Assembly: GCA_902768125.1 (NCBI GenBank)
Contig: CACXKA010000022.1
Coordinates: 1 to 38,827, forward strand
Direction of reading: 5' to 3'
DNA from: an uncultured Bacteroidales bacterium
Lineage (GTDB): Bacteria > Bacteroidota > Bacteroidia > Bacteroidales > Bacteroidaceae
Length of the DNA: 38,827 nucleotides
The notes under the pieces were generated by a model. That model was not told the DNA's origin. It was given only the letters and a program-made list of their open reading frames with translations, and ran no database searches. Positions 1 through 38,827 of the stretch are shown here, in pieces; the stretch's first letter is position 1, and every line of letters starts with the position of its first letter. The position numbers were made by a program, and so were the translations under genes.

Positions 1-65
1 TACATCTTGCCCGCCTGTTCGGTTTCCGAATTCTCAGTCACCTTTGATAAATACAATTCAATCAT
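1..65 (-). CDS. HU-like DNA-binding protein, 5' fragment at window edge
   Basis: Only the first 21 codons are inside the window; the frame is open to the left edge. The translation begins MIELYLSKVTENSETEQAGK, which resembles the N-terminus of the Bacteroidales HU-like/histone-like DNA-binding proteins found in mobile-island cassettes beside VirE/DUF3987 genes. A well-formed promoter for this strand lies at 140-171, so the start is supported by both the promoter and the reading frame. The family assignment rests on a short stretch plus context (a DUF3987 relic just upstream on the same strand), so it is tentative. Confidence 0.5.
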   Translation of the reverse strand, partial: MIELYLSKVTENSETEQAGKM

Positions 66-139
66 AGCATTTTGTGTATTTTGTGTTTGTGTTGTTTGCC
101 CCCAGCATCAAGGAGTGGAGGCTTTCTCCTTTTCACTTA

Positions 140-171
140 CAAAGGTACGAAATATTTCCGAAACCACCAAA
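140..171 (-). promoter_or_regulatory. Bacteroidetes-type promoter of the HU-like gene
   Basis: On the minus strand there is a -7 box TACCTTTG (140-147) and a -33 TTTG (168-171) with a 20-base spacer. This matches the Bacteroidetes consensus. It would start a transcript near 133 with a leader of about 65 bases before the ATG at 65. The leader contains a small inverted repeat (AAGGAG / CTCCTT, about 111-132). Confidence 0.6.
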
Positions 172-182
172 TAATAACCCAA

Positions 183-277
183 TTATTTTCAATAAAAAGC
201 ACATTTTTTTAGAGTGACGGTTTAAGTTTAATAACCCACCCTTATTGAACAATAACCGTGCCTTATTGCGCAATAAG
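183..277. promoter_or_regulatory. Two or three operator-like dyads upstream of the HU-like gene
   Basis: 262-277 is a perfect 16-base palindrome, CTTATTGCGCAATAAG. At 241-256 lies CTTATTGAACAATAAC, the same half-sites with an AA centre. The two begin exactly 21 bases apart, about two helical turns. A weaker copy, TTATT-TTC-AATAA, occupies 183-195. The group sits just upstream of the promoter at 140-171. This is the form of a tandem binding site for a dimeric regulator; which regulator is unknown. Confidence 0.45.
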
Positions 278-317
278 CGGCGTCTGCTGAAGGATAAGTG
301 TGGGGGTGTTCCACGAA

Positions 318-490
318 CGCGAAAAGTAGGAAAGTAGGAAAGTCGACATGAGGCTGTTTGCGATGCCGGCAAACGACATGATGAGTAGAAGTTTTATTTA
401 AATATATTATTATTACTATTATTATATATACGATATAATCTTCTCTTCTAATGTATTCTTGTCTACTTTCTTACTTTTCTACTTTTTTTA
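318..490. repeat. Inverted pair of octamer arrays around an AT-rich core
   Basis: The left array (about 320-342) repeats AGTAGGAA. The right array (about 463-490) repeats TCTACTTT, roughly the reverse complement of the left one. About 120 bases lie between them, largely A/T-rich (tattattattactattattatat and similar). No gene is supported in 66-552 apart from the leader, promoter, dyads and this structure. The arrays abut the truncated end of the DUF3987 relic. Confidence 0.55.
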
Positions 491-552
491 CATGTTTGTA
501 TGATTGTTTCATAATAAAATTGTATCTTTGCAAAAAGAAAAGAAACAACAAT

Positions 553-1007
553 ATGTGCGCCTCCAGCGCCATCGCGTTCTGGATGAAGGCGGCGTTGGTC
601 GTGTTCGACGGTGGGAATCGGAAACACACATCTGGACGCTCAGGCTTGTCCTTGTTGGCACCCTTGGTCTGTTTCTGCTTCTGCCATTCCAAGAGTTTCT
701 TCTCTTCTGCCTCGTCGTGCTGACGGAAATCCCTGCAAATGGCATTCGCAAGCGTGGACAATTGACCTTTGTTGTCGCCCGAATGAGCCACCAGATTGGC
801 CATCATGCCAGTCAGTTCCTTCCAACTGTTGTCAGGATACTGAAATTCTGCGCCACTGATGTGTGCGCCAAGAACAGGGAAAAACATCGGAACGAGGGGT
901 TCGTGCATCTCATTTGATGCCTGTGAGAGCAGGATTTTGAGGCATTCTGTGCCTTTTCCGAGGTTTGGCATTGCGGGCGCAGTCGCCTTACAAATATCGT
1001 ATCTCAT
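553..1007 (-). pseudogene. VirE/DUF3987 gene relic, truncated at both ends
   Basis: About 150 residues align by eye with the middle of the full-length DUF3987 protein at 36198-38459. Matching stretches are FPVLGAHISGAEFQYPDN against FPALGAHLHGVKFRYWDN, then the charged segment ending in KQKQTKGANKDKPERPDVC against KQKKDPRPTDIC, then NAAFIQNAMALEAH against DAVFNQRIIDAH. Homology stops abruptly near 553; the codons beyond it (to a stop at 471) run into AT-rich repeat DNA. The N-terminal primase-like part and the C-terminal third are both absent. The full-length relative is about 750 residues. This is probably a decayed piece of a mobile cassette that once included the HU-like gene downstream. 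It is not expected to be functional. Confidence 0.7.
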
Positions 1008-1045
1008 TGATATACTGCTTTTTAGATAAATGACTAATGACCGAG

Positions 1046-1194
1046 TATTCCAGTTATTCCAATTCCAGTTTCTTTTTTCGACATCCCCATTCCGCTTATT
1101 ATATTTATAACTACTTATATATTAATTAGTTATATAGTATATAAAGAGGACTTGCACCCTCATTTTTCTAATTGGAATTGGAATAATTGGAATA
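1046..1194. repeat. Imperfect inverted repeat, 21-base arms, 107-base interval
   Basis: The left arm TATTCCAGTTATTCCAATTCC (21 bases, 1046-1066) and the right arm at 1174-1194 are reverse complements with one mismatch (20 of 21). The right side continues as loose repeats of TTGGAATAA. The interval is very A/T-rich around 1095-1145. Like the structure at 318-490, it lies at one end of the DUF3987 relic. No gene is seen in 1008-1224. Confidence 0.55.
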
Positions 1195-1224
1195 ATAGAA
1201 ACAACTGGAACACTCTGGCCGTGG

Positions 1225-1419
1225 TTACTTATTCTCTATAAGGCCTTCAAGCCCTTTGCGAAGTTCGCGGTACACCTCGAAGGCATAGCGTTCGAGGCTG
1301 AAACCTTTTCCCATCCTTATAGGTCGGAAATGAGGAGACAGCGTGCCGTCGTCCTTACGGGTGATGGTGATGTACTTGCCACGAAAGACATAAGGGTTGC
1401 GCTTGTTCGTCCAAGGCAT
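1225..1419 (-). CDS. Small hypothetical protein (64 aa)
   Basis: I do not recognise this protein. It starts MPWTNKRNPYVFRGKYITIT and is rich in basic and aromatic residues, with no signal peptide or membrane segment. I chose the ATG at 1419 because GGAG lies just upstream of it. The frame stays open upstream to an ATG at 1458, which would add a hydrophobic 13-residue extension without a clear ribosome binding site. It lies among mobile-cassette remnants, so it could be a small accessory gene or a fragment of something longer. Confidence 0.4.
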   Translation of the reverse strand: MPWTNKRNPYVFRGKYITITRKDDGTLSPHFRPIRMGKGFSLERYAFEVYRELRKGLEGLIENK

Positions 1420-1509
1420 GGTCTCCAATAAGAATACAGAAAAATAGAAAGTATCCATATTGAGATATTGAATATTGATTTCATTTTCTCAATCATCTTC
1501 TTACAACAC

Positions 1510-1547
1510 AAGAGCCCGTGCAATCGCACAGGCTCTTATTTTATCTC
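1510..1547 (+). terminator. Hairpin terminator without an obvious upstream gene
   Basis: Stem AAGAGCC-c-GTGC (1510-1521), loop AATC, then GCAC-a-GGCTCTT (1526-1537). A T-rich tail (attttatctctttt) follows on the plus strand; the minus-strand side is not T-rich. No plus-strand gene precedes it within the window. Confidence 0.6.
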
Positions 1548-1632
1548 TTTTGTTCAATAGGATGGGATTACTTGAACTTGATGTTCTTTAGCTCAACGGA
1601 GTCAATAAAAATGAAAAAAATTGTCTTTTCAT

Positions 1633-1663
1633 TTTGTATTGTATTCGATTTGCACTAACTTTG
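1633..1663 (+). promoter_or_regulatory. Promoter of malQ
   Basis: -33 TTTG (1633-1636), a 19-base spacer and -7 TAACTTTG (1656-1663): a full match to the Bacteroidetes promoter consensus, 22 bases upstream of the malQ start codon. Confidence 0.7.
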
Positions 1664-1684
1664 CAACAGTTAACTTAATAATGT

Positions 1685-4381
1685 ATGATAAAGATTCATT
1701 TCAACATAGAGTATCGTACCCGATGGGGTGAGGATTTGCGTGTTCAACTGTGGGTGATTGACAGGCATGGTCAGAAGAAGGCGATGGAGGAATTACCTTT
1801 GGGAACAGAGGATGGCAAGATGTGGGATGGTGAGATGGAGGTTCCTTTTCAGGCGAAGGGGAACGAGGGGATTGAGTATAAGTATGCGATGTATCGGGAC
1901 GGAAAACTGGTGTGGACAGAATGGGAGGTGGCTCCCCACAAGGTGGCGTTTGACGGGGTGACTAACAATTATGTGCTGAGTGACCAATGGCGTCCGATTC
2001 CTGAAGACCTGCCGCTGTTCTCTTCTGCCTATACGGAATGTATGGGTGCCACGCATGACGACTGTGGCGCGATTGACACGTTGTACTCCTCCACCCTGCA
2101 ACTGCGCGTGGTGGAACCCCGATTGAGAAAGGGTGAGTTTCTGGCGGTGTGTGGCAGCACGCCTCAGCTGGGTGAGTGGCAACGGGCAAAGCGAATGGCA
2201 CTCATCAACTTGCAGGAATGGGCTGTGAACATCGATGCAGAACTGCTGTTTGAGGAGGTGGAGTATAAATATGTCATCGTGAATGCCGAGAACCAGATTC
2301 TGCGCTGGGAGGATGGTGAAAACCGAAAGCTGAACTGTCCGAGATTGGAGGCGAAGCAGATGTGGATCAAGACAGATGGTCGCCTAGCATTGACGAGAGA
2401 CAGCTGGAAGGTGGCGGGTGTGGTGATACCTGTGTTCTCGCTACGTTCGGCAAGAAGCTATGGCGTGGGTGACTTCGGCGACCTGAAGGCGATGATTCAA
2501 TGGGTGGTGAAAACCAAGATGCATGCCATCCAGATTCTGCCTATCAACGACACGATGACGATGGGCACTTGGCAGGATTCCTATCCGTACAACGCCATCT
2601 CGGTGTTTGCCCTGCATCCACTGTATTGCGACCTGAATGCATTGCCCAAGCTGAAAGACAGGTTGGCGATGGAGAAGTTCATGATGCGCCAACAACGGGT
2701 GAATGCGTTGAAGGAAATGGATTATGAGCAGGTGATTGCCCTGAAGCTGGAGTATCTGCAGAAGGCATACGAACAGGAGGGAGATGAGGTGTTGGGAAGC
2801 AACGGGTTCAAGGAGTTCTTCGATGGGAACAAGGATTGGTTGGTGCCTTATGCGGCATTCTCTTACCTGAGAGACAAATATCAGACGGCTGAGTTCGGGA
2901 AATGGCCGAAACACAATATATATAATAAGAAGGCTGTGGAGAAGCTGACTGCCAAGAGTGCTGAAGACTACAAGAAGGTGGCTTTCTACTATTATGTGCA
3001 GTATCAGTTGCACTTGCAGTTGCTGGAAGTGAGGAATGAAGCCAGGATGCATGGCGTGATCATCAAGGGCGACATCCCCATCGGCATTTCTCGTGACAGC
3101 GTGGAAGCGTGGTCGGAGCCTCATCTGTTCAACCTGGACGGACAAGCAGGTGCACCTCCTGACGACTTCTCGAAGAATGGACAGAACTGGGGATTCCCCA
3201 CCTACAACTGGGAAGCGATGGAGCAAGAGGGTTACCGCTGGTGGATTCGACGTTTCCAGAAGATGGCTGAGTACTTTGATGCCTACAGGATTGACCACGT
3301 GCTGGGCTTCTTCCGCATCTGGGACATTCCACTCCATTCGGTACACGGACTCTTGGGACAGTTCTCCCCTTCCCTCCCAATGACGGTGGAGGAGATAGAG
3401 AGCTACGGCATGCGGTTCAACGCAGAATACATGACCCGACCTTACATCACGGATGACACGTTGGGCAAGATTTTCGGCTATCGTGCTGAATTGGTGAAAG
3501 CCATCTACCTAAAACATCGTTCGGATGGACGATATGACCTGAAAGACGAGTATGCCAGCCAACGCAAGATTGAGGCAGCCTTTGCTGGAAAGACGGACGA
3601 GGACAGCATCACCCTCAGAGACGGGTTGTACGACTTGGCTTCGTGTGTGCTCTTCTTGCCAGACAGGAAGCAACCAGACATGTATCATCCTCGCATCTCT
3701 GCCCAGAAAGACTATGTGTTTGAGTCTTTGCTGCTGCATGAGAAAGAAGCGTTCAACTGTCTGTATAACGAATATTATTATCATCGACACAACAAGTTCT
3801 GGTATGACGAGGCAATGAAGAAACTGCCCATCCTGACCCAATCGACACGCATGCTGGTGTGTGCCGAAGACTTGGGTATGGTGCCTGAAAGTGTGGGATG
3901 GGTGATGAACGACCTGAAGATGCTGTCGCTGGAGATTCAGACGATGCCGAAATCGCCTTACCTGCAATTCGGACATCTGTGGGAAAATCCTTACCGTTCG
4001 GTTGCCACCATCTCCACACACGACATGCCTCCTTTGCGCCAATGGTGGGATGAGAACACAGAAAGGGCACAACAGTTCTACAACAACGCCCTGTATAAAG
4101 ACGGCACAGCTCCCCACCCTGCCCCCGACTGGTTGTGTGAGGAAATCGTGTCGGCACATCTGTTCAGTCCTTCTGCTTTGACCTTGCTGTCGTTGCAGGA
4201 TTGGTTGTCGATGGATGAAGAGCTGCGTCTTCCCGACCCCAATGGCGAACGAATCAACATTCCCGCCAAGCCTCGACACTACTGGAAATACAGAATGCAC
4301 CTGACCATTGAGCAGTTGATGAGTGCGAAACGATTCAATGAGCTGATCAAGGAAATGGTGGAGAATTCGGGCAGAGGATGA
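1685..4381 (+). CDS. malQ: 4-alpha-glucanotransferase, DPE2-like with two starch-binding domains
   Basis: A GH77 amylomaltase that transfers alpha-1,4-glucan segments between maltodextrins during cytoplasmic starch, glycogen and maltose metabolism. It has 898 residues, far longer than the E. coli enzyme. The extra N-terminus looks like two CBM20-type modules (about residues 1-110 and 125-235), as in plant DPE2 and Bacteroidetes MalQ. The GH77 domain fills the rest. Visible motifs are PIGISRDSVEAW, DDFSKNGQNWGFPTYNW, RIDH with the probable nucleophile D537, AEDLG with the probable acid/base E728, and STHD with D780 as the third carboxylate. There is no signal peptide. It has its own promoter. 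The DUF5715 gene follows 88 bases downstream across a heptamer-repeat array. The start at 1685 lies in TAATAATGTATGATAAAG, where an out-of-frame ATG precedes the real one. Confidence 0.95.
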   Translation: MIKIHFNIEYRTRWGEDLRVQLWVIDRHGQKKAMEELPLGTEDGKMWDGEMEVPFQAKGNEGIEYKYAMYRDGKLVWTEWEVAPHKVAFDGVTNNYVLSDQWRPIPEDLPLFSSAYTECMGATHDDCGAIDTLYSSTLQLRVVEPRLRKGEFLAVCGSTPQLGEWQRAKRMALINLQEWAVNIDAELLFEEVEYKYVIVNAENQILRWEDGENRKLNCPRLEAKQMWIKTDGRLALTRDSWKVAGVVIPVFSLRSARSYGVGDFGDLKAMIQWVVKTKMHAIQILPINDTMTMGTWQDSYPYNAISVFALHPLYCDLNALPKLKDRLAMEKFMMRQQRVNALKEMDYEQVIALKLEYLQKAYEQEGDEVLGSNGFKEFFDGNKDWLVPYAAFSYLRDKYQTAEFGKWPKHNIYNKKAVEKLTAKSAEDYKKVAFYYYVQYQLHLQLLEVRNEARMHGVIIKGDIPIGISRDSVEAWSEPHLFNLDGQAGAPPDDFSKNGQNWGFPTYNWEAMEQEGYRWWIRRFQKMAEYFDAYRIDHVLGFFRIWDIPLHSVHGLLGQFSPSLPMTVEEIESYGMRFNAEYMTRPYITDDTLGKIFGYRAELVKAIYLKHRSDGRYDLKDEYASQRKIEAAFAGKTDEDSITLRDGLYDLASCVLFLPDRKQPDMYHPRISAQKDYVFESLLLHEKEAFNCLYNEYYYHRHNKFWYDEAMKKLPILTQSTRMLVCAEDLGMVPESVGWVMNDLKMLSLEIQTMPKSPYLQFGHLWENPYRSVATISTHDMPPLRQWWDENTERAQQFYNNALYKDGTAPHPAPDWLCEEIVSAHLFSPSALTLLSLQDWLSMDEELRLPDPNGERINIPAKPRHYWKYRMHLTIEQLMSAKRFNELIKEMVENSGRG

Positions 4382-4383
4382 GA

Positions 4384-4463
4384 GAGGTTGGAGATTTGAG
4401 GTTTGAGATTTGAGGTTGGAGGTTTGAGGTTTGAGGTTGGAGATTTGAGATTTGAGATTTAGA
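4384..4463 (+). repeat. Heptanucleotide tandem array (GAGRTTT/GAGGTTG)
   Basis: About eleven consecutive 7-base units, such as GAGATTT, GAGGTTT and GAGGTTG, fill the gap between the malQ stop and the next start codon. Confidence 0.85.
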
Positions 4464-4469
4464 GTTAGC

Positions 4470-5345
4470 ATGAAGAAAGAGAAGAAGAAATATAGTCAAT
4501 GGAAGTTCATCACGTTCTTTGTGGTGCTGATGGGTGTGTTTGCTGGCGTGAAATATGTGTTTGGCATTGAGGTTCCCGTGCAGGCAAAACCGAAAATGGA
4601 GAAACTGATGGCACTGACCGAACAAGTGAAAGAAGTGGTTCCTGAGGAAAAGGACGTGGAGGAGGAAGAGTTCGTGTTGGATGACATTGAAAACCCAGAA
4701 GAAGAGGTGTTGGATGAAGAAGAGGAGAAGGATACGGTTGTGCTTCCTGTACCTGTAGTAAAAGGAGCACATCGTGTCAAAGGCGTGTGGAGTTATGCCC
4801 AATGTTTCCCTGACAGCCAGAGTGTGCAGATTGAGGCAGCACAGAAATATGGAATCATGCCTGTGCAGAACAGAATGGAGGCAGAAGTATTGGTGAAACA
4901 GCGAAAACTGGTGAACATCTGCCATTCACCTTTCTATGCCATAGACGACCTCTCCCACTCTATCCCCTATTTAGTACCCAGAGCACAACATCTGCTGAAC
5001 ACAATTTGTCTGAACTTTATCGATTCGTGCCACGTGAAGGGATTGCCGATTCATCTGCCTATCGTGACGTCTGTTTTGCGCACCACGGATGATGTGGCAA
5101 GCTTGCAAAAAAGGAACAAGAACGCTACGAGCAACTCTTGTCATTGTTATGGCACCACAGTGGATATTGCCTACAACAAATTCATGCCGATGACGGGAAC
5201 GTATGAGTCACGCGCTATGTTGCTCCGATGGAACGAACCCATGAAGATGGTGCTGTCGGAGGTGCTGGACGACTTGAGAAGAGAGGGAAAGTGCTACGTG
5301 AAATATGAGCGGAAACAAGGATGCTTCCACTTGACGTGCAGGTGA
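4470..5345 (+). CDS. DUF5715 family protein, M15-peptidase-like, membrane-anchored
   Basis: 291 residues. A short basic N-terminus (MKKEKKKYSQWK) precedes one hydrophobic segment (about residues 12-30) that looks like a signal anchor. A very acidic linker (about residues 60-90, runs of E and D) follows, then a folded domain. That domain contains S-x-H-x-x-G-x-x-x-D (H225, D232 within SCHCYGTTVDI) and a late CFHL (H287). This is the zinc-ligand layout of M15/VanY D-Ala-D-Ala carboxypeptidases, so it may act on peptidoglycan in the periplasm. The DUF5715 assignment is from memory of Bacteroides proteins; the enzymatic role is inference. I chose the ATG at 4470 because the in-frame ATG at 4452 lies inside the repeat array. 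Confidence 0.7.
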   Translation: MKKEKKKYSQWKFITFFVVLMGVFAGVKYVFGIEVPVQAKPKMEKLMALTEQVKEVVPEEKDVEEEEFVLDDIENPEEEVLDEEEEKDTVVLPVPVVKGAHRVKGVWSYAQCFPDSQSVQIEAAQKYGIMPVQNRMEAEVLVKQRKLVNICHSPFYAIDDLSHSIPYLVPRAQHLLNTICLNFIDSCHVKGLPIHLPIVTSVLRTTDDVASLQKRNKNATSNSCHCYGTTVDIAYNKFMPMTGTYESRAMLLRWNEPMKMVLSEVLDDLRREGKCYVKYERKQGCFHLTCR

Positions 5346-5351
5346 TATAAG

Positions 5352-5405
5352 GGTTTGAGATTTGAGGTTGGAGGTTTGAGATTTGAGGTTTGAGGTTGGA
5401 GATTT
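5352..5405 (+). repeat. Heptanucleotide tandem array (GAGGTTT family)
   Basis: About seven 7-base units of the same family as the array at 4384-4463 (GAGATTT, GAGGTTG, GAGGTTT). It fills the gap between the convergent DUF5715 and methyltransferase genes and touches the methyltransferase stop codon. Confidence 0.8.
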
Positions 5406-6765
5406 AGCGTTTGGGGAGTAGTCGTTGGGCGATGAGTTCCACCACATCTACATTGACCGCATTACCTAACGCTTTGAATTTCTGCACACGAGAAAGTCTG
5501 CCATAAGTGAGTTCCTGCATGGATTGAATGCGAGCTGCCTCATTATGGGAGATGTAGCGTCCCCATCGGAAATCTTCAGGAGTGTAGGGATGCCCTTTCT
5601 TGTCAACTGCTCCCTGAGGAGGATATGGAACAAAAGGCAAGATAGGCGTTGCCGTAGTACACAAAGTGATGGTGGGAATGTAATTCATCGAACGGATACG
5701 GATGCCCGAAGGACGAAGCTGGATGACATGATGCTTGAAATCCCAATCCTGATTGGTGCTCCACTCCAGCATGCGCTGAGTGCGAGGGAACGGTTCAATC
5801 TTCTTCAGCCAAGGGTCAATCCAATCCTTATGACGTTGGTAGAGTTCACGATTCTGACGAATGAGAATCTTCTTAAACTCCGGATAGGTGTCTTTGTACT
5901 TGGTCTTCTGCATATAGAAAGGAAGCCCTGCTATCAAATCCTCACGCGTTTCTCCCTCAAGCACCTTTCCGTATGCTCCTCGTTTTCCACGAAGCCGTTC
6001 AATCGGTTGGAAATAAGGAGGAACGTCCTCAAACTCATAATCTGCCCCAAACTCCATCGTGAAGATACAATGTGAAGGCATGTAACCATCACGCTTGGTC
6101 ACATTATAGACAAATTCCTGCCAAGCATCAAAAACAGGATGCAAATCACGACGGACAGGCAACAGGCGATCATTATCTTCCATATCGACGATGGTACGCA
6201 CATCGCTGACCAACTCCTTGTTCGGACGCTTGAAGTGGAACTTACTCATACCACTGACGCCTTGCTCATCTCGTAGCATGCCGACAATATAGAAACGAGG
6301 ACGATGCTGAGGAATACCAAATTCGTGAGGAGAATAGATATGCGAACGAATATCATATCCCAAGGCATCCAACTTCATCTTAATCACTTTCCAAGTACGC
6401 CCTCCATCATGGCCAGGAAGGGCTGACACATTCTCCAGAAAGATATATTTGGGGTGATGATAACGCAGGATACGACAAATTTCATCGAACAAGTTGCCAC
6501 GTCCCAGTTCATCGTCAAATCCCTGCTTCTTACCAGAGAAAGAAAAAGGCTGGCAGGGGAATCCGCCACAAAGTATGTCGTGCTGAGGTATGTCTTCTTC
6601 CCTGATCTTGGTGATGTCACCCTCTATCGGCACATCGGGGAAGTTGAGCTTATACAGCTTTTGCAATTTCGGCTGGATTTCGGAGGCAAAGACACATTCA
6701 TGCCCCAATCGGGACAGAGCGAGGTGAAAACCTCCAAGACCGGCAAATAAATCGATAAATCTCAT
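5404..6765 (-). CDS. DNA (cytosine-5) methyltransferase, orphan
   Basis: A 453-residue C5-methyltransferase that transfers a methyl group from S-adenosylmethionine to cytosine in DNA. Visible motifs are I (FIDLFAGLGGFHLAL), IV with the catalytic cysteine (GGFPCQPFSFSGKKQGF, C71), VI (FLENVSAL), VIII (QHRPRFYIVG), IX (ARIQSM) and X (KALGNAVNVDVVELIA). The order and length are normal for a complete enzyme, with the target-recognition region between VIII and IX. No restriction endonuclease or Vsr gene lies beside it. It begins 13 bases after the symporter gene on the same strand, so it probably belongs to the kinase-symporter-methyltransferase transcription unit. It could be a solitary regulatory methyltransferase or a leftover of a restriction system. 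Confidence 0.92.
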   Translation of the reverse strand: MRFIDLFAGLGGFHLALSRLGHECVFASEIQPKLQKLYKLNFPDVPIEGDITKIREEDIPQHDILCGGFPCQPFSFSGKKQGFDDELGRGNLFDEICRILRYHHPKYIFLENVSALPGHDGGRTWKVIKMKLDALGYDIRSHIYSPHEFGIPQHRPRFYIVGMLRDEQGVSGMSKFHFKRPNKELVSDVRTIVDMEDNDRLLPVRRDLHPVFDAWQEFVYNVTKRDGYMPSHCIFTMEFGADYEFEDVPPYFQPIERLRGKRGAYGKVLEGETREDLIAGLPFYMQKTKYKDTYPEFKKILIRQNRELYQRHKDWIDPWLKKIEPFPRTQRMLEWSTNQDWDFKHHVIQLRPSGIRIRSMNYIPTITLCTTATPILPFVPYPPQGAVDKKGHPYTPEDFRWGRYISHNEAARIQSMQELTYGRLSRVQKFKALGNAVNVDVVELIAQRLLPKR

Positions 6766-6778
6766 CGTTTCAATTCCA

Positions 6779-8203
6779 CTATTTTTTCAATTCATAAGAG
6801 ACGAACCATAAGCCAAGGAACGTGAGCAGCCCATTGAACATCAACATCTCATACCCAAACTTATAGTCTGTGAATTGCTGCACCACAGCATCTATCATGA
6901 GGCAGATGATGGGGGATGCAATCGCTATGTAGGGGACAAACGCCGAACGAGGCTGACGTTTCGTGAACATTCCAAAAGCAAAAAGTCCGAGTAACGGGCC
7001 ATAGGTATAGGACACCAAGGTGTATATCAAATCCATCACGCTTCCTGAGCCAAGCGCATTAAAGGTCATCGTGACAAGGAAGAATGTCACCAGCATCCCC
7101 AGATGAACTTGCTTACGCGTCTTCTCTTCCTTCTCTTTGCCCAAGATGTCGATGCAGAAACTGGTGGTCAGCGCCGTCATGGCTGAGTCTGCAGAGGAGA
7201 AAGCGCTGGCAATGACTCCAATCGTGAAGAAGATAAGACTGGTGGTACCCAACGTTCCATCGAGAACGATGTCAGACAGCAAATCGTCTCCTTTCTCTGG
7301 AAGTGGCATCCCCATTTTCTGATAGAGAAGCAGGAGAAGAATGCCCAAAGCAAGGAAGAGAAAATTGACAGGGACGAAGAGCACACCATAAGAGCACATA
7401 TCCTTCTGGGCAGAGCGTAAATCTTTGCAAGTGAGGTTCTTCTGCATCATATCTTGATCCAAACCCGTCATGACAATGACGATGAAGATACCCGAAAGGA
7501 ACTGCTTCCAGAAATTCTGCTTGGAGGCAAAATCGTCAAACTCAAAAATCTTTGCATGAGAATCATTCCATACAGCAGCCATTGCCTGGGAAAAATTCAT
7601 ATCAAGCAAACTTGCCACTTTCACTAAAATCAGCACCAACGCCAATAAGAGGCAAAAGGTTTGCAGGAAGTCCGTCCATACCAACGCACGGATACCGCTT
7701 CTGCGCGTATAGAGCCATATCAGCAGTAAAGCACACAAGACAACGACGATGTAAGGCACAGAAAATGTGTCAGTCAAACACATCTGCAAGATGCGACACA
7801 CCACATAAAACTTAGCGGCGGCTCCCAATAATTTACTAAGGATAAAGAATGAGGCACCAGTCCGATAACTTGTCTTCCCAAAACGATGATCCAGATAGGT
7901 GTAGATGGATGTGAGCCTCATCTTGTAATACATAGGCAACAAGACAAAAGCCACCACCAGATACCCGACGATGAACCCAAAGCACATCTGTAGGTAGGTC
8001 ATATCAATGCTCATCACCCAACCTGGCACTCCGATAAAGGTCAAGCCCGAGATACTTGCACCAATCATTCCAAACGCCACCAAAGGCCAGGGTGACTGAC
8101 GATTACCATTGAAAAAAGCGGCATTGCCACCTCCCTTACCCACCAAGTGGGAGAGAAGCAGCAATACCACAAAATATAATATCACCGTGATGAGAACCAA
8201 CAT
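6779..8203 (-). CDS. Sodium:solute symporter (SSS/SLC5 family)
   Basis: 474 residues, almost all hydrophobic, with about 13 predicted membrane helices starting at the N-terminus. SSS-type features are GMIGASISGLTFIGVPGW in the second helix, a GADxD-like region near LVWTDFLQTFCLL, and the helical stretch with SAFSSADSAMTALTTSF, which provides the second sodium-site serines. The substrate cannot be named; in the family it may be sugars, amino acids, sialic acid or short-chain acids. The start codon lies 2 bases after the stop of the histidine kinase gene, so the two are almost certainly co-transcribed. That suggests the kinase senses, or is tuned by, the transported solute. SSS transporters are fused to or paired with kinases in other bacteria (CbrA). 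Confidence 0.88.
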   Translation of the reverse strand: MLVLITVILYFVVLLLLSHLVGKGGGNAAFFNGNRQSPWPLVAFGMIGASISGLTFIGVPGWVMSIDMTYLQMCFGFIVGYLVVAFVLLPMYYKMRLTSIYTYLDHRFGKTSYRTGASFFILSKLLGAAAKFYVVCRILQMCLTDTFSVPYIVVVLCALLLIWLYTRRSGIRALVWTDFLQTFCLLLALVLILVKVASLLDMNFSQAMAAVWNDSHAKIFEFDDFASKQNFWKQFLSGIFIVIVMTGLDQDMMQKNLTCKDLRSAQKDMCSYGVLFVPVNFLFLALGILLLLLYQKMGMPLPEKGDDLLSDIVLDGTLGTTSLIFFTIGVIASAFSSADSAMTALTTSFCIDILGKEKEEKTRKQVHLGMLVTFFLVTMTFNALGSGSVMDLIYTLVSYTYGPLLGLFAFGMFTKRQPRSAFVPYIAIASPIICLMIDAVVQQFTDYKFGYEMLMFNGLLTFLGLWFVSYELKK

Positions 8204-8205
8204 CC

Positions 8206-11200
8206 CTAACTTTCTGCCGATTTCGTCAGGTTAGCATCAGCATAAAGCGAGAACTTAGAGCCATATCCTGCCCTGCTATCCACATCCAGCTTCAGTCCCA
8301 TTCCTTCCGCCAATTTCTTCGCCACATGCAAGCCCAAACCCAAACCAGGAACAAAACCATCATCTTTCCAGAACAAGCCAAATGCCAGTTGTTGTTTTTC
8401 CTCTGGAATACCACATCCTGTATCTGCCACATAAAGTTCTACCTGATTAGCATTACCATGATAGTCAACACCTATCAGGATGAAACCACTCTTTGTGAAC
8501 TTCACAGCATTGCTCACCAACTGACTCATGATATACTTGACACGAGTACGGTCATTATTGATGATGATGCCTGGCAATAAGTCAAATACGTGCAGTTTAA
8601 CGCCCTCTGGCATCATGTCTTCCCAATCATGTGCCAGTTCTCTAACCAACTCTGAGGCATCAAAATCATTCTTCACATACTGAATACGTCCACTCTCAAT
8701 GCGCGAGAACATCAGGATATCCTCAATCATCGCAGAGAGGCTGGTATTGTTTGCCTTGATAATCTTGGCATACTCCGCCATTTCCTCTGGGGTGAACGCA
8801 TCGACAGGCATGCTGACCAAGACATCGCTGAATCCCACCACCGCATTCAACGGAGTACGTATCTCGTGGCTGATGGTTGTCAGGAAGTCCTCTTTTTGCT
8901 TCGCCTCTTCTGCCAGCAACATCGCCTTACGCAGATTCTCCTCATACCGCTTCGTCTCATCAATGTTGATCAAGATACCATCCACATTCTTTTTGTTGGT
9001 CTTTGGATCGAACATCACCACAAAGCGCAACTGCCACCAACGGAAATTATCCTTCTGGTCAATGTCGGCACAAATCTCATAACTATGCGTTCCGGCAATG
9101 TCAATTGACTGCATGATAAGCGGTATCTCACTCGAATAATCAGGATGCACATGAGAAATGATCTCTCTCAGATTTGCCTCTGTACGCACAGAGTGGCTAT
9201 CAGCACCATGCAGTGCCATCTGTCGCATTTCGGCACGACGCTTGACACCTTCAATCAGAATCTGAGCCGACCTGCTCTTCCATGATTGCAGCACCATGAT
9301 GATGGAGACAATGGCAACAAGGAAGATGAAGACAATGATAATCCATGATGCATAAGTGTAGATGGGCGAGATTTTCTCCATTGGAGCACCGACAATGACG
9401 AAACGACTCTCATAATCCTTATACTCCATTCCCAATCGCTCCATCGCATCATAATCCATGTAGTATTTTTTCTGATGCGTGATGCCCACGAAAGAAGACA
9501 TGTCTGCACCCTTCAGAATTTCGGATGCAACCCTTGCCATATCAGAACCCACCGTCTCGTAACCTGCGAAATAGCCACACAGATACCTGCCTCGTCCATC
9601 GGCAAAGCCTGCCTTCACAGCTGTATATTGCGGACGTCCAGTCTTATCAGCGATAGAGGAACTATAGAGGTCTCTCTTCACAACCAAGGATGGGTATAGC
9701 CAAGAATGGACAAAGACATTTCTCAAGTTATTATAACCTTCATCGCGATCCTGAATATTGGCAGAGTTACGTTCTGGAGATTCTGCTGAAAATACCAACA
9801 CAAGCACACTATCCTTCCAAATGGTTGACAGATCTTCGTCCTTGAAGCCTGTCACATGGAAGTCAGAGTTATCCACGTATGGAGGTCGTGCGATAGCCTG
9901 TCTCAATTCATTTCGAATCATCGAATCCTGTTCGAAATAATCAAGCTCAATCTCCACACAATTCCGTCCCGACATCTCAGAAGCCAGATTGATGTTTGTA
10001 CAATAATCGATAGGGTCATTGATGACCACAATATTATTGTGCTTCCTGATAAATTCCCATTTTGGATGGTGCAAACCACCCAATACAATTGGAATTGAAT
10101 CAAATTCTGGAATCGGAGCAGATTCCCACCAATCTATGATATCACAGGCAGCACGGTCACCTTCCGTCAGCACAATGTTGGGCTTCCACTTCATCATGAT
10201 CATTGAATCCTTCAAGGCATAATGAATGGATTTCGTTGTGTTGACTGGGTTCTCCAAATCGAGATAAACATGCCTGATATCAACATTAATTCCATTGTTA
10301 CGGAAAGTCTGCAAGATATTATCATTCAATTCCCTATAACCAGGAAATGACTTGTCGTAGCTATGGTAGAACAGCACTCTGGCTGTCTTTTCTTCTCTGT
10401 CACCCTTCATCGAGCAAGATGATGGCAACAGGAAGCCTATACCCAGGGTGAGAATCAAGAGTAAGCATTCCACCATTTTGGTCAGGCGGAAGAAGAACTT
10501 ACTACCCTTGCCTATTTCACTCTCCACACCAATCGTACCATTCTGTTTCTCCATGATAGTCTTGCTGATGTTTAGACCAAGACCCGTTCCCTTGTCCGTT
10601 TCGTTCACCTTGATGTAGCGTTCGAACAGCTGAGCCTGTTTTTCTGGTGCCACACCAATACCTGTGTCTTGTACATACACCTCCACCATATCGGGGTTGT
10701 CATCCATATATTTCCAGCCTAACGTGACACTTCCCTCTGTAGTGAACTTGAAGGCATTGCTCAAGAAGTTGTTCACCACCTGCTTCGTACGAGTGGCATC
10801 AATATTGACCATTGCATCAGGTTCAACGGTTTCGAGCTTAAACTCAAGATGGGTAGGAGCAATGATATAGTTGGTCTTGTAACATTCATCCACCAGTTTC
10901 TGAATAGATACAGGCTTCTGAATGATTTCAAGGTCACCTGTCTCTATCTGTGCTTTCTTCATCACACTATCAATCATATTCAGGATCATGTCCGTGTTCT
11001 GGTGAATCACTTCGCCATACATCTCTCGTTCTCCCTCTTCGAAGGTCATGCCTGGAGTGGTCAACATAGATGAGAAACCGGTGACGGCACCCAGCGGTGT
11101 GCGGAGGTCGTGACTGATGTTTGCCAAGAAATTCTCCTTCAAAGCCACCTGACTCGCCAAAATCTGCGCCTGTTCCAGTTTTTCCTCCGTTTCCTTCTTC

Positions 11201-12801
11201 TGGTCGATGTTCAACAACAATCCATACAATTCGTTCTTCTTGGCAGACTCGTCCGTTGCTGTGTACATCGCCTCAGCCCAATACCAGTTCTTCCCCTCAT
11301 CAGGTGTCAGATGCAGACGCACAGTCTTTCTTCCTCGCTGATTGCGGAAGTTTCTCAAGAACTCAAACGAAGCCTTACTATCTTCGTGCACCATTTTCTC
11401 CGCCTCATCAAGCGACAGGCGAGAAGGCACTTTGAAGAAATCGCAGAATTGCTGACCCAACGTAAACACTTCATCCTTCAGAAGCCAGAAAGTGTCCTTC
11501 GAGTCAGAGAACATCAGATCGTGCACCTTTTCCTCATACTGTAACTCGTCCATCAAGCTCATCTGACCTTTCCATCTCCATTTCAACATGAGATAGACAA
11601 TCACATAGACGATGATACCAATCAGGAGAATGAGCACACCCACCTGTAAGGCAAACTGCAAAGGTTTCTCCAGATAGAAAGGAGCATTGATGATTTTGAA
11701 GTCCTCGCTGTAGGTACTATACGACATCTTCGGGAACATCTTCTGCATGGCATTCCAATCGAGATAGTAACCACTCGCATGAAAGCTAATCGGCAAAGAT
11801 TTTGGCTGTTCACCTTTCAAGATACGCACGGCATACGACACCTGGTCTTCCACCTGAGTCTCAGTGCTGGTGAAATAGCCACCCCAAAAACGCACATTCT
11901 TCGGATCATTGAACTGCTCACGCACACAAGTGAACTGAGGAAGGTCTGTATGGTCAATGATCGAATTACCGACAATACCACCAGTCCTCACCTGTAATTG
12001 CCACATCTTCTTTGCATTCTGATAGAAGAAACTTGTCGTTGCCTTACCCACCGAATCAGACTCGCCTTCAGCACAATTCCTAAAGGGGAACGCACATGAA
12101 ATAAAATTCACCACAGCCAATCCTGGATATTTCTTCTTCAGATATTCCTCATCCAGATTCTTCACTCTGAAATCTGAGTTGTTGATAAACCTCGTGGAAT
12201 CCCTGAGTTCTTCCTCAAACTGATGACGCATTCTATTATCGGCTTCTCGATAATCCAACTCGATAGTGATACACTGTGTCTTCACCAGTTTCATCATCAG
12301 CTCAATATTGCGTACCAAATCCACTTTTGCCTCAAAACCCGTCATTTTCGGAAATCGGTAAAGTGAGTCACGCAACAACGAGTGCACACCCGAAAAGACG
12401 ATAGGTGTGTTGATCAAGAGCGAATCTATGTCTGGATGAAGGAAAAGCCATTCCACAATCGCATCATCATTCAACAAAATCACCTCGGGCTTCCACTGCT
12501 TGATTTGCTCTGAATACTTCGGCCAATCCACTCTTGTGAAAATGTCGGAGGGGCGATGCGGCATGTTACAATAAATGTGGTGGATTTCCACGGGCATGTC
12601 GTGACTCTTGAAAGCATTTTCCATGCTTTTGGAAAAGAGTTCCTTTTCTTCTCCAACACTATCCCACGAGTGGATGACCACAACGCTATGACGAGGTCCG
12701 GTTGACCTTGTTATATTGCTCACCTTACTACATGAACCCAACAATGAGATAACGATAATGAACAGTAAAGGTAAGATTCGAGACATATTATTATTTTTCA
12801 T
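8206..12801 (-). CDS. Tandem double sensor histidine kinase (two complete kinases in one chain)
   Basis: 1531 residues made of two complete sensor kinases. Unit 1 (1-775): lipoprotein-like signal ending LLGSCS; a periplasmic ABC-substrate-binding-like sensor (VVVIHSWDS...); a membrane helix near VGVLILLIGIIVYVIVYLML; a PAS-like region; HisKA with ISHDLRTPLG (H564); and HATPase_c with VQDTGIGVAPE and GTGLGLNISK. Unit 2 (776-1531) repeats this: signal-like MVECLLLILTLGIGFLLPSS, sensor (VLFYHSYDKSFPGY), helix at SWIIIVFIFLVAIVSIIMVL, PAS-like, ISHEIRTPLN (H1312), and ADTGCGIPE with GLGLGLHVAK. There is no receiver or DNA-binding domain. The old signal peptide of unit 2 would act as an inward-to-outward helix, so the alternating topology works. 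I chose the ATG at 12801 because the promoter's transcription start lies downstream of the ATG at 12849. It leads the operon with the symporter. Confidence 0.9.
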   Translation of the reverse strand: MKNNNMSRILPLLFIIVISLLGSCSKVSNITRSTGPRHSVVVIHSWDSVGEEKELFSKSMENAFKSHDMPVEIHHIYCNMPHRPSDIFTRVDWPKYSEQIKQWKPEVILLNDDAIVEWLFLHPDIDSLLINTPIVFSGVHSLLRDSLYRFPKMTGFEAKVDLVRNIELMMKLVKTQCITIELDYREADNRMRHQFEEELRDSTRFINNSDFRVKNLDEEYLKKKYPGLAVVNFISCAFPFRNCAEGESDSVGKATTSFFYQNAKKMWQLQVRTGGIVGNSIIDHTDLPQFTCVREQFNDPKNVRFWGGYFTSTETQVEDQVSYAVRILKGEQPKSLPISFHASGYYLDWNAMQKMFPKMSYSTYSEDFKIINAPFYLEKPLQFALQVGVLILLIGIIVYVIVYLMLKWRWKGQMSLMDELQYEEKVHDLMFSDSKDTFWLLKDEVFTLGQQFCDFFKVPSRLSLDEAEKMVHEDSKASFEFLRNFRNQRGRKTVRLHLTPDEGKNWYWAEAMYTATDESAKKNELYGLLLNIDQKKETEEKLEQAQILASQVALKENFLANISHDLRTPLGAVTGFSSMLTTPGMTFEEGEREMYGEVIHQNTDMILNMIDSVMKKAQIETGDLEIIQKPVSIQKLVDECYKTNYIIAPTHLEFKLETVEPDAMVNIDATRTKQVVNNFLSNAFKFTTEGSVTLGWKYMDDNPDMVEVYVQDTGIGVAPEKQAQLFERYIKVNETDKGTGLGLNISKTIMEKQNGTIGVESEIGKGSKFFFRLTKMVECLLLILTLGIGFLLPSSCSMKGDREEKTARVLFYHSYDKSFPGYRELNDNILQTFRNNGINVDIRHVYLDLENPVNTTKSIHYALKDSMIMMKWKPNIVLTEGDRAACDIIDWWESAPIPEFDSIPIVLGGLHHPKWEFIRKHNNIVVINDPIDYCTNINLASEMSGRNCVEIELDYFEQDSMIRNELRQAIARPPYVDNSDFHVTGFKDEDLSTIWKDSVLVLVFSAESPERNSANIQDRDEGYNNLRNVFVHSWLYPSLVVKRDLYSSSIADKTGRPQYTAVKAGFADGRGRYLCGYFAGYETVGSDMARVASEILKGADMSSFVGITHQKKYYMDYDAMERLGMEYKDYESRFVIVGAPMEKISPIYTYASWIIIVFIFLVAIVSIIMVLQSWKSRSAQILIEGVKRRAEMRQMALHGADSHSVRTEANLREIISHVHPDYSSEIPLIMQSIDIAGTHSYEICADIDQKDNFRWWQLRFVVMFDPKTNKKNVDGILINIDETKRYEENLRKAMLLAEEAKQKEDFLTTISHEIRTPLNAVVGFSDVLVSMPVDAFTPEEMAEYAKIIKANNTSLSAMIEDILMFSRIESGRIQYVKNDFDASELVRELAHDWEDMMPEGVKLHVFDLLPGIIINNDRTRVKYIMSQLVSNAVKFTKSGFILIGVDYHGNANQVELYVADTGCGIPEEKQQLAFGLFWKDDGFVPGLGLGLHVAKKLAEGMGLKLDVDSRAGYGSKFSLYADANLTKSAES

Positions 12802-12829
12802 GCCGGCTTCTTTAAGATTATTATGCTTG

Positions 12830-12859
12830 CAAAGATACAAAAAAAACAATCGTCACAAA
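12830..12859 (-). promoter_or_regulatory. Promoter of the kinase-symporter-methyltransferase operon
   Basis: -7 TATCTTTG (12830-12837) and -33 TTTG (12856-12859) on the minus strand, with an 18-base spacer. It lies about 28 bases upstream of the chosen start at 12801. The surrounding DNA is unusually A-rich on the plus strand. Confidence 0.6.
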
Positions 12860-12964
12860 AAAAAAACAAAAAAAAAGCACAAAAAGAGAATCTTTTTTGA
12901 TACAAACCCCACTTTTTCCTAAAAGGAGGACCTCATTTTATCAATTAGGGCACCAAAAACGTAT

Positions 12965-14263
12965 TTACGTCTTCCATATTCTCTTTCGCATGAAAGTCTG
13001 ACTGATTCCCCTCGTGGCAAGATAAGTGACAAAGGCAATCCATAATCCATGATTACCCAACCAAGGCACCAACAAAAAGTAGAGCAAGAAGAAAACCACC
13101 ATCCCTGAAGCCATCGAGATGAGCATCCCTTTGGTGGCAGTCGCTCCGATATAGACACCATCCCAGATGAAGGCGGCGATTCCGCACAATGGGAACAAGA
13201 GTGTCCAAGGCTGATACACTTGGGCGGTTTCCAAGACTGTCTCTTGATCGGTCAAGAGGGAAAGAAAGGCTTTCCCAAAAAGAAAATATGCCAACGTGAA
13301 AAGTGCTGCAACACCCCACCCCCAACGGAAAAGACGACGAACGGTGTCATCATAGATGACCTTCATCTTACCACCAATCGCTTTTCCCACCATTGCCTCA
13401 CCAGCAAAAGCAAAACCATCCATGATGTAACTGTAGAGCGTGAAAAGCTGCATCAGCATCGTGTTCACAGCCAACTCCATATCACCCTGCTTTGCTCCTG
13501 CTGCAATGAAGAAGAAGTGCACCAAAATGAGACAGCAAGTACGGAGAAAAATATCCTTGTTGAGCGAGAAGAATTTGATCAAAGCCGAGCTTGCAAAAGC
13601 AGTTTTCTTTTGATAGTACTTCTTGATTCTCAAATAATAAGGTACAAAGAACACCAAGGCAGAAATCAGTCCAATGTATTGTGCCAGCACCGTACCCCAC
13701 GCCACACCTTCTATCTTCATGTCAAATCCATATACGAATGTGAAACTCAGCACAATATTCGCCACATTCTGAATCATAGCCACCAGCATCGGAGCTTTCG
13801 AGTTTTGCATGCCTACAAACCAACCCGTTAAGACAAAAAGCATCAAGGCGGCAGGAGCACCCCATATACATATATTAAAATAGATACAAGTGAAAGCCAC
13901 CACTTCTGACGAAGGTCTGATAATCAACAACGCTCCTTCTCGGATAGGCACTTGCAGACACAGCATCACCATGGATATCACGATAGCCACCGACAATGCT
14001 CGCTGCATCACAGCCGCCACCTCAGTCAGATTCCTCGCCCCTAATGCCTGTGCCGTCATTCCACTTGTTCCCATCCGCAAGAAAGCGAACATCCAATAGA
14101 TGATGTTGAAGAGCATACCACCCACAGCAATGGCACCGATATAGGCAGCAGAACCCAGATGTCCCGTGATGGCAACATCCACCAACCCCAACAACGGTAC
14201 CGTGATATTCGACACGATACTCGGCAAGGCAATATGCAATATCTGCTTATCTCTCCGATTCAT
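12965..14263 (-). CDS. MATE family efflux transporter (DinF-like)
   Basis: A 432-residue integral membrane protein with about 12 helices in two six-helix halves. MATE signatures are visible in the first half: HIALPSIVSNITVPLLGLVDVAITGHLG, then MRMGTSGMTAQALGARNLTEV. The family exports drugs or metabolites by sodium or proton antiport; the substrate here is unknown. The start at 14263 (MNRRDKQILHIALPS) overlaps the stop of the oxidoreductase gene as ATGA, which indicates translational coupling. The frame is open about 30 codons further upstream, but that extension is Cys/Trp-rich and lies inside the oxidoreductase gene, so I excluded it. Confidence 0.9.
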   Translation of the reverse strand: MNRRDKQILHIALPSIVSNITVPLLGLVDVAITGHLGSAAYIGAIAVGGMLFNIIYWMFAFLRMGTSGMTAQALGARNLTEVAAVMQRALSVAIVISMVMLCLQVPIREGALLIIRPSSEVVAFTCIYFNICIWGAPAALMLFVLTGWFVGMQNSKAPMLVAMIQNVANIVLSFTFVYGFDMKIEGVAWGTVLAQYIGLISALVFFVPYYLRIKKYYQKKTAFASSALIKFFSLNKDIFLRTCCLILVHFFFIAAGAKQGDMELAVNTMLMQLFTLYSYIMDGFAFAGEAMVGKAIGGKMKVIYDDTVRRLFRWGWGVAALFTLAYFLFGKAFLSLLTDQETVLETAQVYQPWTLLFPLCGIAAFIWDGVYIGATATKGMLISMASGMVVFFLLYFLLVPWLGNHGLWIAFVTYLATRGISQTFMRKRIWKT

Positions 14264-15885
14264 CCTTTCAGATATTCTGCCAACATCTCCGCACATCTTT
14301 CCCCATCCACACCTGCACTCACGATACCACCAGCATAGCCAGCACCTTCCCCACAAGGAAACAATCCCTTCAAACGTACATGTTGTAACGTCTCGTTGTC
14401 ACGAAGGATGCGCACAGGAGCCGATGTCCTAGTCTCCACACCAATCATCACCGCCTCGTTCGTGAGGAAGCCATGACACATCTTGCCAAAGTTGCGGAAA
14501 CCTTGCTGGAGGCGTTTGGACACAAAGTCGGGCATCCAGAAGTGCATCGGGGTGCTGATTAACCCAGGGGTATATGACGACTTGGGCAAATCATAACTTC
14601 CCTTGCCATTCACAAAATGCGCCATTCGCTGGGCAGGTGCCGTCTGCTTGCGGTTTCCTTGCATCCATGCCGTATATTCGAGTCGTTCCTGAAACTCCAT
14701 CATTACGAGTGGAGACAGACTTGAAGACTGAGGACTGAGGGCTGAAGGCTGAGTTGAAAGTTCAGGGACGGGAGGTAACTCCATCAGGGAGCGGTCCTTC
14801 TGCAAATCCTCCACATGCAGTTCCACCACCATACCCGAATTGCTCCAAGGACTATTACGCTGCGAGTTGCTCATACCATTCACCACCAATTGCTGAGGAC
14901 CGCTGGCAGCTGGAACAACCGTACCCCCCGGACACATGCAGAAGGAATACACACCACGTCCATCCACTTGAGTTACAAAGGAATACTCTGCTGCGGGAAG
15001 ATATTGTCCACGTCCCTCTTTGTTGTGGTATTGTATCTTGTCAATGAGTTCCGAAGGATGTTCCAGTCGTACGCCTACAGCAATGTTTTTCGCTTCTATC
15101 TCAATACCTTGTGCATACAGATAACGATAAACATCACGGGCACTGTGTCCCGTCGCCAAGATGACGGGTCCTTGAAAAGTTTTCTCCCCACAACGGACAC
15201 CCACCACCTGTTCCTTCTCGATAAGAATGGCATCCATCTTGGTTTCGAAATGCACTTCACCGCCACTTCGGATGATCGTGTTCCTCATTGCCTCGATGAT
15301 GTTAGGTAACTTGTCAGTACCTAAATGGGGATGGGCATCAGCCAAGATACTCGTACTGGCTCCATGCTGGCAAAACACATTCAAAATCTTTTCCACATTG
15401 CCTCTCTTCTTGCTTCGAGTATAAAGTTTTCCATCCGAAAAAGCGCCTGCACCGCCCTCTCCAAAAGAGAAATTCGATTCAGGGTCAACCATCTGAGTGC
15501 GAGATATTTGTGCAATATCCTTCCGACGTTCATGCACATTCTTGCCTCGTTCCACCACAATGGGACGTACTCCCAGTTCTATGAGTTTCAGCGCAGCAAA
15601 CAAACCACCAGGACCAGCACCCACTACAACAGCCTGTGGCTTTCCTTCTACATTAGGGTATTCGGTATGCACAAACGCATCATCATCAGGCTCTTCATTC
15701 ACATACACCCGCACCTTCAGATTCACGTAAATCGTCCTTTGTCGGGCATCGATACTCCTTTTCAACACTCTCACCGCCTTCACATGCTCAATCGCCAATC
15801 CTTTCTCTTCTTGCAAGAACTGTTTGATGCCCTCTTCGCTTGCTGCCATTGGGGGCTGCACCCTAATTTGATATTCTTCTATCAT
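14260..15885 (-). CDS. NAD(P)/FAD-dependent oxidoreductase (COG2509 type)
   Basis: 541 residues. After an N-terminal alpha/beta region (about 1-85), a dinucleotide-binding motif VVVGAGPGGLFAALKLIELG opens the FAD domain at about residue 86. The family-typical ESNFSFGEGGAGAFSDGKLY follows, then LATGHSARD and a C-terminal PCGEGAGYAGGIVSAGVDG, which closes the FAD site. This matches the uncharacterised FAD-dependent dehydrogenases of COG2509; substrate and role are unknown. Residues about 376-391 (STQPSALSPQSSSLSP) are encoded by a heptanucleotide repeat array and look like an in-frame insertion into a surface loop. It is followed directly by the MATE gene and has its own promoter, overlapping that of dnaX. 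Confidence 0.88.
   Translation of the reverse strand: MIEEYQIRVQPPMAASEEGIKQFLQEEKGLAIEHVKAVRVLKRSIDARQRTIYVNLKVRVYVNEEPDDDAFVHTEYPNVEGKPQAVVVGAGPGGLFAALKLIELGVRPIVVERGKNVHERRKDIAQISRTQMVDPESNFSFGEGGAGAFSDGKLYTRSKKRGNVEKILNVFCQHGASTSILADAHPHLGTDKLPNIIEAMRNTIIRSGGEVHFETKMDAILIEKEQVVGVRCGEKTFQGPVILATGHSARDVYRYLYAQGIEIEAKNIAVGVRLEHPSELIDKIQYHNKEGRGQYLPAAEYSFVTQVDGRGVYSFCMCPGGTVVPAASGPQQLVVNGMSNSQRNSPWSNSGMVVELHVEDLQKDRSLMELPPVPELSTQPSALSPQSSSLSPLVMMEFQERLEYTAWMQGNRKQTAPAQRMAHFVNGKGSYDLPKSSYTPGLISTPMHFWMPDFVSKRLQQGFRNFGKMCHGFLTNEAVMIGVETRTSAPVRILRDNETLQHVRLKGLFPCGEGAGYAGGIVSAGVDGERCAEMLAEYLKG
14714..14758. repeat. Heptanucleotide array inside the oxidoreductase gene
   Basis: On the plus strand the units are GACTGAG, GACTGAG, GGCTGAA and GGCTGAG, flanked by degenerate copies. 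The array is in frame and encodes a Ser/Pro/Gln-rich loop of about 16 residues. Confidence 0.7.
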
Positions 15886-15905
15886 AGTTTTTCTTATTTT
15901 ATGTA

Positions 15906-15938
15906 CAAAGGTAAGAATTTTTTTGTTAACTTTGCAAA
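15906..15938 (-). promoter_or_regulatory. Promoter of the oxidoreductase-MATE operon
   Basis: -7 TACCTTTG (15906-15913) and -33 TTTG (15935-15938) on the minus strand, with a 21-base spacer. The -33 element is part of the palindrome TTTGCAAA (15931-15938), whose other half forms the -7 box of dnaX. Confidence 0.55.
15927..15934 (+). promoter_or_regulatory. -7 box of dnaX promoter, nested in the divergent promoter
   Basis: TAACTTTG on the plus strand, 20 bases before the dnaX ATG. No clear -33 TTTG is seen at the usual distance. The box lies within the spacer of the opposing promoter, so the two directions probably compete for RNA polymerase. Confidence 0.5.
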
Positions 15939-15954
15939 AATAATTGGTAGCAAG

Positions 15955-17733
15955 ATGGAAAACTACATCGTTTCAGCACGAAAATACCGTCCGATGACGT
16001 TCGATACGGTGGTGGGACAAGAAGCATTGACCACGACACTGAAGAACGCCATCCAGAGCGGACGTTTGGCACATGCCTACTTGTTCTGTGGTCCTCGTGG
16101 TGTGGGTAAGACAACCTGTGCCCGCATTTTTGCGAAGACCATCAACTGTTTGAATCCACAACCTAATGGCGAGGCTTGCGGGGAATGTGAGTCATGCAAG
16201 GCGTTCAACGAACAAAGGTCGTATAACATCCACGAACTGGATGCCGCCTCCAACAACTCTGTTGAGGATATTCGAGTGCTCATCGAGCAGGTGCGGATTC
16301 CACCTCAGATTGGCAAATATAAGGTGTTCATTATCGACGAGGTTCACATGCTTTCGCAGGCAGCCTTCAATGCTTTCCTGAAGACGTTGGAGGAACCTCC
16401 TCAGCACGCCATCTTCATTCTTGCCACCACCGAGAAACACAAAATTCTGCCTACCATCATGAGCCGATGCCAGATTTACGACTTTAAGCGTATGGGGGTG
16501 AACGATATTGTGGGACACTTGAAACATGTAGCAGCACAGGAGAACATGACGGTGGAGGATGCTGCCCTGAACATCATTGCTCAAAAGGCTGATGGAGGTA
16601 TGCGTGACGCACTCAGCATCTTCGACCAAGTGGCATCATTCTGTGGCGGCAACATCACCTATCAACAGACCATCGAGAACCTGAACGTGCTCGACTATGA
16701 CTACTACTTCCGTTTGACCGATTACTGTCTGGAAGGGAAAATCACAGAGTGTATGTTGACATTGAACGAGATTCTGGCAAAGGGTTTTGAAGGACAGTAT
16801 TTCATCACAGGACTTTCGAGCCACCTCCGTAACCTGTTGGTGAGCCAAGAAGCCCAGACAGCGGAACTGATTGAAGCCAGCGATGAAGTGCGTACCCGAT
16901 ACAAAGAGCAGGCACAGCGATGCAATCCAAAGTTCATCTTCCGCGCCATGAAGTTGGCAAACACCTGCGACCTGAACTACAAACAGAGTCAGAACAAGCG
17001 ACTGCTGGTGGAACTCACCCTCATCGAGATGGCACAACTTTCCTCCGATGACGGGGAGTCTTTTGGGCTTTGCCCTACGAAAATTCTAAAACCCATATTC
17101 AAAGCATTAAAAGCACCACAGCCCCAGAAGGGTGAGGCTGTTCAGAACGTCAGCAAACAGGAAAAAAGCAATACACCCAACCCTACGACAGGCAACATTT
17201 CCACAAACAACAAACTTGTCAGCACACCCAATGTCCAACCACGCATTAGCTCTACCCCTCCGGGAGTTGGCGGACTTCGTTTTTCTCTTCGACGTCAGCA
17301 AGAAAACAGCCCCAAGCAACAGGAGACGACCAAGCAAGAAACTGTGGCTGCAGCGACATTCGAGGATCAGCCCGTCAACCCGATGGATTTGATGGTAGCT
17401 TGGCGAGAGTTTGCGAAGAATTTGCCACAAGAAGACAGGGCGATGTCCTTTCAGATGGACAATATGGAACCACAATTGCAAGAAGACGGAAAGACCGTCT
17501 TGGTGGTGGTGGATAACCCTTCCGTTCAGAGTGAGGTGCACAAGATGCAAACTCGTATCGAGACCTACTTGCACCAGCGACTTCAGAATAATTCGTTGAC
17601 GTTGACCACACGTCTGCGTGAAGTGACAGAGAAGACCCGCGTCCTCAGTCGTAAGGAGGTTCTCAACCAAATGCTCAAACAGAGTGAGGCACTACGGAAA
17701 CTAAAAGAAGAATTTCAATTGGAATTAGCATAA
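15955..17733 (+). CDS. dnaX: DNA polymerase III subunits gamma/tau
   Basis: 592 residues, the clamp-loader ATPase of the replicative polymerase. It begins [20 protein letters not shown]. Walker A is GPRGVGKTT (K52), the zinc module is [17 protein letters not shown], Walker B is [10 protein letters not shown], and sensor 1 is ATTEKHK. Domain III follows to about residue 365, then a low-complexity Gln/Thr/Asn-rich linker and a tau-like C-terminal domain. The frame is open far upstream, but those codons are antisense to the oxidoreductase gene; the ATG at 15955 sits just after the promoter box and matches the family's usual start. It leads the run dnaX-trmB-mrp-rluA. Confidence 0.95.
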
Positions 17734-17734
17734 A

Positions 17735-18496
17735 ATGGGAAAAGGTAAACTGGCGAAATTTGCAGAGATGGCAGAGAATCCCCTTGTGGTGGAATGTCCT
17801 TTCTGGCAGTTGCAGAAGGAAGGATTTTCCTTGAAAGGGAAATGGCACGAGGAGTTCTTCAAAAATTCCAATCCCATCGTCCTTGAATTAGGATGTGGAC
17901 GAGGAGAATACACCATCGGATTGGCTCAGCGTTTTCCTGACAAAAACTTCATTGGTATCGACATCAAGGGAGCACGTATGTGGCACGGTGCCAAAATCGC
18001 CCTGGAAGCAGGAATGAAGAACGTGGCATTTCTGCGTACCAACATCGAAATCATCGACGCATTCTTTGCCCCCAACGAAGTGGCAGAACTTTGGCTCACT
18101 TTCTCCGACCCTCAGATGAAGAAAGCCACCAAGCGACTCACCTCCACCTATTTCATGGCACGATATCGTCGTTTTCTCATCGATGGCGGCATCATCCACG
18201 TGAAGACCGACTCCAACTTCCTCGCCACTTACACAAAGTATATGGTGGAGAAAAATGGGCTTCCGATGGAGCAATGCATCTTCGACCTCTATGCCGAAAA
18301 AGAGGTGGATTCTTCACTCACAGAAATCCGAACCTATTACGAAGGTATGTGGTTAGAACGTGGCATTCCCATTAAGTATCTTCAGTTCCACTTACCCCAC
18401 AACTGCTCCCTCGAAGAGCCTGACATTGAGATTCCTGTTGATGGTTACCGTTCCTATGATCACGAAGTAGTATCCACCAAGAAAACAGGAAAATAG
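17735..18496 (+). CDS. trmB: tRNA (guanine-N7-)-methyltransferase
   Basis: 253 residues. It methylates N7 of G46 in the tRNA variable loop using S-adenosylmethionine. The SAM-binding motif is [15 protein letters not shown], followed by [12 protein letters not shown] and [10 protein letters not shown]. The usual PDPWPK-type motif appears as [15 protein letters not shown], the form I expect in Bacteroidetes. The start codon lies 1 base after the dnaX stop (TAAAATG), so the genes are co-transcribed and probably translationally coupled. Confidence 0.92.
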
Positions 18497-18535
18497 ATAT
18501 GATTTCTTAACTCTACACTCTAAAACAAATTTTTC

Positions 18536-19636
18536 ATGACAATATATCCCAAACTCATACACGACGCTCTCTCCACCGTTCGTTATCCAGGCAACGGAAA
18601 GAGCATCATGGAGAACGAGATGCTGGAGGACGACCTTCGCATCGACGGCATGAAAGTGTCCTTCTCTTTAATCTTCGAGAAAGAGACCGACCCTTTCAAA
18701 AAATCAGTAGTGAAAGCGGCTGAGGCAGCCATCAGAACTTTTGTGCATCCTGATGTGGAAGTGACAATCGGCACGAAAGCAAAGACCGCCCTACCCCCAG
18801 AGCCCGACAAACTCCTGCCAGGCGTGAAGAACATCATTGCTGTCAGTTCTGGCAAAGGAGGTGTGGGTAAATCGACTGTCACCGCTAACCTAGCGATTGG
18901 GTTGGCAAAACTCGGCTATCGGGTCGGATTGCTCGACACCGACATCTTTGGTCCTTCCATGCCCAAAATGTTTGGGGTGGAAGAAGAGCGTCCTTTCGCC
19001 GAACAGGTTGAGGGTCGTGATCTTATCGTTCCCATTGAGAAGTACGGCGTGAAACTGCTCTCCATCGGTTTCTTCGTTCATCCAGACCAAGCAACCTTGT
19101 GGCGTGGCGGTATGGCATGCAATGCACTCAAGCAGTTAATCTCCGATGCCAAATGGGGCGAACTTGATTACTTCATTCTCGACACCCCTCCTGGCACGAG
19201 CGACATTCACCTAACCCTCTTGCAGACATTAGGCATCACGGGAGCCATCATCGTCTCCACTCCTCAGCAAGTGGCATTGGCAGATGCTCGCAAGGGTATC
19301 AATATGTATATGAACGACAAGGTGAACGTGCCCATCCTCGGATTGGTGGAGAATATGGCTTGGTTCACTCCTGCCGAACTCCCCGAGAACAAATATTACA
19401 TCTTTGGCAAGGATGGTTGCAAGCAACTGGCAGAAGAACTGGAAGTTCCTCTTTTGGCACAGATTCCTCTCATCCAATCCGTTTGTGAAGATGGTGACAA
19501 AGGTGAACCAGCCGTACTCAATCCTGCCTCACCAGAGGGCATCGCCTTCATGAGCCTTGCTGCCAAAGTGGTCACACAAGTCGATAAGAGAAATGTGGAA
19601 ATGGCACCCACCCAACGCGTCGGCACCAACTCCTAA
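18536..19636 (+). CDS. Mrp/NBP35 family iron-sulfur carrier ATPase (ApbC-like)
   Basis: 366 residues. The N-terminal 90 residues form a MIP18/DUF59-type domain. The P-loop domain has the deviant Walker A SSGKGGVGKST (about 104-114), LLDTDIFGPSMPKMFG and YFILDTPPGTSD. The family carries and transfers Fe-S clusters in the cytoplasm. The CxxC cluster-binding pair normally found after ENM is absent: here it reads ENMAWFTPAELPENKYYIFG. The only nearby cysteine is in KDGCKQL. This may be a Bacteroidetes variant that binds clusters differently. It lies 39 bases after trmB in the same run. Confidence 0.88.
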   Translation: MTIYPKLIHDALSTVRYPGNGKSIMENEMLEDDLRIDGMKVSFSLIFEKETDPFKKSVVKAAEAAIRTFVHPDVEVTIGTKAKTALPPEPDKLLPGVKNIIAVSSGKGGVGKSTVTANLAIGLAKLGYRVGLLDTDIFGPSMPKMFGVEEERPFAEQVEGRDLIVPIEKYGVKLLSIGFFVHPDQATLWRGGMACNALKQLISDAKWGELDYFILDTPPGTSDIHLTLLQTLGITGAIIVSTPQQVALADARKGINMYMNDKVNVPILGLVENMAWFTPAELPENKYYIFGKDGCKQLAEELEVPLLAQIPLIQSVCEDGDKGEPAVLNPASPEGIAFMSLAAKVVTQVDKRNVEMAPTQRVGTNS

Positions 19637-19674
19637 CTCTCAACTGTCAATTGTCAACTGTCAATTATCAACTT
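19637..19674 (+). repeat. Heptanucleotide array (CTGTCAA family) at a start codon
   Basis: Units CTCTCAA, CTGTCAA, TTGTCAA, CTGTCAA and TTATCAA fill the gap after the Mrp stop and continue into the first codons of the pseudouridine synthase. Confidence 0.8.
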
Positions 19675-21093
19675 CATTCTCTTCCACCCGAAGCAGAAAG
19701 CATTCCATCTCCTCAGCAATTCACCTATCCTTTCTGCTATCGTCCTCACCCCCTTTGCCAATTGGCAGCCAAGGAGGTGATTGCGCATTGCTACAACACT
19801 CCTGCGATGCTGCCCAAGGAAGGAAAGATGTTTGGAGTGCTCATCGTAGAGCATCAGGGGCAGCGTTATTACCTTTGTGCCTTTTCTGGCATTTATAACG
19901 GTTCCTACCATCATGAGGGCTTCGTGCCTCCCATCTGCGACCTGCAGCATGGGTATTTCGCAGAAGAGGAACAACGTATCGTTGCCCTCACCCACCAAAT
20001 CAATGCTACCACTCAGGAAGCGGAGAAAACACAACTGAAAGCCCTGCGAAAAGAGAAATCCAACGCCTTGCAGATGTGGACCTTCCATCAGTTCAGGATG
20101 AGGAATGCTCGTCAGGAGACAAAAGACCTCATTGAGATATTTGCGGCGGTGAAGTCCCCTTTCTCCGAAGAAGAATATATTGATTACAAGGAGGGGCGCA
20201 CTGCCACCAAACCCCAGCCCAAGATTGGCATTCCTCCAGGAGGAACGGGCGAATGCTGTGCTCCCAAATTGTTGCAATATGCTTACCTGAACGGCTACAA
20301 GCCACTCTGTATGGCAGAGTTTTGGGTGGGACCATCAAAGCTGAACGAGATGCGTATTGAAGGAAACTTCTACCCTTCCTGCCAACATAAGTGTTTCCCA
20401 TTACTCAACTACATGATGCAAGGATTGGACGTAGAGGAGAATCCACTGTTGGCACGCGGCAAGGAGAAACTGAAGGAAGTGCGTTTCCTCTATGAAGATG
20501 AAGACATCATGGTAGTGTATAAGCCCTCTGGACTTCTTTCTGTACCCAACCGTGACCTCAAGGAAGAATCGCTCAGTGCCTATCTGCTCACCCTCAACCC
20601 CAGCTATCGCCTGGTGCATCGCTTGGACATGGATACCTCAGGACTCATGCTCGTGGCAAAGAACATCACAGCCTCCAAGTCCTTACAGGATCAGTTCCTC
20701 CGCCACGAAATCAAGAAGAAATACGTCGCCATCCTCGATGAGCCCCTCCAACCTCAAATCTCCAACCTCAAACCTCAAACTGGCACCATCTCCCTTCCCC
20801 TCTCCCGCAATCCTTTCGATTCTCCCCGCCAGGTGGTCAACCATCGTGTGGGCAAGACTGCCATTACACATTATGTCTTTACAGGAGAGAATCGCGTGGA
20901 ATTATACCCAAAGACTGGTCGCACACATCAACTACGCATCCATTGTGCTCATCCTGAAGGATTGGGACGTCCCATCAAGGGCGACATCCTCTACGGCACA
21001 GCTTCCGACCGCCTCTACCTCCATGCTGAGGAAATAAAATTCAGCCATCCGCGCACTGGCGAATGGCTGACCTTTACAGAACCTTTGTTCTGA
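19651..21093 (+). CDS. RluA-family rRNA/tRNA pseudouridine synthase with N-terminal extension
   Basis: 480 residues. It isomerises uridine to pseudouridine in RNA. The catalytic domain (about residues 270-480) contains YRLVHRLDMDTSGLMLV with catalytic D326, and GRTHQLRIHCAHP. The N-terminal 270 residues, with a charged helical stretch (about 100-150), form an extension seen in Bacteroidetes members. No ATG or GTG is available upstream or near the start of homology (LPPEAESIPSPQQFTYPF); the best candidate is TTG at 19651, itself inside a repeat array. Residues 366-377 (LQPQISNLKPQT) come from a second, in-frame heptamer array. It ends 7 bases from the convergent phosphoglucomutase gene. Confidence 0.85.
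   Translation: MSTVNYQLHSLPPEAESIPSPQQFTYPFCYRPHPLCQLAAKEVIAHCYNTPAMLPKEGKMFGVLIVEHQGQRYYLCAFSGIYNGSYHHEGFVPPICDLQHGYFAEEEQRIVALTHQINATTQEAEKTQLKALRKEKSNALQMWTFHQFRMRNARQETKDLIEIFAAVKSPFSEEEYIDYKEGRTATKPQPKIGIPPGGTGECCAPKLLQYAYLNGYKPLCMAEFWVGPSKLNEMRIEGNFYPSCQHKCFPLLNYMMQGLDVEENPLLARGKEKLKEVRFLYEDEDIMVVYKPSGLLSVPNRDLKEESLSAYLLTLNPSYRLVHRLDMDTSGLMLVAKNITASKSLQDQFLRHEIKKKYVAILDEPLQPQISNLKPQTGTISLPLSRNPFDSPRQVVNHRVGKTAITHYVFTGENRVELYPKTGRTHQLRIHCAHPEGLGRPIKGDILYGTASDRLYLHAEEIKFSHPRTGEWLTFTEPLF
20747..20781. repeat. Heptanucleotide array inside the pseudouridine synthase gene
   Basis: Five exact-length units: CTCCAAC, CTCAAAT, CTCCAAC, CTCAAAC, CTCAAAC. This is the same sequence family as the intergenic arrays at 4384 and 5352, in reverse orientation. 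It is in frame and encodes PLQPQISNLKPQT. Confidence 0.85.
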
Positions 21094-21100
21094 TTTCTTT

Positions 21101-22837
21101 TTACAGACCCAAGTCCTTCTTGATGGCTTTCACTTTCTCTTCTGCTTCAGCAGTGGCAGCAGGATAGCACTTTGCACATCCCATCTCACCCTTCACTTCC
21201 ACGTAGAACTTGATCTTAGGCTCTGTGCCCGAAGGACGGACAGAAATCTTGGTGCCGTCAGCTGTGAACCACTGGAGCACGTTGCTGGTGGCTGGCATCT
21301 CCAACGCACTTTCCTTACCATCGCAAACCTGCTTCAGCGTCTTGTAGTCCTTCACACACACCACTGGGCTGCCACCCAAAGAGGTTGGAGGAGTATTGCG
21401 GAAGTCTTCCATCATCTGCTTGATTTCATCAGCACCAGACTTACCAGGCTTGGTCACAGAAATTGCGTTCTGGTATGCGAAGCCGTAGTCAAGGTAAATC
21501 TTCATGAGCAGGTCATAGAGCGTCATGCCGTTGTCCTTTGCCCAAGCTGCAATCTCGCAGAGCAGACAGATAGAAGCAGGGCTGTCCTTGTCACGCACCT
21601 TGTCGAATGGCAGGTAACCGAAGCTTTCCTCACCACCACCAATATATTTCTTCACGCCCTCTGAGAGCTTGATTTCACGGGCAATCCACTTGAAGCCAGT
21701 ATAGACATCACGAATCTCCACGTTGTTGCGCTTGGCAATCTCAGCGATGGTCTCTGTGGTCACGATGGTCTTCACCATGAACTCGTTGCCCCTCAGCTGA
21801 CCCAACTTCTTCTTGTTCTCGATAATATAGTAAGAGAGCATGAGCGCCGTCTGGTTACCGTTAAGGATACACCACTCACCCTTAGGATCGCGACACACCA
21901 CAGCGAGACGGTCGGCATCAGGGTCGGAAGCCAATACAAGGTCTGCATTCAGCTTCGTACCGAGTTTCATACCCAGCGTCATCGCCTCAGAGTTCTCTGG
22001 GTTAGGCGACACCACTGTTGGGAAATTGCCGTCCACCACCATTTGCTCCTTCACCACGTTGATGTTCTGGAAACCCCAAGTGCGGAGGGCTGCGGGGATG
22101 ATCACACGGCCTGTTCCGTGCAATGGAGAATAAACGATGCAGAGATCCTTCTGACGGTTAATCACCTCCTGATCCACCAATGCCTCATGCACAGCGTTCA
22201 GGTAGTCGATGTCCATCTCACCACCAATAATCTGGATGAGGTCATTGTTAGGCGTAAACTTCACCTGATCAATCGTCACCTTGTTCACCTCGTCGATGAT
22301 GCCTGTGTCGTGTGGAGCCAACACCTGAGCGCCATCATCCCAGTAAGCCTTGTAGCCATTGTACTCACGTGGGTTGTGGCTGGCGGTGATGTTCACACCT
22401 GCCTGAGCACCCAACTGACGGATGGCGAAAGAAATCTCAGGTGTAGGACGCAAACTCTCGAAGAGATATGCCTTGATGCCGTTCGCAGAGAAGATGTCAG
22501 CCACCGTCTCAGCAAACAGACGAGAGTTGTTGCGGCAGTCATGACCCACCACCACGCTGATGTCCTTCTTACCGGCAAACGCCTTGTTGATGTAGTTGGC
22601 AAAGCCCTGGGTTGCCATACCTACGATGTACTTGTTCATACGGTTGGTGCCTGCACCCATGATGCCACGCAAACCACCCGTGCCAAATTCCAGATTCTGA
22701 TAAAATGCATCGATGAGGGCAGTCTTGTCCTCATTGTCGAGCATAGCCTTCACTTCTGCCTGAGTCTCGGCATCAAACGCTGGTGAGAGCCACTTCTGAG
22801 CCTCAGCCGTACACTGCTTAATCAATTCTTGATCCAT
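21101..22837 (-). CDS. Phosphoglucomutase/phosphomannomutase
   Basis: 578 residues of the alpha-D-phosphohexomutase superfamily. It interconverts hexose 1- and 6-phosphates, linking glycogen, glucan and nucleotide-sugar metabolism. Visible motifs are GTGGLRGIMGAGTNRMN near the N-terminus, the phosphoserine loop ITASHNPREYNGYK (S153), the metal loop ASDPDADRLAV, the sugar loop GGGEESFGY, and the phosphate-binding RPSGTEPKIKFY near the C-terminus. It is full length for the family. Its own promoter lies upstream at 22882. It is functionally compatible with malQ, but the two are far apart and not co-transcribed. Confidence 0.93.
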   Translation of the reverse strand: MDQELIKQCTAEAQKWLSPAFDAETQAEVKAMLDNEDKTALIDAFYQNLEFGTGGLRGIMGAGTNRMNKYIVGMATQGFANYINKAFAGKKDISVVVGHDCRNNSRLFAETVADIFSANGIKAYLFESLRPTPEISFAIRQLGAQAGVNITASHNPREYNGYKAYWDDGAQVLAPHDTGIIDEVNKVTIDQVKFTPNNDLIQIIGGEMDIDYLNAVHEALVDQEVINRQKDLCIVYSPLHGTGRVIIPAALRTWGFQNINVVKEQMVVDGNFPTVVSPNPENSEAMTLGMKLGTKLNADLVLASDPDADRLAVVCRDPKGEWCILNGNQTALMLSYYIIENKKKLGQLRGNEFMVKTIVTTETIAEIAKRNNVEIRDVYTGFKWIAREIKLSEGVKKYIGGGEESFGYLPFDKVRDKDSPASICLLCEIAAWAKDNGMTLYDLLMKIYLDYGFAYQNAISVTKPGKSGADEIKQMMEDFRNTPPTSLGGSPVVCVKDYKTLKQVCDGKESALEMPATSNVLQWFTADGTKISVRPSGTEPKIKFYVEVKGEMGCAKCYPAATAEAEEKVKAIKKDLGL

Positions 22838-22881
22838 AATATTGAGTTTAAGTTTTTGAATGTTTTTATTTGTTGCGAATG

Positions 22882-22889
22882 CAAAGATA
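22882..22889 (-). promoter_or_regulatory. -7 promoter box of phosphoglucomutase
   Basis: TATCTTTG on the minus strand, 45 bases before the start codon. No exact TTTG at -33; the region there is TTTTCACT, part of the GTGAAAA heptamer array. Confidence 0.45.
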
Positions 22890-22899
22890 AGTATTTTCA

Positions 22900-22989
22900 G
22901 TGAAAAGTGAAAAGTGAAAAGTGAAAAATCTTATTTTTTCTTCATCCCTCATCTCTAAACTCTCAACTCTCAACTCTAAACTGTAAACT
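22900..22989. repeat. Two heptanucleotide arrays between the mutase and dipeptidase genes
   Basis: 22902-22928 holds four tandem GTGAAAA units. About 22954-22987 holds CTCTAAA, CTCTCAA, CTCTCAA, CTCTAAA and CTGTAAA, ending at the dipeptidase stop codon. The first array overlaps the expected -33 region of the mutase promoter. Confidence 0.8.
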
Positions 22990-24651
22990 TTACTTCATCA
23001 AATATTTCTCTCCCGTCTCCTCTATGATTTTCTTTCTGAACGTCTCTGGATAGCCAGGACGGTCGGGTTCCAATGCCTTGCCATGCTTCGTCTTCTTGAA
23101 TTCCAAGAGGAGGGGATCCACATCCTCCACTTTCTTCACCGCCATATCCAGGTGCTTCACCATCAGATACTCGAAGAGGTGCGTCCACCTTGCCATCATC
23201 ATATTCGAACGAATCAGTGCCGCCTCCGTCAGGTACTTCACCAACGCCTCTTGTCCCTCTTCCTTGAGCAACTTGAGCGGATATTCCGCCATGATGTTAC
23301 CATCTTCAATCCCCTCTTCCATCTCCTCACGCTGTTTCAGCACGTCAGGGAACATCTTCTCGTAGTAGGGATAAACCATATTCGCCACCGCATTCTGCAC
23401 CCAGAAAGCACTCTCCCACGAAAAAGTCACATCATCCTGTTCCTTTTCAATCATGCGGAAACACTTGGGCACTTCCGTGATGCAACAGTTGAGCGGCACG
23501 AACGGCGCCATGTTGGGGTCATCATTCGTCACCCACACGATGCCGCCAATGGCATCTGGGTATTTCGCACGCATCTGACCCACGAAGCAGAAACTCGTCT
23601 GCTGGGTCGAAACAGGACGCTCGTTGAAGTATTTCTTTCCCTCACTCTCCCACTCCAGCGGTGTGGGTCGGTATGGCATATTGTAGGCACCAGCACCCCG
23701 TTCGTTCTGGATGTCAAAAGGAGTGCCCTCATAGTGATCACGCATCGCGTTCATCACATCCTTCACCGTCAGTTTCTGCTTGGGTTTCATATAGAGTGGC
23801 ATCTCTCCTTTCAAGTTGTTACCCATCGCATAATCAACATATTGCGACATATTGTTACAGAAACGGTTGAAGATACTCCACACACGCGCCTCACAAAAAC
23901 GAACGGCACCAAAGTCATTCGGTGCATAGGCATCACGGAACGAGAACTCCGCATCTTTGCCCGTGAAATAACCCTTCTTTCGGGCAAACGTGATGACATC
24001 CTTCGAACATAACACCTGCTTCTTGTCGTACTGGCTCAGACGGGTGATACGGCTCTGGTTGGCGTGGGCAGACACACAATCGTCGGGGATGCGGACAGCC
24101 ACCCACACAGCACCTTTCTCACCCTCACCCTTTCCAATCATATCCATCACCCAAGCCTCATTCTTGTCGGCAATCGAAAAGCTCTCTCCCTCCGAACAAT
24201 AGCCATAGGTGTCCACCAGCGAGGTCATGATGCTGATAGCCTCACGGGCACTTGTGGCACGTTCCAGGGCGATGTAGATGAGGGAACCATAATCCAGTTT
24301 CCCTTCCGTCTTCCATAGTTCTTCACGACCGCCAAAAGTGGTTTCCGTGATGCTCACCTGATGTTCGTTCATCTGTCCCACCACCGTATAGGTTCTTTCT
24401 GCTTGCGGAATCTCACCCAGATACTTGTTGGTGTCCCACTCATACACCTTGCGCATCTCTCCTTTCGCATGCACCCCGCCCAAGTGATGATAGATATTTC
24501 CAAACATACCATACGAGTCAGCGTTGTAGCTCACAAACACGCTGCCATCCGCACTCGCGCCCTTACCCACAATGATATTGGTGCAAGCCAGCATCGACAC
24601 AGCCGACACCACCCACATCATCAACATCAAACTTATCTTCTTTCTTTTCAT
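22990..24651 (-). CDS. C69 family dipeptidase, exported
   Basis: 553 residues, a peptidase of the N-terminal nucleophile type that hydrolyses dipeptides. A signal peptide (MKRKKISLMLMMWVVSAVSM) precedes LACTNIIVGKGASADGS; C23 is the expected nucleophile exposed after cleavage. Further family features are YNADSYGMFGN, ITETTFGGREEL and CVSAHANQSRI. It probably works in the periplasm or at the surface in peptide scavenging. A start at 24699 is possible by frame, but the promoter box at 24673-24680 lies downstream of it, so translation should begin at 24651. Confidence 0.9.
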   Translation of the reverse strand: MKRKKISLMLMMWVVSAVSMLACTNIIVGKGASADGSVFVSYNADSYGMFGNIYHHLGGVHAKGEMRKVYEWDTNKYLGEIPQAERTYTVVGQMNEHQVSITETTFGGREELWKTEGKLDYGSLIYIALERATSAREAISIMTSLVDTYGYCSEGESFSIADKNEAWVMDMIGKGEGEKGAVWVAVRIPDDCVSAHANQSRITRLSQYDKKQVLCSKDVITFARKKGYFTGKDAEFSFRDAYAPNDFGAVRFCEARVWSIFNRFCNNMSQYVDYAMGNNLKGEMPLYMKPKQKLTVKDVMNAMRDHYEGTPFDIQNERGAGAYNMPYRPTPLEWESEGKKYFNERPVSTQQTSFCFVGQMRAKYPDAIGGIVWVTNDDPNMAPFVPLNCCITEVPKCFRMIEKEQDDVTFSWESAFWVQNAVANMVYPYYEKMFPDVLKQREEMEEGIEDGNIMAEYPLKLLKEEGQEALVKYLTEAALIRSNMMMARWTHLFEYLMVKHLDMAVKKVEDVDPLLLEFKKTKHGKALEPDRPGYPETFRKKIIEETGEKYLMK

Positions 24652-24672
24652 ACTCCTTTTCTTTTGTTTTTG

Positions 24673-24680
24673 CAAAGTTA
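24673..24680 (-). promoter_or_regulatory. -7 promoter box of the C69 dipeptidase
   Basis: TAACTTTG on the minus strand, 21 bases before the chosen start codon. Confidence 0.5.
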
Positions 24681-24725
24681 CGAATTTATCTTGATTCATT
24701 CAACTTTCCCCTTGTTTTATTTCAA

Positions 24726-24757
24726 CAAAAAGCATCCCCCGCGTCACCGCGAGGGAT
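24726..24757 (-). terminator. Rho-independent terminator of the sigma factor operon
   Basis: On the minus strand the stem ATCCC-t-CGCG, loop GTGA and CGCG-g-GGGAT (24734-24757) is followed by GCTTTTTG. It lies 33 bases downstream of the stop of the last gene of the operon. Confidence 0.8.
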
Positions 24758-24789
24758 ACTCCACTCTTATCATATAACTAAATCTTATG

Positions 24790-26226
24790 TCATCGGAGTG
24801 TTTTCTCCATCTCCTTCATGTATTTCTCCGTTTGTTTGTTGAGATAGTCACGAAGCTTGAGGATAGGTTTGCCATTGGTGATGGAATCCTCATACGCTCC
24901 ACTCAGTTCTTTATTCTGTTCCGTATAGAATTCTAGTATTTCCTTGTACATATCTGACCATTCATCTTTGCGCCAACCTGTACTTTTAATATATTTGATA
25001 AATTCCTGATATTGCTTGTCCAGTTCCTGATTTTGCTGCAAAATCTGCTTGAGAATCAACTGAACCCTCTCTCTTGACCTAAAATCTCTCATCGCCATAC
25101 TCAACTCTTTGTAGGAATTTTTGATCTTGTCTATGTGCAGCTTGACAAGTTCTGCCTTCGCAAAAATCACTGCATTACCTGCTACGCTACGTGACCCCCT
25201 TCCGACTTGATGCTCGATGGTACGAAACTCCTCCGGCACCTCATCCACCACCGTCACCGCCTGGTCATCAATGCCCCTTCTCTGCAGGTCGTTCAGCAGA
25301 CTCTTGCCCGAGTAGCGACCCACCCGCTGCTCATAGTCGCGATCCTCGTCATAATACCCGTTGTGTGTGGTGATGCGGTAGGTCTCGCCCGGCACGAAGT
25401 CGAGGTTGGTCCACAACTCGCAGAGGGAACCATCAGGCATCACAGTACGGATGCGGCCCACCTTAGGCTTGTCGAGCTGCACGCTGAAGCTGAAGCGTCT
25501 GTTCACCACAGGCATCGTCGCCACATAGTCATTGTCAGCCACCTTGTCCAGTTCCTCAGCATTATCAGCCATATAGACCACATAGAGGCTATCCGTCAGG
25601 TCATAACCCACACGACCGTCAATCGTGAACGTGTTCTGGTTGTCGCTCATGAGACCTGCGCTGCTCATGTTCCTCACAGCCAAGTCGGGGCGCAGCGAGG
25701 TGATCATATACACCGTTCCGATGGCTTGGCTCTGATCCTCGTTGAGTTCCCACGCGATGGCGTATGCATCACGCAGCTGGGGGTTCTCAGCGTTCTTGCA
25801 GCACATCAGCCACATCTCCTGATTTGGATTGTCGCGAAGCGCATATTGTTTGTCCTTGCCTTGTTCCATATACACGCCGAGGGCGAACATTTCTGTGCTG
25901 CCAGGAGTCAGGTGCAGCAGCTGATAAGACAGCGGTTCATCCTTGGTGAAAGGACTGCCTACAGTTGCGATATTCAGCGTGAGGGGAGCATTCTTGACGT
26001 TGGCAACGAATTTAGTGATCTTGACACTGTATTCAATCTGGTTGGTGTTCGGATTCCTTGATACGGAATACACCTGGTCGGATGTCTGTCCGAATCTTTT
26101 GATAATGTCATTCAGCATGGCGATGACAGCCTCAGGCTTCTTCTGAGGGGTTGCTGCCGCTGGGTCGGCACTGATCGTTGATATGGCGCTGCAAGCAATG
26201 AGCAGCATGATGAATATACGTTTCAT
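24790..26226 (-). CDS. Exported protein of unknown function in a sigma factor operon
   Basis: 478 residues. I do not recognise a named family. It starts with a signal peptide (MKRIFIMLLIACSAISTISA) without a lipobox at the cleavage site. The middle (about 25-330) looks like beta-rich secreted domains. It includes a segment (about 250-280, VQLDKPKVGRIRTVMPDGSL) reminiscent of the N-terminal lipoprotein domains in Bacteroidetes DUF4369 proteins, but this is weak. The last 120 residues are charged and strongly helical, probably coiled coil. It is third in the operon after the ECF sigma and candidate anti-sigma genes, 51 bases downstream, and ends at a good terminator. That position suggests a target or sensor of the envelope response. 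Confidence 0.8.
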   Translation of the reverse strand: MKRIFIMLLIACSAISTISADPAAATPQKKPEAVIAMLNDIIKRFGQTSDQVYSVSRNPNTNQIEYSVKITKFVANVKNAPLTLNIATVGSPFTKDEPLSYQLLHLTPGSTEMFALGVYMEQGKDKQYALRDNPNQEMWLMCCKNAENPQLRDAYAIAWELNEDQSQAIGTVYMITSLRPDLAVRNMSSAGLMSDNQNTFTIDGRVGYDLTDSLYVVYMADNAEELDKVADNDYVATMPVVNRRFSFSVQLDKPKVGRIRTVMPDGSLCELWTNLDFVPGETYRITTHNGYYDEDRDYEQRVGRYSGKSLLNDLQRRGIDDQAVTVVDEVPEEFRTIEHQVGRGSRSVAGNAVIFAKAELVKLHIDKIKNSYKELSMAMRDFRSRERVQLILKQILQQNQELDKQYQEFIKYIKSTGWRKDEWSDMYKEILEFYTEQNKELSGAYEDSITNGKPILKLRDYLNKQTEKYMKEMEKTLR

Positions 26227-26230
26227 ATTG

Positions 26231-26264
26231 GGGTTTAAGATTTGAGTTTTGATGTTTGAGGTTT
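26231..26264. repeat. Degenerate heptamer array (TTTGAGR family)
   Basis: The plus strand reads GTTTAAGATTTGAGTTTTGATGTTTGAGGTTT in pieces of about 7 bases; it resembles the arrays at 4384 and 5352. It fills the gap between the anti-sigma and exported-protein genes. Confidence 0.6.
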
Positions 26265-26277
26265 ATTGTGGCACGAG

Positions 26278-26949
26278 TTATTTTTGTGCCGTGTTTTCTA
26301 AATCGAATTTTGCGATTTCGAGTTCCAGTTCCACCCATTTCAGATACGCTTCATTCGCTTGTTTCTTCATAAGCGCCAGTTCCTCGGGGGTATAGCGGAA
26401 GTTCTCGGGTCGGGTGATAGGGATGTCGCGTTCGGTCAGCATGACAGGCGCTTGTTGCGGTTGTGTCCGCTCTTCGGCAACCAAGTTCTTGGGAGCTTCC
26501 TCCACCTTGGGTGCTGCCGTCGGTTCCGCAGCAGGTGTTTCCTGTGCCAAGAGGCTGGGAGCAGGTTTTGTAACGGCTGGTGTCACTTTAGCCAGCTTCA
26601 CCTCCATAGGCGTTTCCAGCACCTGTGGCGCTGTTGGCTTTGCCTCTGCCTTTTGGGGAGTTTCCACCTTAACGGGCTGTTCCACTTTCGGCTGCTGCTT
26701 TGCCACGACATCCGTCTCCGTCACTTTGGGTGGTGTCAGCCAGATCATCAACACGCCTGCTGCACAAGCAGCGGCAATCCAGGGCCACACAATGCGACGG
26801 GGTTTCTTCTCCTGCTGGGCAGCCACCCGTTGCATCAGTCGCTCGTTGAGGTCGGCAGGCATTTGCGGACGCACCTCCTCTTCCTGCCAGATGGCGTCAC
26901 GAAGGTTCGTGTCCTGCGCTCTTAATGCGTTCAATTGTTCCTCTGTCAT
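26278..26949 (-). CDS. Candidate anti-sigma factor, single-pass membrane protein
   Basis: 223 residues. A charged cytoplasmic N-terminus of about 50 residues (MTEEQLNALRAQDTNLRDAI) precedes one membrane helix (about 54-72, IVWPWIAAACAAGVLMIWLT). A long Pro/Ala/Thr/Lys-rich, probably disordered, external region follows (about 75-180), then a short helical C-terminus. This layout, and the ATGA overlap with the preceding ECF sigma gene, make an anti-sigma role likely. No zinc HxxxCxxC motif is seen, so it is not a ZAS-type anti-sigma factor. The call depends mainly on context and topology. Confidence 0.65.
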   Translation of the reverse strand: MTEEQLNALRAQDTNLRDAIWQEEEVRPQMPADLNERLMQRVAAQQEKKPRRIVWPWIAAACAAGVLMIWLTPPKVTETDVVAKQQPKVEQPVKVETPQKAEAKPTAPQVLETPMEVKLAKVTPAVTKPAPSLLAQETPAAEPTAAPKVEEAPKNLVAEERTQPQQAPVMLTERDIPITRPENFRYTPEELALMKKQANEAYLKWVELELEIAKFDLENTAQK

Positions 26950-27506
26950 GATTGCAACATTTTGATGATTTTACAAAGTTTCTTTCTCGTTCGGCTCAAC
27001 TTCGAGGCGATGGTCGTGGGGATGGATTCCGTCACATAGGCAATCTCCTTCAGGCTCATCTCCTCGTAGTAGAACATCGTGATGACCGCTCTCTCGTCGG
27101 GTGGCAGATGCTTAATGGCAGCCCTGATCAGCTGCACCGTCTCTGGGTTCGGATGTCCGAAGGTCGCCTCCACCTCACTCTCCGACAACTTCTCAGCCTC
27201 TCCTTCCCTATCCTCGTAGTAGATCAGCGGCACGCTCTTCTTTCGGAGGAAACTGATGGACTCGTTGTAAGCGATGTGCGAAATCCACGTTTTGAGCGAC
27301 GACTGGGTAGCGTCATACATATTGATATTTTTGAAGAGCTTCACAAACACATCCTGATACACCTCCTCCGCATCCTCGACGGCTGGCACGAGTCTCGCCA
27401 CTTGGGCAAAGACAGCGTTGCCATATCGTCCGAGCATCTGCTGCTGTGCTTTGGGACTTTGTTGCCTCAGTCCCTCAATCAGGTTTATTTCTATATCTGT
27501 TGTCAT
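26946..27506 (-). CDS. ECF-type RNA polymerase sigma factor
   Basis: 186 residues. Region 2 is visible as VEDAEEVYQDVFVKLFKN and LKTWISHIAYNESISFLRKK; region 4 as HLPPDERAVITMFYYEEM followed by the helix-turn-helix SLKEIAYVTESIPTTIASKL. Region 3 is lacking, as in group 4 sigma factors. It heads a three-gene operon; its stop overlaps the next start as ATGA. It is divergent from the nucleotidyltransferase lipoprotein gene with 163 bases between the start codons. No standard TAnnTTTG promoter is seen upstream of it, so it may read its own promoter, as many ECF factors do. Confidence 0.93.
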   Translation of the reverse strand: MTTDIEINLIEGLRQQSPKAQQQMLGRYGNAVFAQVARLVPAVEDAEEVYQDVFVKLFKNINMYDATQSSLKTWISHIAYNESISFLRKKSVPLIYYEDREGEAEKLSESEVEATFGHPNPETVQLIRAAIKHLPPDERAVITMFYYEEMSLKEIAYVTESIPTTIASKLSRTRKKLCKIIKMLQS

Positions 27507-27592
27507 TTTTTAGGCCTTCTATCTATATATACGAACAAAACGCTCCAAACATTGCACGACCCCCATTTTTTTTCAAAAAAAAACAAGAATCG

Positions 27593-27625
27593 TTTGGAAT
27601 TATAGATTTTTTATCCGTATTTTTG
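27593..27625 (+). promoter_or_regulatory. Promoter of the nucleotidyltransferase-lipoprotein/nucleotidase genes
   Basis: -33 TTTG (27593-27596), a 21-base spacer and -7 TATTTTTG (27618-27625), 44 bases before the start codon. Confidence 0.5.
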
Positions 27626-27669
27626 CATCGTGTAATTATTATCGTATACACATATTTAATAACCTTATT

Positions 27670-29685
27670 ATGAAAAAGTATTATTTTAGACTGAATGCTT
27701 GGATGCTCCTCGTGAGCATGCTTTTTGTGGCTTCCTGTTCGAATGACGACAATGTCACCAAGCCTGACAATCCCAATCCACAGGGGGAAGTAACAGAGTT
27801 TTACAGCGAAACCGTCAACAAGATGATTGAAGAAAACATCGCCTTGGTAAGGCAAAACGGCTATGCTGAGCTGGTGATTCCCGCCTCGCTCTATCCGAAA
27901 GACATGGTTAAGTTGCCTGCTGCCGACATGGAGACGATGGACATCGTGCTCAAGGCTGGCTACACAGCCTTCGTCAACGGAGGTGCCGTGCGCGACTGTG
28001 TGCTGGGTAAGGAGCTCCACGACGTGGACTTCTCCACCAATGCCACCCCTGATGAATTGGTAGCTGTGGTGCCCAACTCGCACAAGACACAGGCTGGCAA
28101 CATCACCATCGCCCAGGCTGAGCACGAGGGTGGCATCCGCACCGACATGGTGCCCTATCAAGGCATGGACATACGCCTGAAGGGGCTGCCCGGTATGCCT
28201 GATAGCGAATATTACGGTCAGGAGTACAGCAAGAACCTGATTGACGACTCATTCAGCCGCGACCTGACCATCAACTCCCTCTACTATGACTACAAGACAG
28301 GCGACATCATTGACTACCACGGTGGTTTATATGACTTGCGCGAGCACATCATCCGCACGCCTGTTGAGCCGAATTTGGCTTTCACCATTGACCCACAGTC
28401 CATGCTCCGTGCTGTCCGCTTTGCTGCACGCTATGACTTCACGGTGGAGGAGAACACAGCCCAAGCCATCAGGGATAACCTGACCAAGGTCGAGGAGATT
28501 AAGCCTGCGCTCCGTCGTTTTGTGGTGATGAAGGGCTTCTGCGACAAATGTGCCTTCCGCACCTATCAGTACAACGTGGAATATGGTGTCCTGGGCTACC
28601 TTGCTCCGATGCTGAAAGACTATATCGGCAATGCTGAGTATGAGGACTACCTAAAGAGCGTGTTCGACTATGTGGATGCACAGAAGGGCATGACAGCCGA
28701 CCTCGCCTATTGTATTCTCTTCATGCCTCCTGTGATGAAGGAACTCGGCGACCAGGAGCCAACCGTAGAGAACATCACGGCTGCCTTCGACAAACTGGAA
28801 CAGGGAAGCGGACAGGACAAGCTCTTCTGGTTGGAGGACTACCGCTTCACGAAGAAAGACCCGATGCTCATCTGGAGAAACTACCGTGCGATGATCAACG
28901 ATGCCACGCTCAAGGATGCAGCACTGGTGAGCAGCATCAGAAAGGAATACACCTTCAAGAGCAGTCTGCTGTTGCTCAATGCGATGGCTCAACGTGATGC
29001 CAGCCTGAAGAAATATGCTGACGAGTGGAACAAGGAAAAACCTTCTGCTACCGACCTCACATCGATGGAGAATAAATACACTGCCACAGACGGTGAGACC
29101 CTGACTGGCACGATGGAATACACATTGATTATCCCTGACGGAGCCACAGTGACTCTGGAGAATGTCGGTATCATGAATCAAATTGACTGTAGAGGCAGCG
29201 CCAAGATCATCCTCGCAAACGGCTCAACTAACATTATCACCAACGACGAGGGCTACGGCAGTGCGGTTTATACCACAGCCGACAAGACGCTGACCATCAG
29301 CGGTGAAGGTACTCTGTACGCTTTGGGCGGTCAGGAAGGTGCCGGCATTGGTGGCAATGGCGACATCGTGATTGAGAATGGTACGATCATTGCCTATGGT
29401 GGCGAGTATGGTGCTGGCATCGGCAGTGAGATGTACTCTCTATGTGGCAATATCACCATCAGCGGTGGTGAGATCATTGCTGTCGGCGGAACACAATCTG
29501 CTGGTATCGGTAGTGGTCAGGACGGAGAATGCGGCAACATCCTCATCAAGAGCACTGTCACCAAAGTCGCTGTCAATGCTGGTGAAGAATGTGACGCCCA
29601 CATCGGTGCTGGCGTAGGTGGCTCCGTCGGCAAGGTGACGATTGAAGATGAGTCAAAGGTCACCTACGACGCTGAGGATCTCTAA
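27670..29685 (+). CDS. Exported lipoprotein with CCA-adding enzyme/poly(A) polymerase head domain and beta-helix tail
   Basis: 671 residues. The signal peptide has a lipobox (LFVASC) and then SNDDN, an acidic stretch like the Bacteroidetes surface-export signal. About 45-100: an extra module (FYSETVNKMIEENIALVRQN, then LVIPASLY). About 100-255: a Pol-beta-type nucleotidyltransferase head of the CCA/poly(A) polymerase class. It has NGGAVRDCVLG (103-113), catalytic DVD (D118, D120), SRDLTINSLYYD (196-207), DYHGGLYDLREHIIRT and LRAVRFAARYDF. The EDxxR nucleotide-selecting motif is changed to IDPQS (240-244). About 255-455: helical, with a C-terminal module ending KKYADEWN. About 465-671: Gly/Ile-rich repeats (GAGIGGN, GAGIGSE, SAGIGSG) typical of a right-handed beta-helix. 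Cytoplasmic CCA enzymes have no signal peptide. Substrate unknown; activity unproven. Confidence 0.85.
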   Translation: MKKYYFRLNAWMLLVSMLFVASCSNDDNVTKPDNPNPQGEVTEFYSETVNKMIEENIALVRQNGYAELVIPASLYPKDMVKLPAADMETMDIVLKAGYTAFVNGGAVRDCVLGKELHDVDFSTNATPDELVAVVPNSHKTQAGNITIAQAEHEGGIRTDMVPYQGMDIRLKGLPGMPDSEYYGQEYSKNLIDDSFSRDLTINSLYYDYKTGDIIDYHGGLYDLREHIIRTPVEPNLAFTIDPQSMLRAVRFAARYDFTVEENTAQAIRDNLTKVEEIKPALRRFVVMKGFCDKCAFRTYQYNVEYGVLGYLAPMLKDYIGNAEYEDYLKSVFDYVDAQKGMTADLAYCILFMPPVMKELGDQEPTVENITAAFDKLEQGSGQDKLFWLEDYRFTKKDPMLIWRNYRAMINDATLKDAALVSSIRKEYTFKSSLLLLNAMAQRDASLKKYADEWNKEKPSATDLTSMENKYTATDGETLTGTMEYTLIIPDGATVTLENVGIMNQIDCRGSAKIILANGSTNIITNDEGYGSAVYTTADKTLTISGEGTLYALGGQEGAGIGGNGDIVIENGTIIAYGGEYGAGIGSEMYSLCGNITISGGEIIAVGGTQSAGIGSGQDGECGNILIKSTVTKVAVNAGEECDAHIGAGVGGSVGKVTIEDESKVTYDAEDL

Positions 29686-29745
29686 CACAGACAGTGCCTC
29701 ACATGGGCATGCACGATGATAGTCGATTCTAAAAATCGTATTTGT

Positions 29746-31332
29746 ATGAGATATTTAGTCATGAACTTACAGGCGACAATGTTGTTTGTCGCCTGTATGC
29801 TTTTGGGTTCTTGCAGCGACAAGGACAACAATGGGAATGAACAGTCTGCGGGGAGCAACAAGAGCATCGTCATCCTTTTTGAGAGCGATTCGCATTGTGA
29901 GCTTTCCGGTTATCCGAAACTTGCAGGACTGCGTGACGCCATCAACCGTAGTGATACAGCTTGGGCTGGAGTGGTCTGCTGTGGTGACTTCATGCAGGGA
30001 GGTGCCGCTGGCTCCATTTCCCAAGGTGCTTATGTCATCGATGTGATGAAGTCCGTAGGCTACGATGCCGTCACTTTGGGCAACCATGAATTTGAGTATG
30101 GTGGTCCGAATGTGATGACGCAGCTCCAGCAGTTGGGCGCGCCAATAGTTTGTGCGAACTTTTTCATGCATGGAGCTTCTGCCCCTGTCTATCCTGCCTA
30201 CACCATTCATCAATACGGCGGCAAGCGTGTGGCTTTCATCGGTGTCCTGACACCAGAAACCATCGTGACCCAGAAGTTTGCTTTCTACGACAGCGAGGGC
30301 AAGCAACTCTACGACCTGCCGGGCGAAGGATTGATGGACTTGGTGCAGCAGACCATCGACAAAGTGCGCTCCCAAGGTGCCGACTATGTGGTGGTGCTGT
30401 CCCATATGGGCGAACGCTCGAATATGGCACTCACTTCTCACGACCTGATCAAGGGAACGCGTGGCATCGACGCTGTGCTCGACGGACACACCCACTCTTC
30501 GATTGCGCATGAATGGGTGGAGAATCTCGACGGGAAACCTGTGCTGGTGGCTCAGACGGGCAACAAGTTCAAGCATATTGGCAAACTGGTGATTCAGAGC
30601 AACGGCGAGTTATCGACTTCGCTCCTGCCGACAGAGGAGATTATGGAGGTGAGTGCGTCTGTGACGCAAGCTGTGGAAAAGGTGCAGGCGAAGGTGCAAG
30701 AGCTGGCAAGCGTCGTGGTCTGTCATAGTGACTACGCGCTGATTGCCCAGGATGCCAACAAAACCACCCTCTCTACCCTCCAAGAGACAACCATCGGTGA
30801 CCTGACGGCAGATGCCTTCCTGCATTTCTACGATGAGGCAAACATCGCCATCCATACAGGTTCCTCGCTTTCCGTGGGTCTGCCAGCAGGCGACATCAAG
30901 AAGCAGGACCTGATGAATATGGTGCCTTTCGAAGATCAGATGTATCTCATCGAGGTGAAGGGTGAACTGCTTGTGAACACACTGGCGGGCTGCACGCAGA
31001 ACCTTCCAGGCTTTTGTGGACACTTCCCTCAGTGTTCGGGAATAAAATACACGGTGCATCAGAAAAGCCATACAGTGACCGACGTGATGGTGCTCGACCG
31101 CGAAAGCGGCAATTACCAGCCATTGAATATGGAGAAGAATTACAAGGTGTCGCTGGGCGTGTTCTATTCCAGCCTCGGCTTCCTCGGAATGTTGAAGGAT
31201 TGCAAGGTCATCGCGTTCGAATCCAGAACCACCCGTGATGCGATTGAGCAGTACTTGACCAAGGACCTCAAAGGTCAGTTGGGCGAAGCCTACAGGCAAC
31301 CGCAAGGACGTATCACGATAGTGGATGATTAA
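29746..31332 (+). CDS. 5'-nucleotidase-like lipoprotein (metallophosphatase plus 5'-nucleotidase C domain)
   Basis: About 528 residues. Signal peptide with lipobox (MLLGSC), then SDKDNN. The metallophosphatase half shows LFESDSHC (D48, H50), CCGDFMQGG, LGNHEFEYG, VVLSHMG and DGHTHSS, the metal-binding set of UshA-type enzymes. The C-terminal half resembles the 5'-nucleotidase substrate domain (TIGDLTADAFL, AGDIKKQDLMNMVPFEDQ). However, the usual N-x-GG-I-R segment is HTGSSLSVG, so the substrate-binding arginine is missing. It should dephosphorylate nucleotides or related phosphoesters outside the cytoplasm, but specificity may differ. It follows the nucleotidyltransferase lipoprotein by about 60 bases with no terminator between them, so they are probably co-transcribed. 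Start: 29746 or 29761 both give a good signal peptide; 29716 is less likely. Confidence 0.87.
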   Translation: MRYLVMNLQATMLFVACMLLGSCSDKDNNGNEQSAGSNKSIVILFESDSHCELSGYPKLAGLRDAINRSDTAWAGVVCCGDFMQGGAAGSISQGAYVIDVMKSVGYDAVTLGNHEFEYGGPNVMTQLQQLGAPIVCANFFMHGASAPVYPAYTIHQYGGKRVAFIGVLTPETIVTQKFAFYDSEGKQLYDLPGEGLMDLVQQTIDKVRSQGADYVVVLSHMGERSNMALTSHDLIKGTRGIDAVLDGHTHSSIAHEWVENLDGKPVLVAQTGNKFKHIGKLVIQSNGELSTSLLPTEEIMEVSASVTQAVEKVQAKVQELASVVVCHSDYALIAQDANKTTLSTLQETTIGDLTADAFLHFYDEANIAIHTGSSLSVGLPAGDIKKQDLMNMVPFEDQMYLIEVKGELLVNTLAGCTQNLPGFCGHFPQCSGIKYTVHQKSHTVTDVMVLDRESGNYQPLNMEKNYKVSLGVFYSSLGFLGMLKDCKVIAFESRTTRDAIEQYLTKDLKGQLGEAYRQPQGRITIVDD

Positions 31333-31337
31333 AAAGA

Positions 31338-31369
31338 AAAGGCCCTCCCAACGGAGAGCCTTTCTTTTT
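31338..31369. terminator. Bidirectional terminator between convergent lipoprotein genes
   Basis: Stem AAAGGC-c-CTCC (31338-31348), loop CAAC, GGAG-a-GCCTTT (31353-31363). TCTTTTT follows on the plus strand, and TTTTCTTTTT on the minus strand. It can serve both the nucleotidase and the converging nucleotidyltransferase gene. Confidence 0.8.
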
Positions 31370-31397
31370 GTATTCCTTTACAGAATTTTTCCATTCA

Positions 31398-34028
31398 TCA
31401 ATTCCAGAAAGTAGCGAACTTACTGAGCGAAGAATCACCCTTGGCGTAGCCATTCAGCAGGAGTTTTGCCTGATTGTAGAGTGCATTCGCCTTGATGGTC
31501 TTCACCTTTTCCGCATCAGCCATCGTGGCATCGGTGGTCATCTGCTTGTACAGACTCCAGGTGGTCATTGTCTCCGTCTTGGTGCCAGAGTAGTCATCCA
31601 ATTCGAAGATGGCTTTCTGTCCGCTCTCGCTCTCCAGATTGTTCCACAGGGCTGTGATGTTCTCCAAAGTGGGTTCTTGCGTGCCGAGGTTGTCCTCAAT
31701 GCAGGGCAGGAAGATGGCAGCGATAGCCAATGAAATTTTCTTGTTCTTCTGCTCGTCAAGATAGTCGAGGGCAGCGGTGAGGCGACTCTCGTAGTTCTTT
31801 TTGCGCAGATAGTCTTTCAGCATGAGGGCGAAGTGATCCAGGATGCCAAATTTGAGATAATATTGATAGGTGCGCGAGCCGCAACCATCGGTGAATCCTT
31901 TCGTCACATAGAAGTTTGCGAGTCCCTTGCCCAGATTGTCGCAGTAGTGCATGTGGTCGGTGATGGCCTTGGTCGTTTCCTGGTCGATGTCGAAGCCATA
32001 GCGAGCAGCAAAACGCACGGTGCGAAGGAGTGCCGAAGGATTGATGGGGAACATGACGTTGGCATCATAGACCGTGCGGATGATGTGTTCGCGCAAATCG
32101 TGCAGACCGCCGTGATAGTCGATGATATTGCCCGTCTGGAAATCGTAATACACAGCGTTGATGGTCAGGTCTCGGCTGTAGCTGTCGTCCAGCAGACTGC
32201 TGCTGTAGGTCTGTCCAAAGGCAGCCTCCAATGGGATTCCAGGCTTTCCCTCCAGACGGCTGTCGACACCCTTGATGGGCACGATGTCGGTCCAGTCACC
32301 ATTGTCGTGTAATGCCTGTGCGATATCACCACCACCCGTCGTGGAGACACGCACCTCATAGCTCGTGAGCTGTTCCTTCACCTGCTGAGGTGTGGCGTTG
32401 GTGGAGAAGTCCACATCGTGCACAGATGTGCCGAGAACGCAGTCACGCACGGCTCCACCATTGACGTAGGTCTTGAAGCCCAACTTATTCATGGCTGCCA
32501 TCACATCCTTATGGTATTGTGGGAACTGGACAAGGCTTGGGTCGTACATCGATGCAGGTATCACCAACTCGGCATAGCCATTCTGCATCACGAGGGGATA
32601 GTTTTCATCAATCAGCTTGTTCACCTCGTCGGAGAAGAAGGATGCAGATGCCGACTGTGGGTTCGACCAGAAGTCCGCGTAAGACTGCAGGGTGCTGTCC
32701 ATTGTGGCACGAGCCTTCAGGAAGCGGAGAGCCTCAGCGTAGTGGCTGTTTTCTTTCACCTTGCTGATCACCTCGCTGCTCCTGTAGGAGTCGCTGGTCA
32801 TCAGCTGTTGCAGCGTCCACACATCATTAATAAATGGCAGGGCGTAGCTATAGTCACCATACGACACCTTCTCGAATCTCAGAACGGCAGCATTGTCCTT
32901 GTCGATAGCATTCAGGATGTCGCTCACCGACAGCTGTTTGTTGGCAGCTGATTCAGCAGCAAATCGAGGCCAGAAGATGGCAGCATAACTGAGCGCCATA
33001 TCCGCTTTACCCTCCTTGTCGAATGCGTCGAGCATACCCAGCACGAAGTCGTCGTAGGCAGGTGTGTGCAGATAGTCCTTCATCGAGGTGTAGAGGAAGT
33101 CGGTCACCTTGTAGTAGTCTATCAGCTTAAAGAATCGCTTCGCAAAGCCGCCGTCGAATCCGCTGACGGTCTGATAGACAGCATTGTTCACGTCAATCTC
33201 TTTCAGCACATCCCAATGATTCTTCAGTGCCTGATCCAGCTCGCTGTCCATCTTAAAGTTATACTTCGCAGCAAAGCGAGAAGAACGGAAGAACTTACGT
33301 GCATCTTGGGACACCGACAAGTCGGCATTAAACACCGTTCTAACGATACCTTCGCGCAAGTCGTGCAGACCGCCGTGATAGTCGATGATGTCGCCTGTGG
33401 CATAATCGTAATACATCGCGTTGAACGTGTAGTCGCGGCTATAGGTGTCCTCCAGAAGGTCGGTGCAATAAGGCGAGTTGGGGAATTTCGTGACAGGCAC
33501 GTCAGCTTTTCCGCTCAGTTCTGGGAAGATAGAGAACATCGGAGCGATGTCGGTCTCAAGCTCTTCGCCGTGATACGCCTTTGCCACCCAGATATCGCGG
33601 AAAGCGTTGAAGGATTCCGCATGTGGCAGCACATCCTTGATTTTCATGATGTCGGCATCGGTGGTGAAGTCCACATCGTGAGCCTCCTTGCCCATGATAG
33701 CGTCGCGTACCGTTCCACCATTCACATAGACCTTATAGCCAGCCCTCACCATCGCCTCCATATCGCTGGTGGCATTGGCTGGGAATTTGAACATAGCCTT
33801 TGAGTACATCGATGCAGGAATCACCAACTTGGCATATCCCTTTTGTTTCACTTCAGCATAGTTTTCATCAATCAGTCGGTTAACATCTGTCGAAAAGAAC
33901 TCGGTCTTTTCTCCCTGGTTGGTAGCGGTATCGTCATCGCTACATGAAACTACGGTAAAAGAAAGGCTGCAGAAAAGGATGGCAGCCAACATCCACACAT
34001 TAAGGTTTTTCTTTTTCATATTTTTCAT
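31398..34028 (-). CDS. Exported lipoprotein with two tandem CCA/poly(A) polymerase-type nucleotidyltransferase domains
   Basis: 876 residues. Signal peptide with lipobox (FTVVSC) and then SDDD, a surface-export-like signal. Two homologous halves follow (about 30-440 and 445-876), each resembling residues 40-455 of the lipoprotein at 27670. Unit 1: FFSTDVNRLIDEN, LVIPASMY, NGGTVRDAIMG, catalytic DVD (D118, D120), SRDYTFNAMYYD, and QDARK (241-245) in place of EDxxR. Unit 2: FFSDEVNKLIDEN, LVIPASMY, NGGAVRDCVLG, DVD (D538, D540), SRDLTINAVYYD, and INPSA (662-666) in place of EDxxR. Each half ends in a module with a final aromatic-Trp (SYADFWSNP, KFATFWN). No beta-helix tail. A strong promoter at 34050-34080 lies downstream of the ATG at 34052, so I start at 34028; 34019 is equally possible. 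Function unknown. Confidence 0.85.
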   Translation of the reverse strand: MKNMKKKNLNVWMLAAILFCSLSFTVVSCSDDDTATNQGEKTEFFSTDVNRLIDENYAEVKQKGYAKLVIPASMYSKAMFKFPANATSDMEAMVRAGYKVYVNGGTVRDAIMGKEAHDVDFTTDADIMKIKDVLPHAESFNAFRDIWVAKAYHGEELETDIAPMFSIFPELSGKADVPVTKFPNSPYCTDLLEDTYSRDYTFNAMYYDYATGDIIDYHGGLHDLREGIVRTVFNADLSVSQDARKFFRSSRFAAKYNFKMDSELDQALKNHWDVLKEIDVNNAVYQTVSGFDGGFAKRFFKLIDYYKVTDFLYTSMKDYLHTPAYDDFVLGMLDAFDKEGKADMALSYAAIFWPRFAAESAANKQLSVSDILNAIDKDNAAVLRFEKVSYGDYSYALPFINDVWTLQQLMTSDSYRSSEVISKVKENSHYAEALRFLKARATMDSTLQSYADFWSNPQSASASFFSDEVNKLIDENYPLVMQNGYAELVIPASMYDPSLVQFPQYHKDVMAAMNKLGFKTYVNGGAVRDCVLGTSVHDVDFSTNATPQQVKEQLTSYEVRVSTTGGGDIAQALHDNGDWTDIVPIKGVDSRLEGKPGIPLEAAFGQTYSSSLLDDSYSRDLTINAVYYDFQTGNIIDYHGGLHDLREHIIRTVYDANVMFPINPSALLRTVRFAARYGFDIDQETTKAITDHMHYCDNLGKGLANFYVTKGFTDGCGSRTYQYYLKFGILDHFALMLKDYLRKKNYESRLTAALDYLDEQKNKKISLAIAAIFLPCIEDNLGTQEPTLENITALWNNLESESGQKAIFELDDYSGTKTETMTTWSLYKQMTTDATMADAEKVKTIKANALYNQAKLLLNGYAKGDSSLSKFATFWN

Positions 34029-34049
34029 TTTTGGGGTTATATTCGTATG

Positions 34050-34080
34050 CAAAGATACAACATCTTTTCAAAACAACAAA
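34050..34080 (-). promoter_or_regulatory. Promoter of the double nucleotidyltransferase lipoprotein
   Basis: -7 TATCTTTG (34050-34057), a 19-base spacer and -33 TTTG (34077-34080) on the minus strand: a full consensus match, giving a leader of about 15 bases. Confidence 0.7.
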
Positions 34081-34084
34081 AAAA

Positions 34085-34123
34085 ATCACAAAAAAAGAAA
34101 GACCGATTCAATCAGCCTTTCTT
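34085..34123 (-). terminator. Strong terminator of the fimbrillin-like operon
   Basis: On the minus strand AAGAAAGGCTGATT pairs with AATCGGTCTTTCTT (34095-34123), followed by a T run (A run 34091-34096 on plus). It insulates the upstream operon from the nucleotidyltransferase promoter next to it. Confidence 0.8.
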
Positions 34124-34138
34124 TTCTCTAACCGCTAA

Positions 34139-34204
34139 CCTTGAACTTTTGAACCCTTAAACTTTTGAACTCTTGAACCCTTGAACTTTTGAACCCTTGA
34201 GCCC
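34139..34204. repeat. Octanucleotide array (YYTTGAAC family)
   Basis: About eight units: CCTTGAAC, TTTTGAAC, CCTTAAAC, TTTTGAAC, TCTTGAAC, CCTTGAAC, TTTTGAAC, CCTTGAGC. It ends at the stop codon of the fimbrillin-like gene. A related array lies in the DUF3987 gene at 37869-37920. Confidence 0.85.
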
Positions 34205-34206
34205 AT

Positions 34207-35055
34207 TTACACCTTTTCCTTCATCTTCACATCCACCTCGTAATACTTTCCGTTTTCGAACGTAACATTTGGTTTGATGAATTTGTAGGTCTTTCCACCA
34301 ACTTTTGCTGTGAGGGTCACCTCCTTATCATTGAATCCTGGAATAGCCACATAGATCACGTTATCACCATTGGTGGTGTAAGTAGCCTCAGGAATAGTCA
34401 ACGACAGACTTTCAGTGTCATACTGAACGTTCAGTTCCGTCAGTTTCATCTTGGTCGTTCCATCAGAGTCTATGAATGTGAACTTCACAATGGCTTGCTG
34501 ACTCACGAATTCAGCATTTTGTACTCCAAGCACTTGGTCTGCTTTTATCTCAACTCTCAAATCTCTTGCTATGGCATAGTCATACTTTTCAGCAATAACT
34601 GCCAGCGTTCCTACCTGACCTGTATAATCCAAAACACCAGGACGCGGGAATTGGAGGGTCACGAAATGAGGATCACCGATAGCATCATCAACAGATGGAT
34701 ACGACCAACCTGCCGGGAGACTGATAACTCCGTTCAGTTGTGTGGTGGTTCCAGCTGACTGAGGCTGAAGAGAGCCTTCGAACCAAAAAGATTCACCAGA
34801 ACTCACCAACAGCCCTTGCACATAAACATGCTCCGTCGTTGCCCAAGTAGCATTGAGCGTGCCACCAGTAAGCGCCAAGGCACGGGTGGAAGCGTAGTTG
34901 GCACCTTCATCAGCACCCTTCGTGGCATTCACCGTCATGTAGTAGGTCTTAAACGTTTGGTGTTCTTCTTGACCTTGATGACCATCATCGTCTGAAGAAC
35001 ACGCTGCCAGCATAAGTCCTGCCAACAGCAATGTATGGAAATAAAAATTCTTCAT
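34207..35055 (-). CDS. Fimbrillin-like surface lipoprotein
   Basis: 282 residues. Signal peptide with lipobox (GLMLAAC) and then SSDDDG, a surface-export-like signal. The mature part is beta-rich, with the segment STRALALTGGTLNATWATTEHVYV, which resembles the N-terminal domain of Bacteroidales fimbrillin (FimA/Mfa1-like) proteins, and a C-terminal strand FENGKYYEVDVKMKEKV typical of the same group. It may be a minor fimbrial subunit or a stand-alone surface protein; no usher, tip or anchor genes are nearby. It is last in a three-gene operon 9 bases after the small protein at 35065 and ends just before a repeat array and terminator. Confidence 0.7.
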   Translation of the reverse strand: MKNFYFHTLLLAGLMLAACSSDDDGHQGQEEHQTFKTYYMTVNATKGADEGANYASTRALALTGGTLNATWATTEHVYVQGLLVSSGESFWFEGSLQPQSAGTTTQLNGVISLPAGWSYPSVDDAIGDPHFVTLQFPRPGVLDYTGQVGTLAVIAEKYDYAIARDLRVEIKADQVLGVQNAEFVSQQAIVKFTFIDSDGTTKMKLTELNVQYDTESLSLTIPEATYTTNGDNVIYVAIPGFNDKEVTLTAKVGGKTYKFIKPNVTFENGKYYEVDVKMKEKV

Positions 35056-35064
35056 TGCCTTTAC

Positions 35065-35277
35065 TTATAAATTACTCAACACCCATAAATAAATTGTAAG
35101 ATCCTCTGTTGATGAAGAGGTCTCTTCAAAATGATCCCAAGTTTCTGTTACGGCACTTCCATAACTGCTTCTAGTGGCACTCACTGAACTTCCAGTTAAC
35201 ATTTGAAGGTCCTGATGGAGCTCCACTACCTCCATGAAAGGTTTCTGATAAGTTTTCTTATTGGTATAGTGATTCAT
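35065..35277 (-). CDS. Small protein of the KPxxxVVEL...LLxGS type (70 aa)
   Basis: It reads MNHYTNKKTYQKPFMEVVEL then HQDLQMLTGSSVSATRSSY. The pattern of a short basic N-terminus, KPxMEVVEL, and a hydrophobic-TGS break followed by a Ser/Thr-rich tail recurs in small Bacteroidales proteins and resembles leader peptides of exported or modified peptides. No maturation enzyme is present in the window. I chose the ATG at 35277 over an in-frame GTG at 35286. It lies between the other two genes of the operon with gaps of 9-15 bases. Confidence 0.6.
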   Translation of the reverse strand: MNHYTNKKTYQKPFMEVVELHQDLQMLTGSSVSATRSSYGSAVTETWDHFEETSSSTEDLTIYLWVLSNL

Positions 35278-35292
35278 ACTCGACACCGCTTA

Positions 35293-35508
35293 TTATTTGA
35301 CAAATTCAGGGAGATAGATGCCATCCGTGCCTGTCGGAGCCATTGAAGCATCAAACCTCGTCCAAGCAATAGTGAAGATGCTAAAATACTTCGATTCATT
35401 AAAATACCAAGCCCCACTGTCAGCCTTCGTATTCAGGCTCACAATCAGCAGGCACACCAGCAAGAACAGGCGTACCAGTAGGTTAGTTTGATTGTTTTTC
35501 TTTCTCAT
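35293..35508 (-). CDS. Small exported protein, first gene of the fimbrillin-like operon (71 aa)
   Basis: I do not recognise this protein. A basic N-terminus (MRKKNNQTN) leads into a hydrophobic signal-like helix (LLVRLFLLVCLLIVSLNTKA), leaving about 42 mature residues rich in aromatics (SGAWYFNESKYFSIFTIAWT) and ending GTDGIYLPEFVK. It has the operon's promoter directly upstream and is 15 bases from the next start. It could be a small envelope protein or a secreted peptide. Confidence 0.6.
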   Translation of the reverse strand: MRKKNNQTNLLVRLFLLVCLLIVSLNTKADSGAWYFNESKYFSIFTIAWTRFDASMAPTGTDGIYLPEFVK

Positions 35509-35551
35509 AGTAATATGGTGTATTAGTTATTATTTTTCATGAAAACCACTA

Positions 35552-35580
35552 CAAAGATACAATTTTTTCCCTAAACTCCA
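35552..35580 (-). promoter_or_regulatory. Promoter of the fimbrillin-like operon
   Basis: -7 TATCTTTG (35552-35559) on the minus strand, with a TTG about 20 bases upstream. The leader to the ATG at 35508 would be about 37 bases. Confidence 0.55.
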
Positions 35581-35642
35581 ACAAAAAAATTCATTTATTT
35601 TCACTTTTCCCACAAAAAAACATGTTTTTGAAATATACTCTC

Positions 35643-35796
35643 TATCTTTGCAACAATTCTCCGCCAGTAAGTGGCCTTGAACCCTGTCTCCAGAAGATCT
35701 CATTGAAGTCTTCTGATTTTTATTATATCCCTACCAAATTTTCCTCATTATTTTTACATATAACAAGGAGAGACCCCGTTTGGAGCCTCTCCTTTT
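35643..35796 (+). ncRNA. Possible small RNA between a -7-like box and a terminator
   Basis: TATCTTTG at 35643-35650 on the plus strand has no -33 element at the normal distance. About 110 bases downstream is a hairpin, AAGGAGAG (35765-35772) pairing with CTCTCCTT (35787-35794), with a TTTTCTTT tail on the plus strand. A small inner hairpin (AGAAGA/TCTTCT, 35691-35713) lies between. No reading frame of note. The hairpin may instead just terminate the minus-strand gene that ends 5 bases away. Confidence 0.22.
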
Positions 35797-35800
35797 CTTT
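35765..35800. terminator. Hairpin terminator next to the P5-like gene
   Basis: Eight-base stem AAGGAGAG/CTCTCCTT around a 14-base loop, with TTTTCTTT following on the plus strand and TTGTTAT on the minus strand. The only adjacent gene is on the minus strand. Confidence 0.6.
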
Positions 35801-36158
35801 ATCCGAACGCCAGTTCATAGCCTTTCCTTATCTCTTCCCTCCTAATCAGGTCGGCACACCCTACCCCATTTTCCACCAGCGCCATTGCTCGGACGAGTTC
35901 GCAAGCCCAGTAGGCATCATCGTCTTGGAGGCTGCCGATGTTCAGGATGAAACACCGTTCGATGATGGTGCGGATGGTCGTTCGGTGGTACTTCACTCGG
36001 TACGTCCTCAGCAGTCGGAAGGCAGCTCTGTAGCCCCACTCCATCGCCTTGAACTGATAAAAACTCTTGTCGTTCTGCACTGGGAGCAGACCCTGCCATT
36101 GATCCTTGCTCCTGCGGATATTCAACGGATTACAATTTCTAATTCCTCTTGGTATCAT
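35799..36158 (-). CDS. P5-like structural/lysozyme-like protein of mobile cassettes
   Basis: 119 residues. It begins MIPRGIRNCNPLNIRRSKDQ and continues with DKSFYQFKAMEWGYRAAFRLLRTY. This resembles proteins annotated in Bacteroidales as structural protein P5 (a PRD1-type name), which have a small lysozyme-like fold and recur in mobile islands. The region after TIRTIIERC, where relatives usually have a W-x-P-P-x-E-N-x-T segment, is divergent (CFILNIGSLQDDDAYW), so activity may be lost. I chose the ATG at 36158 over one at 36182 because the family starts at this motif. It follows the DUF3987 gene on the same strand after an octamer array. Confidence 0.65.
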   Translation of the reverse strand: MIPRGIRNCNPLNIRRSKDQWQGLLPVQNDKSFYQFKAMEWGYRAAFRLLRTYRVKYHRTTIRTIIERCFILNIGSLQDDDAYWACELVRAMALVENGVGCADLIRREEIRKGYELAFG

Positions 36159-36167
36159 AAGCCTTAT

Positions 36168-36203
36168 TTTTAACTGTAACACTGTAACGCTGTAACGCTA
36201 AAC
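36168..36203. repeat. Octanucleotide array (CTGTAACR)
   Basis: Units CTGTAACA, CTGTAACG, CTGTAACG and CTAAAC between the P5-like start and the DUF3987 stop codon. The array overlaps the end of the DUF3987 reading frame. Confidence 0.65.
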
Positions 36204-38459
36204 ATGAATCTTTTGTTTATATTCCTTCGTCTTGCAATATCTGTCACTAATGTTATCGAATACAATGTAGCCTCTTTTTGTCCAGACACGCAAGGTGCTG
36301 TCACCGTTTCCACTCTTTCCCTGACTCTGCCTCATCAGATGATATTGCTCCTTCGAGAACTCATCGGGCAGTAACTCCAGTAAGTTCTGTGGTCCTGATT
36401 GGCGTTGCATCTCAACCTCCTCACGCAATTCCTTCTCCAACTGCTGACCAAAGTACAGCATCTTGCACCAGAGGTTGTACTGCTGCGTCCAGCGCACAAA
36501 GTCGGCAATCTCCTTGCTCCACTTATACCCGTGCGCCACATACAGCACCATTCCTTTGAGCCACGCAATCACATTCGCACGATATGAGAGCACCCTGTAC
36601 GCCTCAGAGTCGTAGAGCTTCACGGCATCTTCGTTCTCCTGCTTCATGTCGAGCGACAGCTTCTTTGCCTGCGGACACTCTATCAATCCGTTGGCAGCCT
36701 CCAGTCGGTCGATGTAGGGCTTCAGTTCCTCCGCAAAGGTTTGGTCGTAGATGCCCAAGATGGGAGGTGTGTCCTCGTCCTCTTCATTGCGGATGATAGT
36801 CGAGATGTCCAGTCGGCTCAGGGTTCCGTCATTCACCATCCTGCACAGGAATTTCTTAGCATTTGGCGGAGTCGTTGATGCGTTAAAGTTCCACCTCAAG
36901 GGGGCAATTCCTGATACCGAATCAGCACCTACACGCTCCTGACCAGCGTCGGAGTTGTCAAATGCCTTACGAATCAGCAGACCCACCTCATCGACCGTTC
37001 CCTTCGACGTCACCTTCTTCAGCGCCTCAATCTCATCAACGATGGTATAGATAAAACGCTGACCATTATTATGAGCGTCAATGATACGCTGGTTAAAGAC
37101 TGCATCAGTCAGATTATCAATGAGCATCTGAATGCAGATGTCCGTTGGTCTCGGGTCTTTCTTCTGCTTCGCACCCGGGTTCTTCTGCTTCCACTCAGCC
37201 TCTCGCTGACGGTTCGGGATGTCACGCTGCTTGATGTCCTCCATGATGTACTCAATCGGCTTCTTGATGGTGCCCTTGCCGATACTCTGCCGACCGATCA
37301 GGATGTTCATGAAAGTCGCCTCATGCTCCACATTGTCCCAGTAGCGGAACTTCACTCCGTGCAGGTGGGCACCCAGTGCAGGGAACACCGCATTCGCCAC
37401 AGCCGCCTTGTAGAACCAGGGCACATTCTTCGTCAGCAGCTTCACCAATGGAGGCAGCCGTTTCGGCATCGGTGGCGGTGTGGTCAGTGTGCCGCCACAA
37501 GCCTTCACAGCTGAAGCCGATTTCAGCGCATTCAGCACCTGTCTGAGTCGGTATGGCATTCCCTTCTTCGGCTCCTTCAGCGCATTCTCAATGGTCTTGC
37601 GCCATTCAGCCACATCCTCCTGCCTTTCCGTGCCCCAATAGTTCGGAATGATCTGCATCATCTTCTCCAACGAGTAGCCACAGATGCTGCGAATCGTCAC
37701 CGCCAGCTCGAAGGTCAGCACATTCCTGTCACCATCCACAGGCACCTTTCCCTCGTTGAACAGTTCCCAGTACTTCGCCACGATGTCAGAATACAGGATA
37801 CCGTTGTAGTCTTTGGAGGTTGGAGATTTGAGATTTGAGGTTGGAGGTTTAGGAGTACCGTCGTTGACTCCTTGAACCTTTGAACCTTGAACCTCTTGAA
37901 CCTTTGAACCTTGAACTTCTTGCCCCCCTTGAACCTCTTTCACTTCAAACACAGCATCATCCAAATAGATCAACTCTGCTTCCGTGGTCGTGAAAAACAC
38001 CCTTGTAATGTCCTTTGCTGCCTTGTCGAACTCCACACCCAGCACCTCGCTTGCCCATTTCAGGTTTTCCTCCTGAGTCAGTTCAGGCTTGCGCTTGAAC
38101 ACCAGATGATAGCCCGCACCTCGTGCACTCAGTTCCAGCATCAGCAAGCCCAGTTCCTCCTTCTTCGCAAGGATGCGCTTCTTCACAGCCTCCATTTCAT
38201 CAGCAGCGATGTGGTCGATGTCCATGCCCACGCTGCTGCTCATCCTCTTGCTGCCCTTCAGCGCACCGTCCTCGTTAGGCAGACAACTGTAGTTCATCTG
38301 GATCAGTTGGCTTTTCTGCTCCTCCTTGCCCTGACGAACAGCCTTCAGCACTTGGCGTTGCCTCACCGTGTTGCGACGGCTCAGGTACTCCTCTCTGTTA
38401 TGAATGGGGCGCATGAATTTTGCGCCACCATCCTTCTGATATACTTCAAATACACTCAT
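36198..38459 (-). CDS. VirE/BT4734-like and DUF3987-like protein of a mobile island
   Basis: 753 residues. The N-terminal part (about 1-175) resembles the BT4734/VirE N-terminal primase-like domain (GMDIDHI, LELSARGAGYHLVFKRK). Residues 178-216 are a low-complexity linker encoded by short tandem repeats (QEVQGSKVQEVQGSKVQGV). A PriCT-like helical region follows (about 220-310). The C-terminal part (about 310-730) is DUF3987-like, with a P-loop-like GRQSIGKGT and a Walker-B-like YTIVDEIEAL. Such proteins combine primase and helicase-like parts and are common in Bacteroidales mobile elements and phage-derived islands; the exact role is unproven. A truncated relative lies at 553-1007. Its neighbours are the P5-like gene downstream and a small gene upstream. 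Confidence 0.8.
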   Translation of the reverse strand: MSVFEVYQKDGGAKFMRPIHNREEYLSRRNTVRQRQVLKAVRQGKEEQKSQLIQMNYSCLPNEDGALKGSKRMSSSVGMDIDHIAADEMEAVKKRILAKKEELGLLMLELSARGAGYHLVFKRKPELTQEENLKWASEVLGVEFDKAAKDITRVFFTTTEAELIYLDDAVFEVKEVQGGQEVQGSKVQEVQGSKVQGVNDGTPKPPTSNLKSPTSKDYNGILYSDIVAKYWELFNEGKVPVDGDRNVLTFELAVTIRSICGYSLEKMMQIIPNYWGTERQEDVAEWRKTIENALKEPKKGMPYRLRQVLNALKSASAVKACGGTLTTPPPMPKRLPPLVKLLTKNVPWFYKAAVANAVFPALGAHLHGVKFRYWDNVEHEATFMNILIGRQSIGKGTIKKPIEYIMEDIKQRDIPNRQREAEWKQKNPGAKQKKDPRPTDICIQMLIDNLTDAVFNQRIIDAHNNGQRFIYTIVDEIEALKKVTSKGTVDEVGLLIRKAFDNSDAGQERVGADSVSGIAPLRWNFNASTTPPNAKKFLCRMVNDGTLSRLDISTIIRNEEDEDTPPILGIYDQTFAEELKPYIDRLEAANGLIECPQAKKLSLDMKQENEDAVKLYDSEAYRVLSYRANVIAWLKGMVLYVAHGYKWSKEIADFVRWTQQYNLWCKMLYFGQQLEKELREEVEMQRQSGPQNLLELLPDEFSKEQYHLMRQSQGKSGNGDSTLRVWTKRGYIVFDNISDRYCKTKEYKQKIHV
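37812..37920. repeat. Two short tandem arrays inside the DUF3987 gene
   Basis: 37812-37851 is a heptamer array of the GAGGTTG/GAGATTT family (as at 4384). 37869-37920 consists of CTTGAAC/CTTTGAAC units of 7-9 bases (as at 34139). Both are in frame and encode the linker between the primase-like and DUF3987-like parts. Confidence 0.85.
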
Positions 38460-38462
38460 AAT

Positions 38463-38530
38463 GTTATTTACAATTTGACGATTTACTATTTACGATTTGA
38501 TGAAAACCTCAAATCTCTAACCGCTAAACT
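38463..38530. repeat. Degenerate heptamer array upstream of the DUF3987 gene
   Basis: Units CGATTTA, CTATTTA and CGATTTG (about 38478-38500), then CCTCAAATCTCT and CTAACCGCTAAAC. The stop codon of the upstream small gene lies inside the array, so its last residues (VRDLRFSSNRK) are repeat-encoded. Confidence 0.6.
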
Positions 38531-38827
38531 TTTAATCACTTTATTAGCAATCACACTTGCCTGTCTCACCAGCTCCTTGGGCAGCTCGTCAAGGAGTTGC
38601 TCTGGCAGCGAGAAGTAGAAGTAGTACCTGCCATCCTGACCGTGCGACAGCGAGCTGTTGTCCTCGCGGAAAATCGCCTGGTTCCTCACTCGCTTGGGCA
38701 GTTCCGTGATGTACACATTGCCGTCACGCATGATCTGCACCTTACACTTGCCGGTGAAAGCCTCCAGATGCACGTCCTCGCAGCACTCGAAATCCGCTGT
38801 CCTGAGTCCGTCCTCCGTCTGACCGAA
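38486..38827 (-). CDS. Hypothetical mobile-cassette protein, 5' end outside window
   Basis: The frame is open to the right edge, so the true start lies outside; at least 113 residues are present. The visible start reads FGQTEDGLRTADFECCEDVH and is followed by LEAFTGKCKVQIMRDGNVYIT. The middle has a positively charged and aromatic stretch (RYYFYFSLPEQLLDELP). No family is recognised. It directly precedes the VirE/DUF3987 gene on the same strand and probably belongs to the same cassette. A GTG at 38773 could start a shorter version, but the coding-like sequence continues upstream of it. Confidence 0.65.
   Translation of the reverse strand, partial: FGQTEDGLRTADFECCEDVHLEAFTGKCKVQIMRDGNVYITELPKRVRNQAIFREDNSSLSHGQDGRYYFYFSLPEQLLDELPKELVRQASVIANKVIKSLAVRDLRFSSNRK

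What the first reader, a model, noticed from the sequence alone, without database searches (positions are those of the whole stretch)
27670..34028. Exported CCA/poly(A)-polymerase-type nucleotidyltransferases: three copies in two lipoproteins with a 5'-nucleotidase between them
Both genes encode a lipoprotein signal peptide followed by the class II CCA-adding/poly(A) polymerase head domain with NGG-VRD, DVD and SRD-T-N motifs. The known members of this family work on tRNA or RNA 3' ends in the cytoplasm, using CTP and ATP. Finding them outside the cytoplasm, next to an exported nucleotidase, is unexpected. Inference: a surface system that modifies, binds or salvages extracellular nucleotides or RNA, or a repurposed fold. 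I know of no described system of this kind.
Basis: partly seen in the sequence, partly recalled or inferred. Interest (0 to 1): 0.85.

Follow-up and report, generated by a model that had tools for sequence, protein, structure and literature searches.

The report
Surface-anchored proteins built like poly(A) polymerase
A few uncultured relatives of Bacteroides and Prevotella carry lipid-anchored, probably surface-displayed proteins made of one or two near-complete copies of an RNA-tailing enzyme, with the catalytic residues kept but the part that reads which nucleotide to add lost, which suggests the enzyme was reused for something outside the cell.

Summary

New here: of 25 positions at least 90% invariant in 59 non-exported relatives, 20 are kept in every exported module covering them. 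The other five lie in motif B (first Arg), base-reading motif D (EDxxR) and supporting motif E. Metal and ribose residues stay; base reading is lost or changed. The modules are acidic and under purifying selection.

The family is rare (4 of 399 family genomes; three lineages). D-NT-S sits at different chromosomal sites in two close species; in the other lineages no NT was seen beside D, so a conserved trio is not supported. Best reading: a surface nucleotidyl-transfer or nucleotide-binding family, derived from a PcnB-type enzyme, that no longer selects the base. Function is untested.

The parts
27670..29685 (+). Gene S: lipoprotein, 671 aa, one PcnB-like module (type B) plus C-terminal beta-helix repeats
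27670..27735 (+). S lipoprotein signal peptide (aa 1-22); acceptor Cys23 followed by SNDD
   Evidence: (lipobox rule)
27793..29034 (+). S PcnB-like module; GGAVRD aa 104, D118.D120 (counted by eye), SRDLTIN aa 196
29047..29682 (+). S C-terminal region with Beta_helix_3 repeats (three stretches; best aa 595-616); start of the region approximate
27618..27625 (+). TAnnTTTG-type box before S (Bacteroidota promoter form; consensus recalled, found by eye)
29716..31332 (+). NT: 5'-nucleotidase-family lipoprotein, 30 bp behind S, likely same transcript; acceptor Cys codon 29812-29814, followed by SDKD; true start may be a later ATG (29746)
31398..34028 (-). Gene D: lipoprotein, 876 aa, two PcnB-like modules
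33945..34028 (-). D lipoprotein signal peptide (aa 1-28); acceptor Cys29 followed by SDDD; the long DNA match to L011 ends at this Cys codon (33944)
32646..33899 (-). Module D1 (type A): GGTVRD aa 104, D118.D120 (counted by eye), SRDYTFN aa 197; motif D position reads QDARK
31401..32645 (-). Module D2 (type B): GGAVRD aa 524, D538.D540 (counted by eye), SRDLTIN aa 618; motif D position reads INPSA
34050..34057 (-). TAnnTTTG-type box before D (consensus recalled, found by eye)
27609..33944 (.). Stretch shared with L011 (93.5% over 6338 columns) that sits at another chromosomal place there: the movable D-NT-S unit

Best explanation
S and D are outer-membrane, probably surface-facing lipoproteins built from near-complete PcnB (poly(A) polymerase I)-type modules that were recruited once, gained lipoprotein signal peptides, duplicated into types A and B, and spread as rare accessory genes. 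Each module most likely keeps two-metal nucleotidyl-transfer chemistry or metal-nucleotide binding (motif A D.D, GG.VRD, motif B RD.T.N) but no longer selects the base, because the amino-acid template EDxxR and motif E are lost or changed. I propose a base-unselective surface nucleotidyltransferase acting on extracellular nucleotides and an unknown acceptor. SHOWN by computation: genes, predicted fold, motif pattern, purifying selection, rarity, different chromosomal place. INFERRED: export and surface display (from sequence), retained catalysis, loss of base selection. NOT KNOWN: donor, acceptor, purpose.
Against: No activity, ligand or location is measured. Free NTPs are scarce outside cells (general knowledge). 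Conserved metal residues can persist in a binding protein. The sample is 10 modules from three lineages, so invariance is weaker than it looks. Three type A modules have Lys in place of the motif D Arg, and six modules keep its Asp, so a changed rather than lost base preference is possible. The motif E columns are covered by only 42-44 of the 59 others, and S has Arg one and two columns away, so that loss rests on the alignment. The third-acid column is not uniform in the others (A 21, E 10, D 8 of 50), so its alignment is unsure. dN/dS against L012 is higher for D2 (0.29) than D1 (0.09), and synonymous change against L013 is mostly saturated. Two relatives carry a broken frame (S in L011, D in L012), by decay or assembly error.
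Confidence: 0.4

Rival explanations
1. Inert binding protein (pseudoenzyme): the modules hold nucleotides, oligonucleotides or another phosphorylated ligand at the surface, like a capture lipoprotein, with no transfer.
For: Loss or change of base template and motif E in all 10 modules; acidic modules (pI 4.52-5.05); lipoprotein signals; tandem modules; beta-helix partner region in S.
Against: The metal, GG.VRD and RD.T.N residues and a third acid are invariant in the modules that cover them, across three lineages and two paralogue types.
Confidence: 0.33
2. Nucleotide-salvage unit: D and S work with NT, which dephosphorylates nucleotides they capture or release.
For: S and NT are 30 bp apart on one strand here and similarly close in L011; the three genes sit together at a different place there.
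Against: In G171 and G199 no NT match over 80 bits lies in the 16-18 kb read around D; in L012 none lies downstream, and upstream is contig end. Of the 20 of 121 genomes with an NT homologue only this genome is among the four module holders.
Confidence: 0.12
3. Antagonism: surface or vesicle-borne modules act on competitors' RNA or nucleotides.
For: Sporadic, relocated genes; surface-type signal, which PMC6222051 links to vesicle packing (passages).
Against: PADLOC has no hit for S, NT or D; I recognised no immunity-like gene (none was searched for specifically); acidic charge does not favour RNA binding.
Confidence: 0.08
4. An ordinary CCA or poly(A) enzyme that merely carries a signal peptide, working on RNA ends outside the cytoplasm with CTP/ATP.
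For: Fold and motif A/B residues.
Against: EDxxR Arg absent in 10 of 10 and Asp in 4 of 10 modules; a published selection in the human enzyme recovered no replacement of these two (PMC11784652, passages). NCBIfam cut-offs not reached.
Confidence: 0.04
5. Artefact: not exported, wrong start, or contig mis-binned.
For: None of the four holders is at least 90% complete.
Against: Signal peptides conserved in three lineages; the window's C69 peptidase has matches in 30 of 45 genus genomes, the best at 83% identity, so the contig fits the genus; dN/dS well under 1.
Confidence: 0.03

Closest known systems
Poly(A) polymerase I, PcnB (E. coli 3aql/3aqm/3aqk)
   Different: Lipoprotein signal; motif D EDxxR and motif E lost or changed; first Arg of RRD lost; pI 4.52-5.05 against 9.67; an N-terminal helix (about residues 4-22) largely outside the aligned range; two modules per chain in D
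Class II CCA-adding enzymes (e.g. 1miv, 4x4w)
   Different: No EDxxR template; fold closer to PAP; lipoprotein signal; the genome has its own cytosolic CCA enzyme
Surface-exposed lipoproteins of Bacteroides with a lipoprotein export signal (PMC6222051 passages; PMC5080379 listing and start of abstract only)
   Same: Lipobox followed by an acidic stretch
   Different: The cargo named in the passages is mainly putative protein and sugar hydrolases; no nucleotidyltransferase fold is mentioned in the passages seen
FAM46/TENT5 poly(A) polymerases
   Different: Weak match over 217-230 residues at 7-11% identity; structural neighbour only

Membership tests
Poly(A) polymerase I (PcnB) | PAP I fold beyond the head, through neck and body | tested here: met
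Poly(A) polymerase I (PcnB) | GG.VRD and D.D (motif A) | tested here: met
   9 of 9 modules that cover it
Poly(A) polymerase I (PcnB) | RRDxxxN (motif B) | tested here: not met
   RD.T.N 10 of 10, but first Arg 0 of 10 against 59 of 59
Poly(A) polymerase I (PcnB) | EDxxR base template (motif D) | tested here: not met
   Arg 0 of 10 (Lys in 3), Asp 6 of 10; 59 of 59 each in others
Poly(A) polymerase I (PcnB) | NCBIfam TIGR01942 score above cut-off | tested here: not met
   245.5 (D, two modules) and 125.8 (S) against 305.65
Poly(A) polymerase I (PcnB) | Cytoplasmic location | tested here: not met
   by sequence only: lipoprotein signals in D and S; not measured
Poly(A) polymerase I (PcnB) | Adds A to RNA 3' ends | not testable with these tools
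   needs assay
Class II CCA-adding enzyme | EDxxR template | tested here: not met
Class II CCA-adding enzyme | NCBIfam CCA equivalog cut-offs | tested here: not met
   for D: NF009814 198.1 against 290; TIGR02692 155 against 438.8; lower for S
Surface lipoprotein (LES type) | Lipobox plus acidic residues after Cys | tested here: met
   CSDDDT (D), CSNDDN (S), CSDKDN (NT); LES from PMC6222051 passages
Surface lipoprotein (LES type) | Displayed on the cell surface | not testable with these tools
   needs shaving or labelling
5'-nucleotidase (UshA/NT5E group) | Metallophos and 5_nucleotid_C domains | tested here: met
   34.7 and 76 bits, both above cut-off; D.H, GNHE, GHTH read by eye (motifs recalled)
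5'-nucleotidase (UshA/NT5E group) | Score above a specific NCBIfam cut-off | tested here: not met
   best-scoring model 114.7 against 1050

The most novel reading that the evidence does not exclude
A family of cell-surface, template-free nucleotidyltransferases made from tandem poly(A)-polymerase modules, which transfer nucleotides without reading the base onto extracellular acceptors (RNA ends, glycans or proteins), carried on a movable cassette.
Probability: 0.3. Interest if true: 0.85.

Novelty: new variant of a known kind. Interest (0 to 1): 0.62.

Why it matters
Nucleotidyltransferases of this group are known as intracellular RNA-end enzymes (general knowledge). A lineage that exports whole tandem copies, keeps the metal centre and drops the base-reading template would be a natural experiment on what the template is for, and would point to nucleotide chemistry or capture on the bacterial surface that my text searches did not find described. 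The predictions are cheap to test with three soluble domains and one active-site mutant each.

Tried and rejected
Cytosolic ORF with an accidental hydrophobic start: rejected, since all 8 N-termini tested have a lipobox. General family of Bacteroidota: rejected as far as sampled; the profile hits 2 of 45 genus genomes (1e-40), 4 of 399 family genomes (run at 1e-18; these four have 2.7e-187 or better, the other hits are 2.2e-26 or weaker), 1 of 395 phylum (1e-40) and 1 of 393 order genomes (1e-30), the one being this genome, and 2 of 13 in the G171 genus (1e-40). The earlier protein search gave 3 of 201. The genome-contig scan (six peptide patterns, so limited reach) gave two loci. The 26 weaker family hits that I fetched (L024-L049) all show RRD and an [ED]DxxR; the other weaker hits were not read. 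Phage or plasmid origin: 158 of 50,697 phage records match, all under 60% identity, and the 20 listed are annotated as polyA/tRNA nucleotidyltransferases or hypothetical, or not annotated; no plasmid record at 1e-20; all 36 viral-contig loci show RRD. Defence role: no PADLOC hit for S, NT, D. tRNA-linked insertion: no tRNA in the window. Empty-site test: the L011 flanks (ThyA, ABC transporter) lie together in this genome with a different 5.3 kb between them, so it is another place but not a clean empty site. PcnB versus CCA ancestry: the tree joins the exported clade with E. coli PcnB and seven viral rows only at SH-aLRT 81, with long branches, so I rest on fold and profile scores. Literature: searches listed no paper, 15 one and 72 five (not relevant by title), 71 twelve of 1,961 (only those twelve seen); PMC3482391 passages name RelA/SpoT-type nucleotidyltransferase toxins. 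PMC8563995 and PMC7014341 were seen as passages only. A loose lipobox pattern also flagged L025, L057, L062 and L073, each with GGCVRD in the active site; the stricter rule replaced it.

Dropped rows: the tree and census used 69 rows. Left out: L014 modules (near-copies of L013 by eye), viral near-copies L059, L061, L069, L070, L085, and L082 (under 300 aa). Nine, not ten, exported modules cover the GG/D.D region because the L012 D2 piece lacks it. The census kept columns filled in at least 8 exported and 35 other rows.

Full report
What is there. Searches give three genes. S (27670-29685, +) and NT (29716-31332, +) lie 30 bp apart; D (34028-31398, -) converges on NT. Pfam finds PolyA_pol once in S and twice in D, and Metallophos plus 5_nucleotid_C in NT. 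NCBIfam scores S and D highest with PcnB, below its cut-off. The closest solved sequences are E. coli poly(A) polymerase. The genome holds one further PF01743 match, a cytosolic CCA-type enzyme with RRDFTIN and DDPLR.

Export. D, S and NT pass a lipobox rule with a hydrophobic stretch before the Cys, as do D of L011, L012, L013 and L014 and S of L011. Among 62 non-exported relatives 2 pass, both through the Cys of the active-site GGCVRD. After the Cys come SDDDT, SNDDN and SDKDN. PMC6222051 (passages) reports S(D/E)3 after the Cys in vesicle-enriched B. thetaiotaomicron lipoproteins and that Asp at +3 and +4 is essential in the export signal of SusG. Surface display is therefore likely but unmeasured. 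TAnnTTTG boxes stand before S and D (consensus recalled).

Motifs. In an alignment of 10 exported modules with 59 others (including E. coli PcnB, E. coli Cca and the own CCA enzyme), 25 head-neck positions are at least 90% one residue in the others. Twenty are kept in every exported module that covers them. Four are lost in 10 of 10: the first Arg of RRD, the Arg of EDxxR (Lys in three type A modules, otherwise Ala, Ser or Thr), and an Arg and a Glu of motif E. One, the Asp of EDxxR, is kept in 6 (type A and S) and is Asn in 4 (D2 type). The motif E columns are filled in 42-44 of the 59 others only, and S has Arg close by, so that loss is the least sure. PMC7730189 (passages) says that motif A binds the metals, B the ribose, D is the base template and E stabilises motif D and may touch the primer. 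PMC11784652 (passages) randomised EDxxR in the human enzyme and recovered no replacement of the Asp or Arg. So metal and ribose residues stay and base-reading residues change together, in two paralogue types and three lineages. A third acidic residue is invariant in the exported modules and aligns with Glu of both E. coli enzymes, though the column is mixed in the other relatives (A 21, E 10, D 8 of 50). The modules are acidic: pI 4.52-5.05, against 9.67 for E. coli PcnB and a median of 5.93 (4.93-8.36) for 62 non-exported relatives, so the ranges overlap slightly.

Selection. dN/dS for this genome against L011: D1 0.070, D2 0.178, S module 0.132, S helix region 0.260, NT 0.129. Against L012: D1 0.087, D2 0.292 (330 codons). 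Against L013 synonymous sites are saturated. The genes are maintained, D1 most strictly.

Distribution and history. The exported type is found in this genome and G221 (2 of 45 in the genus; G221 contig 20 is the L011 contig), in G171 and G199 (2 of 13 in their genus) and in L012: three lineages. Samples of 395 phylum and 393 order genomes give only this genome. Between the weakest exported hit (2.7e-187) and the next hit (2.2e-26) there is a wide gap. The ten modules form one clade (SH-aLRT 99), split first into A and B types, with S a B type. G171/G199 carry one D-like gene with the modules in the order B-A. The record title of L011 names a yak omasum sample; that of L012 an uncultured Prevotellaceae isolate RUG414.

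Movement. The only long DNA match between the window and L011 is 27609-33944 (93.5%, 6338 columns); the rest are two matches under 40 bp and matches between the paralogous modules. It ends at the acceptor Cys codon of D, so the D signal peptides of the two species differ in DNA. In L011 the unit lies between ThyA and an ABC transporter; in this genome those flanks, 98.7% and 93.7% identical, enclose a different 5.3 kb. GC is 0.516 in the unit against 0.478 and 0.476 beside it. This fits a movable or exchanged accessory unit; I found no element that moves it.

The nucleotidase. NT has homologues (E <= 1e-30) in 20 of 121 family genomes; this genome has three matches, one with an internal TAA. 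No NT match over 80 bits lies in the stretches read around D in G171 and G199, nor 3' of D in L012. So S-NT may be an operon in one lineage, but NT is not a constant neighbour.

Mechanism. The best reading is a surface family with retained metal-nucleotide chemistry and no, or a changed, base selection. A pure binding role is nearly as likely. Ordinary CCA or poly(A) synthesis is disfavoured by the loss of EDxxR. Donor, acceptor and purpose remain open.

Known or new. It is built on the plan of PcnB, but by tested features (motif B first Arg, motif D, profile cut-off, signal peptide) it should not be filed as PcnB or a CCA enzyme. My text searches (listings) in the open-licence library found no described exported member.

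Noticed in passing
L140 (G000:C5) about 2717-9102; L013 4314-12393: An NT paralogue in this genome and the D gene in G171/G199 both sit beside leucine-biosynthesis-like genes (LeuD/LeuC/LeuA by resemblance, recalled; no family search), as if that spot accepts accessory lipoproteins.
   Followed up: no
L134 5150-10450: Between ThyA and the ABC transporter, where L011 has D-NT-S, this genome has other cargo: a homologue of window ORF 35622 and a 738-aa ORF that looks like a flavoprotein lipoprotein (by eye).
   Followed up: partly
window 36198-38459: 753-aa protein with weak BT4734-like / PrimPol-type matches, next to the movable unit; perhaps a mobile-element gene.
   Followed up: partly
window 34207-35055: Another lipoprotein with CSSDDD after the lipobox; faint similarity to the Mfa1 fimbria family N-terminus, far under cut-off.
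   Followed up: no
L012 3482-4075: Gene downstream of D with a marginal CdiA_C match (28.2 bits against 26.6).
   Followed up: no
L011 about 11319-13435; L012 328-2980: S in L011 and D in L012 have interrupted reading frames; decay or assembly error cannot be told apart.
   Followed up: partly
L025, L030, L047 (relatives' genomes): CCA/PAP-like genes without a signal peptide that branch apart from the main CCA enzymes.
   Followed up: no
G157:C31:1568-2188: A weaker match (7.8e-22) with three stops inside; not read.
   Followed up: no
window 27670-34028 (N-terminal 45 residues of modules): The N-terminal stretch is more alike between D1, D2 and S of this genome than the heads are, but less alike between lineages, which could mean exchange between the copies.
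   Followed up: no
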